Positions 1 through 64,000 of a stretch of 64,000 nt of DNA are shown here, piece by piece (position 1 is the stretch's first letter; each line of letters starts with the position of its first letter). The notes under the pieces were generated by a model. That model worked only from the letters and a program-made list of their open reading frames with translations, did not search any database and was not told the origin of the DNA. The translations under genes were made by a program, and so were the position numbers. This DNA is from a virus, in the IMG/VR virus record IMGVR_UViG_3300032397_000008, positions 1 to 64,000 of that record. The stretch is one strand, 5' to 3'.

Positions 1-1749
1 GCGGTTAGTAACAACCGGATGGTTCTGTCGTCGGTGCTTTCCGCTACCGTGGCCAGTGTCGCAGCGGAGGTATTTGACAAACGTATCGCTCTCATTCAAG
101 GTCAAACGGTAAACGATTCATATACGTCTCCCGATACCGAAACTGTTCTGTATGCAGTTCGTTTGAGCCGCACACCGATAATTGAAAGTTCTGTGGTGGT
201 GTCGGTTAATGACGAAGTCTGGGACTTGTATTTTAGTTTTGTGCAGGCACCGTCAGACGCAAATGCTTACGAGTTAAAGACTTATGCTACCGGTGAGACG
301 GTAGTAATTTTTGGAGATGGGGTCTACGGCAGGACGGTTCCTACCAACGCGATCATTCAAGTGACATACCGAATCGGAGGAGGCACCTCTGGTAACATTT
401 CTACGGGCTCTATTCAGACGTCTATAGTTGGGTTAGCAGCATCGCTATCGTTCCCGGTGACGGTTACCATCACCAACAACTATTCATCGGGTGTTGGCGG
501 GCGAGACGCCGAGACGCTGGAAGAGGCGCGGGTCAACATTCCATTCTATAGCAGGACGAATGATCGCGGTGTCACGTTGGATGACTATCAGACTTTAGCA
601 TCAAGTTACGTTAGTTCTATTTGGGGTTCAGTGGCATATGCACGGTCTACTGTGCGTAAGGAGAATTCTCTGTTAGAAGGCAACGTCGTGGTCATCTATG
701 CCTGGACGACCGGGTCTAGCGGTGGGCTGGTGAATCTTACTCCGCAGTTGAAACAGGCCCTTCGGGATTATCTCCAAACGAAGGCAATCGGTACCGACCA
801 GATTGAGATTTTCGACGGCACGGCCCGTCCGGCTCCAATTGCGTTTCGGTTTAAGACAATCGGTGGTCTTACGGTTAGTGACGTACAGAACCGGGTTGAG
901 ACCGTGCTGTCGAATATGATCACGTCTCTGAGACCTGGCCAGGCTATCGTGTACTCGGACATGGTTAGAATGATGGATGAAGTGTACGGGGTGGATACTG
1001 TGGACATGGCAACACCGGTGGCCGATCTGATTACGTCCAATACCATCGAACTGTTTACAAACCCATTGGTGGATTACACTTACGATGTAGACAGGGTTGG
1101 AGCGGGCGAGATAGTGAGCACTGCCGATGATGGTAACATCGGTTTGTACGTATCTCAGCTCCCAGTTTATCCTGTGCAGGCGTGGTGCGTTCGGATGTTT
1201 CTTGGATCAAACGAGCTGACGGTAGTTCCCAGCACAGTAGCGGGGTTTGCTGAACTCTATGGAGACAATGTCAGCACCAGTCAGGATGTCGAATCTGACA
1301 CTGTGAAGGCATTCGATCCGGAGCCAAGTTTGAACTTCAAGTCCACGATCGATCTTCAAAGCGGGCAGGTCAGGTTATGGCTCAAGGGAGCGCCGGGTGA
1401 TCTGACCATGAAGGTGGTTCCAGTTCAAGGATATCAGGTTAAACGTCCGATTGACATCTACATAGGTTACACCGGAGAGAACACTCAGATGAAGCGCCGC
1501 GAGATTAGGACTGCACTGCGAGCTTGGGCGGATGGTCTTCCAATCGGCGGTGACATGTACGCTATCGAGGTGCCGGGCGTTCTGTCATCTAAAACCAACG
1601 TGACTTCGGTCGTGTCCAGTATCAGTGACGTGGCATCGGTAAGCCGTGTTGCTTTGGATACTCCAGCCAACAATGAAGACAAAATCAATGCAGAGAGCTA
1701 TGAGGTTTTGACCCTCTCTAACATTGTCATAAACAATCAGCTGGTGTAG
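1..1749 (+). CDS. Baseplate J-like structural protein (5' partial)
   Basis: The frame is open from the first base of the window, so the gene probably begins upstream; the first internal ATG is at 19. The visible 582 residues carry the pattern of baseplate wedge (gp6/J-like) proteins: a beta-rich N-terminal part, then GGRDAETLEEAR near residue 165 followed by a segment with LDDYQTLAS, which is the most conserved part of the family. It would form part of the tail baseplate of a contractile-tailed phage. It converges on the minus-strand transferase cluster, with the two stops 9 bp apart. Function is assigned from family resemblance; the exact wedge subunit is not resolved. Confidence 0.75.
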   Translation, partial: AVSNNRMVLSSVLSATVASVAAEVFDKRIALIQGQTVNDSYTSPDTETVLYAVRLSRTPIIESSVVVSVNDEVWDLYFSFVQAPSDANAYELKTYATGETVVIFGDGVYGRTVPTNAIIQVTYRIGGGTSGNISTGSIQTSIVGLAASLSFPVTVTITNNYSSGVGGRDAETLEEARVNIPFYSRTNDRGVTLDDYQTLASSYVSSIWGSVAYARSTVRKENSLLEGNVVVIYAWTTGSSGGLVNLTPQLKQALRDYLQTKAIGTDQIEIFDGTARPAPIAFRFKTIGGLTVSDVQNRVETVLSNMITSLRPGQAIVYSDMVRMMDEVYGVDTVDMATPVADLITSNTIELFTNPLVDYTYDVDRVGAGEIVSTADDGNIGLYVSQLPVYPVQAWCVRMFLGSNELTVVPSTVAGFAELYGDNVSTSQDVESDTVKAFDPEPSLNFKSTIDLQSGQVRLWLKGAPGDLTMKVVPVQGYQVKRPIDIYIGYTGENTQMKRREIRTALRAWADGLPIGGDMYAIEVPGVLSSKTNVTSVVSSISDVASVSRVALDTPANNEDKINAESYEVLTLSNIVINNQLV

Positions 1750-1758
1750 CGGTACTGA

Positions 1759-2541
1759 CTAGACTTCTGGTAACCAGTTTACCTCCGAGAGCAGGGGTAG
1801 AACCGGACGTTTGAAGTGACCCAACCAGTGAAACATGAATCCTGACCCCGGATGCTGTCCATTGGCCAGATAGGTATGAAATTCTTCAACCGTGGTGCCG
1901 GTGTACCACTCTGAGTCATAGTATCGGATAGGATTCGGTTCGGGCGGTGATTTCCATGCCTGGCTGACGTAATAGGAGTAAAATACGTCGTCTACCAGAG
2001 GCAATCCGGGCCAATTTTCGTGCAAGGTACGTAGGTCGTTTGCTTCTAAGCCGGCAATTTTTCGCAGCGTGTCAGCGCTCATTAAGTTACAAGGTCCCTC
2101 AGTGGGTCGGAAAGGTCCGTTGGCGAGCTGCCAGGTCTGCTCGTTTCCTTTGCCGATGTAGGTATCACCGTAGTTGGTATGAGTCAAGAATCGAGAACTG
2201 GTGAACACGGTATCACTGTCCGCCCGCATGACATAGTCAGTGGGTTGTAAGTTCACACCCATCGTGACCCACTTGTAGGCAAGAATCTGGTCGTAGATGC
2301 CTTCCCAGCTCCAATTGAATGTAACTCCGGTGAACGGGCCGGTCATAAGTGGTGTTGGGTGGAAAATACACTTGTAGCTGCTTAGAGCGTGGAACTGTTC
2401 TTTGGTGAAAGATCGGGTGGGATCGACGAACAGGAAAATCCCACCTATCTGGTTCCAAGCATGAAGTCGGGCCATGCTCTTTACGGATGCTAGAACAAAT
2501 TCGTAGTCCGGAGCGTGCGTGAAGGTAATACGGTAGATCAT
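1759..2541 (-). CDS. Glycosyltransferase-like protein
   Basis: A 260-residue protein with RADSDTVF, an acidic DxD-type motif that in GT-A folds binds the metal and nucleotide sugar. The ATG at 2541 is chosen because it overlaps the stop of the upstream methyltransferase as ATGA; the longer frame to 2631 would run deep into that gene. It is the last gene of a minus-strand run of sugar and methyl transferases. Donor and acceptor cannot be read from the sequence. The family call rests on the DxD motif and the context, so it is moderate. Confidence 0.55.
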   Translation of the reverse strand: MIYRITFTHAPDYEFVLASVKSMARLHAWNQIGGIFLFVDPTRSFTKEQFHALSSYKCIFHPTPLMTGPFTGVTFNWSWEGIYDQILAYKWVTMGVNLQPTDYVMRADSDTVFTSSRFLTHTNYGDTYIGKGNEQTWQLANGPFRPTEGPCNLMSADTLRKIAGLEANDLRTLHENWPGLPLVDDVFYSYYVSQAWKSPPEPNPIRYYDSEWYTGTTVEEFHTYLANGQHPGSGFMFHWLGHFKRPVLPLLSEVNWLPEV

Positions 2542-3176
2542 GACAGGATGAAAAACCCGTTTCCATTCGGTGTTCCGGCCCAGTTTTTCTTGATGAATCC
2601 GTGTTTGGTGTGGTAGAAGCTGATATGCCACCCGCTGCTGGTGAACAAGTCATGCCACCATTCGATGGGTTGACGAACTTTATGGGTAACGTCCATCTCA
2701 TAGGATGAGATGTTATATTTGGTACCGTCTCCCAAGGGTACGATGATATAGGCGTTCTGACCTGCATCTCTAAGATGTTTGACAACCGACGATAGCTCCG
2801 ACTGCTCGATATGTTCCAGCACGTCCTTGGCGATGATCCAATCCCATTTTGTTCTGGGCTTTGGAGGTAGGGGAAGGGTTTGACCGGGTTTTACGAGGGT
2901 AAGAAATTCCTTTACGTCCTCTGGTGCGTGATTGATGGCGTACTCGCTTATGTCTACTCCAAAAGCATCGAACCCCAACAGTCTGAATCCTTTGACTACG
3001 AATCCTTTGGAGCACCCGAAATCCAGGATCATTTCGTGTTGTTCAATGGCGCACAAGCGCACCATCTCATAGCACATGGGAATGGTCAGCTCGGGAATCC
3101 ACCGGTAATCGGTGTAGAGGCTCAGGCCGGTGGCGATGCCTCTCTCGAAATAGTTTTCGTTAAATGAATTCTGCAT
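2538..3176 (-). CDS. SAM-dependent class I methyltransferase
   Basis: 212 residues. The Rossmann motif I is clear (ILDFGCSKG near residue 43), followed by the acidic end of beta-2 (FGVDIS) and a motif IV/post-IV region with AKDVLEHIEQSEL. This is the Methyltransf_11/23-like architecture common in glycan and lipid modification clusters. It overlaps the radical SAM gene upstream by 17 bp and the glycosyltransferase downstream by 4 bp, so the three are probably cotranscribed and translationally coupled. The substrate is unknown; a sugar or glycan O- or C-methylation would fit the neighbours. Confidence 0.75.
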   Translation of the reverse strand: MQNSFNENYFERGIATGLSLYTDYRWIPELTIPMCYEMVRLCAIEQHEMILDFGCSKGFVVKGFRLLGFDAFGVDISEYAINHAPEDVKEFLTLVKPGQTLPLPPKPRTKWDWIIAKDVLEHIEQSELSSVVKHLRDAGQNAYIIVPLGDGTKYNISSYEMDVTHKVRQPIEWWHDLFTSSGWHISFYHTKHGFIKKNWAGTPNGNGFFILS

Positions 3177-4494
3177 GTGTTATGGGTTTGCTTTGGAACC
3201 GTTTGTGTCCTATGCCGTGCGTTTTCCAGTCATCCAGCATATTGACATTGCGAGTGAACACGCAACCTGAGCAGCGAAGCTTCGGGTTGAACTGCATCTT
3301 GATTTCTCCGTCCAGGAACTTGAGAATATCATCGGCATGACAAATCTGATATTCTTTGGCAAAGTGTTGGTAGGAGTCATTCAGGACTACGCTGTCGCAT
3401 GGGTACACGGTTCCGGGCTGCCCGTTGGCATGGAACTTTTCCTCGCTCAGATAGGGACGGAAGTATGCCTGGTGGCAAATATCGCATGTGGGAACTTCAT
3501 GGATTTTATGCTGGTGGAAGAACCGGCTGTCTCCCAGTAGGGTAAGTGTTTTATCCATAGCCCTGTGCATCAGCAGTAATTCCCTTCGTTCTAATAAGCA
3601 GTTTGGCAGGAGCCGGACGTACACAGCACCTACTCGGTCAGCGATCTTGGCAGCTTTACGCAACACTTCAACCCGGTCAGTAGCATCCGTGCTCGATGTT
3701 GATTGGTGCTCGGTTGTGTAGATCATAGAGCATCCGACCGTGCATCCAGAATTCAATTTGTCTACAGGTAGAGTAATTTTCTCTTCCCACCCGTCAAACA
3801 TGTTAATACTGATTCTGACCCAGGAGAACATGCCCCATACGTCGTCGTCAACTCGTTGAGTCTGGGTTCCGTTGGTGATCAAGGCGATGGACAGTCTTCT
3901 TTGTTTCAACCATCGAACCAATTCGTTTATGCAGGGGTATAAGGTAGGTTCGCCACCCCCTGTTAGGATCACCGCTTTCAAGCCGCGGGTTTGGAGGTTT
4001 TCCACGTACTTTTTAATCGTATCCAGAGGAATACGGGAATGCGTGTCGCGATAAGTAACGGAACAAAATGGACAACGGAGATTGCACTGGCCTTCTGGGG
4101 AGACGTGAGTTGAGATCACGGAGTTGTTGGTACTGGTGAGGTAGGATTCCATTTGGCGTTGGTGCTGCCAGAACTTCGCGCCGGTTGAGGTGAACTTGTG
4201 TTCTAGTTCAGATGGGTCCATGCCGATTGGGTCTGTGATGTCCTCGCTACTGAATACGAAGGCAGAAGAGTAAGAGGTTCCATGGGCAACTCGGTCAAGG
4301 ACCAGACGAGCCGTTTCTGGTGTGAATGCTTTAGCTCGGCTGGAACCGTCTGATTGGATTTCTTCGTAGTGGTCCAAGGTATTCGTGATTTGGCTTCGAT
4401 AGGTCACGCGCACGACACAAATCTTACCTTCTTTCTCTACGGCTTTCATTATGCCGTGCCCGCCTGGGATGTTAATTGAGTACAGAGATTTCAT
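3160..4494 (-). CDS. Radical SAM enzyme with C-terminal cysteine-rich region
   Basis: 444 residues. The CxxxCxxC cluster motif appears as CNLRCPFC near residue 140, followed by the GGGEPTLYP motif that contacts S-adenosylmethionine. The C-terminal third has further cysteines (CDICHQ, YPCDS, CSGC) like SPASM/twitch auxiliary cluster regions. The ATG at 4494 is preferred over a TTG at 4500 because it overlaps the upstream TAA. It sits among glycosyl and methyl transferases, which suggests a radical step in sugar or peptide modification. The substrate is not predictable. A second, shorter radical SAM gene lies at 29261. Confidence 0.75.
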   Translation of the reverse strand: MKSLYSINIPGGHGIMKAVEKEGKICVVRVTYRSQITNTLDHYEEIQSDGSSRAKAFTPETARLVLDRVAHGTSYSSAFVFSSEDITDPIGMDPSELEHKFTSTGAKFWQHQRQMESYLTSTNNSVISTHVSPEGQCNLRCPFCSVTYRDTHSRIPLDTIKKYVENLQTRGLKAVILTGGGEPTLYPCINELVRWLKQRRLSIALITNGTQTQRVDDDVWGMFSWVRISINMFDGWEEKITLPVDKLNSGCTVGCSMIYTTEHQSTSSTDATDRVEVLRKAAKIADRVGAVYVRLLPNCLLERRELLLMHRAMDKTLTLLGDSRFFHQHKIHEVPTCDICHQAYFRPYLSEEKFHANGQPGTVYPCDSVVLNDSYQHFAKEYQICHADDILKFLDGEIKMQFNPKLRCSGCVFTRNVNMLDDWKTHGIGHKRFQSKPITHAEFI

Positions 4495-5111
4495 TACCAA
4501 TTGGGGGTACCGTCGGCTTCAAAGATTTGACCTACGAATCCCGTGTACTGAGTGTGAGGGGGAAACGGCACGGCATTGAAAGCACATCCGTGTTCCAGGC
4601 AGTCATGTTCGATTAGAGGGTATATGTTACCCATCAGGAAGTAGGCATCTTGCATACGGTCTACTTTGTTGGGGTGCTTTTCGATTAGTGCCTCCATATC
4701 AGGGATGACTCCGCCCTTGATACCCCACATGCCTCCGAACATTTGCCACATCTGATGATGAACATGGTCTCGCATGATATGCGCCTTCTTTCCAGAGGCG
4801 ATCCAGGCGTTTACCGCTGCTTGTTCACGGACGTTTAACCGGCTATCCAGGTCACGACAAATGATGCGCTCGGCGCTAGGGTCGGACGCTGCCAGAAACC
4901 TCCAGAACATGCCCGTGGTACCCTCGCTTTTCGGCATAGCGATAATCTCCGCCCCCTCGCTGATTAGCTCGGGTATGGCGGGGTGGCCTCCCTCCACGTA
5001 GATTCGGAGTTGCCATCCTGGATAGATGACGGGTGTTAGGCGACAGTTGGCAACCGCCCCCCGGACGTATTTTGGATTTTCTCCGTAGAGACTGGTTGAA
5101 ATCAGATTCAT
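4494..5111 (-). CDS. Glycosyltransferase-like protein, paralogue of the gene at 8661
   Basis: 205 residues. The start (MNLISTSLYGENPKYVRGA) matches that of the gene at 8661-9533 (MNRIISMCLYGTEERYWRTF), and both carry a metal-binding style motif in the same relative place (ICRDLDSRL here, LSRDCDAVP there). They are therefore likely duplicates of one GT-A-like ancestor with different substrates. Overlaps of 4 bp upstream and 3 bp downstream indicate an operon. No named family is certain. Confidence 0.5.
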   Translation of the reverse strand: MNLISTSLYGENPKYVRGAVANCRLTPVIYPGWQLRIYVEGGHPAIPELISEGAEIIAMPKSEGTTGMFWRFLAASDPSAERIICRDLDSRLNVREQAAVNAWIASGKKAHIMRDHVHHQMWQMFGGMWGIKGGVIPDMEALIEKHPNKVDRMQDAYFLMGNIYPLIEHDCLEHGCAFNAVPFPPHTQYTGFVGQIFEADGTPNW

Positions 5112-5779
5112 GTCTTAATCCTTTCCATCCAAATACAACTGTCGGAGAATGGAGAAGTGGTTGTTTCGATCTTAAAGTATTCATGGGCACCGGCTCGGGC
5201 CAGGAGGTCTGGGTAGTCCTGCCATCCGAAGTTTTCGCCCATGAAAACGTAGCGATTGGATAGCTTCATCATGTTCTGGATGAACCGGAGCGCTTTGCCA
5301 TCTTCCAGGTGCATGGTGACCGCCTGGCAGTAGACCAGGTCAGCTGGATGGTCTACGAAGCTGTGTGCTCCAGGTTGGCTCATGTCGATAACCTTTAGCT
5401 GGTCGTGGAGACCGGGCATCAAGATGTCGTTATGCTGAGCGAAGAATTCCCGACCGAAGTCAATCTGATTTTGAGCGATGTCGCTGCCAGTGATACTCAA
5501 GTCGGGGAATACTTTGAAGATATTGCGAATGTTCCACCCAGCTCCGCACCCACATTCGTAGACAGTTTTGACGTTGGCCCGATGGATCAAAATCTGGTAG
5601 ATCAACTGCCGGATGTTTCGGCATAGGTTGACTGTGAAGTGTATGGTGTGGTCGTTCATTAGGAAGAAGTCGCCATCCTGAAGAAAGTAGGCGTACCCGT
5701 TTTGCTCGGAGGTGGTGTGTTCTTGTGCGTAACAGGCGGTGTATTCAGGCCAGTGGAAGTCGTCTCTTTCTTTAGGCAT
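5108..5779 (-). CDS. SAM-dependent class I methyltransferase
   Basis: 223 residues with motif I as VYECGCGAGWN near residue 97, then ITGSDIAQNQI (end of beta-2) and the VYCQAVTMHL region corresponding to motif IV. The N-terminal ~90 residues form an additional domain. It joins the next gene by an ATGA overlap. Likely acts on a sugar or small-molecule intermediate made by the surrounding cluster; the substrate is unknown. Confidence 0.7.
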   Translation of the reverse strand: MPKERDDFHWPEYTACYAQEHTTSEQNGYAYFLQDGDFFLMNDHTIHFTVNLCRNIRQLIYQILIHRANVKTVYECGCGAGWNIRNIFKVFPDLSITGSDIAQNQIDFGREFFAQHNDILMPGLHDQLKVIDMSQPGAHSFVDHPADLVYCQAVTMHLEDGKALRFIQNMMKLSNRYVFMGENFGWQDYPDLLARAGAHEYFKIETTTSPFSDSCIWMERIKT

Positions 5780-5785
5780 ATGGTT

Positions 5786-6526
5786 CTAAGAACGTGGTTT
5801 TGCGGGTATTTTCAATAAAGCAGCTTTTACTGGGTTCGGGGCACAAGTTCCGTAGACAAACTCAGGGAAGCTGCCGTCCCCTCGGCATTCGTAAGTGTGT
5901 ACTTCTGCTTCCTGTCCCAGGTAGTGAGGAAATACTAGTGCGTACATCCCTAGCATGTGCAGCATAAGGTAGGTTCTGATTTCGCTCCAATGGTAGTGTC
6001 GGGTTACAATATCCCAGGCTGGGTTTATGATTTGTCTGCCTGCACGAAGTAGCTCATAAGCAATCCGAGCGTCGCATCCAGACTGCCCCATGCTGAAATC
6101 ATCGTTATTGCCACTGATGTCTAGCGGCACTTTGAACACCCAGGTGTCAAAAGACCCTCTTACGTAAAAAGGGTGCCAGTCATGATCGTACTCGAACCAC
6201 CTAGTCAGGCAGGCAGCGTAGACATTCCAGTCGATTTCATCAAGCTTCGCTACAGTTTTATCGAACACAATGTCAGTGTTCGCAAAAATGCACACTCGGC
6301 CGGATAGCAGCGAGTTGATTATGCCAACAGTCTGATTGAATTTGATGCGCTCAAGAAGCGGCACTTTGATTAGTTTGGGATGGTCTACTTGAGGGGCGTC
6401 TGGATGGTTAAGGAGAACGATGGTGTCAATCAGAGGGTTCTCCAGGTTTTCCGATAATGCCTCGTTAAGTTCTTTCTGCCGTTCAGGAATTGCTTTCCAC
6501 CATTCTATGACAAGCGGGTAGGTCAT
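5786..6526 (-). CDS. Putative glycosyltransferase
   Basis: 246 residues. The region FANTDIVFD near residue 84 resembles the acidic donor-binding motif of GT-A enzymes, and the preceding helix (RIKFNQTVGIINSLL) fits the nucleotide-binding half of such a fold. The C-terminal half holds aromatic and histidine-rich segments (WDIVTRHYHWSEIRTY). It overlaps the upstream methyltransferase by 4 bp (ATGA). The assignment comes from motif and context, and the substrate is unknown. Confidence 0.5.
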   Translation of the reverse strand: MTYPLVIEWWKAIPERQKELNEALSENLENPLIDTIVLLNHPDAPQVDHPKLIKVPLLERIKFNQTVGIINSLLSGRVCIFANTDIVFDKTVAKLDEIDWNVYAACLTRWFEYDHDWHPFYVRGSFDTWVFKVPLDISGNNDDFSMGQSGCDARIAYELLRAGRQIINPAWDIVTRHYHWSEIRTYLMLHMLGMYALVFPHYLGQEAEVHTYECRGDGSFPEFVYGTCAPNPVKAALLKIPAKPRS

Positions 6527-7293
6527 TTCCAGATGAGTAGTTTGTTGGGGTCTCGAACGGAGACGGGCTTGGTGTCGCTTTCGTCATTTAACATCAGCAT
6601 GCCTGGTTTAAGGGAGCGAATTTTATCGAATGGTATATTTTCAAATCGCCATAAGTGAGTGATAAAATTGTAGAGCATGTATCCTCTCGCCGATCCGGCG
6701 ATTACCAGGTTTATGTATGCTTCTTGCACAGGTATCGTGCATTCTGAGAAAGCATAATTGCTGATGACCAGGTCATACGTTTCGGGAACAAGTTCTTCTT
6801 GTGTCTTAAACTTAAGATTTGGCACCGAGAATTCGCTGAGAAACTTTTTCGTAAGGGCCAGGGGCTCCGGCAGGTCAATCAACGTGTACTCGGCTGGGTG
6901 GAAAACATCGTGGATGATTTTGCATTGTCCACCGTATCCTACTCCAATTTCGGCGATTTTGAATTTATCTAAGCTGGTGAAGTGCTTTATCAGGTCGGAC
7001 AGTATCTTGATGTAACGTAGTGTGGTTGGACAGATAACCCCGATCTTAGGGTATCCCGAGACATTTGGATACCCGACTTGCTCGCTGGTTTTGAATGCCG
7101 TCAAGTGATTCCATAGTGCGGGGTTGTCCCGGTCGATACATTCAATCATGTCTTGCCCCTGCTCTTGGTTCACACTTTCGAATACGCCGCAGTAGAGTTC
7201 ATTACGTCGAAACGACTGGAACACTTCTGGATAGATTGCCGCCTGGGAACAGAATGTTCGATAGGTGGGGTGGTCTGAGATGCCGGTTGTCAT
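6523..7293 (-). CDS. Putative sugar O-methyltransferase
   Basis: 256 residues resembling the putative sugar O-methyltransferase family found in polysaccharide clusters: IAEIGVGYGGQCK is motif I (near residue 110), TLIDLPEP follows as the SAM-contact strand, and YDLVISNYAFSE is the motif IV region. ATGA overlaps on both sides tie it to the fucosyltransferase-like gene upstream and the glycosyltransferase downstream. Methyl-capping of a sugar in a virion or host-surface glycan is the simplest role. Confidence 0.65.
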   Translation of the reverse strand: MTTGISDHPTYRTFCSQAAIYPEVFQSFRRNELYCGVFESVNQEQGQDMIECIDRDNPALWNHLTAFKTSEQVGYPNVSGYPKIGVICPTTLRYIKILSDLIKHFTSLDKFKIAEIGVGYGGQCKIIHDVFHPAEYTLIDLPEPLALTKKFLSEFSVPNLKFKTQEELVPETYDLVISNYAFSECTIPVQEAYINLVIAGSARGYMLYNFITHLWRFENIPFDKIRSLKPGMLMLNDESDTKPVSVRDPNKLLIWK

Positions 7294-8042
7294 AGCCTGA
7301 ATACTAGCCCCTGGTGATCATCGCCTGTGTACCATCGGCAGCGGTTACCAGGTTCAAATTCTACGTCGTCATGGGGTCCATATTTGTCTTCCACGTTGGG
7401 ACTGAATATCTTTGGCACTTGACCCAAAATTCCCGCCCACAGGCTGAATGTAGAATTGGCACGGTAGAGGATGTCGGAGTTGTAGAGAGTCATGAAGTCT
7501 GGTAGCCAGGCAAGCTCCGGCGGCACTTTGGTAGTTTGAACTGCTTTGTTTTCTTCTACCCAGACTATCGGTGCGTCAGGGGTGTTCTTTTGGATGGCAC
7601 GTAGGTAGCAGTTTTTGTCAATGTTGCAAAAAGTGCCCGAATACAGCGACAGATAGTCACCTTGGCGAAGGTGGCAAGCAGCATAGTAATCAGGAGATTT
7701 GGGAAACATCTGCTTGAATTCTGGCTTTAAAGTAAACCACTCCCTGGCTTTAGACGTGGATACAAACCCAGACGTATAGGAAGTCTGGAAATATCCAAAT
7801 AGATCAACGTTGGTTGGGAATGTCTCCGGCGGAACGTTTTTCAAATGTCCTTCTGGGCACGACGGCTTACAGCACGACAAGGGGGCATCGTTGAGACCGA
7901 ACAAAACTTGGCCAAACCACGGCGGGGTTTCTAATGCAGCGCCCAGTATCTCAGCGTATGTTCTGGCGAAAGCGTACTGAAATAACTGATTTCCTGTGCG
8001 TCCGAATTTGCCAAGGCACGATATTTGTACTATTCCATTCAT
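7290..8042 (-). CDS. GT11-type alpha-1,2-fucosyltransferase-like protein
   Basis: 250 residues. The N-terminus has GRTGNQLFQYAFAR, the signature of glycosyltransferase family 11, and HLRQGDYLSL in the middle matches the HxRxGDY motif of GDP-fucose-using enzymes. The start at 8042 gives an ATGA overlap with the upstream stop; the ATG at 8069 would add nine residues and a longer overlap. GDP-L-fucose, the expected donor, can be made by the Gmd and Fcl homologues encoded at 46238-48156, so the phage seems to carry donor synthesis and transfer. Confidence 0.75.
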   Translation of the reverse strand: MNGIVQISCLGKFGRTGNQLFQYAFARTYAEILGAALETPPWFGQVLFGLNDAPLSCCKPSCPEGHLKNVPPETFPTNVDLFGYFQTSYTSGFVSTSKAREWFTLKPEFKQMFPKSPDYYAACHLRQGDYLSLYSGTFCNIDKNCYLRAIQKNTPDAPIVWVEENKAVQTTKVPPELAWLPDFMTLYNSDILYRANSTFSLWAGILGQVPKIFSPNVEDKYGPHDDVEFEPGNRCRWYTGDDHQGLVFRL

Positions 8043-8671
8043 GCGTTCGATAATGTGGGTTGCGGGCAAGACATAGCGAGCGACCCTTGTCGGCGGTCGT
8101 GAATGAATGGCGAGGGGTCTACCACGGCGAATTTGTATCGTTCGTGAAGCAGCACATCAGTGGGTTGGCCCTCGTAAGGCAGATCTAAAAATAGGGCAGT
8201 ATCGGCTTGACGGATTAGGTAGGCAAGCGCCCCGACGCACCATATGCCGCTTGATTTTTTGGCGGCTTGAAGCTGACACGGACCGTAGAGTGGTCTGGGT
8301 GAGAAGTCCGATTGAAACCATTCTCGACCGTGCAGGGACACGACTTCGAACTCCCCCAGGTGTTCCGCGGCTCGGTTGACCACTATTTTCCAATCGGGCA
8401 TAGCAAACCCGGTATCATCCTCAAGTACCAAGGCAATCGGTTTGATCAGTTGTTTTAGCGCATCCTGGTGCCCCTTGAAGTTGCGCATGAATCCGGTATG
8501 ATTGACTACCAGACCGCAGAAGTCTGATCTGGGTTTGAAATCCTTGGGTAGATCGTAATCCGTAGTCCAGCACATGGTGTGAAGAGTCTGTTCAAACTCT
8601 TCATTCTCCAGAATGAGAGGACGACGATGATGGGTGGCTACGACCAGAATTTGGATGTCGTCACGCAGCAT
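8039..8671 (-). CDS. GT25-like glycosyltransferase
   Basis: 210 residues. ALVLEDDTGFAMPDW is the acidic motif typical of family 25 (LPS-type) glycosyltransferases. The region before it (NHTGFMRNFKGHQDALK) resembles the acceptor-side helix in which these enzymes often show an S-H-x-x-A pattern. An ATG at 8671 was preferred over a TTG at 8686; it overlaps the end of the upstream gene by 11 bp. The substrate is unknown. Confidence 0.6.
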   Translation of the reverse strand: MLRDDIQILVVATHHRRPLILENEEFEQTLHTMCWTTDYDLPKDFKPRSDFCGLVVNHTGFMRNFKGHQDALKQLIKPIALVLEDDTGFAMPDWKIVVNRAAEHLGEFEVVSLHGREWFQSDFSPRPLYGPCQLQAAKKSSGIWCVGALAYLIRQADTALFLDLPYEGQPTDVLLHERYKFAVVDPSPFIHDRRQGSLAMSCPQPTLSNA

Positions 8672-9533
8672 AGTAATAGGCGGCAATGTCGGGGTGGTCG
8701 ATGAACAGTTTTTTGAGTTTTGCGGTGTCTGGTGTTTCGATTCGTTCCATCATAGATACGACTTCCTTTCGAAGTTCGCCGATAGGTTTGCCAGAGAATC
8801 CTGGAAATTCACCGTAATTTGATAGGGTAGGCGGCTCGGTTATTTCGAACAAGGCGGGAGGAACGTCACTCATGTCCACTGCTTCATAGCGCAAGTCCGG
8901 CAGCATGTTCCAGTGGACGCTCAACGGTTTGGCAGTGCAGATAGGGGTATCGAGGATATCGCCAAGTCGTGCTCCGAAGAGCATGTTGAGAAGTTCCTGA
9001 TCACCTCCGAATGCTCCTTCCTTGTAGTTTTTGGTGATCGTGTTGTACTCTTCCAGCATGTCGTCAAAGGTGCCCCATCGGGCACGGATGTCGTCCATAC
9101 CGGCGTTTCTGAACCCGCATAAGCCCGCCATCAGGAGACAAGTATGCAGGTGGTAGCTGCGCATGCCGTGAATGGGTAGGTCGGTTTCTAGCCAAGCTCT
9201 GACCGCAACGACTTCCTGGCGAATCGGAACGGCATCACAGTCTCTCGATAGGAATATGTCTACAGACGGATCCCAAAAGGGTCTCAGTCTCCAGATACTA
9301 GGTTCTTTGCCGGGGTAGGGTCCAGGCACCATAATGCACTCAAATACGTCTGGCCAGACCTCGGTCATGATATCAAGAAGGCGGGCTTGAGGATGTCCTT
9401 CAACGTCGTAAGATGCGTACAATCTAATTCCAAAGTCTTTGAACGCTATCCTGTTGGCTAGGAAAGATGCTAGGAATGTGCGCCAGTAACGTTCTTCGGT
9501 GCCATAGAGACACATGGATATGATTCGGTTCAT
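8661..9533 (-). CDS. Glycosyltransferase-like protein, first gene of the minus-strand cluster
   Basis: 290 residues, related to the gene at 4494 through a similar N-terminus and the motif LSRDCDAVP near residue 93. The C-terminal part is longer than in its paralogue. It is the most upstream member of the ten-gene transferase run, so the promoter for the run should lie in 9534-9589, an interval shared with the divergent peptidase gene. Confidence 0.5.
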   Translation of the reverse strand: MNRIISMCLYGTEERYWRTFLASFLANRIAFKDFGIRLYASYDVEGHPQARLLDIMTEVWPDVFECIMVPGPYPGKEPSIWRLRPFWDPSVDIFLSRDCDAVPIRQEVVAVRAWLETDLPIHGMRSYHLHTCLLMAGLCGFRNAGMDDIRARWGTFDDMLEEYNTITKNYKEGAFGGDQELLNMLFGARLGDILDTPICTAKPLSVHWNMLPDLRYEAVDMSDVPPALFEITEPPTLSNYGEFPGFSGKPIGELRKEVVSMMERIETPDTAKLKKLFIDHPDIAAYYYAA

Positions 9534-9589
9534 GTTATTAGTGATTGACGGGTAGGCAGCGCTGTGTCATCCTTATGTAAGAACGGAAT
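9534..9589. promoter_or_regulatory. Divergent intergenic region with the GTTCTTA-type motif
   Basis: This 56-bp gap separates the minus-strand transferase cluster from the plus-strand peptidase. It contains TAAGAACGGAATATG running into the peptidase start; read on the other strand the same bases give CCGTTCTTAC. The same string recurs just upstream of many other starts in the window (for example 27800, 34425, 39838, 48585), so this is probably a phage promoter element serving one or both directions. Confidence 0.5.
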
Positions 9590-10417
9590 ATGAGAACTGA
9601 TCTCTTGAAACAGTTGCTGGCAGTACAAACTCACCACGGCGACGAGTACCGAGTGATCTGTTTCTTGATAAATTATGCTCGGGTTGAATCACACGGCATC
9701 AAGGCGCACGTAGACGATTTCGGAAATGTTTACTTTGTCAAAGGTATTCCCGAAGACGGTGGATTCTACCCCTGCGTCTGCGCTCATACGGATTCCGTTC
9801 ATCACATTCTACCGCATCCAGTTGTGATCAAGGAGCATAACAGTCTCCTTTTCGCGATTGATTCTCACAATCAACCGACTGGGTGCGGTGGAGATGACAA
9901 GGCCGGTATCTTCATCTGCCTAGAGTTGTTTGAGAAGCTGAGTGTGTTGAAAGGGGTGTTCTTCGTTTCGGAGGAAATTTTCTGTGCGGGGTCTCGGCAC
10001 AGTGACCCGGAATTCTTCTCAGACGTTGGATATGTCTTCGAATTCGACTCTCCGTGCAACGATATTCTTACCTATACCTGCGATGGCACTCAATTGTTTG
10101 AAGATGATGGACAGTTTATTACCAAGCTCTTGCCAATACTCAATAAGCATGGTGTGACAAAATGGCAACGGCATCCTTATACGGACGTATCGGTCTTAAA
10201 GCGCCGGCATCCGTTTTCTTGTATCAATTTACCGGCTGGATATTTTCGTATGCACAGTACGTTTGAATACGTCAGTTTGGTGGCGGTGGAAAATTCGATC
10301 GCTTTGGGAGAAGCAGCGATTCGCACGCTAGGTAACCTTTGCTACACTTATTCCCGGGATGATCGTGGTAAATCCCCTCTCCACGAAGTGACACTTTTAC
10401 AGACTCACGACGTTTAA
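9590..10417 (+). CDS. M20/M28/M42-like metallopeptidase
   Basis: 275 residues with the ordered metal-ligand motifs of the M20/M42 clan: CAHTDS (His and Asp, near residue 65), GGDDKAG (bridging Asp, near 104), EEIFCAGS (general base Glu and ligand Glu, near 128) and a C-terminal HSTFEYV supplying the last His. Length is shorter than most cellular aminopeptidases and there is no obvious dimerisation lid. The ATG at 9590 directly follows the TAAGAAC motif. It converges on the helicase gene with a 4-bp overlap of the ends. Role could be processing of a phage or host peptide. Confidence 0.7.
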   Translation: MRTDLLKQLLAVQTHHGDEYRVICFLINYARVESHGIKAHVDDFGNVYFVKGIPEDGGFYPCVCAHTDSVHHILPHPVVIKEHNSLLFAIDSHNQPTGCGGDDKAGIFICLELFEKLSVLKGVFFVSEEIFCAGSRHSDPEFFSDVGYVFEFDSPCNDILTYTCDGTQLFEDDGQFITKLLPILNKHGVTKWQRHPYTDVSVLKRRHPFSCINLPAGYFRMHSTFEYVSLVAVENSIALGEAAIRTLGNLCYTYSRDDRGKSPLHEVTLLQTHDV

Positions 10418-11832
10418 TCACCTTTACGTTCGTTTAGGCGGGTGTCGATATCGTCAATGTCGTTCATATTGACTCGGTGTCCGATCGGTCTGCGGTGAAT
10501 CCAGTCGTCGGCGTCCGGGTCGTACTTTAGGCGTTCGGTAAATTCTATGTTCATGCGTTCTGGGTCAACCGTGCCACCGATGTGGTGGAATGCCGATCCA
10601 TGACGGTTTAAAAACACGAACGCTCTGATCCTATGGTTTAGGTGCTCCTTGGGTGTAGCGCATAGTCCGATTGCAACGTCTACTATACCGGCCTTTTCGA
10701 ACGCACCTTGAAAACTTTTCATATCTGGCACGTTTTTGTCTACAGTCTCCTTGTTGCAGCGGTCCGGCATGATCACGGTGCATTTCAATTCGGAAGCGAG
10801 CGCACGCGCTTCCGTATAGATGTCGGACTGTTGACGATAGTCGGGGACGGTTTTGTTGAGTTGAGCGCTGGGTCGGATGCATTCGGCGTGGTCGATGAAG
10901 ATTGCTTTGGGCTGTTTTCCAGTGGTATTGATAATGTGCTTGGCATGTAAGCGAATGTCTTGGATGGTGGCCATTTTGGATGAGAATCCTTTAATGAACA
11001 CTTCCCCGTTCAGTCCGGCTAGGATTGCGCGATACGAATCCTGGGCAAACTGGATTGGATGTGTTTTCGCTTCATTGTCCGTGGTTCCTGACAAGCGGCA
11101 CAGCATGCGCCAGGCGGCCAGGTCTTCTCCAATTTCGCAGGCGTAGTAAAAAACGTGCTCTCCCACTTGAGGACCCGCCATATTTAGAGCTAGGTTGAGG
11201 CAGTAACAAGTTTTGAATCGTTTAGGGGGCGCTATAATGGTTACCAGCCAGCCGGGTCCCCACCCCGTTTTCCAGATCTCGTCAAAGATGGGGTATCCGG
11301 TTCGAATTCCATAGGTTTCTGCGGTAACCCGGTCGATGACTTCGTGATATTGCTGATTCAGGTGTATCCCGTCGTCTTTGATATCGTACCCAATCATCAA
11401 AGCTTCTTCGATCAGAGTAATGGGATTGATTTTGTGGCCGGTGTTGGTTTTGACTGCTTCAACGACTTTAGAGCAAGCATGGATAATCGCCCGTTCCTTA
11501 CAAAAGGATACTAACCGATCTTTGACTTCGTCTACGTTTCGAGTGTTAATTTCAGAAAGCTTGCGGATGTAGTCCAGAGCATCAGCTACCTGTTCTTCGT
11601 TTCCAAGCTTGGTGAATTCTTGGAACATCAGATCGCCCAGTACCGTAGGCGTAGGCGAGACGCCGTGCTTGGTTATACACTCGATGAGGCACTTGGCTGC
11701 CAGGGCGGCGTTCAACCCGGTGAAGTATTCGTTGCGTAGGATTTGGCCATAGAGCACGAACTTTTCTGGGTGCCTCATCCAGCATGCTAGGATAAGGTCT
11801 TGATAATCATTCGAAAAATTGAAGGTCTCCAT
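10414..11832 (-). CDS. DnaB-like replicative helicase
   Basis: About 472 residues. The C-terminal RecA-type domain has a Walker A-like loop APPKRFKT near residue 210, an atypical form of GxxxxGK(T/S). A Walker B-like strand (KAIFIDHAE), a QQSDIYTEARALASEL helix and an arginine-finger-like region (FVFLNRHG) follow, as in DnaB/gp41 helicases. The N-terminal ~150 residues are helical, like the DnaB N-domain. An in-frame ATG at 11868 would add 12 residues and overlap the upstream gene. It probably unwinds the phage fork with the polymerase at 12908. Confidence 0.7.
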   Translation of the reverse strand: METFNFSNDYQDLILACWMRHPEKFVLYGQILRNEYFTGLNAALAAKCLIECITKHGVSPTPTVLGDLMFQEFTKLGNEEQVADALDYIRKLSEINTRNVDEVKDRLVSFCKERAIIHACSKVVEAVKTNTGHKINPITLIEEALMIGYDIKDDGIHLNQQYHEVIDRVTAETYGIRTGYPIFDEIWKTGWGPGWLVTIIAPPKRFKTCYCLNLALNMAGPQVGEHVFYYACEIGEDLAAWRMLCRLSGTTDNEAKTHPIQFAQDSYRAILAGLNGEVFIKGFSSKMATIQDIRLHAKHIINTTGKQPKAIFIDHAECIRPSAQLNKTVPDYRQQSDIYTEARALASELKCTVIMPDRCNKETVDKNVPDMKSFQGAFEKAGIVDVAIGLCATPKEHLNHRIRAFVFLNRHGSAFHHIGGTVDPERMNIEFTERLKYDPDADDWIHRRPIGHRVNMNDIDDIDTRLNERKGD

Positions 11833-11842
11833 AGTGGTTGAT

Positions 11843-12868
11843 TTAGAATGTGTTAACGCTAAGGGCATTTTTCTGACCGTGGGTAAACTTCAAGCACTCC
11901 AAGTGCTGAGCGCACAAACCGATCTTGTACCACAGTTCGACTGAGTCGGTAACTTCTTCGTCTACTGTCTCTAAGTCGGTGGTTTGGAATCCGAAACGGG
12001 ATAAGACGGTGGGTAGGACATTTTTTACTGCGGAAGTTCGTGCTTCGAACACGGAGATTGCATATGGCTTTCTACGCTTCATCTGTTGTAGACAACGGAT
12101 GACCGAATAGCGATGTCGCTGTTGTTCCGAGGTACCGAACGGGACCGGGATGAATTTGGACAGGATTTCCGAGTAGTAGGACTGTTCCGTCGCCAGCCAA
12201 AGAGGGTCGAGGGCAAGTTCACGCCTGGTGTATAGTATGCTGGTTGGGTATCCGTCGTGCAGCTTTTTGAATCCTACGATGAATTCTCCGGCTAGTGTTT
12301 CTGAGTGAATCATCCGCTGGTAGGACGATGAGTCTCCGATCTTAACGCCGGTAAGCAGCTCCAGCTCACGGTCGCAGTCGCTGTCGTGGAATGAAGCATA
12401 TTTTTGCCGGCATATCTTGGCGTAAAGCTCTACGGTCTTGATCTTTCCCTTTTTAGCGAGGCTGGCCGGAAAGAATTGAATCCGGTCAGTGAGGTCATTT
12501 TCTTTATGCGCCACCATCAGTGTCATGATGTAAGTCCGTAACGATACGCCGGCAGTGTTAGCGTGTTGGGTAATGGCCTGGGCGTATTGACCAACGTTTT
12601 GTTTGGAGGGCTCTTTGAATACAGCACTGTAGCAATCTTGATAGATTATCTCGATACGCTCATGCTCGTTACTGTAGTTTATGTCTACGTCAAACCCAAT
12701 CGGCATCAGATTTATGCGTAAACGATCCAGCGTGATTTTTCCAAGTCGAAAATCCATCAGCTTGCCACATTCAACCTTGTGCGTGCAGACACCACACATC
12801 TTGTTGGTGTTGAACTGATCCAGCCCAAAGCACTCTATCGGAGGCGGAGGGTATGCTGTTCGTTCCAT
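11843..12868 (-). CDS. Unknown protein upstream of the helicase
   Basis: 341 residues, not recognised. The N-terminus has CGVCTHKVECGK, which could bind zinc, and the rest is mixed and basic without an obvious enzyme motif. It is cotranscribed with the DnaB-like helicase (about 10 bp apart) and divergent from the DNA polymerase. That position would suit a helicase loader, primase accessory or other replication factor, but this is inference from location only. Confidence 0.55.
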   Translation of the reverse strand: MERTAYPPPPIECFGLDQFNTNKMCGVCTHKVECGKLMDFRLGKITLDRLRINLMPIGFDVDINYSNEHERIEIIYQDCYSAVFKEPSKQNVGQYAQAITQHANTAGVSLRTYIMTLMVAHKENDLTDRIQFFPASLAKKGKIKTVELYAKICRQKYASFHDSDCDRELELLTGVKIGDSSSYQRMIHSETLAGEFIVGFKKLHDGYPTSILYTRRELALDPLWLATEQSYYSEILSKFIPVPFGTSEQQRHRYSVIRCLQQMKRRKPYAISVFEARTSAVKNVLPTVLSRFGFQTTDLETVDEEVTDSVELWYKIGLCAQHLECLKFTHGQKNALSVNTF

Positions 12869-12907
12869 TCGTTCAGAAAGAACAGAAATTTACTGTTCTC
12901 TTAACGT
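12869..12907. promoter_or_regulatory. Bidirectional promoter region with inverted repeat
   Basis: The 39-bp gap between the divergent replication genes contains AGAACAG (12879-12885) and CTGTTCT (12893-12899), a perfect 7-bp inverted repeat. Each arm carries the GTTCT core seen upstream of other phage genes, and the plus-strand copy is followed by CTTAACGTATGG into the polymerase start. The symmetry suggests two back-to-back copies of one element, either a promoter or an operator. Confidence 0.5.
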
Positions 12908-15900
12908 ATGGCAGAAGAGAAGAACGCGAGAGGTCCGAAGGTAGTCATGCGTGACTTGAGCGGGTCCGTCATGAAGCTGACTGCGGTTGGCGATAAGTGG
13001 TTTCGAGATACGTTGATGGTGCATCAGACCCCGATTCGAGAGGGGACCAAGCTGGTCTACACTTTTGATCCATCAGACCCGCTAGGGCGTCACCAGATTC
13101 ATCCATCTAGCAAGATGCCGGTTTGTGCTGTTAAGTGTGGGATGCACGATGCGGGTGGTAAGAATCCATTCATTTCTCCTATGGGGTCTAACGACCCTTT
13201 GATCACAATCGTTCTGGACGCTGTGTCCAAAGCTGAAGATACGGCAGGTGAAATCGGTGTTTTAATGAACAAGGGCACAGCGGGTTTGTTGGCCGAGTTC
13301 ATAGAGAAGAGCCATAAGTATCACGGGGTTAACTTGGATGATATCCGGTGGGTTACCACTACGCGCTGCTATCCTGCCAAAGGTAAGTACCCCAACATGA
13401 AGCAGAAGGGCAATTGGTGCCGTATGTTCGCAGTTCAGGACTTGGCGACCTATCGGCCTAAGCTTGTGATGCCGGTCGGTTCGAATGCCCTAGGACTGCT
13501 GTCTCACAAGTCTAATGCGTGGGATTGGGCAGGCAAGACCTTGACGTACCGCGGGTGGCCTGATGATTGGTTGACGGATCCTAATTTTGCGCTGCCTCGC
13601 CCGCACCCTTCCAAAGAGGATCAGTCTATTGTCGGTCATCCTTTGTTTGGTCCACCACCCGATTGGAGAATTCCAATGTATCCCATTCAGGCACCCAGGA
13701 TGGTTTATATGTCTCAGAACCCTGAAGAGATCAGGAAGTGGAAAGAGAGTATCATCAAAGGGCTGAAGTTGGCGAAGGATGGAATTAAGCCCAAGAACTA
13801 TGACCGACCGTGGTATCATCTTACAAACAATCCAAATGAGGTTGCTGAGGCACTGTTGTGGCTGTCGGAGCATCCCGGAACCACTGTATGCTATGATACT
13901 GAGACGACTGGACTTAGACCTTGGCTAGGACACAAGATCGTTTTCATGATGTTTCGTTGGGTAGATGATAAAGGAGCCCCTCATTCTATCGGGTTTCCAT
14001 GGGACTACGACACCAGTCCGTTAAAGTCTTGTATAGGGGAGCTGTCGCCTGTCGTTTTGGAAGCTCTCTATGCTTCCAACGTCGGAGGGCACAATATCAC
14101 GTTTGATGTCCTGTTTACTGCGGCAACAGTGCTTGGGGCAGACTTAAATCGTCTGGCAGACGCTGCCCAGTGGGACACTTGGCATATGGCATATACTGCC
14201 CGACAGCAACGTGGTACCTTGGGCTTGGAGGCGGTTGCCTATGATTTCGCCCCCGATCTGGCAGGGTATGAGGAGGAGATGACTTTGCTCATCGGCCTGC
14301 ACGGCGATTTGCTTGATCCAAAGAACGATAAGGGTGGGCACTATGCTAATTGTCCGGTGGAAAAGTGGGAGACACATTTCAAGCCGTACGTCATGGGTGA
14401 CGTAGAGGTATGTTATACGGCACGGGAGGCAATTCAAGAGAAGTTAAACAACTCCAAGGTCTACAAAATTCCTCTGGCGCATCCTGGTATGCGTGGACGA
14501 TTTCGTTGGTTTCTCCCACCTAGCCGGGCGTGGGTGTACGATAGTATCATGTCCCCCTCGGCCCAAGTACTGATGAAGATGATGGGTAGGGGTCTCTACG
14601 TGGATCAGGAGGAGTTGGCCCACCAGGAACATATTTTTCCGATCATGGTTAACGAGTCACGGGACAAGATGAAAGTGGTCACGCCCGAGGTAGAAAACTG
14701 GTGCCAGACAATGGCGGAAGAGGAGCCCGGATGGACTTTGGATCTGGAGAATAAGTCCACTCTTCGGACCATTCTGTTTGAGGTGTTAAATCTTCCCGTG
14801 CAACGCCTGACCAAGACGGGTAAGCAAAAATACGGTGACTCTGAAGAGGCGGTTCTGGCACTTTCTCGCGAGCAGCAGCTAGAGTATGCGGCACTGGACA
14901 AGTTTACACTTAACAAGCTATCCGTAGGGCACCCAGAGGTTCGTCCGCTTCAGGACTATCGCAAGGTTTTCAAACAGTATTCGACTTACGTCCGACCGGT
15001 TAGGAATATCATGACGGCTGGCATTGACAAGAAGAAGCGGGTTAAAGACCGTAACTTAGGGGACGATGGGTTTATTCATGGTAGTTTCTTACTAACTGGG
15101 ACACGAGGGGGCCGGCTCGCATCGCGGGATCCAAATCTTCAGCAGCTCCCGAACGATTCCATTGTAAAACGGATGTTCAGTTCTCGGTTTGGAAAGCGTG
15201 GGTGTCTATACACGGCGGACTTCAGTCAGATCGAACTTCGTCTTTTGGCGGCGGTGTCCGGGGACAGCAATATGATAGAGGCGTACGAAAAGGAAATGGA
15301 CCTTCATTCACTGACGACTGCGCGTATTTTTGGTTTGGATTATGAGCAGTTTTCTAAGGAGAACATGAAGAAGCTTCAGGACAAGGGAAAGGTTAAGGAA
15401 GCAAAGGAATTAGAGCTAAAGCGCAAGATTGGGAAATGTGTTGATCCTCTTACTTGGATTCAAGTAAACAGAAAACTGGTGCGAATAGGAAGTTTCTCTC
15501 CTAGTTCTCTTAGTCCTAATACATTTTACAAAGTGCCAGATTGCGTGTTAACTTCGCAGCATGGAGAATTAGTTTCATTGAAACACTTTTATTACAATGG
15601 TATTGGGGATCGTCTTTTGGTGTGTAGCCGATTTGGATTGATTGCTTGTTCAAAAACACACCAATTCTTGATGAAAGATGGTAGTTTGGTGCAAGCACAG
15701 TATCTTAAACCGAAAGATATCCTATGCGAGCCGGTACCATTTGTGCTTTCTGAAGGTCAGAGAGTGATTCTTCCGATAAATCCGTTTTTGAGTAAGATCA
15801 CCGCTTCCGGACCGTTTTTCGTTGAAATTAACGACGATCTGGCATACTTAGTGGGAGTTTTTCTGGGGGATGGCAACTCTAACAAGAATAGTATTACTAT

Positions 15901-17164
15901 AGCGGCCGGACACGGTCCTAAATTTGCTAGATGGCGACAATCTCTGTTAAATTCGTTTGAACGAGTTGGGATTAGTGCAACGTGTAATATAGGTAAACCC
16001 AGGAAGGACGGGTCGGCCTGTGACACAGTTTATGCTGGAAGTCGGCACGCTCAGTCGGTGTTTAAGACGTTAGGAGTGGTTGGAGAAGACACCAAAAAGA
16101 AATTTTGTATCCCTGACTATATGATGGATGCTCCTAGGAGTGTGCGTTTGTCGATGCTTGCTGGACTTATAGATACGGATGGGTCAATAGCACGAAGTGG
16201 AAGTATAGAAATTACTTCAAAGTCGTGGCAGCTAATTCAGGACATACTTGTATTGTTGTCGAGTTGTGGCCTTCACGCTTCACTTGAATCTTCCTACAAT
16301 AAAACATATGATCGGTATTACTTCAGAGTAAGAATCGCTAAGCGATCTGCTATCCATTTGAAAGAGTACTTGCGTTGTCACTGGAAAAAAGATTCCATTA
16401 CCCCTCCGGTTTTTGGATATGAAGTTTTGAAAGATAATGAGGTTAAACTAATTCTGGCTTTGGAAGAAGGACCGCTGGTAGACGTAGAAGTTGATTCTTC
16501 AGAACATTTGTACGTAGCTAATGGACTTGTTACTCATAATACGTGTAACTTTCTCACGGGATACGGTGGTGGGGCACTCGGCCTGCAAACCACCCTCGCC
16601 AACGCTCAAGTGTACTTACCGATTGAGGAGTGCGAAGATATCATCGACAAGTTCTTTTCATCTTACTCAACTTTGAAAGAGTACCTCGCTTACTACAAGC
16701 AGTTTATCATGGATGCTGGCGTAGCGGTTAGTATCTTTGGGCGTGTTCGTATTTTCAATGAAGTTTTCGGAGAGGATCGTGAAGCGATCGGTAAAGCTCT
16801 GCGTGCCGGGGCGAACCATTTGATCCAAGCGACGGCATCCGATATGATGCTGATTTGCTTGCATGTGATCGAGGCGCTGATGCGTTCGGAGCGATTAGAA
16901 TCCATTCTGGTATCCACGGTGCATGACTCACTTCTAATTGACGCTGTGATGACGGAGCTGCCAAAAATTCACGAGATCGTCGATCAAGTTTTGAACAACA
17001 TTCCGGACGTTCTCAAGCTTGTTTTCGGTGACGACTATGACACGTCCTGGTGTTTGATTCCGTTCGGTGGAGATAGCTCGGTTGGGTTGAACTACCTCGA
17101 CCAGATTGCAATTGGAAAATCTAAACCGGACTGGGATGAACTTTTGAATTTCAAGAAGGGCTAA
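12908..17164 (+). CDS. Family A DNA polymerase with N-terminal UDG-like domain, interrupted by an intein
   Basis: 1418 residues before splicing, about 1050 after. Residues ~60-260 resemble family 4 uracil-DNA glycosylases (RCYPAKGKYPN and VMPVGSNALGLL correspond to the KCRPPGN and LGxxA regions). A 3'-5' exonuclease follows (CYDTETTGLRP near residue 330), then the polymerase domain: motif A YTADFSQIELRLLA, motif B KRKIGK...TCNFLTGYGGG and motif C STVHDSLL. The intein splits motif B after the catalytic lysine, so polymerase activity should require splicing. It is read divergently from the helicase operon. Confidence 0.85.
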   Translation: MAEEKNARGPKVVMRDLSGSVMKLTAVGDKWFRDTLMVHQTPIREGTKLVYTFDPSDPLGRHQIHPSSKMPVCAVKCGMHDAGGKNPFISPMGSNDPLITIVLDAVSKAEDTAGEIGVLMNKGTAGLLAEFIEKSHKYHGVNLDDIRWVTTTRCYPAKGKYPNMKQKGNWCRMFAVQDLATYRPKLVMPVGSNALGLLSHKSNAWDWAGKTLTYRGWPDDWLTDPNFALPRPHPSKEDQSIVGHPLFGPPPDWRIPMYPIQAPRMVYMSQNPEEIRKWKESIIKGLKLAKDGIKPKNYDRPWYHLTNNPNEVAEALLWLSEHPGTTVCYDTETTGLRPWLGHKIVFMMFRWVDDKGAPHSIGFPWDYDTSPLKSCIGELSPVVLEALYASNVGGHNITFDVLFTAATVLGADLNRLADAAQWDTWHMAYTARQQRGTLGLEAVAYDFAPDLAGYEEEMTLLIGLHGDLLDPKNDKGGHYANCPVEKWETHFKPYVMGDVEVCYTAREAIQEKLNNSKVYKIPLAHPGMRGRFRWFLPPSRAWVYDSIMSPSAQVLMKMMGRGLYVDQEELAHQEHIFPIMVNESRDKMKVVTPEVENWCQTMAEEEPGWTLDLENKSTLRTILFEVLNLPVQRLTKTGKQKYGDSEEAVLALSREQQLEYAALDKFTLNKLSVGHPEVRPLQDYRKVFKQYSTYVRPVRNIMTAGIDKKKRVKDRNLGDDGFIHGSFLLTGTRGGRLASRDPNLQQLPNDSIVKRMFSSRFGKRGCLYTADFSQIELRLLAAVSGDSNMIEAYEKEMDLHSLTTARIFGLDYEQFSKENMKKLQDKGKVKEAKELELKRKIGKCVDPLTWIQVNRKLVRIGSFSPSSLSPNTFYKVPDCVLTSQHGELVSLKHFYYNGIGDRLLVCSRFGLIACSKTHQFLMKDGSLVQAQYLKPKDILCEPVPFVLSEGQRVILPINPFLSKITASGPFFVEINDDLAYLVGVFLGDGNSNKNSITIAAGHGPKFARWRQSLLNSFERVGISATCNIGKPRKDGSACDTVYAGSRHAQSVFKTLGVVGEDTKKKFCIPDYMMDAPRSVRLSMLAGLIDTDGSIARSGSIEITSKSWQLIQDILVLLSSCGLHASLESSYNKTYDRYYFRVRIAKRSAIHLKEYLRCHWKKDSITPPVFGYEVLKDNEVKLILALEEGPLVDVEVDSSEHLYVANGLVTHNTCNFLTGYGGGALGLQTTLANAQVYLPIEECEDIIDKFFSSYSTLKEYLAYYKQFIMDAGVAVSIFGRVRIFNEVFGEDREAIGKALRAGANHLIQATASDMMLICLHVIEALMRSERLESILVSTVHDSLLIDAVMTELPKIHEIVDQVLNNIPDVLKLVFGDDYDTSWCLIPFGGDSSVGLNYLDQIAIGKSKPDWDELLNFKKG
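15437..16540 (+). mobile_element. Intein with LAGLIDADG endonuclease inside the DNA polymerase
   Basis: 368 residues within the polymerase frame. It begins with Cys (CVDPLTWIQV) and ends VTHN, followed by Thr as the +1 residue, the usual splice junctions. LAYLVGVFLGDGN and LSMLAGLIDTDGS are the two dodecapeptide motifs of a LAGLIDADG homing endonuclease, both with the catalytic acid. Insertion falls in the O-helix of motif B, one of the most conserved polymerase sites and a frequent intein target. The coding sequence is visibly more A+T-rich than the flanking extein. Confidence 0.9.
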
Positions 17165-17186
17165 AGGATAGGGGTAGTTAAGGGGT

Positions 17187-18005
17187 ATGAACGCCTTGAC
17201 TGCCCTGACTGCCGTCGCCTGTCTAGCATTGTTTACATCCTGTGGAACGCCCGCTCAGCGTGCGACCAAAGCCATGGCGAAGGTCAACACGCTCCAAGCG
17301 GCGCAACTGACCAACAAGCTGGCGCAGGCCGAACTAGGAGCCGTCTATGTCCACGGTGCCGCCTGGGTGTTACAGCAGCCCTCAGGAGTCACATCTACAG
17401 TGCCCAGCGCCCTCTTGGCGAGGGCAGAGACCCTTTTGCCGCCCGTCACCACCCAGGACAGCCTCCTTGTCGTCCAGGCGACCACCAACGCTGATACGCT
17501 GGCATTCCTGGACCGTAGGGCATTCTCCCGCCAGGACACGCAGGAGCGGCTGAAGGTCAGTCTCGCCAAGGCAGAGGCGAAATCGGACAGCGTGTTCACC
17601 AGCGTCGCCGCCACAGCCGCCACATGGGTCAAGATTAAACGATGGGCCTGGTGGATCGGCGGAGGTTTCCTGGGGCTCTTCGGTCTGACCCTGATCATGC
17701 CCGCTCTGTCCATTGCCTTTCCAGCTTTTGCGCCGTTCGGTGCAATTATTGGCAACGTCGTGGGTGCCATTATCAAGATTCCGTTTAAGTTGATCCCGCA
17801 AGCCGTCAAGGGTGCTGGCATGGTTGCGGCGAATGTCCATGAGAAGACTGATGACACGGTCAAAGCCCTCGTCCTGGCGATTGAGCGGGCAAAGGCGGAC
17901 CCCAAGGCCGCTGCCGTTCTGAAACCTCACCTGCTTGACGCCACCAGCAAAGACTGGGAGCGCCCCGTGATCGACGCTGCTAAGACCGCTTTGAACCTTA
18001 AATAA
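17187..18005 (+). CDS. Predicted lipoprotein with membrane segment
   Basis: 272 residues. The N-terminus is a lipoprotein signal peptide (hydrophobic stretch ending LFTSCG, the Cys near residue 19). The middle has a long hydrophobic region (near residues 150-205) that would cross the membrane once or twice, between alanine-rich helical segments. It is more G+C-rich than its neighbours. The start is preceded by GTAGTTAAGGGGTATG. A role in the host envelope (spanin-like, superinfection exclusion) is possible but unsupported by a recognised family. Confidence 0.6.
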   Translation: MNALTALTAVACLALFTSCGTPAQRATKAMAKVNTLQAAQLTNKLAQAELGAVYVHGAAWVLQQPSGVTSTVPSALLARAETLLPPVTTQDSLLVVQATTNADTLAFLDRRAFSRQDTQERLKVSLAKAEAKSDSVFTSVAATAATWVKIKRWAWWIGGGFLGLFGLTLIMPALSIAFPAFAPFGAIIGNVVGAIIKIPFKLIPQAVKGAGMVAANVHEKTDDTVKALVLAIERAKADPKAAAVLKPHLLDATSKDWERPVIDAAKTALNLK

Positions 18006-18053
18006 CGATTGACAAGACTGTTTGGATAAGGCACACTACCGTAGTTAAGGCAT

Positions 18054-18293
18054 ATGAAAGCGAAACAACTGATTGACGAGTACATCAACCTCATCGAAGG
18101 CGGCGCTCTGCGCCTTCTCTTCAAAGGAGGCCCTAGTGCTCCTGTAAAAGAGCCTACCACGAGACCAGGAATAGCCCCGGCGAAACCCGCCGCGCCTGAG
18201 CCCCGCCCTGGCACCAAGCCCTGGAAAATTCCCACGATCAGGCCAGGCGAGGAGACCAAACCGAAAGCCAAAAAAGAAGATGACACGGACTGA
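18054..18293 (+). CDS. Small proline-rich protein of unknown function
   Basis: 79 residues: a short helical start (MKAKQLIDEYINLIEGG) and a long disordered tail rich in Pro, Lys and Glu. The start follows GTAGTTAAGGCATATG. Its stop is 2 bp before the next ATG, so both are likely cotranscribed. The N-terminal pattern resembles the starts of the genes at 25017 and 26210 (SQDIIEAIV, SRDIIDAVV), which may be a shared docking or tag motif. Confidence 0.55.
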   Translation: MKAKQLIDEYINLIEGGALRLLFKGGPSAPVKEPTTRPGIAPAKPAAPEPRPGTKPWKIPTIRPGEETKPKAKKEDDTD

Positions 18294-18295
18294 TT

Positions 18296-19588
18296 ATGGC
18301 AAAATCCATTGCAATGCAGTTGCTAGAAATGCCGATGGATACGGGTGAGTATCCGAATTTGATGCCGCCCGATAAACAGACTCGGTTGCGTTCTGGACAG
18401 CACCCGTACGGTAAGCACCCAGGGATGCCTGACCGCCCGGAACCCCCGTCTGTGAACTACTCTGAGTTATTGGCAAGCAAGCAGTACAGGGACTCTTTCG
18501 GCAAGCTGGCACAATACTATCAGCGCGTCACCAATCGTCCACTTAGATTTCCAAATGATCTACCGCATGCGATTCAGATGGCGTTGCGGTCAGTTGGCAC
18601 GATCAAAGAGTTGGAACGTTCTCATCGTCCTCAACTTGCACAGACTGCGATCAATCTGGTGCTGGATATGCCAGCGTTTCGTCTTTTTCGAGCGCCATAT
18701 GAGAGCGGTGAGATCGCTATCGAAGCACGTATCGTTGATAAGGTTGATTTAAGTGGGGCTCAGATGGGTAAGATGTTACCACCCGAGGAGGAGGAGGAAG
18801 AACAGAGCGAGGACTCAGAGACTCAGAAGCGCCTCATGATCAATGCTTTCGTGCAAGGTGCTGCACTCGCAAACAACTACTCTTTTCATATGGTTCAAGA
18901 CCAGCTGAACCAGATTGATCCTACCTTGGTGAATTTGTATGGGTTCCTTATGGCGTTTAGTGAAATTGGTTATTTGATTGCCCCCGAGGGTGCTGACGAG
19001 CAGGCGGCCAGCATGGAAGGTGAGCAGCAAGCGGGCGTGGCCCGTGTGGTTTGGGATGAAGAGAACAATCGTCCAAAGATCATTGCCCAAGGCACTACGT
19101 TCCCGTTCCTGGTGCAGGAATTAAGCAAAGGGCTTATGGAACTTGTGTCACGCAAAGGGCTTCCATCTGATCAAGAGAAGATGAAGGGTGCGATCGAGAA
19201 GGCAGACTTGGTTACTAATGAGACCTGGGCAATGATCTTGGGTCGTCGGATATGGATGGATTTCGTAGAACAGGTAGGGGATGAAGATGAGCTGACGATG
19301 AACTTGTATGACAAGATCATCCAGATGGAACCTGACGAGTATCACGCCACTATTAAGACGCTTCTTGCCGGTGGATCCCAAGCTGGTGAATTGATGCAGC
19401 AGATGGTCCATGAGATTAAGGTAGACATGGAGCTAGAGGATTCTGACGAGTTCAAGCGGTCTGAGAGCGGAGGAGAGCCTGAAGGTCCTGAGTTCGGTGG
19501 TCCGTCTGAGTTCGAACCTCCTGATCCGGAAGCCTGGAGAGGTGGCGAGTCTGTTAAGAAAACGGTCGATGATCTGCTTAATGGCTAG
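18296..19588 (+). CDS. Unknown phage protein, possibly structural
   Basis: 430 residues without a recognised domain. The N-terminal ~50 residues are Pro/Met-rich. An acidic run (PPEEEEEEQSEDSE) lies near residue 165, and the C-terminus is acidic and proline-rich. The central part is helical with alternating hydrophobics. Its position after two small genes of one transcription unit and its size would suit a virion or internal protein. It converges on the next gene with a 4-bp overlap. Confidence 0.5.
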   Translation: MAKSIAMQLLEMPMDTGEYPNLMPPDKQTRLRSGQHPYGKHPGMPDRPEPPSVNYSELLASKQYRDSFGKLAQYYQRVTNRPLRFPNDLPHAIQMALRSVGTIKELERSHRPQLAQTAINLVLDMPAFRLFRAPYESGEIAIEARIVDKVDLSGAQMGKMLPPEEEEEEQSEDSETQKRLMINAFVQGAALANNYSFHMVQDQLNQIDPTLVNLYGFLMAFSEIGYLIAPEGADEQAASMEGEQQAGVARVVWDEENNRPKIIAQGTTFPFLVQELSKGLMELVSRKGLPSDQEKMKGAIEKADLVTNETWAMILGRRIWMDFVEQVGDEDELTMNLYDKIIQMEPDEYHATIKTLLAGGSQAGELMQQMVHEIKVDMELEDSDEFKRSESGGEPEGPEFGGPSEFEPPDPEAWRGGESVKKTVDDLLNG

Positions 19589-20076
19589 ACCTTTACGCCA
19601 ATTTCTTTTAGACAGTTGTCACACCGGTAGAAGACGATCTTGATGGGTTCATCAGGCGTTCCTGCTTCCTGTTCTCTTACCGGATGTCCCATCACTTCAG
19701 CTCCGCAGTGATAGCATTTTTTTCCGCTGATCTGCGGTCGGGGCACCCTGGGCGTTGGTTTGACTACTGGTGCCGGAACTGGAACGAACTGTGGGATGGC
19801 AGGGGCTGGGGGTGCCGGAACTGGAACGAACTGCGGGACGGTAGGGGATGCTGGTTCTTCGTGGGGAACGAATTGTTGAGGACCCAGAACAGCGATCGGT
19901 TCGGCTTTATTTACCGATTGTGTGCTAGATGTAGACGTTGTGATGACCGGTTTGGGTTTTGACCAGAAATTCCAGGCAATTATCCACCCAGTTGCCAGCG
20001 TTACTGTGAACATAAGCGATTGAATGACAAAGAGTAACGTCAATATAGTGAGTAGCAGCAGAAGGTTGTCGTTCAT
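19585..20076 (-). CDS. Membrane-anchored protein with C-terminal zinc ribbon
   Basis: 164 residues from the ATG at 20076. A hydrophobic segment at residues ~4-34 forms one membrane anchor. A proline/valine repeat linker follows, in which PQFVPVPAP occurs twice, and then a CxxC...CxxC zinc ribbon (KCYHCGAE ... YRCDNCL). The longer frame to 20196 begins upstream of the promoter-like region and reads poorly as a membrane protein N-terminus. Function unknown; a membrane tether for a nucleic-acid or protein partner is plausible. Confidence 0.55.
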   Translation of the reverse strand: MNDNLLLLLTILTLLFVIQSLMFTVTLATGWIIAWNFWSKPKPVITTSTSSTQSVNKAEPIAVLGPQQFVPHEEPASPTVPQFVPVPAPPAPAIPQFVPVPAPVVKPTPRVPRPQISGKKCYHCGAEVMGHPVREQEAGTPDEPIKIVFYRCDNCLKEIGVKV

Positions 20077-20104
20077 ATGGGCGATTTTGTTCTTGCGTTT
20101 GGCA

Positions 20105-20141
20105 TTTGTTTCAGTTACCGTTCTACAAGTAAGAACAGAAT
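20105..20141. promoter_or_regulatory. GTTCT/AGAAC inverted-repeat promoter element
   Basis: The sequence GTTCTACAAGTAAGAAC forms GTTCT and AGAAC arms around a 7-bp centre and ends just before GAATATG, the start of a small reading frame at 20142. The same arrangement occurs at 48583-48600 and in related form at 12879-12899, so this is a recurring phage element. Confidence 0.5.
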
Positions 20142-20365
20142 ATGAACCGGAAAGACACAACGAACTACAGCCACGGTGACAAAGTCCGCAAGCCAACCAC
20201 TTGGTCTTGCGAGGCAGGCCCCTTCACAGTCGCAATCACTTGTGGGCACATTCACTATCGTCTGAGGTTAACAAAGCTCAGCACAAGGATATTGGGCGAG
20301 TCCGGGAACAGTTAGCGGAGTGGACGGCAGCAATTGAGAATGCAGGCCATGAATTTCAAAGTTAA
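20142..20365 (+). pseudogene. Small gene broken by a one-base frameshift
   Basis: An ATG at 20142 with a promoter-like motif opens a frame that reads 40 plausible residues to HYR (20261), then becomes low-quality and stops at TAG. The overlapping frame from 20261 reads a well-formed helical tail (SEVNKAQHKDIGRVREQLAE and onward) to TAA at 20363-20365. Adding one base at 20261 would give a continuous 73-residue protein. This could be a real pseudogene, a sequencing error or a programmed -1 shift; there is no obvious slippery heptamer. Confidence 0.5.
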
Positions 20366-20975
20366 GTTGTATTCGTTTGTAAAGCGTTGCTTCATGTTTT
20401 TCGTACTCCTATGCGCCTCCAGGAGTAAGCGGAGGCAACTGAAGAAGACACGTTCGATTGTCAAGCGTTACGTTAAGGATCACCCCGATGTAATGGATGG
20501 GGTGATGAAAGCATACTACGCTTATCACGCTCCTCATTTTCGGTTAGTGTTCAGTGGACATAATTTTTTGGGGTGTTTTCGCACGTCAAAATGTGCATGG
20601 TGCGGACGAAGCCGTGAAATGGTGCGTCATGATAATTTGCCGGCTCAGTGCCTGCACAGACCAATCAGTGCCGATCGACCAATCGTGGATGTAGTCTTGG
20701 AGGAAGAACAAAAAAGTTATGTTCTTTTGGAACGTGCTGGGAAGGATGTTCCAAAACTGATTGCTAAAATGGGTATGAGCGGTGAAACACTGGCCGTGCT
20801 GCACCACACGCATGGGTATGATCCCGATATGGTGGCATTGGCTTTGGACATGCTACACTCAGAATCGACGGTTAATATTCACTCGTTAATGCCTGAGTAT
20901 GAACTAGCAATGAACCGAGAACGGGCACGATCAAAGGCGGTTCATCGAGAAACTGTAGTCATTGCACAAATATGA
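20349..20975 (+). CDS. Unknown protein with cysteine cluster
   Basis: 209 residues. The ATG at 20349 (MNFKVKLYSF) is preferred over 20340 because it resembles the start of the following ligase (MNFKAKIEQL). A hydrophobic/basic N-terminus is followed by CAWCGRSRE and an HDNLPAQCLH segment that could hold zinc, then helical sequence. It joins the ligase by an ATGA overlap, so it may be a DNA-metabolism accessory. Confidence 0.45.
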   Translation: MNFKVKLYSFVKRCFMFFVLLCASRSKRRQLKKTRSIVKRYVKDHPDVMDGVMKAYYAYHAPHFRLVFSGHNFLGCFRTSKCAWCGRSREMVRHDNLPAQCLHRPISADRPIVDVVLEEEQKSYVLLERAGKDVPKLIAKMGMSGETLAVLHHTHGYDPDMVALALDMLHSESTVNIHSLMPEYELAMNRERARSKAVHRETVVIAQI

Positions 20976-22969
20976 ACTTCAAAGCGAAGATCGAACAACT
21001 TCGGGCGGAGATTACCCGGCACGGCCGTCTCTATTACAACCAACAACCCGAAATCAGCGACGCCGATTATGACGTAAAGTTCAAGGAGTTGGGGGATCTT
21101 GAACGTCGGTTTCCTGAGTATGACGATCCGAACTCCCCCACGGCACGAGTTGGCAGTCAGGTAGAGAGCGATTTCTCCCAAGGACGGCACAATCATAAAA
21201 TGTTGTCTTTGGACAATACTTATAGCGCCGAGGAGGTTGCTACCTTCTTTGATCAGGATGATAAGCTCAAGGTGGTTGTGGCCGGAGAACCGAAGTTCGA
21301 TGGGTGTTCCCTGGCACTTCACTATCGGGGTGGTCAGTTGGTACAGGCGATTACCCGAGGAGACGGATCAGTCGGTGAAGACGTGACACGCAGCGCCAGG
21401 ACCATCAGGAGTATTCCGCTTGTTTTGCACCAACCTATTGACTTGGAGGTGCGAGGAGAGGTTGTCATGCAATTTTCGGTCTTCGCGGCATTGAATGCGG
21501 AGCTGGAGAAACAGGGCGAAGATTTGTTTGCCAACCCACGCAACGCCGCCTCGGGCACGCTTAAGCAGAAAGATTCTCGGGTGGTTGCAAAGCGCAACCT
21601 TACGTTTATTGCTTATAGCTTGATCTCCGGTCACGTCCATAGAACTCATGGCGACGCCATCTATAGCTTGCGGGAGATTGGATTCGTCACACCTATGAAC
21701 GTGCCCGCTGTCAATGGACATAAGATTGAGGCGCTGTTTCTAGTTGAGGCGGATGCCATGTCCATCGGTCACGTGATCGAACGTTTCTCTGAATTGCGAG
21801 ACAACTTCGACTTTCCTATCGATGGTGTCGTTTTCAAGATCAACGATATTCAACTTCAGACCGAATTAGGCGATGGAACGCGTGCTCCTAAATGGGCAAC
21901 AGCTTACAAGTATCCGCCGGAGCGTAAGATAACCCAGCTTCTTGATATTGAGGTTAGCGTGGGCCGTCATGGCACGATCACACCGGTTGCAATCCTCGCC
22001 CCAGTTCAACTTTCCGGTGTCACAGTGACCCGTGCAAGTCTGTGCAATCAGAACGAAGTTGATCGTTTGGGGATTGCCATCGGGGACGATGTTTATGTGG
22101 AACGGAGCGCTGACGTTATCCCAAAACTAATGGGTATAGCAAAAAAGAACACGGTGCAAACATGGCATCTGCCAGAGCAGTGTCCTTGCTGCAATACCAG
22201 GCTGTTGCGGGCTCAGGGCATGGTTGCTTACAAGTGTCCGAATCACTATTGCAAGGACCAGATTCGCCAGCGCCTGGAGCATGCATGCAGCAGGTCCGCA
22301 TTGTACATCGACGGTGTTGGACCGGTGTTCATCGCCATGCTGATTCATCAAGGGGTAACCGACCTGTTGGGTCTTATGACGGTCGAGGTTGATGAGACGT
22401 CTGCCGCTAAGCGAAAGTTTGTCAAAGAGCGTAAGAAGGCGTTTCAGGCTCCATTGTGGCGTAAGCTGTATGCTTTGGGGATTGAGGGCGTAGGAAAATC
22501 CAAGTGTCAGGACTTGGTCTCACGGTGGAAATCTTTAGGTGAAATTGTAGACAACTTTGAGGAAGCCGAAACGGTGGTGCTCGGAGAAGTCCACGCTGCT
22601 AGTGTCGCTGATTTCCTACAGGAAAACGTGAGCCTGATCGAAGGATTGGAGAAGGCGGGATTTCATTTTGAGGAGGATAAGCAGAATATCGGACCGTTGT
22701 CGGGTAAGACGTTCGTCATCACGGGAACGCTTATGAGCGGTAAGCGGGATGACGTGATCCGCAAGATCGAGGCGGCCGGCGGCCGGGTTAGCAGTAGCGT
22801 GACGAAGAAGGTACAGTATCTGGTGTGCGGCATAGAGGGCGGTGCCAACAAGGCCGCTGCGGCGCAGAAGCTAGGTACTACAGTCATAAGCGAAGAGCGG
22901 CTTTATGCTCTTCTCGGGGAGGAAATGACACTTGTTAACAATTCTCTGGGAGAAGGCGGAGGATTGTAG
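20972..22969 (+). CDS. ligA: NAD-dependent DNA ligase
   Basis: 665 residues, the full length of bacterial LigA. In order: an Ia-like NAD-binding region (HGRLYYNQQPEISDADYD), the adenylation domain with the catalytic lysine in EPKFDGCSLAL (near residue 112), an OB-fold region (SVGRHGTITPVAIL), a Cys4 zinc finger (CPCCN ... CPNHYC), helix-hairpin-helix repeats and a C-terminal BRCT domain (SGKTFVITGTLMSGKRDD). It seals nicks in phage DNA replication and repair using NAD+. It is coupled to the upstream gene by ATGA. Most phages use ATP ligases, so an intact LigA is notable. Confidence 0.95.
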   Translation: MNFKAKIEQLRAEITRHGRLYYNQQPEISDADYDVKFKELGDLERRFPEYDDPNSPTARVGSQVESDFSQGRHNHKMLSLDNTYSAEEVATFFDQDDKLKVVVAGEPKFDGCSLALHYRGGQLVQAITRGDGSVGEDVTRSARTIRSIPLVLHQPIDLEVRGEVVMQFSVFAALNAELEKQGEDLFANPRNAASGTLKQKDSRVVAKRNLTFIAYSLISGHVHRTHGDAIYSLREIGFVTPMNVPAVNGHKIEALFLVEADAMSIGHVIERFSELRDNFDFPIDGVVFKINDIQLQTELGDGTRAPKWATAYKYPPERKITQLLDIEVSVGRHGTITPVAILAPVQLSGVTVTRASLCNQNEVDRLGIAIGDDVYVERSADVIPKLMGIAKKNTVQTWHLPEQCPCCNTRLLRAQGMVAYKCPNHYCKDQIRQRLEHACSRSALYIDGVGPVFIAMLIHQGVTDLLGLMTVEVDETSAAKRKFVKERKKAFQAPLWRKLYALGIEGVGKSKCQDLVSRWKSLGEIVDNFEEAETVVLGEVHAASVADFLQENVSLIEGLEKAGFHFEEDKQNIGPLSGKTFVITGTLMSGKRDDVIRKIEAAGGRVSSSVTKKVQYLVCGIEGGANKAAAAQKLGTTVISEERLYALLGEEMTLVNNSLGEGGGL

Positions 22970-22972
22970 ACA

Positions 22973-23007
22973 ATTGACTCATATTCGCTAACGTCTGATT
23001 ATCATAT
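22973..23007 (+). promoter_or_regulatory. Sigma70-like promoter before the translation-RNA region
   Basis: TTGACT, a 17-bp spacer and GATTAT form a host-type promoter a few bases after the ligase stop, followed by CATATAGTTATG, which resembles the phage TAGTTA motif. It would start a transcript near 23010 that enters the leader with alternative hairpins. Confidence 0.5.
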
Positions 23008-23296
23008 AGTTATGAAGCAAATAATTTCTTGTAACTCGTGCTTGACTTCTCGGTTCTATAGGAGTATCGTCAGAATAGTCAGAGGCAAGGTGATTTGGCG
23101 ATAGTTAGAATGGAAATGCGACAACACTGGACAAGTCAGTATAGGTTGGAGACGCTGAAATCAGCGATGATCCCGACCTTTTGTACCCATAAAGGGTTAC
23201 CTGTGGTCGCCGATGCAGAAAGAAAAAGTGTGGTGGGATAGGCGACCGAAGAAAAAGATTTCCCCACCACACCGAAAGGTTTGGTGGGTTTTTTGT
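23008..23296 (+). ncRNA. Structured leader RNA with competing hairpins (candidate attenuator)
   Basis: GGTCGCC (23205-23211) pairs with GGCGACC (23241-23247). GTGTGGTGGG (23228-23237) pairs perfectly with CCCACCACAC (23263-23272), an interleaved order that would make a pseudoknot. The same 3' segment can instead pair with TGGTGGG (23282-23288) to make a terminator. Such mutually exclusive pairings are typical of riboswitches and attenuators. A 30-codon frame starts at 23012 (MKQIISCNSC) and could be a leader peptide, but it is weak. No known riboswitch class is recognised. Confidence 0.5.
23263..23296 (+). terminator. Intrinsic terminator with GAAA tetraloop
   Basis: CCCACCA, one mismatch, ACC, a GAAA loop, GGT, one mismatch and TGGTGGG are followed by six T residues. 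Stem and U-tract are those of a rho-independent terminator. It can be disrupted by the upstream segment 23228-23237. Confidence 0.8.
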
Positions 23297-23815
23297 TGGT
23301 TGGAGTTAGAAAGTCTCGGGTAGGAAAACCGCCGAGCGGCAGAGACAAAACTGCGACGGTAGAGGCAGAGCGTGAAAGCGCAGAGCCGGTGGCAGATCAG
23401 GGGCAGCCCGTGTGGTCTGACATCACCAACCTTAGGTCAAGCGTATTCAGATGCGCTTCACGATAGAAAGTGCGTTCTTGGGAAGAGAGACGGGTCAGAC
23501 GTTTCTTCGACAGTTTCTCTTCCTTCAATTTTAATGGAAAGGTGGTAGGCTTAGAAGCAGCCAGCCATAAGAGTGACTCGTCCTTCTCTCACGAACCTGT
23601 CAAGAATCAACTTGCCAGATGACCCCGAAGTCCGAATACAAGGGAATCCTTCCAACCTCAGCAATGAGGCCATAGGGCCTTTGCGGAAGGGATGAAAGCG
23701 TGGAGCAGCCCGTCAAGCCGGGCGAGGGCTACCGAGTAAGAAGCGGCGGGATACATGACGGTATTCCGGTCTTTAGCGTAACAGCACGCCTTTCCGTTAT
23801 TTTTAACATTAGTTT
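23297..23815 (+). ncRNA. Large unidentified structured RNA (GOLLD/ROOL-like position)
   Basis: About 500 bases without a convincing gene but dense in strong hairpins: GTCTC/GAGAC; an 8-bp stem AAGCGTAT/ATGCGCTT with a TCAG loop; an 11-bp stem around 23499-23525; CCTCA-GCAA-TGAGG with a GNRA loop; GGGATAC/GTATTCC. Large ornate RNAs (GOLLD, ROOL) occur in phages beside tRNA arrays and fit this size and place, but no family-specific motif could be confirmed. A 16-base match to the 23S rRNA GTPase-centre hairpin lies at 23548-23563. Confidence 0.5.
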
Positions 23816-23817
23816 TT

Positions 23818-23891
23818 GCGGGTGTGGTTTAATAGTAGAATGTGGCCTTGCCGAGGCTAAGACGAGGGAGCATAACCCTTCACCCGCTCCA
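23818..23891 (+). tRNA. tRNA-Gly(GCC)
   Basis: Acceptor GCGGGTG/CACCCGC with U73 and encoded CCA. Anticodon loop TTGCCGA. D-loop AATAGTA with A-G at 18-19, T-loop AGCATAA with G55-C56. First tRNA of the array. Confidence 0.85.
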
Positions 23892-23907
23892 TTTTGCGGC
23901 AATTCGT

Positions 23908-23981
23908 GGTGTCATCGTTTAGTGGCAGGACATAACTCTGGCAGAGTTGAGACGGGAGTCCGATTCTCCTTGATTCCACCA
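23908..23981 (+). tRNA. tRNA-Ala(GGC), elbow exception
   Basis: Acceptor GGTGTCA/TGATTCC has one T-T mismatch at 3:70 and one wobble pair. Anticodon loop CTGGCAG. D-loop AGTGGCA keeps GG, and the T-loop is TCCGATT, so G18-C55 and G19-C56 could pair. It lacks G3-U70, so the charging identity is less sure. Confidence 0.65.
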
Positions 23982-24015
23982 ATTTCTCAACCACCCTATC
24001 TTTTGTACCGATCGT

Positions 24016-24066
24016 GCATCAGCAGTAAAATGTATACACGTTCTCGTGTATGTGCTGTTAAGATGC
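24016..24066 (+). ncRNA. Nested hairpin element
   Basis: GCATC (24016-24020) pairs with GATGC (24062-24066), AGCA with TGCT, and TACACG with CGTGTA around a TTCT loop. The layered pairing suggests a structured RNA in the stretch 23982-24229, which also holds an AGGCGT/ACGCCT hairpin and no convincing gene. It may be a diverged tRNA or a further domain of the large RNA upstream. Confidence 0.4.
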
Positions 24067-24192
24067 GTTGTTTCTTTGACAGTCTATTAGGCGTCCGACA
24101 CGCCTAGCACGGGGTCAACACATCCTCGTCTGGATGGAGTGCTCGTGGAACGCTGCTAAAAGCGGTCAGGATAAACCACTTAGGTGGGCAGC

Positions 24193-24216
24193 CCTGACAG
24201 TCACTAATCGGTCAGT
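24193..24216. repeat. 24-bp inverted repeat, left copy
   Basis: These 24 bases are the exact reverse complement of 41713-41736. Similarity continues imperfectly for about 14 more bases on one side. The two copies flank almost the whole tRNA region. Confidence 0.75.
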
Positions 24217-24229
24217 AAAGGACTTCGGG

Positions 24230-24313
24230 GGGCACGTGGTTCAACCAGAATAGCAGATGGTCCAGCTTCAAAACCTGGCAGCCTTAAAGGTGCAAGTCCT
24301 TTCGTGCCTACCA
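24230..24313 (+). tRNA. tRNA-Leu(CAA)
   Basis: Acceptor GGGCACG/CGTGCCT (G1-U72), A73, CCA. Anticodon loop TTCAAAA with a C-C mismatch closing the stem. D-loop GAATAGCAGA is closed by CCA/TGG, about eight bases after the acceptor. Variable region of only 7 nt; T-loop TGCAAGT. Confidence 0.8.
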
Positions 24314-24341
24314 TTTGTAATTGTTCCACGTGAAGAATCAT

Positions 24342-24416
24342 CAGGTACGTGATGTAAGAGTAGCATCTCAGACTGTGAATCTGACCGTACGGGTGCGAAT
24401 CCCGTCTACCTGACCA
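24342..24416 (+). tRNA. tRNA-His(GTG)
   Basis: Acceptor CAGGTA/TACCTG with an extra U-A pair possible at -1:73. D-stem GATG/CATC, D-loop TAAGAGTAG. Anticodon loop CTGTGAA in a perfect TCAGA/TCTGA stem. T-stem ACGGG/CCCGT, T-loop TGCGAAT. Confidence 0.85.
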
Positions 24417-24424
24417 TTTCAAGC

Positions 24425-24666
24425 CAAAAAGCCAGAACGCTGGCCATGGTAATCAGCCTGTGGCTAGAGGAAGTTCAAGACTGCTCAACTCGTCGATTGG
24501 GAGGGCATTCGTGCCCGTTATCACCACAAGTCCGCAGCAATCCTAAAGCGCCCCAGCATGTGAGTTGTGCGCTACGAGGGCATGGTTGGAGCAGCGGCTA
24601 TTAGCAAGCCGCCAGGTTCGCCTGAGATAAATGTTCTGGATAACAGAATCTTGGCTACCTTTTTGA
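24425..24666 (+). ncRNA. rnpB: RNase P RNA (compact, phage-encoded)
   Basis: The catalytic core aligns with bacterial RNase P RNA. CR-I is AGAGGAAGTTCAAGA, and CR-V is AGATAAATGTTCTGGATAAC followed directly by AGAATCTTGGCTACC. The P4 strands TTCAAGA and TCTTGG pair, replacing the usual CCGGG/CCCGG, so the pairing is conserved while the sequence is not. P5 is TGCTC/GAGCA, a small P3 is AGCC-TGT-GGCT, P18 is CAGG-TTCG-CCTG and P2 is GGTA/TACC. The specificity domain is short, about 110 nt, and the P15-like loop lacks a GGU to bind CCA. It lies between tRNA-His and tRNA-Ala. Ends are approximate. Confidence 0.85.
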
Positions 24667-24675
24667 CTTGATTGT

Positions 24676-24751
24676 GGGGACGTGGCAGACAAGTGATGCA
24701 CCTGGTCCGCAACTAGGTTTAAGCGGGAGCGTTACCCGTCGTTCTCCACCA
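24676..24751 (+). tRNA. tRNA-Ala(CGC), C33
   Basis: Acceptor GGGGACG with CGTTCTC, leaving one extra C before ACCA. Anticodon stem CCTGG/CTAGG, loop TCCGCAA with C at 33. T-stem GCGGG/CCCGT, loop AGCGTTA. If the loop shifted by one base it would read CCG (Arg). Confidence 0.65.
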
Positions 24752-24758
24752 ATTTCAC

Positions 24759-24833
24759 GGGGGATTAGTGATAGTGCCAGCACAACCGGTTTGCACCCGG
24801 TAAGCAGCGGTCGGATTCCGCTATCCTCCACCA
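24759..24833 (+). tRNA. tRNA-Ala(TGC), elbow exception
   Basis: Acceptor GGGGGAT/ATCCTCC includes the G3-U70 alanine determinant; A73, CCA. Anticodon loop TTTGCAC. D-loop carries G-C where 18-19 fall, and the T-loop is TCGGATT, so G18-C55 and C19-G56 could pair. Confidence 0.85.
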
Positions 24834-24839
24834 TTTCAC

Positions 24840-24913
24840 GGGTCGGTAGTGTAACAGTAGCACAGCAGCCTCCAAACCTGCTTGTCAGGGTGCAAATCCT
24901 TGCCGACCTGCCA
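24840..24913 (+). tRNA. tRNA-Trp(CCA)
   Basis: Acceptor GGGTCGG/CCGACCT, G73 as expected for Trp, CCA. D-stem GTG/CAC with loop TAACAGTAG. Anticodon loop CTCCAAA with a C31-C39 mismatch. T-loop TGCAAAT. Confidence 0.85.
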
Positions 24914-24919
24914 CCTTTC

Positions 24920-24994
24920 CGCCCGTTGGCCGATCCGCAAAGGCGGCGGTTTGCAGAACCGCAGAGGCTGGTGCAACTCCAGCACGGGCGTCCA
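24920..24994 (+). tRNA. tRNA-Cys(GCA)
   Basis: Perfect acceptor CGCCCGT/ACGGGCG, U73 as in Cys tRNAs, CCA. Anticodon stem GCGGT/ACCGC, loop TTGCAGA. D-loop GATCCGCAAA offers C18-G19 opposite T-loop TGCAACT (G55-C56). Confidence 0.9.
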
Positions 24995-25016
24995 TTTAGA
25001 ACCACGTAGTTAGGGT

Positions 25017-25652
25017 GTGAGATCACAGGACATCATTGAGGCGATAGTTGGCGATCAACCCGAAATCACCGATTATATCGTAGACATTTCTCGGTGGGCG
25101 GCGCAGACGGAACCCGATGACGAAAACGCTGCTATCGCACTTGCCAACAAGGCGCTGGAAGAATACCGTGTAACGTACGTAACGGGTGACCCTATCGTAT
25201 CTCACGGGGGTAGAGTAGAGGCAGACGGCACTATCAAAATTGCTGTAGACAACGGATTCTACGACTTGGTAAACAGTAAACAGTTTCCAAGTGTGATTCA
25301 GCATGAGTTCGTTCATCAGGAGCAGGTGCGCCACGCTGGCGAAGGCGCTAGTAAGATGGCGGCGAACTCGTACAACCGATGCTTGAACCCTGATGGTTCG
25401 ATTAACATGAAGGAGTACTACTTAATCCCTTACGAGATTATGGCGTATGCTAAATCTGTGGCAGACAGTTTTAAGACGGCGGGTATGAGTAAGGATGAAG
25501 TGTTGAAGATGCTTCGAACGAAAGTGCATCTATGGAAACTTCCATCGGACGTCCAAAAGTTTATTTATCCTTACTATTCCAGGCGCAAGAAGCATCCAGA
25601 CGTGTGGCACAAGTTTCTTCGTTACACGATTGACTATGTTCGGAATTGGTAA
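25017..25652 (+). CDS. HExxH metalloprotease-like protein
   Basis: 211 residues from a GTG start that directly follows GTAGTTAGGGT. IQHEFVHQEQ near residue 100 is a zincin HExxH motif, and IPYEIMAYA about 40 residues later could give the third ligand, as in gluzincins. The N-terminus (RSQDIIEAIVGDQ) resembles that of the protein at 26210. Target unknown; phage zincins are often host-directed or act in virion maturation. Confidence 0.6.
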   Translation: MRSQDIIEAIVGDQPEITDYIVDISRWAAQTEPDDENAAIALANKALEEYRVTYVTGDPIVSHGGRVEADGTIKIAVDNGFYDLVNSKQFPSVIQHEFVHQEQVRHAGEGASKMAANSYNRCLNPDGSINMKEYYLIPYEIMAYAKSVADSFKTAGMSKDEVLKMLRTKVHLWKLPSDVQKFIYPYYSRRKKHPDVWHKFLRYTIDYVRNW

Positions 25653-25661
25653 AAATAATGC

Positions 25662-26204
25662 ATGGATGAGACTGTTCAAATCGCTGGGCGTTGGAACTAC
25701 GAGTCATTCCTTGAGCCGATTCAATACGGTGAGACCGAATCTTATCGACTGGCTGCTGCGTGGCTGAACGGTTGTTCTGAAGTTGAGGATTGGGGATGCG
25801 GATGTGCTTTCGCTAAGAGGTTTTTCACTACCCAGTACATAGGCATTGACGGCAGCAAGAGTCTCTGGAATGATAAAGTTGCCGATTTGATGATTTATCG
25901 TAGCAAGACTGAGGGATTACATATACGCCATGTTCTGGAGCACAATTACCTATGGCGTCCGATCTTGCGGAACGCTCTTGACTCTTTTACCAAGCGGATG
26001 GTTCTGACCTTGTTTATCCGGCCGACACCGACGGATATGGATGTTTTTGGAACTGTGCAAAATCACTATTTTCAGGAGGTTCCAAATCGTGGCTTGTGCA
26101 AGAAAGACTTGATGGAAATGATAGGTTCGTTTTTGGTGGAAACTCACGAGCTGGATACCGGAGAGGTGGTTTACTTACTGGAAAAGAAGATCGATGGTAG
26201 TTAA
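25662..26204 (+). CDS. Class I methyltransferase-like protein
   Basis: 180 residues. VEDWGCGCA near residue 42 is motif I of a class I methyltransferase, YIGIDGSKS is the following acidic strand, and RHVLEHN matches the HxLEH signature of Methyltransf_11-like enzymes. It starts 9 bp after the metalloprotease-like gene, in one unit. Substrate unknown. Confidence 0.65.
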   Translation: MDETVQIAGRWNYESFLEPIQYGETESYRLAAAWLNGCSEVEDWGCGCAFAKRFFTTQYIGIDGSKSLWNDKVADLMIYRSKTEGLHIRHVLEHNYLWRPILRNALDSFTKRMVLTLFIRPTPTDMDVFGTVQNHYFQEVPNRGLCKKDLMEMIGSFLVETHELDTGEVVYLLEKKIDGS

Positions 26205-26209
26205 GGTGT

Positions 26210-26464
26210 ATGCCAAAATCTCGTGACATCATTGATGCGGTTGTGGAAGGCCATCACTACCCGGTAGAAGATGAGCCGCCGAGGGCGGGATTCACCAGCC
26301 CTGAGGAAGATACGGCATTCTACACTAAGAACCCGTTCCTGGCATATAACAAGGCTTTGGAGTTGGGTCGTCACGATGATCGCTTCTGGAGGGCTATTCG
26401 AGGGTCTGTCTACGAAAAGCCTTATGCCGAACGGTTCTTCCGCAAAAGTCGTCCGGCCGGGTAA
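26210..26464 (+). CDS. Small unknown protein
   Basis: 84 residues beginning KSRDIIDAVVEG, similar to the start of the protein at 25017. The rest is charged with no recognised domain. The start is preceded by GTAGTTAAGGTGTATG, although this motif overlaps the end of the methyltransferase gene. Confidence 0.5.
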   Translation: MPKSRDIIDAVVEGHHYPVEDEPPRAGFTSPEEDTAFYTKNPFLAYNKALELGRHDDRFWRAIRGSVYEKPYAERFFRKSRPAG

Positions 26465-26472
26465 ATAATTGT

Positions 26473-26558
26473 CCGCCACTAGACCGCTAAAGATACGGGG
26501 CAGGCTGTAAACCTGTCGTCTTCGGGCCAGGAAGGAGCATTACCTTCGTGGCGGACCA
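26473..26558 (+). tRNA. tRNA-Tyr(GTA)
   Basis: Perfect acceptor CCGCCAC/GTGGCGG, A73, CCA. Anticodon stem GCAGG/CCTGT, loop CTGTAAA. Long variable arm as in bacterial Tyr tRNAs. D-loop contains A-G, T-loop AGCATTA. Confidence 0.9.
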
Positions 26559-26565
26559 TTTTCAC

Positions 26566-26641
26566 GGGACGTTCTTCTAGTAGACCAGGATATTGCTCTG
26601 TCTAAGCAATGACTCGGGTGCGAATCCCGAACGTCTCGCCA
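26566..26641 (+). tRNA. tRNA-Asp(GTC)
   Basis: Acceptor GGGACGT/ACGTCTC, G73 as in Asp tRNAs, CCA. Anticodon stem TTGCT/AGCAA, loop CTGTCTA. D-stem TTCT/AGGA. T-loop TGCGAAT. Confidence 0.9.
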
Positions 26642-26658
26642 TTTTAGTTCTTGTAGGC

Positions 26659-27516
26659 ATGCGACTGTTGGATTATCAGAACGACGTGTTTTCTCAGAAC
26701 GGTGAGGATGGAATCCTTGCTCAGGTTTTTAAGATCATCGGCGTGCGTCATAAACGGTGCATGGAGTTTGGGGCTTGGGACGGATTATACTTATCTAACG
26801 TAGCTCGTCTGTGGGCTGACGAAGGTTGGGAAGCTATCCTCGCCGAAAAAGACAGGTCTAGGTTCGATCAACTGGTCCGCAACACGTCGGACAAACCGGT
26901 CGAGTGTCACAACTTTGCGGTCGAATCGACCGGAGACCACTCCATTGATACTATTTTGAACGGACGGGAACTCGATTTGATAGTGATTGATGTGGATGGA
27001 GACGACTGGCTTCTTTGGAAAAGCATGGTGTGCCGGCCAAGAGTGGCGGTTATCGAGTACAATTGTTCCGTACCGCTGGGAATATCTATGGCCCAAGCCT
27101 CGGGGGAATACTTCGGAGCATCGGCCCAGGTCTTGATCGACATTGGTCGCCGCAAGGGCTATAGCTTGGTTGAGATGAACATTTGTAACTGCTTTTTTGT
27201 GCAGGACGAGTACCTGCCCTTGTTCAATGGATATGAGCTTGATCCGGTCAAGCTGTTCGATCCTCGTTTTTTGGTCTACGCTGTCAGTGCCTTTGACCGG
27301 CGCATGGCTTTGACCAGTAACGAATCGGCTTGGGGAGTCTTTCAGACGTGCACTGTCAATAAAATTCAGTTGGCAATATGTTGTGCCGATCAGGGTGTAG
27401 CTCAATCTAGTAGAGCGCCTGGCCTGGGACCAGGAGGTTGCAGGAGCGAAGCCTGTCACCCTGACCATTTTTACTCAAACGGTCTTGTTTACCGCACAGT
27501 AAACAAGACCATTTGA
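26659..27516 (+). CDS. FkbM-like methyltransferase whose frame runs through a tRNA
   Basis: 285 residues from an ATG that follows GTTCTTGTAGGC. FSQNGEDGILAQVF, CMEFGAWDG (motif I) and IVIDVDGDDW are typical of FkbM-family methyltransferases. The family core ends around residue 235, but the frame continues without a stop through the whole of tRNA-Pro(TGG) and into the hairpin at 27471. The last ~45 residues are therefore encoded by tRNA sequence and are unlikely to be ancestral; a lost stop or frameshift near 27360 is possible. Confidence 0.65.
   Translation: MRLLDYQNDVFSQNGEDGILAQVFKIIGVRHKRCMEFGAWDGLYLSNVARLWADEGWEAILAEKDRSRFDQLVRNTSDKPVECHNFAVESTGDHSIDTILNGRELDLIVIDVDGDDWLLWKSMVCRPRVAVIEYNCSVPLGISMAQASGEYFGASAQVLIDIGRRKGYSLVEMNICNCFFVQDEYLPLFNGYELDPVKLFDPRFLVYAVSAFDRRMALTSNESAWGVFQTCTVNKIQLAICCADQGVAQSSRAPGLGPGGCRSEACHPDHFYSNGLVYRTVNKTI
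27391..27467 (+). tRNA. tRNA-Pro(TGG), C33
   Basis: Perfect acceptor CAGGGTG/CACCCTG, A73, CCA. D-stem GCTC/GAGC, D-loop AATCTAGTA. Anticodon stem CCTGG/CCAGG, loop CCTGGGA with C33. T-loop AGCGAAG. Lies entirely inside the reading frame of the gene at 26659. Confidence 0.85.
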
Positions 27517-27520
27517 GTAA
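27471..27520. repeat. 22-bp near-perfect inverted repeat between two Pro tRNAs
   Basis: Arms 27471-27492 and 27499-27520 are complementary apart from one C-A mismatch, around the 6-base loop CGCACA. As RNA this is a very stable 22-bp hairpin with no U-tract, so it is not a standard terminator. It could be an RNase III-type processing site or a small mobile element. Confidence 0.8.
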
Positions 27521-27523
27521 ACT

Positions 27524-27599
27524 CCGGGTGTAGTGTAGCAGTCAACATGCTTGTTTCGGGAACAAGTGATCGTGGATGCAAATTCCACCACCCGGACCA
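27524..27599 (+). tRNA. tRNA-Pro(CGG)
   Basis: Perfect acceptor CCGGGTG/CACCCGG, A73, CCA. Anticodon stem CTTGT/ACAAG, loop TTCGGGA. D-loop TAGCAGTCAA, T-stem GTGGA/TCCAC, T-loop TGCAAAT. Confidence 0.9.
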
Positions 27600-27603
27600 A
27601 TTT

Positions 27604-27780
27604 TGAGTCGCCTGGTGCTCCGACAAGGAGATCGCCAGTTAGGGAGAGCATGCTCGTGTCGGCAGGAGTGCCTCCCAAATTCCGCCTGCTCACGTGCCAC
27701 GAGTCTGGCTTGTCAGGATCGCTGCGGCACCCAAATGGCATGTCGTAACAGCGTAGTAGCGCACGTCGCCAGGTGACTCA
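27604..27780 (+). ncRNA. Structured RNA closed by a 12-bp stem
   Basis: TGAGTCGCCTGG (27604-27615) pairs with CCAGGTGACTCA (27769-27780). Inside are CTCC-GACAA-GGAG, GGGAG/CTCCC and GGCA-GGAG-TGCC hairpins. It follows tRNA-Pro after a short T-rich spacer and precedes a protein gene. No tRNA fold and no family are recognised. Confidence 0.5.
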
Positions 27781-27813
27781 ATTACTTGTTATGCTTTCCG
27801 TTCTTACAGGCGT

Positions 27814-28155
27814 ATGTTAAAAGCAGTATGCAGCCGGTGTGGGCATGTTTGGGATGTGCCATTGGAAGCAGTACGATCGGGGGCGGGTGTAATTTTTCCG
27901 GGACATCCTCATTTTCAAACCTGGGCCGCAGATATGGAATGTGCTCGATGTGGCATAGCGTGCCCTCATGTGTTAACCAAAGATGGACGCCCTTACAGGG
28001 AATCCGGGGATAAACAACGCATGTTAGAGAAGGCGGCGCAAGAGCCTGATCATTTTCTTATGGCATGTTTTACGGAAGGATACGAATCAATTTTATTGCC
28101 AGATAGCACAATAGAAATGCAGGCGGCTCTGACCATTTTGACGGGTCGTCGCTGA
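27814..28155 (+). CDS. Small zinc-ribbon protein
   Basis: 113 residues with CSRCGHVW at the N-terminus and CARCGIACPH near residue 43, a CxxC pair arrangement typical of zinc ribbons. The rest has no recognised domain. The start follows GTTCTTACAGGCGTATG, one of the clearest copies of that motif. Confidence 0.6.
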   Translation: MLKAVCSRCGHVWDVPLEAVRSGAGVIFPGHPHFQTWAADMECARCGIACPHVLTKDGRPYRESGDKQRMLEKAAQEPDHFLMACFTEGYESILLPDSTIEMQAALTILTGRR

Positions 28156-28188
28156 GGGTTATCTAAAATGTATACCCTCTGCACCAAC

Positions 28189-28674
28189 TTATCCGTCATA
28201 TTTTCTAATTCCTATCTCATATTCAACGTGATGGGTTGGACATAAGACATCTAAGTTTTGCATCACATTGTTATTACGATTTTTATCTCTATGATGAACT
28301 TCAAGAACAGAACTGATAGAATACCCGCATATGGTGCATTTTTCTCCATACTGCTCTAGTGCTCGTTTTCGATAGCTAGATATCCCTGATTTGTAATATG
28401 GGTGATTTATTCCTCGTATAAGCCGTCCTCTGAATGTATTGGCACACTGTTTTGAACAGAAGTGTTTTTCTGCTCGGTTAAACTTTGATTGTTGTTTGGA
28501 TATTTCTTTTCTGCATTCATCGCAGTTAAGCATAACCTGCTTTTTATGCGCCGCATCACTACATTTTCTCGAACAGTAGGGTAGCGTACCATGACACCTA
28601 TTTGCAGAGACCCATTTGGTAGGTCTTTGAAATTCATTTTTACACCTGGTGCATATTAGCACCATAGTTCGCAT
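28189..28674 (-). CDS. HNH homing endonuclease with zinc-finger N-terminus
   Basis: 161 residues. Two treble-clef style cysteine clusters (CTRCK ... YCSRKC and CDECRK ... FCSKQC) precede the HNH core: CTICGYSISSVLEVHHRDKN, then LDVLCPTHH. A+T-rich and opposite in strand to the neighbouring tRNAs, as expected for a recently inserted free-standing homing endonuclease. Confidence 0.85.
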   Translation of the reverse strand: MRTMVLICTRCKNEFQRPTKWVSANRCHGTLPYCSRKCSDAAHKKQVMLNCDECRKEISKQQSKFNRAEKHFCSKQCANTFRGRLIRGINHPYYKSGISSYRKRALEQYGEKCTICGYSISSVLEVHHRDKNRNNNVMQNLDVLCPTHHVEYEIGIRKYDG

Positions 28675-28727
28675 ATTCTAACTACGACTGCCATCTGTGG
28701 ATTTGACAAAGTCAGTGCAAGCAGTCT

Positions 28728-28801
28728 TGCTGGGTAGTGTAATAGTAGCACGAGGGTCTCTGAAACCCTTTGAATGGGTGCGAATCCTGTCCCAGCAGCC
28801 A
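28728..28801 (+). tRNA. tRNA-Gln(CTG)
   Basis: Perfect acceptor TGCTGGG/CCCAGCA, G73, CCA. D-stem GTG/CAC, loop TAATAGTAG. Anticodon stem AGGGT/ACCCT, loop CTCTGAA. T-loop TGCGAAT. Confidence 0.9.
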
Positions 28802-28808
28802 ATTTCAC

Positions 28809-28883
28809 TGCTGAGTGTTGAAATAGTATCTTCCCGTCCTGTTAAGACGTGGGTTCCTGGTGCGAATCCAGGCTCAGCAGCCA
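28809..28883 (+). tRNA. tRNA-Asn(GTT), copy 1
   Basis: Perfect acceptor TGCTGAG/CTCAGCA, G73, CCA. Anticodon CGTC-CTGTTAA-GACG with a weak fifth pair. T-stem CCTGG/CCAGG, T-loop TGCGAAT; D-loop has A-G. A second Asn tRNA is at 40313. Confidence 0.8.
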
Positions 28884-28886
28884 CTT

Positions 28887-28980
28887 TGGTGACTCCTCTC
28901 CATCTCCCCGCTTCAGATGGGTCTTCAATGTCTCGATGAAGTCGTCTAAAAACAACATCGACCGATTGGAGGAGTCACCA
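28887..28980 (+). ncRNA. Structured RNA or degenerate tRNA-like element ending in CCA
   Basis: TGGTGACTCCTC (28887-28898) pairs with GAGGAGTCACCA (28969-28980), and an inner CTTCA/TGAAG stem resembles an anticodon arm, but no T-arm can be found. It may be a decayed type II tRNA or a distinct small RNA. Confidence 0.35.
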
Positions 28981-28986
28981 CTTTCT

Positions 28987-29063
28987 GCTCCCGTGGCCGA
29001 ACAGACTTAGGCAGCGATTTTCTAAGTCGCCTTATGCAGGTGCAACTCCTGTCGGGAGTACCA
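28987..29063 (+). tRNA. tRNA-Arg(TCT)
   Basis: Acceptor GCTCCCG/CGGGAGT with G1-U72, A73, CCA. D-stem GCC/GGC, loop GAACAGACTTA. Anticodon stem GCGAT/GTCGC, loop TTTCTAA. T-loop TGCAACT. Confidence 0.85.
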
Positions 29064-29082
29064 TTTTCGTGACTGTGAGCGA

Positions 29083-29170
29083 GGATAGCTAAACGGACAA
29101 GCGTGCCGTCACCGCCTTGAAAGCGGCAGGGACCTTCGGGTCTGGGGGGCAGTACCTCAACTATCCGCCA
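29083..29170 (+). tRNA. tRNA-Ser(TGA)
   Basis: Acceptor GGATAG/CTATCC (seventh pair C-A), G73, CCA. D-stem ACGG/CCGT, loop ACAAGCGTG. Anticodon loop CTTGAAA. Variable arm GGGACC-TTCG-GGTCT. T-loop GGCAGTA, the G54 class. Confidence 0.8.
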
Positions 29171-29207
29171 CTTTGCGTTTCGACGCTGTCCACTCGTATA
29201 CACCGTT

Positions 29208-29243
29208 GTGGTGGTCGCTGTTCAAGCCAGTGACCGATGCCAC
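29208..29243 (+). repeat. 36-bp hairpin repeat, copy 1
   Basis: Identical to 41770-41805 and one base different from 44079-44114. GGTCGCTG pairs with CAGTGACC around the loop TTCAAGC, which resembles a canonical T-loop, with GTGG/CCAC outside. It lies just upstream of the radical SAM gene. Confidence 0.85.
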
Positions 29244-29260
29244 TGTTCTTAGTAGTAGGC

Positions 29261-29965
29261 ATGTCAAATGTACCACGAATACGTTCCTTGGAGATTGCGA
29301 TCACTTACGTTTGCAATGTCAAGTGTCATAACTGTAATTCCCTTTGTACCCAGGCACCTGTCAAACAGTCTACAGACATGACCGTCGATCAAGTGAGGAG
29401 GTTTGTGGACGAATCCGTGGCATGTAGCTACCCCTGGGAGCGACTTCTTCTATTTGGAGGTGAACCCACCCTCCATCCAAACTTCTTAGATATCTGTACC
29501 CTATTATATGATTACCGTCTACAACACAATCGCCGCGTGAGCTTGATATGTTGTTCCAACGGATCGAATCCTGGCAAGGTAGATGCCGCCGTAAAGATGG
29601 GATTTGAACCTCATGTGTCAGTCAAGCTCAAAACCAACTATCCTTGGTCGTACGAACCGGTAAACATCAGCCCGGTTGATCGAGGCATAAAAGGCACACC
29701 CGGGTGTCACTGGTCGTATGATTGTGGTATTGGAATGAACACTTTGGGGTTTTGGCCGTGTAGTCCAGCGGGTGCTGCTGCCCGTGTGTTTGGATACGCT
29801 GCTCCAGTGACTTCAGTTAAGGACATCACTGCTGAGCGTCTTATGACAATGTACTCGCATTGCGATCATTGCGGTGCTGGTTTGGTAAGTGAACCACGGG
29901 CTATGGAGCAGGTAAGTAGTCCTGAGTGGGTTGCCAAGCTTGACGCTTACAACAAGAGGATTTGA
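29261..29965 (+). CDS. Short radical SAM protein
   Basis: 235 residues from an ATG that follows GTTCTTAGTAGTAGGC; a GTP-like longer frame would enter the 36-bp repeat. CNVKCHNC near residue 20 is the CxxxCxxC cluster motif and LLFGGEPTLHP the SAM-contact motif. The C-terminal half has CHWSYDC and CDHCG cysteines that could hold a second cluster. Substrate unknown; it resembles activating or tailoring radical SAM enzymes in size. Confidence 0.75.
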   Translation: MSNVPRIRSLEIAITYVCNVKCHNCNSLCTQAPVKQSTDMTVDQVRRFVDESVACSYPWERLLLFGGEPTLHPNFLDICTLLYDYRLQHNRRVSLICCSNGSNPGKVDAAVKMGFEPHVSVKLKTNYPWSYEPVNISPVDRGIKGTPGCHWSYDCGIGMNTLGFWPCSPAGAAARVFGYAAPVTSVKDITAERLMTMYSHCDHCGAGLVSEPRAMEQVSSPEWVAKLDAYNKRI

Positions 29966-29983
29966 CAGGCCGAAGTGTGAGGG

Positions 29984-30538
29984 TTATCTAAAGCACAGTT
30001 TTTTTTCGTGTATCCAGGAGTTCCCCACAATTGTAGGAAATTCTCGTATAACATCGTGAACTGCCTGGCCTACGGCGGGACATCCGAAGTCGTGTCCACC
30101 AATGGTGCCACCCAAACGTACCAAAGGCAACCAGGATTTCAGATCAGTCACGACACTTGCGTAATCGTGACTACCATCAATGTAAACGAAGTCCAAACTT
30201 CCTGGAGTGTAGAGTTTGGCCGCTTCGACGGATGATAATCGAATTGGGTGTATGAAAGTGCTTACCGGCGCTGTGTGGTACAGGAACTCTTCGAACAGCG
30301 TGTTGTTTACAACAGATGGTACACTGGCGTGTTCGGCACTCCCCTTCCAGTGGTCTACGACATCAAACTTTATGTTCTTACCACTGTTGGCAATTTCGAC
30401 TGCCATGAAAGCCGTGCTCTTACCCATCCAGGCTCCGATTTCAACAAAGTGAGCTCCTCGCAGTGCTAATCGTACGGCCTTGCTGTAAACTTCTTGAAAG
30501 TCAAACCAGCCGGCGATGTTTTCGTAGAAGTGCTCCAT
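29984..30538 (-). CDS. Class I methyltransferase (Methyltransf_24-like)
   Basis: 184 residues from the ATG at 30538; a TTG at 30550 would overlap the upstream stop as TTGA. HFVEIGAWMGKSTAFMA is motif I of the Methyltransf_24 type, FDVVDHWKG follows, and LDFVYIDGSHDYASVV is the signature metal/substrate loop. Such enzymes often methylate sugars or catechols. The same motif style (E-x-G-A-W-x-G) occurs in the genes at 26659 and 39056. Confidence 0.75.
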   Translation of the reverse strand: MEHFYENIAGWFDFQEVYSKAVRLALRGAHFVEIGAWMGKSTAFMAVEIANSGKNIKFDVVDHWKGSAEHASVPSVVNNTLFEEFLYHTAPVSTFIHPIRLSSVEAAKLYTPGSLDFVYIDGSHDYASVVTDLKSWLPLVRLGGTIGGHDFGCPAVGQAVHDVIREFPTIVGNSWIHEKKLCFR

Positions 30539-30546
30539 ACCCTGAA

Positions 30547-30921
30547 TCAATGTTTTGGCGGAGATGGCTTACTACGCTCTTCCTTTAACACTTCGAAGAA
30601 GTACCCCATCACGTTGAACATGACACCAGCCAGGGCATCGTGCATAGTTTCACGGCCGGGAAGGTTGTTGTGAATAGACCACCAGTCCATGAAGTGACGC
30701 CAGGCACTTTTCATGTAAACATCCTTAGGTATGCCTTTTTTCCAATTGTCCGAGGGACGCAACGAGCCGTTCGACTGGACTCGGTGCTTGTTCATGTACT
30801 CGACAAATGCCTTAAGAACTTCGGGTGAAAGGAACCCCTCGTAATCTAATTTGCCAGCTTCCGTGTCACGAGTCGCTCCAGTTTTGAATTGGCGAATTTT
30901 TTTAGGGAGTTGAGCGGCCAC
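30547..30921 (-). CDS. DUF5664-like dATP/dGTP diphosphohydrolase
   Basis: 124 residues. GATRDTEAGKLDYEGFLSP, RPSDNWKKGIPKDVYMKSAW and HDALAGVMFNVMGYF match the phage family annotated as dATP/dGTP diphosphohydrolase (DUF5664, MazG-like all-alpha NTP pyrophosphatase). It would hydrolyse dNTPs and adjust the nucleotide pool. The GTG at 30921 is preferred over one at 30960 because it follows GTTCTTTATTGT and stays clear of the tRNA-Ser gene on the other strand. Confidence 0.7.
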   Translation of the reverse strand: MAAQLPKKIRQFKTGATRDTEAGKLDYEGFLSPEVLKAFVEYMNKHRVQSNGSLRPSDNWKKGIPKDVYMKSAWRHFMDWWSIHNNLPGRETMHDALAGVMFNVMGYFFEVLKEERSKPSPPKH

Positions 30922-30940
30922 ACAATAAAGAACACAATTT

Positions 30941-31030
30941 GGCGGAAGTCCGGTATACACGAGGACACCGATTCGAAATCGGCTGCGGTTTTGTAGACCG
31001 TCGTGGGTGGAATTCCCATTTCCGCCGCCA
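30941..31030 (+). tRNA. tRNA-Ser(CGA), elbow exception
   Basis: Perfect acceptor GGCGGAA/TTCCGCC, G73, CCA. D-stem GTCC/GGAC. Anticodon CCGA-TTCGAAA-TCGG. Long variable arm with CGGT/ACCG. T-loop TGGAATT has G56, and the D-loop offers A-C at 18-19, so 19:56 could be C-G. Confidence 0.85.
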
Positions 31031-31069
31031 TTTTGCGTTCTATACCGTAGTTAGAGCAAGACTGTGTCT

Positions 31070-31660
31070 ATGAAGGTGTGCCCAAAGTGTAGAAAATCGT
31101 TTCCTCACGCTATTAAAGTGGATGGCAGGTGGAAGAGTTCGAACCGGCGGTATTGTTGGGCTTGCTCACCTACCGGGTGTGTTGCAGGCAGGATTCCTGG
31201 GAAGGTTTGTAAAGGATGTGGTAGTCACTTTACTTCGAGTGCTAGTAAGCGGCTGTACTGCCTTGTTTGCTCTCCTATTGGGTTCAAAGGAGGGAAACAT
31301 CCTCACGAAAAAGGAGCGGAGCGAATCTGTTCGACTTGCAAGCGGCTTTACTCCTATTTTCCTAGCAAAGGGCACAGCTGGATTCAATGCAATTCATGTG
31401 TGGTCAATGGAAGACGAGAAAGGGTGCGGGATCGTGCGGTGGATTGTAAAGGGGGTAGGTGCATAATCTGCGGATACTCAAAACGGTGCCGGTCTTTACA
31501 TTTTCACCATGTAGACCCAACTCAAAAAGACTTCTGTGTAAACGGCGCTGTCGCAGCACTATCGTGGAAAAAGATCAAGCTGGAACTAGATAAATGCGTG
31601 TTGCTGTGCGCAAACTGCCATGGTGAGGTTCACGATGGGCTAGCGACTTTCGTCAGTTAG
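31070..31660 (+). CDS. HNH homing endonuclease with repeated zinc fingers
   Basis: 196 residues. Three cysteine-pair modules (CPKCRK ... CWACSP; CKGCGSHF ... CLVCSP; CSTCKRLY ... CNSCV) precede the HNH core CIICGYSKRCRSLHFHHVDP and LLCANCHGEVH. GTAGTTAGAGC lies about 20 bp upstream of the ATG. The stop codon is the TAG formed by bases 8-10 of tRNA-Ile, so the gene ends inside the tRNA. Confidence 0.85.
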   Translation: MKVCPKCRKSFPHAIKVDGRWKSSNRRYCWACSPTGCVAGRIPGKVCKGCGSHFTSSASKRLYCLVCSPIGFKGGKHPHEKGAERICSTCKRLYSYFPSKGHSWIQCNSCVVNGRRERVRDRAVDCKGGRCIICGYSKRCRSLHFHHVDPTQKDFCVNGAVAALSWKKIKLELDKCVLLCANCHGEVHDGLATFVS

Positions 31661-31724
31661 CTTAATAGAAAAGCACTCGGCTGATAACCGAGCGACGCCG
31701 GAGCGTTACCGGCACTGACGACCA
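31651..31724 (+). tRNA. tRNA-Ile(GAT)
   Basis: Perfect acceptor CGTCAGT/ACTGACG, A73, CCA. D-stem GCTT/AAGC, loop AATAGAA. Anticodon stem CTCGG/CCGAG, loop CTGATAA. T-stem GCCGG/CCGGC, T-loop AGCGTTA. Its first 10 bases overlap the HNH gene. Confidence 0.95.
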
Positions 31725-31734
31725 CTTTTTAAAT

Positions 31735-31809
31735 GCCAGCATAGCTCAGGAGTAGAGCGGCTGCTTGAAGCGCAGTGCGTCGAGGGTGCGATCCCTTCTG
31801 CTGGCACCA
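31735..31809 (+). tRNA. tRNA-Phe(GAA)
   Basis: Perfect acceptor GCCAGCA/TGCTGGC, A73, CCA. D-stem GCTC/GAGC, loop AGGAGTA. Anticodon stem GCTGC/GCAGT, loop TTGAAGC. T-loop TGCGATC. Confidence 0.9.
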
Positions 31810-31815
31810 CTTTAC

Positions 31816-31892
31816 GGGGCCATCGTCTAGTAGCCTAGGATACCGCCCTTTCAAGGCGAAGATCGTGAGTGCGAATCTCACTGGCCCTACCA
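31816..31892 (+). tRNA. tRNA-Glu(TTC)
   Basis: Acceptor GGGGCCA/TGGCCCT (G1-U72), A73, CCA. D-loop AGTAGCCT. Anticodon loop CTTTCAA. T-stem GTGAG/CTCAC, T-loop TGCGAAT. Confidence 0.9.
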
Positions 31893-31994
31893 ATGACAAA
31901 TAGGTAGACAATGAGATCGTCCATGCCGTCGTCGTGGGCATCGTCCGAGAATCCGTTCTTGGGTCGTATGGGAGTAGTTAAATCAAACTCACGT

Positions 31995-32912
31995 ATGCCT
32001 AAGAAACCAACCGAGATCACCAACATTGTCACTATATCAGACAGCCATTTTGGATCAACCCTCGGTCTATGCTCTCCAAAAGTTCGTTTGGACGACGGCG
32101 GTTGGTACACTGCTTCTCCGGTCCAGGAGAAGATATGGGGCTTTTGGAAAGATTTCTGGAAGTGGACTTTCAACCTCATTGGAGATGAACCTTTTGCGCT
32201 CGTTCACAACGGCGACATCGTAGACGGAGACCACCACGGCACCACCGCACTGTTCAGTCACAACTTGAAAGATCAGGAGAACTTGGCAGTGAAGGTCATG
32301 AGCCCTATTGTGGAGCGTGCGGCGCTTTATTTTCAGATTCGTGGCACTGAGGCTCACGTCGGTCAGAGTGCTTCGTTTGAAGAGAGAGTTGCGGAACGAT
32401 TAGGTGCTGTCGTAGACGAAGAGACGGGTCAACACTCTCGTTGGGAGCTGTGCGTTGAACTCGGCCACGAGATCATTCACTTTAGCCATCACATCGGGAC
32501 GACCAGCTCGGTTGCCTACGAGTCGAGTGCTCTCATGCGGGAGATTGCTGCGACGTTTATGGAAGCAGGGCAATGGGGGCAGCGTCCACCAACTGTTTTG
32601 GTGCGTAGTCACAGGCATCGTTATTGTGAGGTCAAACCTCCCAATTGCCGTATTTTGGTCACCCCTGGGTGGCAAGGTAAAACAAGTTTCGTGTTTAAGA
32701 TGGACCGTATGCGCATGCCTCAGTTTGGTGGCGTTATCATCCGTCTGAACGACAATGGAAAAGGTGTGCACGCCCGAGAGCGTGTTTACACTCTTAGCCG
32801 TTCGCAACCTGTCAATTTTGACAAAGCTATCAATGGAAAAAAGCACAATGAAAATTCTCAAAAAAACCGCTCCGTGCGCAGCGCTTGGGAACTCCCAGAC
32901 ACCACCGAGTGA
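31995..32912 (+). CDS. Calcineurin-like metallophosphoesterase
   Basis: 305 residues. The metal-site motifs appear in order: TISDSHFGS (D-x-H), HNGDIVDGDHHG (G-D-x-x-D), GTEAHVG and SHRHRYCEV (final histidines). These belong to the calcineurin-like phosphoesterase superfamily; substrate could be nucleic acid or a nucleotide. GTAGTTAAA lies about 20 bp upstream of the ATG. Confidence 0.75.
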   Translation: MPKKPTEITNIVTISDSHFGSTLGLCSPKVRLDDGGWYTASPVQEKIWGFWKDFWKWTFNLIGDEPFALVHNGDIVDGDHHGTTALFSHNLKDQENLAVKVMSPIVERAALYFQIRGTEAHVGQSASFEERVAERLGAVVDEETGQHSRWELCVELGHEIIHFSHHIGTTSSVAYESSALMREIAATFMEAGQWGQRPPTVLVRSHRHRYCEVKPPNCRILVTPGWQGKTSFVFKMDRMRMPQFGGVIIRLNDNGKGVHARERVYTLSRSQPVNFDKAINGKKHNENSQKNRSVRSAWELPDTTE

Positions 32913-33162
32913 TGCCCCAGCGCCCTTGACTGTCAACGAGTGGCTTACCGCTTATTTGGAAGTCGTGGCTGACAAGGAAGAGCAAGTTCCAAAGGGATAC
33001 CTGCCCCGTGGGGAGCTTGCCAAAAAGATGGGATGCGGCATAGCGACGGCTAGCGAACGTGGTAACGTATTGTATCGTGCGGGCAGGGCGGATCGTATCG
33101 AACTCCGTCGTCTGATCGGCGGTAGAATCAGAATAGTTCCTTACTTCAAGTTGCATTGTTGA
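32848..33162 (+). CDS. Small HTH-like protein
   Basis: About 104 residues. LPRGELAKKMGCGIATASER reads as a helix-turn-helix, followed by a wing-like IELRRLIGGRIRIVPYF, so DNA binding is likely. The start is uncertain: ATGs at 32833 and 32848 both overlap the end of the phosphoesterase gene. The stop is 2 bp before tRNA-Glu(CTC). Confidence 0.45.
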   Translation: MKILKKTAPCAALGNSQTPPSDAPAPLTVNEWLTAYLEVVADKEEQVPKGYLPRGELAKKMGCGIATASERGNVLYRAGRADRIELRRLIGGRIRIVPYFKLHC

Positions 33163-33164
33163 GT

Positions 33165-33239
33165 GGCCCGTTCGTCTACCGGCTAGGATCACAGATTCTC
33201 AATTTGTGGAAAGGGGATCGACACCCCTACGGGCTACCA
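33165..33239 (+). tRNA. tRNA-Glu(CTC), canonical-like elbow
   Basis: Acceptor GGCCCGT/ACGGGCT (G1-U72), A73, CCA. Anticodon stem ACAGA/TTTGT, loop TTCTCAA. D-loop ACCGGCT keeps GG and the T-loop ATCGACA keeps U55-C56: the one tRNA here with the standard 18:55 and 19:56 combination. Confidence 0.9.
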
Positions 33240-33244
33240 ATTTT

Positions 33245-33321
33245 GGGGCTAAGGTGTAATAGAACTGCACGTCTCTCTGCGAAAGAGAAGGTTCTCGGTG
33301 CGATTCCGAGTAGCCCTACCA
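33245..33321 (+). tRNA. tRNA-Arg(GCG)
   Basis: Acceptor GGGGCTA/TAGCCCT (G1-U72), A73, CCA. D-stem GTG/CAC, loop TAATAGAACTG. Anticodon stem TCTCT/AGAGA, loop CTGCGAA. T-loop TGCGATT. Confidence 0.9.
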
Positions 33322-33348
33322 CTTTTTGACCATCGTTGTAGTTAAGAT

Positions 33349-33466
33349 ACGGCGGTGGTGAGATGACCGGGCTGACGCCCTTTGCGGGTTTCTTGCTTTT
33401 CCCGCAACGTCGGATCACCTTTGTCGGTGCGGCGGATTTTCTCCTTTCCCGCCCACTGGACGCCGT
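33349..33466 (+). ncRNA. Structured RNA with its own GTAGTTAAG promoter motif
   Basis: The motif GTAGTTAAGA (33338-33347) is followed at once by ACGGCG (33349-33354), which pairs with CGCCGT (33461-33466), itself followed by TTTTCC. Inside are GCGGG/CCCGC and GGTGA/TCACC stems. No good coding frame is present. A small RNA transcribed separately from the tRNAs is the simplest reading. Confidence 0.45.
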
Positions 33467-33472
33467 TTTCCT

Positions 33473-33548
33473 GCTCTTGTGGCGCAATAGACAGCGCAGC
33501 GCTCTCCTAAAGCGAAGGTTGTGAGTGCAACTCTCACCAAGAGTACCA
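33473..33548 (+). tRNA. tRNA-Arg(CCT)
   Basis: Acceptor GCTCTTG/CAAGAGT (G1-U72), A73, CCA. D-stem GCGC/GCGC, loop AATAGACA. Anticodon loop CTCCTAA. T-stem GTGAG/CTCAC, T-loop TGCAACT. Confidence 0.9.
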
Positions 33549-33549
33549 T

Positions 33550-33623
33550 GCCCGGTTAGCACAGAAGCAGTGCACCAATCCTACACATTGGCTAAGCTGG
33601 AGCGTTACCAGCACCGGGTACCA
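33550..33623 (+). tRNA. tRNA-Val(TAC), C33
   Basis: Acceptor GCCCGGT/ACCGGGT (G1-U72), A73, CCA. D-stem GCAC/GTGC, loop AGAAGCA. Perfect anticodon stem CCAAT/ATTGG, loop CCTACAC with C at 33. T-loop AGCGTTA. Starts one base after the previous tRNA's CCA. Confidence 0.9.
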
Positions 33624-33627
33624 TTTT

Positions 33628-33703
33628 GCCCCCGAAGCATATAAAGTGATGCGTCGGTTTCGTAAACCGAAGAATGCAGGGCAGTACTGCACTGGGGGCT
33701 CCA
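33628..33703 (+). tRNA. tRNA-Thr(CGT)
   Basis: Acceptor GCCCCCG/TGGGGGC, U73, CCA, with one extra C between T-stem and acceptor. D-stem GCAT/ATGC, loop ATAAAGTG. Anticodon stem TCGGT/ACCGA, loop TTCGTAA. T-loop GGCAGTA. Confidence 0.85.
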
Positions 33704-33720
33704 TTTCAGTTCTCTGTACT

Positions 33721-34395
33721 GTGATCATCAATCTCAGCCCATCCGAACGACGTCACTGTTATGAGTACGCAGAAAAGTGGATGACCGTAGACGGCGGCCG
33801 GCACTATAACCGGCGTGAGAGCACTTCCACGAAAAAGCGAGTCACAGACCAGTGTATCGGCAAAGCAGGTGAGGTGGCAGTCTCCAAGTTTTTACAAGGA
33901 GAAGGGTTGCGTGTTACCGGCCCAGACTTCGAAGTTTACACTCCAGCTGGTAAATCGTGGAAACAAGACTTGGTGGTACATTTTGATGATCATGACGAAA
34001 ATCCCCATGTGAAGTCTCAAAGCTTATCTGCTGTTAAGATATATGGTATAGTGGGGTGGGTTTTTCAGTATGCTGATGACTATGGTAACGCCGAGGGTAG
34101 TCATAGGGACTGGCACATTTTTGGGTCAGGGTACCCTGTTCAGTTAAACGGGAATGACTTACGCCAAGTGCCTGAGGGTGTGAACGGAGACGAGAAGATA
34201 TTTTGCTGTTCTGTTCTCGATGACATTAGCCAAGTGTGCCTTCGTGCGCACGTCTCGCTTCGTGCTCTGTACGCCCATGCTCTGTTCAGGCTACCGGAGA
34301 AGAACGACATCAAGCTGTCCAAACGGGTGATTCATTTTTCAGCGTTGAGGCGGGTTAACGATCCAGAGATCGAAATATCCGGTCAACAATGGTAA
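33721..34395 (+). CDS. PD-(D/E)XK-like nuclease candidate
   Basis: 224 residues from a GTG that follows GTTCTCTGTACT; the longer frame would overlap tRNA-Thr. GKAGEVAVSKFL, then DLVVHF and HVKSQS give the E ... D ... xK spacing of PD-(D/E)XK restriction-type nucleases. The C-terminal half is unassigned. It precedes a Dam-like methylase in the same direction, so a restriction-modification-like pair is possible. Confidence 0.45.
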   Translation: MIINLSPSERRHCYEYAEKWMTVDGGRHYNRRESTSTKKRVTDQCIGKAGEVAVSKFLQGEGLRVTGPDFEVYTPAGKSWKQDLVVHFDDHDENPHVKSQSLSAVKIYGIVGWVFQYADDYGNAEGSHRDWHIFGSGYPVQLNGNDLRQVPEGVNGDEKIFCCSVLDDISQVCLRAHVSLRALYAHALFRLPEKNDIKLSKRVIHFSALRRVNDPEIEISGQQW

Positions 34396-34435
34396 GTGGC
34401 CGATAACGGTACTCAAATTTTCCGTTCTTCGGAGT

Positions 34436-35365
34436 ATGGTGTCCACCACGCTGCGCACAAAACTAACCCCTGTCCGGTATCCAGGTGGGAAGTCTAATGC
34501 ACTTCCTTTTCTGAAGGAATACTTGCCGGTCGACTATGCTGAATGGAGGGAACCTTTCTTCGGTGGCGGTTCTGTGGGTCTCTTTCAAATGCAGCGTAAC
34601 AAGACTGCCACCTATTGGATAAACGATTTGTTCTATCCCGTTTACTGCTTCTGGAATATCGTCTATCACAATCCCGAGGCAATGGTTGTTACCCTGTTGG
34701 AGGGCAAGCGAGCATTCCCGAACAAGGAAGAAGGAAGGGCATTGCATAAGGACATGCGTACACGTATCATCGAGTACATTAACGCTCAGGATGAACTTAG
34801 CACTGCCTGTGCTTGGTACGTACTGAACAAGACCTCTTATTCCGGATTGGCGATGGCAGGATCATACGCTCCGCTCGCTTGGGATCAGAATTTTACCGAG
34901 AACTGTATTATTCGACTGCCTAGAATCAGTCTTCTAATGCATTCTGTGCGGTCGGTCAAGATTACGAATTTGGATTATACTGAGTTGTTGAGTAACACTG
35001 GAGAGAATGTGTTTGTGTTTTTAGACCCGCCCTACGCGATTCGTCACAACCTTTACGGTGATGTCCAGGGTGCGATGCACCGAAATTTTAACCACGAAGA
35101 GTTCGCTTTGGCCATCCAAGCGTGTCAGCATCGGTGGACTATCACCTACAACGCCAGCCAGGAGATCAAAGATAGATTTTCCAAGTACCAGCAGCGCGAG
35201 TGGCAGCTAACGTATACAATGAAAGCAGCGAAACGATTAGAAGGGGATAGAGCAAAAGTCAAAGGGGTGGGTGGTGCCAGGCAGAGTGATAAGACTGGTA
35301 AGTGCGGTAAAGAACTGCTTGTTTGGAACTGGGAAGGGGAAACTTACCCCGTAGTTAAAGCATGA
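34436..35365 (+). CDS. dam: D12-class DNA adenine-N6 methyltransferase
   Basis: 309 residues. RYPGGKSNALPFL (motif I region), EPFFGGGSVGLF and VFLDPPYAIRH (motif IV, DPPY) are the diagnostic blocks of Dam/D12-class adenine methyltransferases. It would methylate phage DNA, protecting it or marking it for regulation. The start follows GTTCTTCGGAGTATG. ATGA overlap with the next gene. Confidence 0.9.
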   Translation: MVSTTLRTKLTPVRYPGGKSNALPFLKEYLPVDYAEWREPFFGGGSVGLFQMQRNKTATYWINDLFYPVYCFWNIVYHNPEAMVVTLLEGKRAFPNKEEGRALHKDMRTRIIEYINAQDELSTACAWYVLNKTSYSGLAMAGSYAPLAWDQNFTENCIIRLPRISLLMHSVRSVKITNLDYTELLSNTGENVFVFLDPPYAIRHNLYGDVQGAMHRNFNHEEFALAIQACQHRWTITYNASQEIKDRFSKYQQREWQLTYTMKAAKRLEGDRAKVKGVGGARQSDKTGKCGKELLVWNWEGETYPVVKA

Positions 35366-35643
35366 CCAGAGCGCAGACCGTTGTAAACATCTTGTTGGAA
35401 GACGATGCACCAACAATTCCAGTCCGTCAACAGGAACCCTATGAAGTCGTTAGGGTGTGTGCAATGTGCGAGCAAGAAAAGGGTAGAGCAGTGATAGGTC
35501 CTGGTCAAAAACCTTCTCATGGGTTGTGCCCTCGTCATTATCAGGAGGCTGCAAAGGAGTACGGTATTTCGCCTGATCGAGTACAGAAAGTTCTTGATTT
35601 GGAAGCCAGTAAACCGCCTTTTTGGCATGACACGCCTAGATGA
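35362..35643 (+). CDS. Small zinc-binding protein
   Basis: 93 residues with CAMCEQEKG and HGLCPRHYQEA, a CxxC ... CxxH arrangement, and a charged C-terminus. The motif GTAGTTAAAGC that precedes its ATG lies inside the end of the dam reading frame, so the two may share transcripts or have a second promoter here. Function unknown. Confidence 0.55.
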   Translation: MTRAQTVVNILLEDDAPTIPVRQQEPYEVVRVCAMCEQEKGRAVIGPGQKPSHGLCPRHYQEAAKEYGISPDRVQKVLDLEASKPPFWHDTPR

Positions 35644-35647
35644 TTTT

Positions 35648-35721
35648 GCGCCATTAGCATAAAAGTAATGTGCTAGTCTTCCAAACTAGCGAAGTCGGAG
35701 CATTACCGACATGGCGCTCCA
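35648..35721 (+). tRNA. tRNA-Gly(TCC)
   Basis: Perfect acceptor GCGCCAT/ATGGCGC, U73, CCA. D-stem GCAT/ATGT, loop AAAAGTA. Anticodon stem CTAGT/ACTAG, loop CTTCCAA. T-stem GTCGG/CCGAC, T-loop AGCATTA. Confidence 0.9.
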
Positions 35722-35726
35722 ATTTT

Positions 35727-35800
35727 GCCCTTGTAGTACAAAAGCAGTATGCGTGCATGGTAAGCACGAGATGACGGGGCAGTACCGTCCTAGGGCTCCA
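35727..35800 (+). tRNA. tRNA-Thr(GGT)
   Basis: Acceptor GCCCTTG/CTAGGGC with one T-T mismatch, U73, CCA. D-stem GTAC/GTAT, loop AAAAGCA. Anticodon stem CGTGC/GCACG, loop ATGGTAA. T-stem GACGG/CCGTC, T-loop GGCAGTA. Confidence 0.9.
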
Positions 35801-35811
35801 TATTTTGTTCT

Positions 35812-35846
35812 TGACGACGTTTTCCAGGTGTGATTTACTGGGCACG
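35812..35846 (+). promoter_or_regulatory. Candidate promoter of the tmRNA
   Basis: TTGACG, a 17-bp spacer and TTTACT form a weak host-type promoter about 25 bp before the mature tmRNA 5' end. It is overlapped by a GTTCTTGACG string that resembles the phage GTTCTTA motif. Confidence 0.35.
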
Positions 35847-35869
35847 TTCTTTGAGATTTTGTATGGAAT

Positions 35870-36306
35870 GGGGGCGTTACGGAATCGACTGACTGAACGA
35901 ACCCGAATGCGACATGCCAAGGATGATCGTTGGCCTTGTAAAATCCCGATCAAAAGTCAAATGCTAAACACATATCTGACTCCCTGGTGAACGGTCTTAG
36001 GACCGCCTGGGCTCGAATCGTCGATCGTGCGGGTGCATTGATCGATGCAATTCGTAGCACTGCGGAACCGACCTTCGCCTCGATGGCGGCGTAAGCTACC
36101 ACGTCCAACTCCCGATGTCTGCTGAGGAGAATGGGCGAAAACAGCAGGCAAAACAACAGCACTCGTAAGAGCTGATAATCTTCCGATAGGTGCCAGCAGA
36201 TGCCAGGTGGCTAGGGTGAGCACCGAAGTAAACACCTGGAGAAGCATGTGTAAGCGTCGGTAAGTGCAGTTAGGACGCGAGGTTCGAATCCTCGCCGCCT
36301 CCACCA
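35870..36306 (+). ncRNA. ssrA: tmRNA with a long candidate tag frame
   Basis: The ends fold as the tRNA-like domain: GGGGGCG pairs with CGCCTCC including G3-U70, the alanine identity pair, with A73 and CCA. GGAATCGAC near the 5' end, the T-arm GCGAGG-TTCGAAT-CCTCGC, and pseudoknot PK1 (CCAAGG/CCTTG and TGATCG/CGATCA) match tmRNA. Ten bases after PK1 a GCT codon (35963) opens 43 codons to TAA at 36092-36094, ending in Met-Ala-Ala. The E. coli spacing is eleven bases. The T-loop is canonical, unlike the phage tRNAs. It would rescue stalled ribosomes with SmpB. Confidence 0.9.
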
Positions 36307-36317
36307 CTTTTGGATAC

Positions 36318-36470
36318 TTAAGCACGGTCAGGGGGCTGAAGGGTCGCACAGGATTCTTCAGCTTTATCGACTCGTCCTTATGCCTGCCCGTTCTGTGATC
36401 TTGGTGGGCAGTCTGGATGTGCCGTGCGTCGCAGTGATTCTCAGGTAGACGTGCTTGGGCCGCACTGCGA
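36318..36470 (+). ncRNA. Structured RNA between tmRNA and tRNA-Met
   Basis: GCACGG near 36319 pairs with CCGTGC near 36422. Other stems are GCTGAAG/CTTCAGC, CTGCCC/GGGCAG and a 9-bp GTCGCAGTG/CACTGCGAC. No coding frame or tRNA fold is found. It may be a small RNA or a long processed spacer. Confidence 0.45.
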
Positions 36471-36475
36471 CACCC

Positions 36476-36547
36476 GCCAGCAGGTCAAGTGACCGATGGT
36501 GTCTCATAAGCACTGTCAGGCAGGAGCGTTACCTGCTACTGGCACCA
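36476..36547 (+). tRNA. tRNA-Met(CAT)
   Basis: Acceptor GCCAGCA/TACTGGC with one C-A mismatch, A73, CCA. Very short D-arm GGTC-AAGT-GACC. Anticodon stem GGTGT/GCACT, loop CTCATAA. T-stem GCAGG/CCTGC, T-loop AGCGTTA. The anticodon stem lacks the GGG/CCC of an initiator. Confidence 0.8.
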
Positions 36548-36554
36548 ATTTCAT

Positions 36555-36629
36555 GGGCTGCAAGCTTTGCAAGCGAAGCATCTGGCTCTTACCCAGAAGA
36601 ACCCGGAGCATTACCGGGGCGGCTCACCA
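36555..36629 (+). tRNA. tRNA-Lys(CTT)
   Basis: Acceptor GGGCTGC/GCGGCTC with two wobble pairs, A73, CCA. D-stem GCTT/AAGC, loop TGCAAGCG. Anticodon stem TCTGG/CCAGA, loop CTCTTAC. T-stem CCCGG/CCGGG, T-loop AGCATTA. Confidence 0.9.
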
Positions 36630-36635
36630 ATTTAC

Positions 36636-36740
36636 CGTGTCTCTCGCCGAGCGGTGGCAGCGGACGTTGTGCCAAAGCCGAAGCAGCAGCGGGCGTACAA
36701 GGCTGCATCAGTGGTCTACGCTGCTGGCATGGTAATCCAT
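36636..36740 (+). other. Unassigned interval between tRNA-Lys and tRNA-Thr
   Basis: About 105 bases with an AGCAGCG/CGCTGCT stem and a GGCA/TGCC stem. A frame through it reads fairly well but runs into tRNA-Thr before stopping. Either a structured RNA or a gene remnant. Confidence 0.3.
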
Positions 36741-36742
36741 TT

Positions 36743-36814
36743 GCCGATACCTCCAGCGAGGGATCGAGTTCTGTAAACTTGGTCAGGTCGGGGCAGCACC
36801 GACTTTCGGCTCCA
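36743..36814 (+). tRNA. tRNA-Thr(TGT), C33
   Basis: Acceptor GCCGATA/TTTCGGC with one mismatch, U73, CCA. Short D-arm CCTC-CAGC-GAGG. Anticodon stem CGAGT/ACTTG, loop TCTGTAA with C33. T-stem GTCGG/CCGAC, T-loop GGCAGCA. Confidence 0.8.
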
Positions 36815-36815
36815 C

Positions 36816-36889
36816 GGGCCGATAGGCTAGGAGCAAACTGCGTCTCTCACACAGACGATTCCCTGGTGCGATTCCAGGTCGGCCCACCA
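36816..36889 (+). tRNA. tRNA-Val(CAC)
   Basis: Perfect acceptor GGGCCGA/TCGGCCC, A73, CCA. Anticodon stem CGTCT/AGACG, loop CTCACAC. D-loop contains GGAGCAA, T-stem CCTGG/CCAGG, T-loop TGCGATT. Starts one base after the previous CCA. Confidence 0.9.
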
Positions 36890-36890
36890 C

Positions 36891-37082
36891 TTACTCAGCA
36901 GGAGGGAGAGGGACCTTGCTTGTCCAGGGGTCTTCGACAACCTTGATTTCAACAACGGACCCGCCAGTTGCTTGCTCGATTTTCGCTTCTAGTTCAGCGC
37001 AGAGGGAGTATTTGTCGGCGGGGGTGACTCGATCTGCCATTCCAGCTTGCGGTGCGAACTCCAGTGTCAACCTGACCTTCAT
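36891..37082 (-). CDS. Small unknown protein with strong ribosome binding site
   Basis: 63 residues from the ATG at 37082, which has AAGGAG at ideal spacing; the longer frame to 37121 lacks this. The protein starts MKVRLTLEF and has no recognised domain. It is the last of three minus-strand genes that converge on the tRNA block. Confidence 0.55.
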   Translation of the reverse strand: MKVRLTLEFAPQAGMADRVTPADKYSLCAELEAKIEQATGGSVVEIKVVEDPWTSKVPLPPAE

Positions 37083-37117
37083 GCTTACTCCTTGGGTGGC
37101 CTTGGGACTTTTGATTT

Positions 37118-37309
37118 TCAAGCGTTGAGAGCGGGGTGCTCTGGCAGCATGGACGCTAGTTTTTGGGCATCTTTCCCCTGAATTACCATGATGACGTTTA
37201 CATCGTGCCCCGTAATCAATACCGTGCCATCAGCCAGCCGTGAGAATCCGAATGGGCGAGTTGCCGGGATGTTACCACCGTATTGTTTAGCTGCCTCTTT
37301 CCAGTTCAT
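37118..37309 (-). CDS. Small unknown protein
   Basis: 63 residues (starting MNWKEAAKQYGGNIP) with AAGGAG a few bases before the ATG. Composition is soluble and mixed, with no recognised motif. Middle gene of the three-gene minus-strand unit. Confidence 0.55.
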   Translation of the reverse strand: MNWKEAAKQYGGNIPATRPFGFSRLADGTVLITGHDVNVIMVIQGKDAQKLASMLPEHPALNA

Positions 37310-37311
37310 AT

Positions 37312-37950
37312 TTACTCCTTGGGAGGTTTCGGAACTTTGCTCACCCAGGTAAGCTTTTCACTGCTACCTTTTGGTTTGCGGGTGGTTGGATAATACTTAG
37401 GATTTTCTTTGACGTGGTCACTTGCTATCTTGGATGCCTTTCTAGGGTCCTCAGTATGTTCCTTTTCAATCTTGGTTCCGATCGTCATCTGTTGTTTTTT
37501 GGATTCAACCCGACGATCCATTCGTAATTCTTTGCCGGGTGGCATGAATCCGGTAAGGTGACGGGTACGGCGGGCGCTGGGAGATAGTTCTGCGGAACCA
37601 GGGTTTATCGGTATTTCTTCCTCTTCGGGTTCGAGCGCTGGAAAAGTGCATTCAATTTCCGGTGGGGTTGGTGCTTCTGGCACTTCCGGTTCGCCCGGCA
37701 GCATGCCTTGGGTCCCGTCTCCAGCGAGTGAGTCACCCGTAGGAGGGCCGATCATGAGTCCATGGGTGCGGCTGGCTGCTACTTTGCGACTGATATTCCG
37801 CGGCGGGATCATCATTCCAACGGTGTCTCCGAATGAATTTCCAGTGCCGGTATCGGATGGCAGTCCCATTGCTTCGTCTATGCTTGGTTTCGGTACCATG
37901 CTTACAGCAATTTCACGAGGCGAGAAATCGTTAAAAGGATAGTCATTCAT
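37312..37950 (-). CDS. Unknown, largely disordered protein
   Basis: 212 residues. A proline/glutamate-rich, low-complexity centre (PEVPEAPTPPEIE, EPEEEEIP) and a basic C-terminus with a DPRKASKIASDHVKENPKYY segment resembling short DUF5661-like helices. The ATG is directly preceded on its strand by GTAGTTAAGGC, so this gene heads the three-gene unit. Confidence 0.5.
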   Translation of the reverse strand: MNDYPFNDFSPREIAVSMVPKPSIDEAMGLPSDTGTGNSFGDTVGMMIPPRNISRKVAASRTHGLMIGPPTGDSLAGDGTQGMLPGEPEVPEAPTPPEIECTFPALEPEEEEIPINPGSAELSPSARRTRHLTGFMPPGKELRMDRRVESKKQQMTIGTKIEKEHTEDPRKASKIASDHVKENPKYYPTTRKPKGSSEKLTWVSKVPKPPKE

Positions 37951-37967
37951 GCCTTAACTACTCTCTT

Positions 37968-38041
37968 GGGGTGCTAGTTTAACAGCAGAATGCTCGATTG
38001 ACGTTCGAGCGATATCGGTGCGATTCCGGTGCGCCCTACCA
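37968..38041 (+). tRNA. tRNA-Val(GAC)
   Basis: Acceptor GGGGTGC/GCGCCCT, A73, CCA. D-stem GTTT/GAAT, loop AACAGCA. Anticodon stem CTCGA/TCGAG, loop TTGACGT. T-stem ATCGG/CCGGT, T-loop TGCGATT. Confidence 0.9.
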
Positions 38042-38047
38042 TTTTTT

Positions 38048-38122
38048 GCCTCCGTAGTGAAACAGATATCACGCAAGTCTTCGAAACTTGAAGTGCTGGT
38101 GCGACTCCAGCCGGGGGTGCCA
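38048..38122 (+). tRNA. tRNA-Arg(TCG)
   Basis: Acceptor GCCTCCG/CGGGGGT with wobble pairs, G73, CCA. D-stem GTG/CAC, loop AAACAGATAT. Anticodon stem CAAGT/ACTTG, loop CTTCGAA. T-stem GCTGG/CCAGC, T-loop TGCGACT. Confidence 0.9.
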
Positions 38123-38133
38123 TTTGTATACAT

Positions 38134-38217
38134 GCCAGCGTGGTTAACGGGGAAGAGCAGACCCATCTGAATTAGAATCAGACAGCCTTGAAGGTGCAAT
38201 TCCTTTCGCTGGCACCA
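38134..38217 (+). tRNA. tRNA-Leu(TAG)
   Basis: Perfect acceptor GCCAGCG/CGCTGGC, A73, CCA. D-stem GGG/CCC with loop GAAGAGCAGA placed about eight bases after the acceptor. Perfect anticodon stem TCTGA/TCAGA, loop ATTAGAA. Variable region CAGCCTT only, T-loop TGCAATT. Confidence 0.9.
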
Positions 38218-38228
38218 TTTTTCGTAGT

Positions 38229-38246
38229 CGTAGTTAAGGCGTGACC
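38229..38246 (+). promoter_or_regulatory. GTAGTTAAGG motif directly before a tRNA gene
   Basis: CGTAGTTAAGGCGTGACC ends immediately before the first base of tRNA-Leu(TAA). The same string precedes protein starts at 18054, 26210, 35362, 45437 and others. Because this copy precedes an untranslated RNA, the motif must act in transcription, probably as a -10-like promoter element. Confidence 0.6.
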
Positions 38247-38330
38247 GCCCGTGTGGTCTAGGTGAGAAAAGCACATCGCACCGGCTTAAACCCGGCGACT
38301 TTGCAGGTGCAAGTCCTGTCACGGGCACCA
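38247..38330 (+). tRNA. tRNA-Leu(TAA)
   Basis: Perfect acceptor GCCCGTG/CACGGGC, A73, CCA. Anticodon CCGG-CTTAAAC-CCGG. Extended D-region with GTG/CAC stem, variable region CGACTTT. T-stem GCAGG/CCTGT, T-loop TGCAAGT. Confidence 0.85.
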
Positions 38331-38338
38331 ATTTTAAG

Positions 38339-38659
38339 ATGAATGCTGATCTGATAGTGGTTCTGTTGCTGGAAACTGATTTGGTCCATAAGACCACAGT
38401 GAAGTTCTGGAATCTCTATAACGCTTTGCCTGAGGAGATTCAAGCCATAGCGAATAAGCAGTTTGCCCTGCTTAAGCAGAATCCTCTGCATCCGAGTCTG
38501 CATTTCAGAAAATTGCCTGACAGGGGGCTGTGGGAAGCTTACGTAACGAACCAAGGAGTGGCCTATAGGGCATTTGCAAGACCTTTAGGACAAGGCAGTT
38601 ACGAATGGTTTTTTATTGGAACTCATCGGGAAGCTGAAAGATTTTTACGAAGTTTGTAA
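38339..38659 (+). CDS. RelE/ParE-like toxin
   Basis: 106 residues. FWNLYNALPEEIQAIANKQF, LLKQNPLHPSLHFRKLP and SYEWFFIGTHREAERFL match the compact RelE/ParE toxin family. The N-terminal 15 residues are longer than usual, so a later start such as the GTG at 38399 is possible. It begins 9 bp after tRNA-Leu(TAA) and is followed by a probable antitoxin. Such toxins inhibit gyrase or cleave mRNA on ribosomes. Confidence 0.65.
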   Translation: MNADLIVVLLLETDLVHKTTVKFWNLYNALPEEIQAIANKQFALLKQNPLHPSLHFRKLPDRGLWEAYVTNQGVAYRAFARPLGQGSYEWFFIGTHREAERFLRSL

Positions 38660-38665
38660 TTTTTG

Positions 38666-38694
38666 TTGACAAGATCACCTTGGTGTGGCAAATT
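38666..38694 (+). promoter_or_regulatory. Sigma70-like promoter of the antitoxin
   Basis: TTGACA, a 17-bp spacer and CAAATT lie just before the ATG at 38701, giving the antitoxin its own host-type promoter, as in TA modules with the toxin gene first. Confidence 0.4.
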
Positions 38695-38700
38695 GATGAT

Positions 38701-38940
38701 ATGAAAACAGAGACAAAACTGCTGACCGAAGAAGATATCAAGGCGTTGAAAGCGATCAACGAGTCTCAATCCTCCTGGAAGGAGAAGTTTTTCAATGAGC
38801 TAGAAGAAATCGGCAAGCGGGAGGCAGCTCGTCGGCCAGGGGAGAAGATTTCAATGGCGGATGTGCAAGCGGAGTTTTCCCAGTACGATGACTCTGGACT
38901 GACTTTGGAAGAGGGGTTTGCCAGGTTGGCAAAAGTGTGA
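38701..38940 (+). CDS. Probable antitoxin of the ParE-like toxin
   Basis: 80 residues, acidic and helical (MKTETKLLTEEDIKALKAI ... ISMADVQAEFSQYD ... LTLEEGFARLAKV). Size, charge and the position right after a RelE/ParE-like toxin fit an antitoxin, but no DNA-binding fold is clearly visible. Confidence 0.5.
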   Translation: MKTETKLLTEEDIKALKAINESQSSWKEKFFNELEEIGKREAARRPGEKISMADVQAEFSQYDDSGLTLEEGFARLAKV

Positions 38941-38956
38941 TTTTCCGTTGCCGAAT

Positions 38957-39045
38957 TGCGGGGACAGGCCGGAGGACGCCAATCCGGCTCATAACCGGAG
39001 CCTCGAAAGAGACTATGGGTGGTGCAACGCCATCCCCCGCAACCA
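38957..39045 (+). tRNA. tRNA with CAT anticodon and long variable arm (Met or Ile2)
   Basis: Perfect acceptor TGCGGGG/CCCCGCA, A73, CCA. D-stem GGC/GCC, loop CGGAGGAC. Perfect anticodon stem TCCGG/CCGGA, loop CTCATAA. An 18-nt variable region contains CTC-GAAA-GAG. T-stem GGTGG/CCATC, T-loop TGCAACG. A long variable arm is not normal for Met or Ile tRNAs. Confidence 0.8.
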
Positions 39046-39055
39046 ATTTACAAAT

Positions 39056-39682
39056 ATGCCACTACGAGCACAAGAGTTGAAACAGTTCGCCGGTCCACTT
39101 TTTATTGAAACTGGGGCGTGGGACGGAGAGGGGGTTGTTGAAGCCTTGAATGCTGGATTTGAAAAAGTCATTTCCATCGAGGCTGGAGAAGGCAAGTATC
39201 AGCATTGTGTAAAACGTTTTCAAAACGACCCACGAGTAATGATGGTTTATGGCACGTCGCAAGACCAGCTATGGCACGTGATTAAAGACATTACGATTCC
39301 GGTTGTGGTTTATCTTGACGCTCACTACTGTGGGGATACCGGGTACGGTTCTTGTGCCCTCGGTTCCCCGGTTAGTGAGGAATTGGCAATTCTTGCGCGA
39401 CACCCAATACGATGTCACACCATCTTGATCGACGACATACGCTGTTTCAAGGATGGTGACTGGATGTTTGATGAGTTTTTGAAAGACGAGGCTGTCGAAG
39501 CTCTTGAAGCGAAGATTCGACAGATTAACCCCGATTACACTATCAGTTATCTGGATGGCCGATTTCCTGACAAGTTCAATAATCCGACCGTGTTTCTTGA
39601 AGATGTGTTGATGGCGCAAGTTTTAGCTGACTGTGCCGGACCGGAAGGTAAGGTGGCAAAGCTTGCTACGGCAGCCCGCTAA
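39056..39682 (+). CDS. Methyltransferase-like protein ending inside a tRNA
   Basis: 209 residues. PLFIETGAWDGEGV is a motif I of the same style as the genes at 26659 and 29984, KVISIEAGEGK is the next acidic strand, and VVVYLDAHY the motif IV region, so it is a FkbM/Methyltransf_24-like enzyme. The last 13 codons lie inside tRNA-Ser(GCT). Confidence 0.6.
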   Translation: MPLRAQELKQFAGPLFIETGAWDGEGVVEALNAGFEKVISIEAGEGKYQHCVKRFQNDPRVMMVYGTSQDQLWHVIKDITIPVVVYLDAHYCGDTGYGSCALGSPVSEELAILARHPIRCHTILIDDIRCFKDGDWMFDEFLKDEAVEALEAKIRQINPDYTISYLDGRFPDKFNNPTVFLEDVLMAQVLADCAGPEGKVAKLATAAR

Positions 39683-39732
39683 GCTGATCGCACCCGCAAG
39701 GGTGTCTGGAGCGTTACCAGTGCCTTCCGCCA
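39643..39732 (+). tRNA. tRNA-Ser(GCT), C33
   Basis: Acceptor GGAAGGT/GCCTTCC, G73, CCA. D-stem GTGGC/GCTAC, loop AAAGCTT. Anticodon CAGC-CCGCTAA-GCTG with C33. Variable arm CACCC-GCAA-GGGTG. T-stem CTGG/CCAG, T-loop AGCGTTA. Overlaps the end of the upstream gene. Confidence 0.75.
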
Positions 39733-39737
39733 ATTTT

Positions 39738-39831
39738 AGCCTCGTGATGTAACAGTGAACATGGCGGCCCTATAAGCCGTGAAGCCCTAGATTTGGGCGC
39801 TATCTCGGTGCAAATCCGGGCGAGGCTACCA
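39738..39831 (+). tRNA. tRNA-Ile(TAT) with long variable arm, C33
   Basis: Perfect acceptor AGCCTCG/CGAGGCT, A73, CCA. D-stem ATG/CAT, loop TAACAGTGAA. Anticodon stem GCGGC/GCCGT, loop CCTATAA with C33. Variable arm GCCC/GGGC. T-loop TGCAAAT. With a one-base shift the anticodon would be ATA (Tyr). Confidence 0.7.
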
Positions 39832-39848
39832 TTTTTGTTCTTAACCGT

Positions 39849-40322
39849 ATGGATACGCACTACAAAATCATGGATATAGGCAGGCTGGACTTCTTGCGGG
39901 GTACAATGCCACAGGGTCTTGTAGTGACGAATGGGTGCTTCGATTGTCTTCATGCCGGGCACGTGGACTATCTGGAGAGGGCCAGGAGCCTCGGTAAAAT
40001 GCTGATTGTCGGATTGAACGGCGACGATGCGGTTACTGTTCTAAAGGGAGCGGGCCGTCCGATTAACAAGGAGACGGACCGAGCCAGGGTTCTGGCAGCT
40101 CTTGAATGTGTTCACTTTGTAATTATTTTTCAGGACGTCAGGGCGACCGAGTTCATTCGAATCGCTAAGCCGGAGATTTATGTCAAGGGCGGGGACTATA
40201 CATTGGAGACCCTTTACCCGCCTGAGCGAGAGGCCGTAGAGGCAGCGGGGGGTAGGATCGTCATTCTTCCGCTCTCTAAAGGGTACTCCACGACTGAAAT
40301 GATCAAACGAATTGCCAGGTAG
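39849..40322 (+). CDS. RfaE/HldE C-terminal-type nucleotidyltransferase
   Basis: 157 residues. VVTNGCFDCLHAGHVDYLERA carries the HxGH motif of cytidylyltransferases, VGLNGDDAVTVLKGAGRPIN and EIYVKGGDYTLETL match the HldE adenylyltransferase half, and a C-terminal STTEMIKRI fits the ST(T/K) motif. It would activate a sugar phosphate (heptose-like) for glycan synthesis, fitting the many glycosyltransferases. The start follows GTTCTTAACCGTATG. Its stop is the TAG formed by bases 8-10 of tRNA-Asn. Confidence 0.85.
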   Translation: MDTHYKIMDIGRLDFLRGTMPQGLVVTNGCFDCLHAGHVDYLERARSLGKMLIVGLNGDDAVTVLKGAGRPINKETDRARVLAALECVHFVIIFQDVRATEFIRIAKPEIYVKGGDYTLETLYPPEREAVEAAGGRIVILPLSKGYSTTEMIKRIAR

Positions 40323-40387
40323 CTCAATAGTAGAGCGACACGCTGTTAACGTGAGGGTTGTGGGTGCAAGTCCTACCCTGGCAGCCA
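40313..40387 (+). tRNA. tRNA-Asn(GTT), copy 2
   Basis: Perfect acceptor TGCCAGG/CCTGGCA, G73, CCA. D-stem GCTC/GAGC, loop AATAGTA. Anticodon stem ACACG/CGTGA, loop CTGTTAA. T-stem GTGGG/CCTAC, T-loop TGCAAGT. Overlaps the upstream gene by 10 bases. Confidence 0.9.
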
Positions 40388-40388
40388 T

Positions 40389-40472
40389 GAGCATGTGGTT
40401 TACCCAGAATAGCAGATGGACCAGATCGAGAATCTGGAAGCCTTGGGAGTGCAAGTCTCCCCATGCTCACCA
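40389..40472 (+). tRNA. tRNA-Leu(GAG), C33
   Basis: Perfect acceptor GAGCATG/CATGCTC, A73, CCA. D-loop GAATAGCAGA in a CCA/TGG stem as in tRNA-Leu(CAA). Anticodon stem CCAGA/TCTGG, loop TCGAGAA with C33. Variable region AAGCCTT, T-loop TGCAAGT. A one-base shift would read CGA (Ser), but the body matches the Leu tRNAs here. Confidence 0.8.
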
Positions 40473-40481
40473 ATTTATTAA

Positions 40482-40560
40482 ACCGCTGAAGCCACAGTAG
40501 ACGGGCAACCGACTTTTAATCGGTCTATTCGTGAGGCTGCAACTGCCTCCAGCGGTACCA
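40482..40560 (+). tRNA. tRNA-Lys(TTT)
   Basis: Perfect acceptor ACCGCTG/CAGCGGT, A73, CCA. D-stem GCC/GGC, loop ACAGTAGACG. Perfect anticodon stem ACCGA/TCGGT, loop CTTTTAA. T-stem GAGGC/GCCTC, T-loop TGCAACT. Confidence 0.9.
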
Positions 40561-40567
40561 TTTTCAT

Positions 40568-40645
40568 AGCCACGTGGGAGAGTAGTCGAATCCAACCGCC
40601 TTTGAAGCGGTAAAGCCGTTGGTGCAAATCCAACCGTGGCCGCCA
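40568..40645 (+). tRNA. tRNA-Gln(TTG), last tRNA of the array
   Basis: Acceptor AGCCACG/CGTGGCC with an A1-C72 mismatch, G73, CCA. D-stem GGA/TCC. Perfect anticodon stem ACCGC/GCGGT, loop CTTTGAA. T-stem GTTGG/CCAAC, T-loop TGCAAAT. Confidence 0.85.
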
Positions 40646-40691
40646 CTTTTCACTTGACACAATCCCCAAGAACGCACATCATCAAAACTAT

Positions 40692-40856
40692 ATGGGTAAA
40701 ACATGGCATGGGTCAAAAGGCCCTGGATACGAGCACTGGTTAGCACAACCTAGAAACCGTGGTGCGGCTATTCCAAACAAGTTTCGCAAAAAACTAATTC
40801 ACCGAAAAGAACGGCGAGCCGTTCACCGGCAAGTGGAAAGAGAATTTGATGACTGA
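40692..40856 (+). CDS. Small basic protein
   Basis: 54 residues, starting MGKTWHGSKGPGYEHW and ending in a strongly basic helix (KFRKKLIHRKERRAVHRQ). A TTGACA box lies about 35 bp upstream. It overlaps the next ATG by 8 bp. The Lys/Arg content suggests RNA or DNA binding; no family is recognised. Confidence 0.55.
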   Translation: MGKTWHGSKGPGYEHWLAQPRNRGAAIPNKFRKKLIHRKERRAVHRQVEREFDD

Positions 40857-41421
40857 CGTATTGGACGAAAAGTGTCTGGTTCTTAATCGAGTTTGGCAGG
40901 CGATTGGTGAGACCAGTGTGCGTGTTGCGATGTGCGATATCGTTCGCGAGTCGGCAACTGCAATTGATACGGAGACCATGACTCCCATGCGCACGGAAGA
41001 GTGGTTTTCTCTGCCCATTCGTCCTATCGACAAGTTTTTACGGCTGACCCGGGACCGGCGAGTAAGGGTGCCCACTGTAATCAGCCGAATAGGTTATGAC
41101 AAGATGCCAATGAAGCCCCCGCGTCTTGACAAGAAGAATCTTGTGGATCGGGACAAGAATGCTTGTCAGTACTGCGGCCAGGTGCATCGGATCGATCATC
41201 TGAACATGGACCACGTCCTACCGAGGTCTCGGGGCGGCAATAAGACTTGGAAGAACATCGTATCGTCCTGTGTTCCTTGTAATAGCAAGAAGGCTGATAA
41301 GACTCCCGGAGAGGCAGGCATGCGTCTCATCAAAATACCAAAGGAACCTGCCCGTAAGCCGGTTGTCGCTTCCATTCGAAAGCGTCCGGACCGCCCAGAG
41401 TGGGATTCCTTTCTAATTTGA
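40849..41421 (+). CDS. HNH endonuclease
   Basis: 190 residues. CQYCGQVHRIDHLNMDHVLP followed by RSRGG, W-x-N-I-V and CVPCNSKK is a textbook HNH domain near residues 105-150. The N-terminal ~100 residues (ending PMKPPRLDKKN) are typical of the phage/bacterial HNH group with a LNRVWQAI start. This group can be a mobile nuclease or act in DNA packaging; here it lies outside any packaging genes. Confidence 0.85.
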   Translation: MTDVLDEKCLVLNRVWQAIGETSVRVAMCDIVRESATAIDTETMTPMRTEEWFSLPIRPIDKFLRLTRDRRVRVPTVISRIGYDKMPMKPPRLDKKNLVDRDKNACQYCGQVHRIDHLNMDHVLPRSRGGNKTWKNIVSSCVPCNSKKADKTPGEAGMRLIKIPKEPARKPVVASIRKRPDRPEWDSFLI

Positions 41422-41504
41422 TGCCTGTCGATTGTAGACAATTCTCCGTCATAGTGAGGATTTTGTGTGTATACGTCTACGGTGTGACGCTGTAGTTACT
41501 CTGG

Positions 41505-41717
41505 ATGCACAACACGTTAGAGTATGGATCAAGAGGGTGCCAATGCCAGCTCTGTGTGCCGAACTTGGACGTTGTGGAAATAGATACGCCCCGATCACTG
41601 GATCGGGGCGTGGATACAAAACCACAGCGTTCGTTTCAGGAACGCAGAATAACTACGCAAGCATTTTTGGAGGTTTGCAGAATCCTCCAAATGCCCGTGC
41701 CCGGAGTCTTTAACTGA
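41505..41717 (+). CDS. Small cysteine-containing protein
   Basis: 70 residues (MHNTLEYGSRGCQCQLCV ...). The YGSRGCQCQLC start resembles small phage proteins with a GCxCxxCR motif. GTAGTTACTCTGG lies right before the ATG. The coding sequence contains a perfect 11-bp inverted repeat (41586-41596 with 41601-41611). An alternative frame from 41465 is open over the same span, so confidence is moderate. Confidence 0.45.
   Translation: MHNTLEYGSRGCQCQLCVPNLDVVEIDTPRSLDRGVDTKPQRSFQERRITTQAFLEVCRILQMPVPGVFN
41586..41611. repeat. Perfect 11-bp inverted repeat
   Basis: ACGCCCCGATC and GATCGGGGCGT flank a 4-base ACTG loop inside a small gene. As RNA it is a stable G+C-rich hairpin without a following U-tract. 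Confidence 0.8.
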
Positions 41718-41736
41718 CCGATTAGTGACTGTCAGG
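41713..41736. repeat. 24-bp inverted repeat, right copy
   Basis: Exact reverse complement of 24193-24216, 17.5 kb away. It overlaps the last bases of the small gene at 41505. Confidence 0.75.
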
Positions 41737-41748
41737 CCACTCGGACAG

Positions 41749-42603
41749 CTAGGAACTTACAATTTGACCGTGGTGGTCGCTGTTCAAGCCAGTGACCGAT
41801 GCCACGGGTGAATCCAGGTAGCACTGGATTATCTTAGTTTCCAATTCTGGAAGCGGCCTTCGACCATGAAGTTCGGAGAAACAACCCGAGCGGATAGCTT
41901 TCTCGTCGACTTTAGTAATTTGGCCTGTGCCAAAAGCCATTCGATCCTGACGGCGCTCAAACTGGTCTGATGACCACCACGGAGGTATGTCCATAACCGG
42001 TACTACTTTCTTAGCGATAGCGTAGGTTAAGATAGCTTCGTCGATTCCCCATCTATCCCCCTCTTTGGCTTGTTCATAGAGCAATTTGTAGTCTTCGTGG
42101 TAAATTCGTCGGATGTATTCTGGAAAAGTGGGGGTTGGGTTTACTACTTTTTTCCATATACGTGACTTAGCTGTAGCATAGGCGGTGGTGTAGTACGGGT
42201 AAGGGTAGTTTCCGCTCCATTTCGGCCCCAAACAAATAGCGTGCATCGCATCATCAGCAGGCCCTTCAATCATTTTTAACAAGTGGTCAGATAATGGGAC
42301 ATTGTCAATGCCACAGATCAAGACGACTTCATCGTCTGAAAATTGGCAGGCACCCCATAGTAGTCCCGCTGATGGTTTCCAGTTTCGATCCGGGTAATGG
42401 ATAAGGTCTGAGTCGCTATCGGTTTGTCTGACTTCTCCAAACTCAGTCGATAACTTTAAGGCATCCAGAGATTCCTGTGTTCCTACGTAGAGTAGCACTG
42501 GGTCCAGGCCGAGCTTTTGTTTAAAGACTCGGGAGTTCCAGTACCAGTAACCTGTGTAGCTAGGATTGGAATCCAGGCAGAAAAGGACTTTGTCGATTTT
42601 CAC
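41749..42603 (-). CDS. Putative glycosyltransferase-related protein
   Basis: 284 residues from a GTG at 42603 (a TTG at 42606 is the alternative), preceded on its strand by GTTCTTACTGTTG. Aromatic-rich with VLICGIDNVPLS, an acidic motif in a GT-A-like place, and HAICLGPKWSGNYPYPYYTT. Similar in general character to the phage's other sugar transferases, but no family is certain. The 36-bp repeat copy 2 lies inside its 3' end and encodes part of the C-terminus. Confidence 0.45.
   Translation of the reverse strand: MKIDKVLFCLDSNPSYTGYWYWNSRVFKQKLGLDPVLLYVGTQESLDALKLSTEFGEVRQTDSDSDLIHYPDRNWKPSAGLLWGACQFSDDEVVLICGIDNVPLSDHLLKMIEGPADDAMHAICLGPKWSGNYPYPYYTTAYATAKSRIWKKVVNPTPTFPEYIRRIYHEDYKLLYEQAKEGDRWGIDEAILTYAIAKKVVPVMDIPPWWSSDQFERRQDRMAFGTGQITKVDEKAIRSGCFSELHGRRPLPELETKIIQCYLDSPVASVTGLNSDHHGQIVSS
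41770..41805 (+). repeat. 36-bp hairpin repeat, copy 2
   Basis: Identical to 29208-29243. It lies within the 3' end of the minus-strand gene at 41749, read antisense. Confidence 0.85.
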
Positions 42604-42668
42604 CAACAGTAAGAACTATTTTGGGTTCATAGAATAGTAGGCAGTGAGTAATATGCTAATGTAGACAT

Positions 42669-42923
42669 ATGCGTAATTTCAAAGTTGATCCTTTTTATGA
42701 GGGACCCAGGTCAAAGGTTTGGCCAAGGAACAAAGTGTATACGCTCAAGGAAGTAGATGATCGATGCAGAAAAACCAACGCTTACCTGGAAATATCGGGT
42801 CAGCGTCGCTACTTCATCAAGGACTCGCGGCGTCGGGTAATCACTAGGCTGGTTACAACTACACGACAGGCCAGTAGCCACGTTGAACCAGAGAGTGTCA
42901 AAGCCTACGTTGTCGTAGCATGA
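42669..42923 (+). CDS. Small basic protein of unknown function
   Basis: 84 residues, rich in Arg and Lys, beginning MRNFKVDPFYEGPRSKVW. No recognised domain. It stands alone between the minus-strand putative transferase and the next unit. Possibly nucleic-acid binding on composition alone. Confidence 0.45.
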   Translation: MRNFKVDPFYEGPRSKVWPRNKVYTLKEVDDRCRKTNAYLEISGQRRYFIKDSRRRVITRLVTTTRQASSHVEPESVKAYVVVA

Positions 42924-43004
42924 ACGCATTCCTTGATCGAATAGGAACGAGTGATTGTGGCGCTTGGGTAGGGGAGGGTATGCCCATTTTTGTAGACGTA
43001 TTCC

Positions 43005-44063
43005 ATGAAAATTTCTAAAATCGGTTCCTGGGTTTTCGGTTCTAAGAGTAAAGACAAATCTTTAAGCGACTGTGACACAGCTATGACAAATATATCCGGT
43101 TACTTCAACTCGAACCCCTGGCCGTTGATCCTGTGGGTTTCAGAACTTAACCTTCAAATTCAGGTGGCTGCCGCACCGCCCAATCGGTTCGTGCAGGACG
43201 ATAGAGGCAATCGTATAAACGATCCAATTTTGGACAAGTATTGTGGCCAGAAAATGCTGCAACGCGAGGTGAGTCAGGAACCAGTTCCTATTCTGTTGTT
43301 TACCCGCAATCCGGCCGCAGCCAAGAGCGATGAGCGTAAGTCTCCAGTCTCATCTGTGAAAGCGTTTGCCAGAGATTCCCAAGGGCGCACAGTCGCCGTT
43401 CCAAATGACGTTCCAGAGACGATTCCGGCCGTGCCTTTGGTGTCTACCAATCCGGTTAGGGGCCTTACCATTGAGCAGGCTCGTAAGGCGGGTCTCGCTC
43501 GTCCTACCAAGCTGGTGCCAGAAGACTTCGGTGCTCCAGAGACAGCAGGTGCTCCTACACGTGGTCAGATTATTCCGACGATAGAGTACGCTCAAGACCT
43601 GGGACCCCGGGCGGTCAAGGCACTCAAGCTTAATGAAGAACTTACCCGTCCTCTAGCTTCTGTCGCTTCTCAGCCGGCTCGTCAGGCCGTTCTAAGGGCG
43701 TTGCACGAAGGTGTTGGGTATGATCCCGATTCACCTGACTTGCCAGAGATCGTGACTCGTAGAAAGAATATCGGTTTGCCGTCCCCGGTACAAGACGAGC
43801 GCCGTGTGGCACCGTACAAAGCTCCTGTCGAGGCTCCTCTTCCTGAGCCCATGCTGGAAGAAACTATTCCCCCGCCTGCGGTTCCGGTTCCGGTTAGTCT
43901 CAAGTTCCAACCGTTTGTATGTCTGGCGGATGGAAAAGGGTTCCCGAATCGGGAACAGCTTCTGATCTATATTACTGAGACGTTTCCTGACAGTGTAGCC
44001 GAGCTGATGGAGCCCTATCCGGCTATTCCCAAGAAGCGCCCGCGTAATCCTGCGCTACCGTAG
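43005..44063 (+). CDS. Unknown protein, possibly structural
   Basis: 352 residues. The first ~100 residues look folded (MKISKIGSWVFGSKSKDKSL), the middle is proline-rich and probably extended (many P, A, V, E), and the C-terminus again looks folded (CLADGKGFPNREQLLIYITE). No family is recognised. It lies upstream of the 36-bp repeat copy 3 and the HNH insertion that separate it from the possible neck protein at 45437. Confidence 0.45.
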   Translation: MKISKIGSWVFGSKSKDKSLSDCDTAMTNISGYFNSNPWPLILWVSELNLQIQVAAAPPNRFVQDDRGNRINDPILDKYCGQKMLQREVSQEPVPILLFTRNPAAAKSDERKSPVSSVKAFARDSQGRTVAVPNDVPETIPAVPLVSTNPVRGLTIEQARKAGLARPTKLVPEDFGAPETAGAPTRGQIIPTIEYAQDLGPRAVKALKLNEELTRPLASVASQPARQAVLRALHEGVGYDPDSPDLPEIVTRRKNIGLPSPVQDERRVAPYKAPVEAPLPEPMLEETIPPPAVPVPVSLKFQPFVCLADGKGFPNREQLLIYITETFPDSVAELMEPYPAIPKKRPRNPALP

Positions 44064-44078
44064 CCGCCGCCTCAACTC

Positions 44079-44114
44079 GTGGTGGTTGCTGTTCAAGCCA
44101 GTGACCGATGCCAC
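44079..44114 (+). repeat. 36-bp hairpin repeat, copy 3
   Basis: One base differs from copies 1 and 2 (a C to T in the stem, which turns a C-G pair into a G-U-type wobble). It sits between the stop of the gene at 43005 and the HNH gene, 20 bp before the latter's GTG. Confidence 0.85.
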
Positions 44115-44133
44115 TCATGGTAGAAGTACACAC

Positions 44134-45414
44134 GTGAGACCTGATAGCCAAATTGTTGCGGAGTCTGTGAACTTAGAAAAAAACGAGCCTTCCGAACGAT
44201 ACGGAAGGCTCGTTGTTGTTTCCAGGTCGAAAGGTAAAGCTACTTGCCGTTGTGATTGTGGGCAGGTCAAAGAAGTCAATTATTACGCTATGCGGCATGG
44301 GTCTCCTAAAAGTTGTGGATGTATTCGACGGGAAATTACGTCTAAAGTCAACTTAATCCTAATATCGGTGGGAGAAAAGTTTGGAAAGCTCGTGGTAGTT
44401 GAGTACAACGGCAAGAGGTGCCTGTGCCAGTGCGAGTGTGGCAGAAAGTCAGTAGTAATGTCTACCAAGCTTCGAACCGGTAAAACTAGAAGCTGTGGGT
44501 GCCTTCGGGAGATGAACAATAAGGATACTGCGGCTATCATAGCACCTGGGTCAGTGTTCAACAGATTAACTTTGATGTCTCAGGATGGAGCGTTTGGCAC
44601 GTTTAAGTGTGAGTGTGGTAACGAGATTACGGTTAAAACGATTAAGGTTAGAAGCGGCCATACAAAAAGCTGCGGGTGCTTAGTGGTTGATCACGCTGTG
44701 CAAATGTCAAAAGACAAAGTGCGGCCGTACGGTGAAACAGCTTTTAATGGGGTTTTCGCTCAATATGTCTGCAATGCTAAATCCAGAGGAGTTGAATTCA
44801 AACTCAGCAAAGATGATGTAAAGCTTATCGTGGGTAAGCCGTGTTATTATTGCGGGTTGCCTCCTTCTAATGTAAAGATAGTAAAAAGTAGTATTGGAAA
44901 ATGTGTTTACAGCGGGATAGATCGAGTTAACTCATCAGACGGGTACACACATGAAAATGTAGTACCCTGTTGCATACGGTGTAATAACGCAAAGTATGAC
45001 CTTTCCGAGGAAGAGTTACTCTTGTACTTAAAAAGACTTCGCAGTTATACTGTACCAAACGAAACAGTGTACTCGAAGGTCTTGATAGAAGGTTTAGCAG
45101 AGCTTGAACGTGATTACGCAACGTACAAAAGTGCTGTTATTCATAAAGGGCGAAAATTTGAAATAGAGTTTGAAAAATTTAGGCAAATAGTGTCATCAAA
45201 CTGTCACTACTGCGGTGTTTCGCCCGGTTCAATACCTAAAAAAAGCACCGCTACTTATGCTCGTAATGGCATAGACAGAGTAGACAGTGGCATCGGCTAC
45301 ATTACAGGGAATATGGTCCCTTGCTGCTGGATGTGCAATCGAGCAAAATCAGATTCCATCTACGAAGACTTTATACGGTGGATAGACTTTTTGAAAAAGC
45401 CAAAGGCGCTCTAG
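44134..45414 (+). CDS. Composite homing endonuclease: zinc-ribbon repeats plus two HNH domains
   Basis: 426 residues from a GTG. Three repeats of a DNA-binding zinc ribbon (each like GRLVVVSRSKGKATCRCDCG ... SCGC) occupy residues ~20-190. Two HNH-type nuclease domains follow (CYYCGLPP ... CCIRCNNAKYD and CHYCGVSP ... CCWMCNRAKSD). The domain duplication is unusual. A+T-rich against its neighbours, and placed directly after a 36-bp repeat, suggesting insertion. Confidence 0.85.
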   Translation: MRPDSQIVAESVNLEKNEPSERYGRLVVVSRSKGKATCRCDCGQVKEVNYYAMRHGSPKSCGCIRREITSKVNLILISVGEKFGKLVVVEYNGKRCLCQCECGRKSVVMSTKLRTGKTRSCGCLREMNNKDTAAIIAPGSVFNRLTLMSQDGAFGTFKCECGNEITVKTIKVRSGHTKSCGCLVVDHAVQMSKDKVRPYGETAFNGVFAQYVCNAKSRGVEFKLSKDDVKLIVGKPCYYCGLPPSNVKIVKSSIGKCVYSGIDRVNSSDGYTHENVVPCCIRCNNAKYDLSEEELLLYLKRLRSYTVPNETVYSKVLIEGLAELERDYATYKSAVIHKGRKFEIEFEKFRQIVSSNCHYCGVSPGSIPKKSTATYARNGIDRVDSGIGYITGNMVPCCWMCNRAKSDSIYEDFIRWIDFLKKPKAL

Positions 45415-45436
45415 GCTCGTAACTTGTAGTTAAAGC

Positions 45437-46228
45437 ATGAGCGCAGGTGCCGTAAGTAGCCAATCTTCTGCCCCGAACATATTTGGGACTGCCAACTCAC
45501 CCGACAACCTTCCGCAGGGAGGGCGATCCGGTGGGGGGTATACAACGGATCAGTTGATTCAATACATCCGTCGGCAACTTGGAGAGCCTGTGTGGGTTGT
45601 TGAACTCACCAATCAACAGATTGCTGATAATATCAACGATGCTCTTCAGATGTTTTCGCTCTATGTCCCGTTAGAGCGAGTTGGAAATTTATTGTTGGTT
45701 CGTGGTCAGTTTAAGTATCTGGAAGGCATAGACATAGGGCAGGGAATTACAAACGTAAGTTTCCTAGAACCGAACCCAATTCCTACAGAAATTTTTTACG
45801 GCAATTTGATAAATCCTGCACCTTTGTTTCGTGTTGGTATCGACGAGTACGATAGTTTTCTACGGTGGCGTAAAGTGTGGCAGAGGGTCACCAGCGTAAG
45901 ACCAGACTGGTACTACGACGATTACGAGAAGGCGCTCTACATTCACAATCCTATCGAGCGATATCAAGCAGCAATTTGGGCGTTTTTCAACTGGACGGAT
46001 TTGGTCAAGGTGCCGGCGGTAGGTGCGAATTGGATTCGTCGTTACTCTCTGGAAAGGTCCCGTTATCAGTACGGTGATCTATTGATGAAATACTCAGGAG
46101 CCATTCCTGCTCCGGCAAAGGACATGGCGCTTGACAGTGCGAAACGTGCGGAAGCAGAAAAGCGAATCGACAAGCTGGAAGAGGAGTTGAAAGGAATGCA
46201 GTCCGCCACCGCTATCAGTATTGACTGA
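45437..46228 (+). CDS. Putative neck/connector structural protein
   Basis: 263 residues. TTDQLIQYIRRQLGEPVWVV and LTNQQIADNINDALQMFSLY resemble the N-terminal domain of T4 gp13-like neck and related head-completion proteins. A folded middle with PDWYYDDYEKALYI follows, and a C-terminal coiled coil ends the protein. GTAGTTAAAGC directly precedes the ATG. The call is from pattern recall and needs profile confirmation. Confidence 0.5.
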   Translation: MSAGAVSSQSSAPNIFGTANSPDNLPQGGRSGGGYTTDQLIQYIRRQLGEPVWVVELTNQQIADNINDALQMFSLYVPLERVGNLLLVRGQFKYLEGIDIGQGITNVSFLEPNPIPTEIFYGNLINPAPLFRVGIDEYDSFLRWRKVWQRVTSVRPDWYYDDYEKALYIHNPIERYQAAIWAFFNWTDLVKVPAVGANWIRRYSLERSRYQYGDLLMKYSGAIPAPAKDMALDSAKRAEAEKRIDKLEEELKGMQSATAISID

Positions 46229-46237
46229 TCCAAACTT

Positions 46238-47173
46238 TCATGCTGTTTTCAATCGACTAAGATAGTCGCAGTAGGCAAACTTCAATCCAGTTTTCAGGTC
46301 CATCAGTGGCTTCCACCCCATCGCCTTTATGCGGCTACTGTTCAATAGTTTTTTGGGTGTGCCGGCGGGTCTGTGGGTGTCGAAGAACAACCTATTAGGA
46401 TCGATTCCAACGGTATTGGCGACCATGTAGGAGAGTTCGAGCATGTCGATATCTTCTCCATATCCCACGTTGATCCAGCTGTCTTCATCGTAAAACTGCA
46501 TCAACGTGACCAGCGCCCGGGATAGGTCGTCTACGTAGAGGAATTCTCTTCGGGTGTCCTGAGCGCCCCATACCATGATTGGCTTGTCATTGCTCTTCTC
46601 CGTGTGGAATCGGTGAATCAGGGCGGGGATAACGTGCGATTCCTTAGGGTTATAGTTGTCTCCCGGTCCGTAAAGATTAGTGGGTATGGCGCTGATGAAG
46701 TTTTTATTGTACTGCCGGCGATATGCTTGGCACAGTTTCAATCCGGTGATCTTAGCAAGAGCGTACCATTCGTTGGTTGGTTCCAGAGGACCGGTCAGCA
46801 GGCATGACTCAGACATCGGCTGAGGCGCTAATTTCGGGTAAATGCAAGATGATCCCAGGAAGAGTAGTTTAGTCACACCAAATTCAACTGCTGCTTGAAT
46901 GACAGCGTTTTGAATTTGCATGTTGGTTAGGAGAAAGTCTACGGGCCTGGAGTCGTTGGCTTCAATGCCACCGACAACCGCTGCGGCCATGAACACGTAG
47001 CTGGGACGATAGCGGTAGAAGAATTCTCGGACTTGATCCACGTTCGATAGGTTCAGTTCCCCTCGGTGACGTGTTTCAACGTGTGTGAATCCAGCGGAGT
47101 GAAGTTCTCGAATTATGGACGATCCTACCATGCCAAATCCGCCTGCTACGAATATGTTGTCCATCGGGTTCAT
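46238..47173 (-). CDS. fcl: GDP-L-fucose synthase
   Basis: 312 residues. [13 protein letters not shown] is the Rossmann GxxGxxG for [21 protein letters not shown] contains the catalytic Ser region, and YALAK the Tyr and Lys of the extended SDR active site. It converts GDP-4-keto-6-deoxymannose to GDP-L-fucose by epimerisation and reduction. The ATG at 47173 overlaps the gmd stop as ATGA, coupling the two steps of the pathway. Confidence 0.9.
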
Positions 47174-48156
47174 ACTGACTGGAGGTCTGCTTCTACCATC
47201 ATTGCAACGAGGTCGGTAAAAGTCACTGTGGGTTTCCATCCAAGTATCGTTCTGGCTTTGGACGAATCACCGATCAATATGTCTACTTCTGCTGGTCTTA
47301 GATAGTGGGTATCGTGCATAATGTGTTTTTTCCAGTCGAGCTTAGCGTAGGAAAAAGCGGCCTCCACAAATTCTTGAACGCTATGGGCTTCTCCCGTTGC
47401 TATCACATAATCGTCAGGTTTGTCTTGCTGAAGCATCATCCACATGGCTTCTACATAGTCTTTGGCGTACCCCCAGTCTCTTTTGGAGTTCAGGTTGCCC
47501 AAGTAGAGTAAGCGTTGTTTTCCTTTTGCAATTTTGGCGACCGCACAGGTGATTTTACGGGTCACGAATGTCTCGTTGCGTCTTGGGCTTTCGTGGTTGA
47601 ATAGGATACCATTGCTAGCGTGCAGTCCGTAAGACTCTCGGTAGTTCACCGTAATCCAGTAGGCGTAGGCTTTGGCACACCCGTAGGGAGATCGGGGATG
47701 AAATGGAGTTTTTTCGTCTATAATGGTGTTTCCATGGTAAAGTCCGCCAAACATTTCGCTTGAGGATGCTTGGTAGTAGCGGATGGCAGGGTTCACCACT
47801 TTGACAGCTTCCAGCAGATTAGTTGCGCCTAGGCCAGTAACTTGGCCAGTGTAGACTGGTGTGTCGAATGACACTCGTACATGTGATTGCGCCCCAAGGT
47901 TGTAAACTTCGGTGGGCTGGAGCTTGTAAATAAGTCCGGCGAGCGACAGTCCGTCGGTCAAGTCACTGTAATGCAGGTGAAGATGGGTGTCCGGATTGTG
48001 AGGGTCTAGGTAGATGTGGTCGATCCTACCCGTGTTGAACGTACTACTTTTGCGGATTAGTCCATGAACTTCGTACCCTTTAGAAAGGAGTAACTCGGCC
48101 AAATACGAACCGTCCTGGCCGGTGATTCCAGTTATGAGGGCGGTTGGGGTGTTCAT
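47170..48156 (-). CDS. gmd: GDP-mannose 4,6-dehydratase
   Basis: 328 residues. [19 protein letters not shown] is the NADP-binding GxxGxx[17 protein letters not shown] a family hallmark, and [11 protein letters not shown] supplies the YxxxK catalytic pair. It makes GDP-4-keto-6-deoxymannose from GDP-mannose, feeding Fcl. The start at 48156 gives an ATGA overlap with the small gene upstream. Donor use is probably by the GT11-like enzyme at 7290. Confidence 0.95.
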
Positions 48157-48407
48157 TTCAAATCGCAACTTACGAGTCTGATCTCGTTATTGCTTATACG
48201 TTTAGCAAAAACGCCCAGACGTGATCCATACGGAACCACGCTAGCTTCATCGAAAAGGAAACACTTGATAGGAATTTCCCCGAGGTGTGTGTTAAGGGCG
48301 TTAGTCGCCCCGAGGGCTACTAACGCAGCCGGTGCTGCTACGATCTCTTTCGGGCTCTCCCCGTGCCGCTGTTCATACTGTTCCAGCATGCGTCTTAGAG
48401 TTGTCAT
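48153..48407 (-). CDS. Small unknown protein
   Basis: 84 residues. [20 protein letters not shown] resembles the start of small phage proteins with an N-terminal helix; the middle has an alanine-rich [16 protein letters not shown]. It shares ATGA with gmd and overlaps the upstream gene by 35 bp. No function can be assigned. Confidence 0.5.
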
Positions 48408-48576
48408 AATTCTTGAGTTCTTCTAGCATACCGGCTGTGTGTCGGGAGTACTGATCCAGCAGACGTTGTTGCTCCTGAATGATGCTTGCCAAACCCAGAA
48501 CCAATGAAGTTAGATTTGACAAGCGTAGGTGTTCTGTGGTAATTTGCGCTTGATTCTTAAGGATCACTGAGTCCAT
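48373..48576 (-). CDS. Small coiled-coil protein
   Basis: 67 residues, almost entirely helical with heptad-like leucines (SVILKNQAQITTEHLRLSNL and onward). First gene of the minus-strand gmd-fcl unit, reading from the shared promoter region at 48577-48608. Function unknown. Confidence 0.5.
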   Translation of the reverse strand: MDSVILKNQAQITTEHLRLSNLTSLVLGLASIIQEQQRLLDQYSRHTAGMLEELKNYDNSKTHAGTV

Positions 48577-48608
48577 AGTTTTGCCGTTCTATAACATAAG
48601 AACTGAAT
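48577..48608. promoter_or_regulatory. Bidirectional promoter with GTTCT/AGAAC symmetry
   Basis: GTTCTATAACATAAGAAC forms GTTCT and AGAAC arms and is followed by TGAATATG, the start of the plus-strand glycosyltransferase. The other strand leads into the gmd-fcl unit. Same architecture as 20105-20141. Confidence 0.5.
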
Positions 48609-50255
48609 ATGAGTGTACCGACATTTTCCCTGGCATATACTTCTGTCCGCGCTAATGACATCGTCCGAGTAGTGACCCTGTGGCGTGAGCGTGCAGAGAC
48701 ACCGTCCGACATCGAAGTCGTTATTGCGGTAGACGTAGGGAACGAGGAGTGCCTTAAGGTAGCACAATCTGTGATAGGTGCAAAGGTTGTCATACAGAAG
48801 GACATTCCATTTAACTGTGTAAAAGGCTGGAACCTGGCAGCAGCTCACACTACAGGTAAGGTGATCATCGCCATCGCAGATGATTTTAACCCTCCGAACG
48901 GGTGGGATCAGCTTCTCAAGAATCTGCCTCAGACTGGGTGGATGGAAAGCCCCCATGTGGTGCACGTTGAAGATGGATATGTTCACAACATCTTCGTACT
49001 TGCTATTTTGACCAGAAAGCGGTACGAGCAGTTTGGGTACGTTTTCTATCCGGCGTACGAGAGCATGTTCAGTGACACTGAATTCACCGAAGTTGCTTAC
49101 CGTGATAGTGTTGTGATTCCAGCGACAAATCTTCTGTTTGAACACATTCACTGTGACTGTGGCAAACGGGTGAGGGATATTTATGATAAAGAACATTCAA
49201 GCAAAGATCGGTGGAATCGTGGAGAGATGTTGTTCAACTATCGTAAGGACCTGGGATTCCCCCTAGACGCTGGTCCGATGGCTGACAAGGGTGGCGATAC
49301 ACAAACGTGTTCACATCCAAAACCGTCTACAGTTGTTGAAGGTGAGGAGATCAAGGAAAATGTCTACGTTGCTTATATCCAAGCAACCCGTGACGACATC
49401 TGCTTAAATGAAGTCATTGACCGTTTATTCGATGAGGGTGTTCGTCATTTCTTCTTTTGCATTCCTGATGAATACTGGAGTGGCAAGTCAACCCCGCAGA
49501 CAGAGATGGATGAAGTGAAATTTGCTGCTGCTCGTATCGAGAAAAAAGGAGCCAAAGTGCGGGTTAAAGTTTTCGTAGTGGCAGATTACCGATATCCTGG
49601 AGAGACCCGTATCGAGACTGAAACCCGTGTTCGAAACGATTCTTTGAATTGGATCAGAGGAGAAGGGTACTATCGTATTTTGATCGTTGATAGCGATGAA
49701 CTTTGGAAAAGGGGCACGCTCAATCAAATCAAAGACCGCGTGAAACAGCATAATCCGTCGGCGATCAGTTTGCCGATGGTTCCGGTAATCGGTTTGCCTG
49801 GATATCCGGTTGACAACGCTCAGGACCGGGTTACCTCCTATGTGGGCGGGTACACCATCTTCCGCGATTGTAGGACACCGGTCAATCAACCTGAGTATAT
49901 TGACTCTACCGTTGTGTATCATCTTACCGGCACTCGGCGCACGATGGAGGAAATCATCGAGAAGCATCGTCAGTCAGGTCATTACGACGATCCTGAATAC
50001 CTGTTCGAAGAGTGGATTCATCAGGTGCTGCCCAATATCAAGCCTGGATTCGTTCATACGTGGCCTAACGGCATTACGGGACTACACATGTTTACGGGTT
50101 ACCAGATTTGGAAGTCGGTGAGGAATTGGTCGGTAGAGGAGTGGGTGGACATTCCGGAGACTATGCGCCAGTACTTTGGTTTACCGCACGAGGGTGTTGA
50201 GAAAACGACTTCAGTTATGTCTCAGCATGCGCAGAAATTTCAGGTTTACCGGTGA
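48609..50255 (+). CDS. Two-domain GT2-like glycosyltransferase
   Basis: 548 residues. The N-terminal half is a GT2-like GT-A fold (IEVVIAVDVGNEE, GKVIIAIADDFNPPNGW with the DD metal motif). A second transferase-like half (YRILIVDSDELWKRG) begins near residue 240. Two catalytic domains suggest a bifunctional or polymerising enzyme. It begins a plus-strand run of glycan and then recombination genes, with a GTGA overlap to the next gene. Confidence 0.65.
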   Translation: MSVPTFSLAYTSVRANDIVRVVTLWRERAETPSDIEVVIAVDVGNEECLKVAQSVIGAKVVIQKDIPFNCVKGWNLAAAHTTGKVIIAIADDFNPPNGWDQLLKNLPQTGWMESPHVVHVEDGYVHNIFVLAILTRKRYEQFGYVFYPAYESMFSDTEFTEVAYRDSVVIPATNLLFEHIHCDCGKRVRDIYDKEHSSKDRWNRGEMLFNYRKDLGFPLDAGPMADKGGDTQTCSHPKPSTVVEGEEIKENVYVAYIQATRDDICLNEVIDRLFDEGVRHFFFCIPDEYWSGKSTPQTEMDEVKFAAARIEKKGAKVRVKVFVVADYRYPGETRIETETRVRNDSLNWIRGEGYYRILIVDSDELWKRGTLNQIKDRVKQHNPSAISLPMVPVIGLPGYPVDNAQDRVTSYVGGYTIFRDCRTPVNQPEYIDSTVVYHLTGTRRTMEEIIEKHRQSGHYDDPEYLFEEWIHQVLPNIKPGFVHTWPNGITGLHMFTGYQIWKSVRNWSVEEWVDIPETMRQYFGLPHEGVEKTTSVMSQHAQKFQVYR

Positions 50256-50641
50256 GTTTATATGAATATGAGGTTTTGGATTACCTGTTTCACCGTTACG
50301 GTGAGAAGGTTCAGTACTGGCGCATGATCAATGAAATCGCCGAACAGTTTCAGGGCAACCATCCTCACCGAAGTGTTCGCATTGAAATTAAAAACCAGAT
50401 TCTAATGGCGCTTACTTCTCTTTGTAGACAAAAGAAAGTCAGACGCTATTGGTTTAGTAGACGGCCACAGCTAATACGCATTTCAGAAATTGAGTTCTCT
50501 AAGATGCAAGATAAAAAGAGATATGGACAAGCAACCCAACACTCCACAGTACATCATTGCCACGGTCAACCAACCCGTTCTCTATGCCCGATCGGACAAC
50601 GAAACGTGGCAGCTCAACCCGCCCCGTCGTTATATTTTTAA
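50252..50641 (+). CDS. Small wHTH-like protein, C-terminus overlapping the next gene
   Basis: 129 residues from a GTG overlapping the upstream stop. SLYEYEVLDYLFHRYGEKVQ to SRRPQLIRISEIEFSKMQ looks like a winged-helix protein of about 90 residues. The last ~40 residues read through the start of the next gene in another frame and look non-native. A shift at the A-rich stretch near 50512 would fuse it to the downstream glycosyltransferase. Confidence 0.45.
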   Translation: MSLYEYEVLDYLFHRYGEKVQYWRMINEIAEQFQGNHPHRSVRIEIKNQILMALTSLCRQKKVRRYWFSRRPQLIRISEIEFSKMQDKKRYGQATQHSTVHHCHGQPTRSLCPIGQRNVAAQPAPSLYF

Positions 50642-51779
50642 CGCCAACCAGGTGGACTCCTTGCGCCCGTACATTGAGTCTTCATCCGACTTGACTTGTG
50701 CAGCGAACTATCGACCTTTACGAACTCCATGTAAACTATCGGGAGCGAAAATCTTGGTAGAAAGGTACCGAGAACGGGGTCTCGGTGATCTCTTGTTCCT
50801 AACCGGTCCTCTTCAGTACTTGCGACATGTGACCGGGAACGACTTACATGTAGACTTCTACGCGTTATCTGATCGTGGTCAGGTGCTGTCCTACAATCCG
50901 GCGCTGAAGTATGGAACTGTGCTGACGGGGCCGTTACACTACGACGATCTCCAATTCTACGCCTACCATTGGTTGGTTGACACTGTGACTGAATGTGACG
51001 AAGAGCAGGATCAGGTGAACGTGTATGACGCCCTTTATCGACAGTTGAACGTTGACCCGGCAACTGTTCCGATCCAGTTTAAGCGCCCCTACGCTTATCT
51101 GGACGAAAAGGAATCCAAGGACCTGGAACAGTTCATGTATTTCGTTTGGATGGAGCGGAAGATCGACCTGCGCAAGACAGGATATTACGTCGTTGCGCCC
51201 TTCGCTGTATCGTCCAGCAGGTCTCTCAAATATGGTACGTGGTTAGAGGTAATTCACAAGCTGGCGAAGATTCGTCCGGTGGTGATTGTAGGTATGATTA
51301 CTGAACGAATGCCGTCTACAGACATGACCGTTGGTGAATTTTTCCAAGCTCTCGGACACGCTGAAGGCCCGGTTATCAACGCTATCGGAATTACCCCGGT
51401 TCGGCTGCTGATGTCCATTATTTCTAAGGCTACCGGGCTGCTAGGTCTCGACTCGGGACCGTTTTACATCGCTCAGGCGTTTAGGGTCCCAGCAATCTCT
51501 GTGTGGGGAACACATGCTCCTTTGGTGAGGATTGGGTATGACAAAGACTATATGGACTTGGCAATCTGGAATATCTTAGAGTGCCGCCATGCGCCTTGTT
51601 TCTCTTGGGGCGGGTTTCCTGTCCATAAATGCCCTTATGGCACGAATCAAACTGTTTGTCAGTGTTTGTCTACAGTTTCCGTGGATATGATCATGGAGAA
51701 AGTAGACATGATTGAGTCATCCCGTAAGATGCTTCCACCAGTTCAACCTGGAAATGCCAATGAAAAATGTCCTGCCTAA
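50523..51779 (+). CDS. GT9-like (heptosyltransferase-type) glycosyltransferase
   Basis: 418 residues. ILVERYRERGLGDLLFLTGP corresponds to the GD-x-(L/V) nucleotide-binding start of GT9 enzymes, YYVVAPFAVSSSRSLKYGTW to the central acidic/serine loop, and LLGLDSGPFYIAQAFRVPAI to the conserved GxDSGPxH-like motif. It would transfer a heptose or similar sugar. Fits with the HldE-like gene at 39849. Confidence 0.65.
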   Translation: MDKQPNTPQYIIATVNQPVLYARSDNETWQLNPPRRYIFNANQVDSLRPYIESSSDLTCAANYRPLRTPCKLSGAKILVERYRERGLGDLLFLTGPLQYLRHVTGNDLHVDFYALSDRGQVLSYNPALKYGTVLTGPLHYDDLQFYAYHWLVDTVTECDEEQDQVNVYDALYRQLNVDPATVPIQFKRPYAYLDEKESKDLEQFMYFVWMERKIDLRKTGYYVVAPFAVSSSRSLKYGTWLEVIHKLAKIRPVVIVGMITERMPSTDMTVGEFFQALGHAEGPVINAIGITPVRLLMSIISKATGLLGLDSGPFYIAQAFRVPAISVWGTHAPLVRIGYDKDYMDLAIWNILECRHAPCFSWGGFPVHKCPYGTNQTVCQCLSTVSVDMIMEKVDMIESSRKMLPPVQPGNANEKCPA

Positions 51780-52242
51780 ACTTGATCCTGTGTCGTGGGG
51801 TGGTGATTTTACGCTTGACTTGGATTACTATCTGGGGCATGATTACCTGGATATTGCGGAAGCTTGCACGGAGTTGCCTGCTGTGATTGAATGGGTTAAT
51901 GAGCGGCTTCAGAGAGTTACTGAAGATAGGTTGAGGATCAAATCCAAAATCAAGCGGATGGAAGCTAAAGCATATTTTCGACTGAAAGATGGAGGTTATG
52001 AGGCGGATGGATATGCTGGCAAAGCAACTAATGAGGCTCTGGAGAGGGCGATTTCTCTCAATCCAGAAGTGCAAAAAGAAGAAGATGAATTTGCCGTTCT
52101 CAGTGGATGGCATGTGCGCCTGGTTAATCTAATAACCTCGCTACAAAGTAAGCTGGATTTGACCCGGTCGGTCGAGTCTACACGGCGCAGGTTGGTTGAA
52201 GACAGTCAAACTAAAGGAAACAAACAAAACTATGATGAGTGA
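51760..52242 (+). CDS. UvsY-like recombination mediator candidate
   Basis: 160 residues, nearly all helical. VIEWVNERLQRVTEDRLRIK and SKIKRMEAKAYFRLKDGGYE resemble UvsY, and the gene is directly followed by a single-strand binding protein and a RecA/UvsX-like protein, the partners of UvsY in T4. An ATG at 51754 is equally possible. Both overlap the end of the upstream gene. Role: loading recombinase on SSB-coated DNA. Similarity is judged by eye. Confidence 0.5.
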   Translation: MKNVLPKLDPVSWGGDFTLDLDYYLGHDYLDIAEACTELPAVIEWVNERLQRVTEDRLRIKSKIKRMEAKAYFRLKDGGYEADGYAGKATNEALERAISLNPEVQKEEDEFAVLSGWHVRLVNLITSLQSKLDLTRSVESTRRRLVEDSQTKGNKQNYDE

Positions 52243-53671
52243 CATCGGACCGGAATATCTGGCAGACCTTGAGAGCGAGCGTCAGTTCGCAACCCAGGGC
52301 AATCGTGCTCGACGAGTGAAGTTGGAAAAGGGACACGCTGTACTGGCGCGATTTCTTCCCTTTCCTATGGGTCCTAACCGACGCCCGTACGCTCGTATCG
52401 CCAATCACTGGGTTAACATGAAACCTCATGTGTGCCCCCGGGATACGCACGTTGATTGGGGTGGCAATCCAGAAGCATTTTGCCCGATTTGTGAGATTGC
52501 CAATCATCTGTACGACCATGCGCCCACCGACGAGATTCGAGATGCGGCTTACAAGATCAAGGCTAACCCACAGTGGTTGATGTGGTGTTTAGTGCTTGCT
52601 AAAGACGATGCTCGAAGCGAGGTGGAGTATATCGAGCCGCCCGAGTTGTGGAAACCTTGGGAATTTCAGGTTTCTAAAACTTCCTGGGATGAGTTAAGTG
52701 TTATGATGCGACGGGCTGCTGCTCGTGGTGCGGACCTTCTGGATGTCGAGACGGGAACTAACGTTTGGGTGTCTCGCAATAAGAAGGGATATCGGCTTGA
52801 CCGTGATGAAACGGGTCCGTCTAGCATCATCCGTCCGGGCGAGAACTTTGACGAGATTATAGCTAAGGTGTGGACGGGATGCAAAGAACCGGTCGTGAAT
52901 ATCGAGAGTGAGGACAAACTCGCAATCGTGGCAGAGAAGATTCGGGATCAATTTGCGAGTGGAAACTATGAGTCCCGTGATCGTGGCGAGCGTAATCGTG
53001 GCGGACGGGTCGACGAAGACGATAGTGGTCGTTCTCATCGGGCTCGTTTCAACGACGATGACGATGATGATCGTGGATCGCATCGGAATCGTAGCGATAA
53101 CGATAGTCGTACATCACCTCGCAAACAAAAAACTGAAGAGGACGATGTACGCTATGATGATCCACCTGCCATTCCGTTGCAGCATCGTGCTTCATTGGTG
53201 CTTCCTCCTCCTCCTCGTAGGACCTCTGCGCCGGCTCCGATTGGCGAAACTGACTCCAGTGCGCCACGAAGTAACACAGCTGGACCTCCTTTGCGGAGAT
53301 TTCCGCCACCCACTTCGTCATTACCGTTACCCAGGGCTTCGGCACCGTCGGCACCCCGCCGGGCAGCACCTCCTCCTCCTCCCCCTCCTAGCCGAGGTGA
53401 GGGTGCGAGTCCAACTCGTTTGCCTGTAAAGTCTGCTAATCCTTCGGAGACGGCACCTATCGGCGAAGGCAGTATTGACGAGAGCGAGGAAACCATACCT
53501 GAAGAGAGGCGTGATCCAGCTCCACCCGCCGAGGCACCTCTTTCTGAAGGACAAGACGGACAAGACGGGCAATCAGAAGCGACACTAACTCCTCCTCAGT
53601 CTCCTTCTCGTAAGGGACTTGACGCAGCTATTCGGGGACGCCTCGTTAACCTTAGAGAGCGAAAGCAATAA
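52232..53671 (+). CDS. gp32-like single-strand DNA-binding protein
   Basis: 479 residues. HVCPRDTHVDWGGNPEAFCP followed by ICEIANHLYD is a zinc site like that of T4 gp32 within the DNA-binding core (residues ~30-230). The C-terminal half is an extended low-complexity tail: an acidic/arginine stretch (residues ~270-320), then long proline/serine-rich and acidic runs. Acidic tails in SSBs bind partners. The tail is much longer than in T4. An 11-bp overlap with the upstream gene supports an operon. Confidence 0.75.
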   Translation: MMSDIGPEYLADLESERQFATQGNRARRVKLEKGHAVLARFLPFPMGPNRRPYARIANHWVNMKPHVCPRDTHVDWGGNPEAFCPICEIANHLYDHAPTDEIRDAAYKIKANPQWLMWCLVLAKDDARSEVEYIEPPELWKPWEFQVSKTSWDELSVMMRRAAARGADLLDVETGTNVWVSRNKKGYRLDRDETGPSSIIRPGENFDEIIAKVWTGCKEPVVNIESEDKLAIVAEKIRDQFASGNYESRDRGERNRGGRVDEDDSGRSHRARFNDDDDDDRGSHRNRSDNDSRTSPRKQKTEEDDVRYDDPPAIPLQHRASLVLPPPPRRTSAPAPIGETDSSAPRSNTAGPPLRRFPPPTSSLPLPRASAPSAPRRAAPPPPPPPSRGEGASPTRLPVKSANPSETAPIGEGSIDESEETIPEERRDPAPPAEAPLSEGQDGQDGQSEATLTPPQSPSRKGLDAAIRGRLVNLRERKQ

Positions 53672-53677
53672 TTCAAT

Positions 53678-55093
53678 ATGGCACCATCAAAGAAGAAGGA
53701 ATTTCTGACTCTAACTCAGAAGATTGCCGCCAAACTGAAGAAGGGCATGCCCGACAACGACGATGGTGCCTACTACGAACTTGCTATCGCCCACGAGCAA
53801 GTCTTGTCCACTATCAAGTACGTGATCAAGATTGGTAACCAACCCTTCGACGATGAGGCAGGCGGTATGCCTTTCGGTCGGGTGGTGGAACTGTTTGGCT
53901 TGGACTCCTGTGGTAAGTCTGCGATGGTGATTCGGACCGCATGTCGAGCTATTGGAGGTCATATTTACCGACGCGTTCGTGTGGGCAACAGCTACACTGA
54001 AGAGAAGCTTGATCCGAGTGAATATGAGCTGTCGATCCTTTATTTGGACAATGAATCGTCTCTGGATGATCCATCCAAGATGACTGTAGACGGGGTTACC
54101 TTGTCTACAGATAATGCTAACATCGGGCGGTGTAACACTGTCGAATTGATGTTCAAAGAGGTTGACCTGGCCGTGCAAGTCCTCAAAGAAGAGACTGATC
54201 ATGAAAATAAAGCAGCGGAAGAAGAAGGACGAACGTCCAAACTGTACTTTCTGCTGGTAGTTATCGACACCATCGCTGCCACTTCCTCTAAAGAGGAACT
54301 GGGGCGAGAATGGGGTAAGGATGATTACTCTCGTCAAGCGAAACAGCTCCGGGAAGGATTCCGCAAGATGATTCAGGATATTTCCCGGTATAACGTGTGC
54401 ATGATTTGCACGAATCAGGTCAGTGATAACATCAAAGACGCTGGTGAAAGATCCAAGCGAAAGTGGCAAGGTCCTATGTACGAAGACTTCGTGGCGTTCG
54501 GTGGCAAGGCCCTGCGCTATTATGCTACATTCCGGATATTTGTGCACGCCTTGAAGACCAAGTACACTTTGGTAAGAGGTTCTCAGTTCCCGGATGGGCT
54601 CTGTATCGGATTCATAACGGTTAAGAATCGCATGAGAAAGCCTTTGCGGGAGGGACGCATGGTACTGTTGTTCGACGAAGTCAACGGTGGATTGAACAAC
54701 ACCATGTCGATACTGGAATCATTGCTTTTCTTAGGGCTAGCAGAGTACGGTGACGATGGTGAGTTTATCTTCAAGTGTAAGTCAAACGGTGTGCTACTTA
54801 CAACTTTCCCTGACATCCCACAAGAGAGCTTGGAAGACCAGGACCGGGGTGCCAGGAAGGGTAGGCGGGGTGGGTACAAAGACCCTCGTATCTATGAACG
54901 CTATGAGTGGCCAAAGTTCTACCAAGAGCACAAGACGGATATGGATGCTCTATGGAAGAAAGCAGTGGATTACGCGTTTTCAACGACCGGAGAGGGGTGC
55001 GGTGCTGTTCAGCGAGAGTCAGAAGTAGTTACAGCCCTTGAAATGATTGAATTGAAAGAAACGGATCAACAACAACAACCACAACCAACATAA
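53678..55093 (+). CDS. uvsX: RecA/UvsX-like recombinase
   Basis: 471 residues. RVVELFGLDSCGKSAMVIRT is the Walker A region (GLDSCGKS), SILYLDNESSLDDP the Glu-bearing strand after it, KLYFLLVVIDTIAATSS the Walker B, and MICTNQVSDNIKD the L2-proximal motif. It forms the strand-exchange filament for recombination-dependent replication and repair, with the two upstream genes as mediator and SSB. The C-terminal ~40 residues are Gln/Pro-rich. Confidence 0.85.
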   Translation: MAPSKKKEFLTLTQKIAAKLKKGMPDNDDGAYYELAIAHEQVLSTIKYVIKIGNQPFDDEAGGMPFGRVVELFGLDSCGKSAMVIRTACRAIGGHIYRRVRVGNSYTEEKLDPSEYELSILYLDNESSLDDPSKMTVDGVTLSTDNANIGRCNTVELMFKEVDLAVQVLKEETDHENKAAEEEGRTSKLYFLLVVIDTIAATSSKEELGREWGKDDYSRQAKQLREGFRKMIQDISRYNVCMICTNQVSDNIKDAGERSKRKWQGPMYEDFVAFGGKALRYYATFRIFVHALKTKYTLVRGSQFPDGLCIGFITVKNRMRKPLREGRMVLLFDEVNGGLNNTMSILESLLFLGLAEYGDDGEFIFKCKSNGVLLTTFPDIPQESLEDQDRGARKGRRGGYKDPRIYERYEWPKFYQEHKTDMDALWKKAVDYAFSTTGEGCGAVQRESEVVTALEMIELKETDQQQQPQPT

Positions 55094-55096
55094 CCT

Positions 55097-55672
55097 ATGC
55101 CTATCGAATACAGCATCAATAAGGGGCTTCAAGATGCCTTGAGCTCAATGCTTTGTGACATGTCCTTGGCGGAGTTTACTCCACTGAGAGACAGCGGGAT
55201 CAAAGTTCTAGCCTGCACCAAGGTCAAATTTCAGGACGAGGAGGAACAGCCGTGCAGCGGTGATCCAGTCTCGGTAAGGAAGGTGTCAGACCTTCATCGT
55301 GTCTTTATTGACGGGCACTACTTACTTGTGGCAGATCAGTATACGTTCAGTCACTCGAATGAACTCCAACTTAAGGCACTTCTTCATTCTGCGCTCATGC
55401 GTATCAGCGTCGAAAACACAGAATCGGGACTCAAACTGGGTATTCGCAAACCTGACATCATGGCATTTCAGGCGACCATCAACCGTTTCGGTGCCTACAC
55501 GGATGCTTTACTCGGTTTGCGAGACTGCCTGGTCACGGCCAGCAAGCGATTTGCAAATATGGTAACCACGGAGTCAACAGAACGGTCTGAAACACTATCC
55601 GAACCGGTTCGGCAGGCAGAGGAAGTGCCTCTGCCAGCACAAAAACGAGTTCGATTCAAAAAGGGAGAATAG
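55097..55672 (+). CDS. Phage metallopeptidase-like protein lacking the HExxH site
   Basis: 191 residues. The order of elements (N-terminal helix, QLKALLHSALMRI helix, then RKPDIMAFQATINRFGAY) resembles the putative phage metallopeptidase family, in which the middle helix carries HExxH. Here it reads LHSALMRI, so the zinc site is missing and catalysis is unlikely. It may be a degenerate homologue with a structural role. Cotranscribed with uvsX, 3 bp after its stop. Confidence 0.4.
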   Translation: MPIEYSINKGLQDALSSMLCDMSLAEFTPLRDSGIKVLACTKVKFQDEEEQPCSGDPVSVRKVSDLHRVFIDGHYLLVADQYTFSHSNELQLKALLHSALMRISVENTESGLKLGIRKPDIMAFQATINRFGAYTDALLGLRDCLVTASKRFANMVTTESTERSETLSEPVRQAEEVPLPAQKRVRFKKGE

Positions 55673-55678
55673 CACAGC

Positions 55679-56266
55679 ATGTCCTCATACACAATACAAA
55701 AAGCAAAGCCGGGGTGGAACTACAAACGAGTAGGAAAGATCGTTTCGGGTGATCCCTCCCTTAAGCGTTTTATTGGCGAAAAAACTGTCTCTATCGAACG
55801 GCGTAACGGGACGACCGTCAATTATTCTCCCGAGCTGATTCTACTCATGGAAGCCATGGCGCAGGCCGGCATTCCGCTTCAGACATGCCCTAAGACTACT
55901 GTTTTGCAGTTCGCTGCGAGGTTCTGGATTAAGGAATCCTTCAAGTCCGTATCCGTACCGGTGGTCGCCGCTCCCGCCCAGCCCTCGAAGCCCGCTCCGG
56001 CATCCTTAAAAGCGGCTATACCTCGGAAAGAAGAAGTTCAGAATAAAGTTTTGAAATCAGACGAGAAGCCAACTTTTTGCGCCGCCGTAGCGTTGGCAAA
56101 TCTGTCCATGTCCATGCTTCAGCTGGCCGAGCATTATGACACATCTCCGGGAGCGGATAAGCGCCGGGAGAAACTGAACGCTCTTGCCACTGAGTATGAG
56201 CATCTCACAACGAGTTACTTAGACGGATGCTGGGAAGCCGGCATACGACACAATGCCAAAGCTTAA
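55679..56266 (+). CDS. Unknown protein between recombination and sigma-like genes
   Basis: 195 residues: a folded N-terminal ~90 residues (MSSYTIQKAKPGWNYKRVGK ...), a Pro/Ala/Lys linker, and a helical C-terminus. No motif is recognised. It overlaps the start of the sigma-like gene by 14 bp, so the two are coupled. Confidence 0.5.
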   Translation: MSSYTIQKAKPGWNYKRVGKIVSGDPSLKRFIGEKTVSIERRNGTTVNYSPELILLMEAMAQAGIPLQTCPKTTVLQFAARFWIKESFKSVSVPVVAAPAQPSKPAPASLKAAIPRKEEVQNKVLKSDEKPTFCAAVALANLSMSMLQLAEHYDTSPGADKRREKLNALATEYEHLTTSYLDGCWEAGIRHNAKA

Positions 56267-58364
56267 GGTACACGAGCCGATTTCAGGAGAACATATCTTT
56301 CCAGCATCTCAAATCACTCCATTGGCGGTAAAGTGGAAGGAATTGAACACTGCGGGTCGCCATGAGCAGGCGATGCTGATTCTGGAAGATATCGTAAAAC
56401 TGTCAACTTCTATGTTTGAGCGCCTGGCTCAGCATGAGGATTTCCATCATACGGTTGATCTCAGCATCCTGGTGTCGGCCGCTCAAGAGAAGGTGATCAA
56501 GTGGCTGCTCCGGTGGAATCCTAAGAAAGGAAGAATTTTTTCATGGTTTTCGCTTAGTGAGCGAACGCAAATCCTTCTTCCAGATGGTAATACACGACAG
56601 ATCGGTGATCTAGTAAATGAACGGTATAGCGGTAAGGTGATGTGTTGGAATTTTGAAAAGAAAGCATTTGAAGCCAAGCAAGTCACTGACTGGAGTAAAA
56701 AACCGTGCAAACGAAAAGATTGGCGTAAACTTATTGTAACGCGACCCAGCGGATATTCTCGCTACATTTACATCACCAAAGACCACCGAGTTTGGACCCA
56801 AACAGGATGGGCGTGTGTAGATTGGCTCAATCCTAGAGATCTCCTTAGTGTCGATAAACCGACTTTGACCAAAGACGGACAAGCAGCTTTGTTGGGTTTG
56901 TACTTGGGAGATGGTTCAGTTTTTAAGAATGATTTTCGAGTTACACACGGAAAAGATCAACGTTTCTACAATGAATGGTTACTGAAGAAATTTAGGGGTA
57001 ATCTGTACGATTGTCACACTGTTGGGTGGAATAAGTTTACCAAGACGACGATGGACCATTCTGGTGAAACTATCATGTATTTCCATGCCGCCGATATGTG
57101 GCCAGAATTTGAAAATTTGAGTCATCCTAAGAAGATTACTCCGTGGATTTTGGATCGTCTTACACCACTAAGTTTAGCGATATGGTATATGGACGACGGC
57201 AGCTACGCAGAAAGTCAATTCGGTCAAGTGACGTTGGCGTCCCATGGATTTACTGAGCCGGAGCGTGGGCTTATTGTGAATGCTCTCAAGTGCCGATTTG
57301 GCATAACTGCTAATACGCACAAGGGTGGCTCCATATACGTCACCGAACAATCTAAGAATACGTTTTTTTCTCTTATTGCGCCGTATGTATTACAAGAATT
57401 CAGCTACAAGATAAAAGAGTCTTATCGACATGTTTCAAAGGTTGATTCCATGTTCGTTGAAGATCAAATAGAGCTAGTCAGTCACAAAGATATCGCCGTT
57501 TCAGGAGAAAGTTACTGGGAAGCAAAGAAGGTGTTTAAGCCGGTTTACAGGTCTGGCGAGACTACAAAAATGCTTCGATGGAAGTACGATTTGACCGTAG
57601 AAGGTAATCACAACTTTTTTGCGGGTCGATGTAAGTTGTTGGTATCCAACTCCAAATGTGCCAAGCACGCTTTTCTTTCTGAACTGGTCAAGGTCAACCA
57701 GTACCGAAAACGGTATCATGTTACCGGTGATAACCTGGAGAAATACTTCGGGGAGGTTGACCAGACTAGTGAGCGTCACAACCTGGCGGAGGAGTTTAAT
57801 AACCGTCTGAAGACGCTTTATTGCTACTGGGGTAGCTTACAGGAGCGAGGGGCGATTCGATATCTAGTGGAATGTGTCATAGACCTGGATAATCATGACC
57901 GGCAGGAGGCGATTCGCGGAGCTGCCTATGCTTACGGTATCGGAATTGATTTGTCCAAATTTTTCTATAACTTCGTGCTGGTATCTTTGCGAGACCTGCA
58001 TTACGATAAGATTCGTGTTTCGGTATCAGAGCACGACCTGCTGCGACTCCAGCAGGCGTATTCGACGTTTATGTTTTTGATGGAGGAGCTTCCTCCTGAT
58101 AAGATCAAACGATTTATAGCGGTGTACGGCGGACAGAGATTCAAGGTGCCAACCATACAGCAGGTGTACAAGCTAAAAGAAGATTTCAAAATCTTTCAAG
58201 AGATCGATCGAAGCAGTCAGGACCCGGATGCGATCAATGAAGCAGCTAAGAAGTTCAAGAAAACGCCACGCACGGCCTCGGAAATTTACCACGAGATGGC
58301 AGAAACACTTAACCCCGCCAGGAACGGGGAATTTGGAGTTTACAGCGACGACCCGTATGAATGA
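56253..58364 (+). CDS. Sigma-factor-like protein interrupted by an intein
   Basis: 703 residues before splicing and 336 after. The joined extein reads VIKWLLRWNPKKGRIFSWF followed by SKCAKHAFLSELVKVNQYRK, matching sigma region 2-type core-binding helices as in phage late/gp55-like sigma factors. The C-terminal part is helical and would include promoter contacts. It would direct host RNA polymerase to phage promoters such as the GTAGTTAAGG or GTTCTTA elements. The intein sits in region 2, so activity should depend on splicing. Confidence 0.65.
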   Translation: MPKLKVHEPISGEHIFPASQITPLAVKWKELNTAGRHEQAMLILEDIVKLSTSMFERLAQHEDFHHTVDLSILVSAAQEKVIKWLLRWNPKKGRIFSWFSLSERTQILLPDGNTRQIGDLVNERYSGKVMCWNFEKKAFEAKQVTDWSKKPCKRKDWRKLIVTRPSGYSRYIYITKDHRVWTQTGWACVDWLNPRDLLSVDKPTLTKDGQAALLGLYLGDGSVFKNDFRVTHGKDQRFYNEWLLKKFRGNLYDCHTVGWNKFTKTTMDHSGETIMYFHAADMWPEFENLSHPKKITPWILDRLTPLSLAIWYMDDGSYAESQFGQVTLASHGFTEPERGLIVNALKCRFGITANTHKGGSIYVTEQSKNTFFSLIAPYVLQEFSYKIKESYRHVSKVDSMFVEDQIELVSHKDIAVSGESYWEAKKVFKPVYRSGETTKMLRWKYDLTVEGNHNFFAGRCKLLVSNSKCAKHAFLSELVKVNQYRKRYHVTGDNLEKYFGEVDQTSERHNLAEEFNNRLKTLYCYWGSLQERGAIRYLVECVIDLDNHDRQEAIRGAAYAYGIGIDLSKFFYNFVLVSLRDLHYDKIRVSVSEHDLLRLQQAYSTFMFLMEELPPDKIKRFIAVYGGQRFKVPTIQQVYKLKEDFKIFQEIDRSSQDPDAINEAAKKFKKTPRTASEIYHEMAETLNPARNGEFGVYSDDPYE
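56550..57650 (+). mobile_element. Intein with LAGLIDADG endonuclease in the sigma-like gene
   Basis: 367 residues, beginning with Ser (SLSERTQILLPDG) and ending LLVSN before a Ser +1 residue. The usual C-terminal His-Asn is Ser-Asn here. ALLGLYLGDGS and LSLAIWYMDDGS are the two LAGLIDADG motifs. TKDHRVWTQTGW is the block B His/Thr region. Confidence 0.85.
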
Positions 58365-59841
58365 TGTAGAGATTATTATTGAAGTGCTTAGGAAAAGCAG
58401 CCGGAACGTGGAATGGATGGTAAGATCAAAATCTACTTTACCTTGTCTTCCTCCACTAGAAGACATGATGCCCGATATAAATCGTTTGATCATGTCGATT
58501 GTGCGGACGTATGCCAACCCGGCCAATCCTCTTCTTCACTTTGAGGATTTAGTGTCAGAATGTAAGGAGAAACTTGCTAAGCTGCTGTTTGATGGTCTGG
58601 AAAAACGGGCACCGACTCGTGAAAAGTTCTTCGCATTCATCAAGGTGGCGTTCAAGCATCACATTTACAGTCATATCCAGAAGCACGTATTCGCCTTTAA
58701 GCGGACCGGCGTCAAGGCTCCGCCCAGGAATCAGCAAGTTCAGTCTCTCCGGGCGTGCGAAGAGCCGGTGCCGATAGAATCGGAGCATGCAGTTCGACTC
58801 TATCTGGACGATCCAGATGCCAACGTACAGGTCGGAGAACCTTTTGATACTAACGTTATGTACGAGCGGGAACTGGTCGATGAATTAAAAGCAGTTTTGT
58901 GGCCGGTTGAAAGACTAGTTTTGGATCAATTACTCAGTCCCAACGCAGAAGCTATGGTACATTCTCAGATTGATGCTTATCGTGGCAAGAACTTGAGTCG
59001 TGTGAATTTCCGTGTGAACTATCGACACATGGCAGAGGGCCTCGGTATCACTATCGATCTCTTTCAGCAAGCCATGGTAGCCATCAAACAAAAATACAAG
59101 ATGATTATGATACAAGAAGACAAACAAGAATCTCCGGAACAGCAACAAATCAAATTGGCCGAACTTACCCTCTGCCGGGTGTTTTGTGTTCAGGTGCCAC
59201 CTACCATTGACTCCGTTACCAAGCGTCGGCTGTTTACACTGGTGGCCCGTGATCAGGCGGATAAAATTACCACCGAGATTGCCAATCTGTTGGTGCTCAT
59301 CGGTGCCCAAGTACCGCACAAGTTGGGTGATCAACTTTCTTGTCACGGTGTTCTTTGGCAGCGTAATCATCGTATCTGCATGTCGTGTGGTGCTCAGGAC
59401 AGCTGTAAGGTCAAAGCAGTGAATTTAGGGCTCGGGGATATGGTGCTGAGTCCTCGCCTACTGGGTGCAAAGCTCTCTCGGATACCGGTGATTCTGCCTA
59501 ACCAGCCACCTGAGTCTGACGTGGAACCTGAAAGGGGAGTTCTGCCACAGAATAACCGTGACGAAGACGTGTTGTCCTACCTAAACGATAGCTTCAAGCC
59601 GGTCATGCACATGGGGGAGATTTATTACAAGTTTAACGAACGCCTCGGTGATCGTGATCGGTTACTGTTTTGCGTGGGTGAGCCTGGGTCGGCGATGCGT
59701 CTTAGGTTCTGCAATCCTCATGAGTCGGTAAGAGAGTCTTTACGACTGGGTAATCGAAAGGGATGGTATGTTCCTGACAATTTGACTGCTCAGGAGGTAA
59801 TCGAGGTTATCGACCAACACACAAAAGCGGTTCTTTTATAG
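58357..59841 (+). CDS. Second sigma-like protein
   Basis: 494 residues from the ATG at 58357, overlapping the upstream stop by 8 bp. MPDINRLIMSIVRTYANPAN, HFEDLVSECKEKLAKLLF and FAFIKVAFKHHIYSHIQKHV give the pattern of sigma region 2 (2.1-2.4). Residues ~330-380 contain CHGVLWQRNHRICMSCGAQD, possibly zinc-binding. Two adjacent sigma-like genes suggest a two-part or staged phage transcription system. Confidence 0.6.
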   Translation: MNDVEIIIEVLRKSSRNVEWMVRSKSTLPCLPPLEDMMPDINRLIMSIVRTYANPANPLLHFEDLVSECKEKLAKLLFDGLEKRAPTREKFFAFIKVAFKHHIYSHIQKHVFAFKRTGVKAPPRNQQVQSLRACEEPVPIESEHAVRLYLDDPDANVQVGEPFDTNVMYERELVDELKAVLWPVERLVLDQLLSPNAEAMVHSQIDAYRGKNLSRVNFRVNYRHMAEGLGITIDLFQQAMVAIKQKYKMIMIQEDKQESPEQQQIKLAELTLCRVFCVQVPPTIDSVTKRRLFTLVARDQADKITTEIANLLVLIGAQVPHKLGDQLSCHGVLWQRNHRICMSCGAQDSCKVKAVNLGLGDMVLSPRLLGAKLSRIPVILPNQPPESDVEPERGVLPQNNRDEDVLSYLNDSFKPVMHMGEIYYKFNERLGDRDRLLFCVGEPGSAMRLRFCNPHESVRESLRLGNRKGWYVPDNLTAQEVIEVIDQHTKAVLL

Positions 59842-59844
59842 CGT

Positions 59845-60216
59845 ATGGCTGAACAACTAGCACAAACGAATCAGCAGGTTCAACCTGCTGAATTGATAGA
59901 CTCTATGAACAAGTGGGACGCCCTTAAACAACAAGGGTGGATCAAACCCGTGGATTACTTGTTTATGTTTGTCATAATCCTACTGTGGACGGGCATGATC
60001 GTCTACTATTTAACAAGTTTTCCTAGTGTTTACACGCTCCTATCAACGGGAGTGTGTACGGTTATACTACTCCAGATATGGCTCGTCATGCTCGTGTACC
60101 GATGCATGGACTTCGTACTGGTTACTCGGGCTGATATCAACTTGATGCCGGTCTCAGCAGCCCGCATGGCGATTGCTTATTTTCAAGCAGGACAGACACC
60201 CCCAACGACCAAATGA
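59845..60216 (+). CDS. Small membrane protein with two transmembrane helices
   Basis: 123 residues. Two hydrophobic segments (near residues 38-58 and 65-85: FMFVIILLWTGMIVYYL and TGVCTVILLQIWLVMLVY) with a short loop, both ends polar. Could be holin-like by topology, but it overlaps a glycosyltransferase gene (ATGA), which argues for a membrane partner of glycan transfer instead. Confidence 0.5.
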   Translation: MAEQLAQTNQQVQPAELIDSMNKWDALKQQGWIKPVDYLFMFVIILLWTGMIVYYLTSFPSVYTLLSTGVCTVILLQIWLVMLVYRCMDFVLVTRADINLMPVSAARMAIAYFQAGQTPPTTK

Positions 60217-61121
60217 CATCAGCCCTAGCTATTTTAACCTACAACAGGGTTGGTGCTTTAAAGACTGAGCTGGAAGGTCTTTTTCAGCACTGCGGGCAAT
60301 ACCCTCTAGCGATTTTTGAGGATTTTGGGTGGAGAGATGGTACCGAAGCCTTTCTTCGTACGGGTTCGACAAAAGTGACCGATCGCAAAGACCTTCTGGC
60401 AGAAGAGTGGAAAAACCCCAAATTCACTGCCTTTTTAGGAACAAAGAACCTGGGTGTGGCAGGAAACAGTAATCGAGTGATCAAGTGGTTTCTGGACGAA
60501 ACTACCGCTGATCACCTTTTTATGATCAACGACGATTTACACATTTTGGGCGATGCGGTTGCCTGGTACGCTCAAGCGCACGAAGACTTAGGCGTGGGGC
60601 TGTTCTGTTTTTGTGACTTCCTTGAGAAGAGCTACAAGTGGTTGACAATTCGTTCACGGGGGTATCACGTGAAACTCTTACCCAGGATGACTGGTATTCT
60701 CATGTCCCAAACTCGTGCTGCGACGAAAAAGGTAGGATACTATGATACCCGATTCGGAAAGTTCGGAGAAGAGCATTCTGACTACACCAACCGCATGCGC
60801 CTCGCGGGACAGATCACTCTGGATACCTCTCACCAACCTTGTCTTGATATTGAACATTACCGGGTTGGAGAAAAGCCTAGGATGCTGATGAAGCATCAGG
60901 ACGTGCCGACATCTGTGGTTGGCATGGAACGTAGACGGGCAGACGCTGCCGCCGCTTCAGCGATGTCCGAGGCGGTCGTATCCTACCGGAATAGAAACGT
61001 TTTCAGACCGTTTGCCTTGTGGACTCCGAAGTGGGTTGGCATGTCTAAGGACGTTGGCATTCCTGTAAACAGATTGCTTTCCTCGCACGCGCTAGTGTTT
61101 GACCATGGCAGTTGTAATTAA
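60213..61121 (+). CDS. GT2-like glycosyltransferase
   Basis: 302 residues. ALAILTYNRVGALKTELEGL is the N-terminal nucleotide-binding strand and helix of GT2 enzymes, GTKNLGVAGNSNRVIKWFL the conserved N-x-G-V-(A/S)-x-N, and LFMINDDLHILGDA the D-x-D metal motif. A GT-A enzyme using a nucleotide sugar. Coupled to the membrane protein upstream by ATGA. Confidence 0.75.
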   Translation: MTSALAILTYNRVGALKTELEGLFQHCGQYPLAIFEDFGWRDGTEAFLRTGSTKVTDRKDLLAEEWKNPKFTAFLGTKNLGVAGNSNRVIKWFLDETTADHLFMINDDLHILGDAVAWYAQAHEDLGVGLFCFCDFLEKSYKWLTIRSRGYHVKLLPRMTGILMSQTRAATKKVGYYDTRFGKFGEEHSDYTNRMRLAGQITLDTSHQPCLDIEHYRVGEKPRMLMKHQDVPTSVVGMERRRADAAAASAMSEAVVSYRNRNVFRPFALWTPKWVGMSKDVGIPVNRLLSSHALVFDHGSCN

Positions 61122-61163
61122 GTCTGCCGGTAGGCTGCGATTTGAATTGTTAACAGAAGTCTC

Positions 61164-63911
61164 ATGCTTCACATTACTCCAACATTCCACACTGATGATT
61201 CCCGATCTCCCTACGATACAGTTACGTGGTCTTTAAGGACAGCAGAAATCAAAGATCATTTAGGTAAGTCGTTTTTTCATCAGAACGAGGTAGAAGCTCC
61301 CGCTTCTTGGTCGGACATGGCAGTTAACATCGCAGCCTCAAAGTATTTTTATGGTGTGAGCGGGACGAGCGAACGAGAATCAAGCGTACGCGCTATGATC
61401 CACCGAGTCTGTAGCACTATCGAGGACTGGGGTGTGGCAGACGGATACTTTGGAGTAGCCGACGGAAATGTATTCTACAAGGAGCTGTCTTACTTGTGTT
61501 TGAATCAATATGCTTCGTTCAATTCTCCCGTTTGGTTCAATGTAGGATTATGGCACCAATACGGGTACGGCAAGACCGGCACGGCGGGTAACTGGTGGTA
61601 CAATTCAAAAACCGATCAAGCCGAATATCAAGATAATCAGTACAAGCGTCCTCAATGTTCGGCATGTTTTATTCAAAGCGTGGAGGACAGCATGCCGTCC
61701 ATCATGCATTTGGCCGTTTCAGAAGCTATGCTGTTCAAATTTGGGTCTGGGTCAGGAACCAATCTTTCCCCTATCCGCTCTTATCGTGAATCCCTGTCGG
61801 GCGGAGGCACCCCTTCGGGACCGCTTTCGTTTCTGAAGATTTATGATCAGGTGGCTAACGTCGTGAAATCCGGCGGTAAGACTCGCCGAGCGGCTAAGAT
61901 AAACATTCTTCACGATTGGCATGGTGACATTGAGGAGTTTATCGACGCCAAATCAATTGAAGAAAGAAAGGCATGGGCACTGATCGAACAGGGATACGAT
62001 GGATCGTTCGGGGGCGATGCTTATGGGTCGGTTATGTACCAGAATGAAAATTTGTCCGTGCGAATCAGTGATGAGTTCATGCACGCGGCAACTGATGAAG
62101 GGCATACCGGAGAATGGTGGACCCGGTCAGTTACCACCGGTAAACCTATAGAGAAAAAGAACGCACGAAATTTATTTCGAAAGATGGCGGAGGGGGCTTG
62201 GTTGTGCGGGGACCCTGGTGTTCAATTCGATAGCACGATTCAAAAGTGGAACACTTGTAAGGCAAGCGGTCGAATCGAGGCGACGAACCCATGTGCCGAG
62301 TTCCACTTTTTGGATAATACAGCGTGCAACTTGGCGTCTTTGAACTTGATGAAGTTTGTGAAATCCGATGGGTCGTTCGATGTGGACATGTTTAAGGCTG
62401 CGGTGAGAATCGTACTCATTGCTCAGGACATACTTGTAGACAATGCTAGCTATCCGACCAAGGAGATTGCCGAACGATCGCACGTATTTAGACCTCTAGG
62501 GCTTGGGTACGCCAATTTAGGGGCACTGATTATGTCTCGTGGTTTGCCCTACGACAGCCATACGTCAAGAGAATTGGCAGGGGCTATCACAGCGTTGATG
62601 ACCGGGCACGCCTACGAAGTGTCAGCAGAAATCGCTCAGGTAAAGGGAGCCTTTTCTGCTTATGCCATAAATCGTGCATCGGTGATAGAAGTCATTGATA
62701 AACACTGCGAAGCGTGCAGTCAAGCACTGCACCACTCTGCGGGCGTTGTGCCTATTCTGGATGCGGCATATTCGTGCTGGAAGAAGGTAAAGTGTCTGTG
62801 CGACGAGCAAGGATTCAGAAATTCTCAAGTAACTCTTTTGGCTCCTACTGGCACGATCTCGTTTCTATTGGACTGTGCTACTACCGGTATCGAACCTGAA
62901 ATCGCGCTGACTCGGTACAAATCTTTGGCGGGTGGTGGTAGCATAAAGGTGATCAATTCTGTAGTTCCACAGACGCTAAAGACGCTTGGTTACAGTTCAA
63001 TGGACATTGAGTCGATAATGTCACACCTTGAGTCAACGGGTACTATCGAAAACGCTCCTCGTTTGAAGGAAGAAGATTGGGCGGTGTTCGATTGTGCCAT
63101 GAGGTCACCGTCGGGCAAGCGTAGCATTGAGTACAAGGCGCATGTTCTCATGATGTCTGCGGTTCAACCGTTTCTTAGCGGCGCTATTTCCAAGACGGTA
63201 AATATGCCAACGGACGCAACGGTGATTGACATAGAGAACACCTATTTGTTAGCGTGGAAGCGAGGTTTGAAGTGTATAGCGGTTTACCGTGACGGGTCTA
63301 AACGGTCGCAGCCCGTCAACATTAAGATGGCATCTCCACTGGAAATCTCTACTGTCGATCGTTTGAGATTAGAAATCGAGACTCTGAAAGGCAAGATAAA
63401 CACCCCTCGTCGCAAAAAGATGCCGCAGACCCGTCAATCGGTGACTCACAAGTTCGCTATTTCAGGGCATGAAGGGTACTTGACCGTTGGGCTCTTTCCG
63501 GATGGTAAGCCGGGCGAGTTGTTCATCACTATGTCAAAAGAGGGTTCCACGGTCGGCGGTCTCATGGATTGCATCGGTACCCTTACCAGCATGGCATTGC
63601 AATATGGTGTGCCGGTAGAGTCTTTGATCAACAAATTCAGTCACGTGAGATTCGAACCTAGCGGGTGGACGGGCGATAGTCAGATCAAGAGTGCTTCGTC
63701 TATAATTGATTATGTCTTTCGATGGATGGAAATGCAGTTTCCTCAGAAGGAAGAAGTCAAGGAGAAGATTAAGAAAGAAGCACCTCCAGCTTCATCTGCT
63801 CATGAGATGACAACGGATGCGCCTCCTTGTTCGAATTGTGGTCAGATTACGGTCAGGAATGGCTCTTGCCACAAATGCTTGAATTGTGGCGAGAGTAATG
63901 GGTGTTCGTGA
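61164..63911 (+). CDS. nrdJ: Adenosylcobalamin-dependent (class II) ribonucleotide reductase
   Basis: 915 residues. FNSPVWFNVG and CSACFIQSVEDSM are N-terminal motifs of NrdJ with an active-site Cys, NPCAEFHFLDNTACNLASLN the central catalytic loop with its Cys and Glu, and LLAPTGTISFLLDCATTGIE the loop near the effector/B12 site. The C-terminus has CSNCGQITVRNG and a second CxxC, the redox-active tail. It makes deoxyribonucleotides without oxygen, with B12 taken from the host. The 5' flank has TTGTTAACAG. Confidence 0.95.
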   Translation: MLHITPTFHTDDSRSPYDTVTWSLRTAEIKDHLGKSFFHQNEVEAPASWSDMAVNIAASKYFYGVSGTSERESSVRAMIHRVCSTIEDWGVADGYFGVADGNVFYKELSYLCLNQYASFNSPVWFNVGLWHQYGYGKTGTAGNWWYNSKTDQAEYQDNQYKRPQCSACFIQSVEDSMPSIMHLAVSEAMLFKFGSGSGTNLSPIRSYRESLSGGGTPSGPLSFLKIYDQVANVVKSGGKTRRAAKINILHDWHGDIEEFIDAKSIEERKAWALIEQGYDGSFGGDAYGSVMYQNENLSVRISDEFMHAATDEGHTGEWWTRSVTTGKPIEKKNARNLFRKMAEGAWLCGDPGVQFDSTIQKWNTCKASGRIEATNPCAEFHFLDNTACNLASLNLMKFVKSDGSFDVDMFKAAVRIVLIAQDILVDNASYPTKEIAERSHVFRPLGLGYANLGALIMSRGLPYDSHTSRELAGAITALMTGHAYEVSAEIAQVKGAFSAYAINRASVIEVIDKHCEACSQALHHSAGVVPILDAAYSCWKKVKCLCDEQGFRNSQVTLLAPTGTISFLLDCATTGIEPEIALTRYKSLAGGGSIKVINSVVPQTLKTLGYSSMDIESIMSHLESTGTIENAPRLKEEDWAVFDCAMRSPSGKRSIEYKAHVLMMSAVQPFLSGAISKTVNMPTDATVIDIENTYLLAWKRGLKCIAVYRDGSKRSQPVNIKMASPLEISTVDRLRLEIETLKGKINTPRRKKMPQTRQSVTHKFAISGHEGYLTVGLFPDGKPGELFITMSKEGSTVGGLMDCIGTLTSMALQYGVPVESLINKFSHVRFEPSGWTGDSQIKSASSIIDYVFRWMEMQFPQKEEVKEKIKKEAPPASSAHEMTTDAPPCSNCGQITVRNGSCHKCLNCGESNGCS

Positions 63912-63927
63912 ACTGTAGTTATGGCGT

Positions 63928-64000
63928 ATGAGCACGTTGACAAACCGTATGACGGGTGTATACGAAAACACGGGTGTTACCATGGCGGGTGACGTTCCGC
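63928..64000 (+). CDS. Start of an unknown gene (3' partial)
   Basis: 24 codons are visible (MSTLTNRMTGVYENTGVT ...) before the window ends. The start follows GTAGTTATGGCGTATG, one of the recurring start-proximal motifs, which supports the call although the length cannot. Confidence 0.45.
   Translation, partial: MSTLTNRMTGVYENTGVTMAGDVP

What the first reader, a model, noticed from the sequence alone, without database searches (positions are those of the whole stretch)
12908..17164. DNA polymerase fused to a UDG-like domain and split by an intein in motif B
The N-terminal region reads as a family 4 uracil-DNA glycosylase-like domain, followed by exonuclease and polymerase. The intein falls after the catalytic lysine of motif B. 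A glycosylase-like domain on a replicase suggests uracil sensing, as in some enzymes that stall at uracil, or a non-catalytic clamp.
Basis: partly seen in the sequence, partly recalled or inferred. Interest (0 to 1): 0.6.

Follow-up and report, generated by a model that had tools for sequence, protein, structure and literature searches.

The report
Phage polymerase with disarmed glycosylase domain
This phage DNA polymerase starts with a domain descended from a uracil-removing repair enzyme that has kept its iron-sulphur site but lost its uracil-cutting residues, and the gene is interrupted by a self-splicing intein; the fusion is a known kind, here in an uncultured phage clade with a distinct form of the domain.

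Summary
ORF 12908-17164 (+) is a 1418-aa family A DNA polymerase with a UDG-like N-terminal domain, a 3'-5' exonuclease and a polymerase. A 368-aa LAGLIDADG intein (15437-16540) sits directly after the motif B lysine. The domain is homologous to family 4 UDG: a profile matches only family 4/X UDGs in the PDB (E 1e-6), and the AlphaFold model (pLDDT 89) matches family 4/X UDGs in its first 36 PDB hits. It is not a working family 4 UDG by sequence. In all 17 relatives tabulated, the four iron-sulphur cysteines and the motif 1 acid are kept. The uracil-contact residues F54 and N80, the water-positioning N89 and the motif 2 histidine H155 (now Gln/Pro) are gone. A search with the polymerase domain alone found the domain in every member of this uncultured clade. 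Nearest outgroups include canonical-looking UDG motifs on the same polymerase, so the fusion probably came first and catalysis was lost later. Five of 21 distinct relatives carry the motif B intein. UDG-PolA fusions are already known (SPO1; here in hundreds of phages). My reading is a non-catalytic, iron-sulphur-stabilised accessory module, most likely for DNA binding or processivity. Uracil sensing is not supported.

The parts
12908..17164 (+). PolA precursor ORF, 1418 aa (UDG-like domain, 3'-5' exonuclease, polymerase, intein)
13115..13780 (+). UDG-like domain, aa ~70-291; non-catalytic by sequence
   Evidence: A1 profile vs PDB; AF2 pLDDT 89.4 and Foldseek; hhalign to phage family 4 UDG domains P 98.6, E 1.2e-15
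13124..13138 (+). Cys73 and Cys77, first pair of predicted [4Fe-4S] ligands (CxxxC here, CxxC in relatives)
   Evidence: invariant in 17/17; aligned with TM0511 cysteines
13214..13240 (+). motif 1 equivalent LDAVSKAED (family 4: GEGPGEEED); acid D104 and E110/D111 kept, G-P-G lost
13367..13369 (+). Cys154, third predicted Fe-S ligand (TRC); upstream N80 replaced by Thr (Pro in most relatives)
13418..13420 (+). Cys171, fourth predicted Fe-S ligand (NWC)
13508..13573 (+). clade signature KSNAxDWxGxxLTYRGWPDDWL
   Evidence: near-invariant across relatives
13634..13651 (+). GHPLFG in a clade-specific insertion; His244 invariant in A2
13682..13699 (+). motif 2 equivalent PIQAPR (family 4: HPS/HPA); Gln261 invariant, no His in this loop
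   Evidence: strand-loop-helix in AF2 model
13892..14416 (+). 3'-5' exonuclease with Exo I (DTET), Exo II (HNITFD), Exo III (YVMGD) motifs
   Evidence: invariant in A3
15212..15241 (+). polymerase motif A TADFSQIELR
15422..15436 (+). motif B first half RKIGK (R839 ... K843)
15437..16540 (+). intein, 368 aa: Cys1, block B SKTH, two LAGLIDADG motifs, C-terminal HN
   Evidence: allelic to L016/L017 inteins, 34-36% identity over full length
15839..15874 (+). LAGLIDADG motif 1 (LAYLVGVFLGDG)
16157..16183 (+). LAGLIDADG motif 2 (LAGLIDTDG)
   Evidence: Pfam LAGLIDADG_3
16541..17161 (+). C-extein: Thr+1, rest of motif B, motif C TVHDSLLID at 16916-16942
10414..11868 (-). DnaB-like replicative helicase, two genes upstream of the polymerase on the other strand
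   Evidence: phrog_19 E 2.3e-47, Pfam DnaB_C

Best explanation
The gene encodes the phage's family A DNA polymerase, probably its replicase (a DnaB-like helicase gene lies close by). The N-terminal domain descends from a family 4 uracil-DNA glycosylase fused to the polymerase long ago. Shown: the fold match, the fusion in every clade member found, conserved cysteines, loss of the uracil-pocket and catalytic residues, conserved exonuclease and polymerase motifs, the intein and empty sites in relatives. Inferred: the domain no longer excises uracil; it binds a [4Fe-4S] cluster that holds it together, and works as a built-in accessory module that holds DNA or a partner replication protein and helps the polymerase stay on its template. 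The intein splices itself out to restore motif B and spreads by homing into intein-free polymerase genes.
For: Fold and homology. Residue table over 17 relatives: 4 Cys 17/17, E41 position D/E 17/17, D48 17/17; F54 to G/A/S/L, N80 to P/T/A, N89 lost, motif 2 His absent. H155S in Tth UDGa cuts k2 by over three orders of magnitude, and N80 and F54 changes cut k2/Km over 40- and about 17-fold (PMC5387724). A polymerase-only search found the domain in all 25 in-clade loci. Domain identity (46%) is close to that of the exonuclease (52%), invariant columns 15% vs 18%; in one close pair the domain has 9 synonymous and 0 nonsynonymous codon changes. Outgroup L071/L072 carries canonical motifs. Intein.
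Against: No activity, DNA binding, Fe-S content or splicing is measured. The motif 2 register is uncertain by about two residues and I had no model coordinates. An invariant His244 (GHP) in the insertion might replace the lost His. The processivity role rests on a literature suggestion (PMC5135824) and on analogy with poxvirus D4 (own knowledge), not on data here.
Confidence: 0.6

Rival explanations
1. The domain still reads the template for uracil (or a deaminated base) without cutting and stalls the polymerase.
For: UDG fold kept; motif 1 acid D104 and E110/D111 kept.
Against: The uracil contacts N80, F54 and H155 are replaced in all 17 relatives (roles in PMC5387724). No dUTPase, TS or ThyX in the 83-kb record, though that record may be incomplete.
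Confidence: 0.1
2. The domain is an active glycosylase or lyase on some other, perhaps modified, base, using the invariant acid and the clade-specific invariant His244.
For: D/E104, E110/D111, His244 and the KSNA...YRGWPDDWL segment are strongly conserved; radical SAM, methyltransferase and glycosyltransferase genes nearby leave room for modified DNA.
Against: No motif 2 His in the strand-loop-helix position; N89 lost; no direct sign of base modification; location of His244 relative to the pocket unknown.
Confidence: 0.1
3. The Fe-S cluster makes the domain a redox or DNA-charge-transport sensor that switches replicase activity.
For: Four cysteines invariant while catalysis decays.
Against: Structural clusters are also kept for folding; other phage PolA UDG-like domains (SPO1-type) lack the cysteines and those phages replicate.
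Confidence: 0.08
4. The domain is a pure structural remnant with no role beyond folding of the polymerase.
For: Truncated or unrecognisable UDG region in other phages (Terranova, Muddy N-termini).
Against: Present in all in-clade loci found by a polymerase-only search, conserved nearly as well as the exonuclease, strong invariant segment.
Confidence: 0.12

Closest known systems
SPO1-type phage DNA polymerases with N-terminal UDG-like domain (SBSphiC L012, phi18 L041, LysYB1 L013; Shbh1 in PMC5135824)
   Same: UDG-like + 3'-5' exonuclease + PolA order; degenerate motif 1
   Different: SBSphiC and phi18 lack the Fe-S cysteines; LysYB1 keeps them and a HPD motif 2. The window clade keeps all four cysteines, lacks the motif 2 His, has a GHPxFG insertion, and is a separate 100/100 clade on a long stem.
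Canonical-looking UDG-PolA fusions (Manatee Spring phage MW202455; contigs L071/L072)
   Same: Family 4 UDG domain fused before exonuclease and polymerase; four cysteines
   Different: These keep GEAPG, N80, N89 and HPA and could be active glycosylases.
Family 4 UDGs TM0511 (1VK2) and Tth UDGa (1UI0)
   Same: Fold (TM normalised to target 0.76-0.79), cysteines, acidic motif 1 residues
   Different: Stand-alone enzymes; uracil pocket and catalytic His intact.
UdgX (M. smegmatis)
   Same: Fold, ranked just behind family 4
   Different: UdgX cross-links to DNA through His109 (own knowledge); an equivalent was not looked for here.
Group I intron in SPO1 polA
   Same: Mobile element in a conserved PolA motif (between Asn675 and Leu676, Klenow numbering; PMC2814812)
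   Different: That is an intron near the GRLS-PNLQ motif; here an intein in motif B. Relatives L016, L017, L027 and L030 carry inteins near the intron-type site.
Poxvirus D4 UDG as processivity factor (own knowledge)
   Same: A UDG fold used by a viral replicase for processivity rather than repair
   Different: D4 is a separate subunit serving an unrelated polymerase family; analogy only.

Membership tests
Family 4 uracil-DNA glycosylase (UDGa) | UDG alpha/beta fold | tested here: met
   Foldseek ranks 1-36 all family 4/X; profile E 1.2e-6
Family 4 uracil-DNA glycosylase (UDGa) | four cysteine [4Fe-4S] ligands | tested here: met
   by sequence, 17/17; cluster itself not tested
Family 4 uracil-DNA glycosylase (UDGa) | motif 1 GE(G/A)PG | tested here: not met
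   LDAVS; D/E kept, G-P-G lost
Family 4 uracil-DNA glycosylase (UDGa) | N80 uracil-binding Asn and F54 | tested here: not met
   T/P/A and G/A/S/L
Family 4 uracil-DNA glycosylase (UDGa) | motif 2 catalytic His (HPS/HPA) | tested here: not met
   PIQAPR, invariant Gln; register +-2 uncertain
Family 4 uracil-DNA glycosylase (UDGa) | uracil excision activity | not testable with these tools
   needs assay
UDG-PolA fusion polymerases (SPO1 kind) | N-terminal UDG-like domain followed by exonuclease and PolA in one chain | tested here: met
UDG-PolA fusion polymerases (SPO1 kind) | same clade as SPO1-type polymerases | tested here: not met
   separate 100/100 clade, stem 2.82
Family A DNA polymerase with proofreading | Exo I-III and motifs A, B, C intact | tested here: met
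   Klenow/Bst fold matches for relative L005
Class 1 intein with LAGLIDADG endonuclease | Cys1, block B TxH-type, C-terminal HN, +1 C/S/T, two LAGLIDADG motifs | tested here: met
Class 1 intein with LAGLIDADG endonuclease | intein-free homologues at the same site | tested here: met
   16 of 21 distinct relatives lack it at motif B
Class 1 intein with LAGLIDADG endonuclease | protein splicing and homing | not testable with these tools
   needs expression
Aminoadenine polymerase DpoZ | NCBIfam DpoZ score above cut-off, PurZ in genome | tested here: not met
   43 bits vs 500; no adenylosuccinate synthetase family hit in the 83-kb record

The most novel reading that the evidence does not exclude
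The disarmed UDG fold has been repurposed as a new base-, lesion- or redox-reading iron-sulphur module in cis on a replicase, using the acid D104/E110 and the clade-specific YRGWPDDWL and GHPxFG elements, so that the polymerase checks template chemistry during replication.
Probability: 0.1. Interest if true: 0.7.

Novelty: new variant of a known kind. Interest (0 to 1): 0.35.

Why it matters
Hundreds of phage replicases carry a UDG-like domain whose job has not, to my knowledge, been tested. This clade, next to outgroups with canonical motifs on the same polymerase, gives a natural series from apparently active to disarmed domains. Paired enzymes (for example L071 and L018) would allow a direct test of whether the fold serves repair, uracil sensing or processivity.

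Tried and rejected
Single-sequence searches of the N-terminal domain gave nothing (Pfam, PDB, phages); only profiles worked. The window's PHPS (aa 232-235) resembles UDG motif 2 and HMMER aligned it there, but the His is not conserved (H 6, D 5, gap 3, N, L, Y) and the model's strand-loop-helix points to PIQAP, so I rejected it. A genome-contig scan gave no relatives. DpoZ/Z-DNA was rejected. Thymine-free or uracil DNA: no supporting genes found, but absences are weak because the record may be a fragment. Domain arrangement in the full-length model (relative L005, pTM 0.80) was not used as evidence because no PAE or coordinates are returned.
Full report
OBSERVATION. ORF 12908-17164 (+) encodes 1418 aa. 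Pfam finds DNA_pol_A in two stretches and a LAGLIDADG endonuclease between them; PHROG 17 (phage DNA polymerase) aligns from residue 96, so it also covers most of the N-terminal domain. The intein is residues 844-1211, nt 15437-16540: Cys1 directly after Lys843 of motif B (RKIGK), block B SKTH, two intact LAGLIDADG motifs, C-terminal His-Asn, Thr+1 followed by CNFLTGYG. Exo I-III and polymerase motifs A and C are intact.

THE N-TERMINAL DOMAIN IS UDG-LIKE. On its own the sequence matches nothing. A profile of the window and 7 relatives at 38-47% identity hits 28 PDB sequences, all family 4/X UDGs, best TM0511 at E 1.2e-6. AlphaFold2 with 17 sequences gives pLDDT 89.4; Foldseek ranks 1-36 are all family 4 UDG or UdgX, E from 8e-10, TM 0.76-0.79 on the best family 4 targets. 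HHalign against UDG domains of cultured-phage polymerases gives probability 98.6, E 1.2e-15.

IT IS NOT A FUNCTIONAL FAMILY 4 UDG BY SEQUENCE. Positions were mapped on Tth UDGa numbering (PMC5387724) and tabulated over 17 sequences. Kept: four cysteines 17/17; E41 position D or E 17/17; E47 14/17 (D in 2); D48 17/17. Lost: P43 (V in 15), F54 (G/A/S/L), N80 (P/T/A), N89 (mixed), H155 (Gln261 invariant at the mapped place). In Tth UDGa, H155S lowers k2 over a thousand-fold, N80 changes lower k2/Km over 40-fold, F54A about 17-fold. Uracil excision is therefore unlikely, and uracil-specific reading through this pocket is unlikely too. Caveats: the motif 2 register is uncertain by about two residues, and an invariant His244 in the GHPxFG insertion could not be placed because no coordinates are returned.

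FUSION HISTORY. A search of viral contigs with the polymerase domain only (blind to the N-terminus) returned 25 in-clade loci, all with the UDG-like domain (three with RGWPDG in place of RGWPDD). The nearest outgroups are L071/L072 (35% identity in the polymerase), with canonical GEAPG, N80, N89 and HPA motifs, and L070 (38%), degenerate. Cultured phages and other deposited records show the same series: Manatee Spring MW202455 canonical; StAshley largely canonical; PMBT14 and Serbin with GD(N/A)PN, HPA and N80 replaced by P; LysYB1 degenerate with cysteines; SBSphiC and phi18 without cysteines; some with the domain truncated or unrecognisable. 479 phage records match at least 80% of the Manatee Spring fusion, and many BFVD hits of the domain model are DNA polymerases. 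The window clade is monophyletic (100/100, stem 2.82) and separate from the phages sampled. I infer an old fusion of a working UDG followed by loss of catalysis in several lineages; I did not reconstruct ancestral states.

CONSTRAINT. Mean pairwise identity in the clade is 46% for the UDG-like domain, 52% for the exonuclease, 51% for the middle region, 64% for palm-fingers; invariant columns 15, 18, 20 and 36%. In the closest usable pair, L028/L029, the domain has 9 synonymous and 0 nonsynonymous codon changes. The numbers are small but fit purifying selection, so the domain has a job.

THE INTEIN. The window intein aligns over its full length with those at the same site in L016 and L017 (35.5 and 34.1%; L016-L017 46.6%), so they are alleles of one insertion lineage. 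Five of 21 distinct relatives have it, one of them a near-copy of the window; the rest lack it, most with an empty K|T site. L016 and L017 have a second intein at GGRL|S that shows no significant match to the motif B one; L027 and L030 have inserts a few residues further on, that of L030 too short for an endonuclease. SPO1's group I intron lies nearby, between Asn675 and Leu676 in Klenow numbering (PMC2814812). A 485-kb phage (L014) has an intein at the same motif B place, 27.7% identical. Splicing and homing are inferred from intact motifs.

CONTEXT. The record is an 83-kb virus record, possibly a fragment. A DnaB-like helicase gene lies two genes away on the other strand. Pfam searches of the whole record found no UDG over cut-off, thymidylate synthase, ThyX, dUTPase or adenylosuccinate synthetase; a fragment cannot prove absence.

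MECHANISM. Best reading (0.6): an iron-sulphur-stabilised, non-catalytic UDG fold acting in cis as an accessory module for DNA or partner binding, plausibly processivity. That role has already been suggested for such domains in the Shbh1 paper (PMC5135824), and poxvirus D4 is a known case of a UDG used in processivity (own knowledge). Uracil sensing gets 0.1.

NOVELTY. UDG-PolA fusion and inteins in PolA are both known kinds. New here, as far as I could find: a separate environmental phage clade with the four-cysteine, His-less form of the domain, and its placement beside canonical-motif outgroups. No paper that my searches returned describes this clade, but the library is incomplete.

Noticed in passing
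window 56253-58364 +: A second intein (LAGLIDADG_2, Pfam Intein_splicing, NCBIfam intein N- and C-terminal regions) in a 703-aa ORF whose extein weakly matches PHROG 836 (late transcriptional activator) and reads like a T4 gp55-type late sigma factor (the last by eye).
   Followed up: partly
window 23908-40645 +: 23 tRNA genes interspersed with many short ORFs.
   Followed up: no
window 3160-4500 - and 29237-29965 +: Two radical SAM proteins with weak MoaA/QueE/viperin-like hits, all far below family cut-offs; function open.
   Followed up: partly
window 46238-48168 -: Two adjacent nucleotide-sugar epimerase-like genes, with several glycosyltransferase genes elsewhere in the window.
   Followed up: no
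window 30547-30960 -: Sub-threshold match to dATP/dGTP diphosphohydrolase N-terminal domain (PF18909); no PurZ-family gene in the record.
   Followed up: partly
window 34436-35365 +: Dam-like adenine DNA methyltransferase, below the family cut-off.
   Followed up: no
L016, L017, L027, L030: PolA genes with inteins at slightly different places in the GGRLSxxPNLQ motif; L016 and L017 carry two inteins in one gene, L030 a mini-intein.
   Followed up: partly
L014 3708-8984: PolA of an uncultured 485-kb phage with at least two inteins (motif B and after NSPVQG).
   Followed up: no
L071, L072, L033: PolA fused to family 4 UDG domains with all catalytic motifs intact: candidate bifunctional glycosylase-polymerases.
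   Followed up: partly
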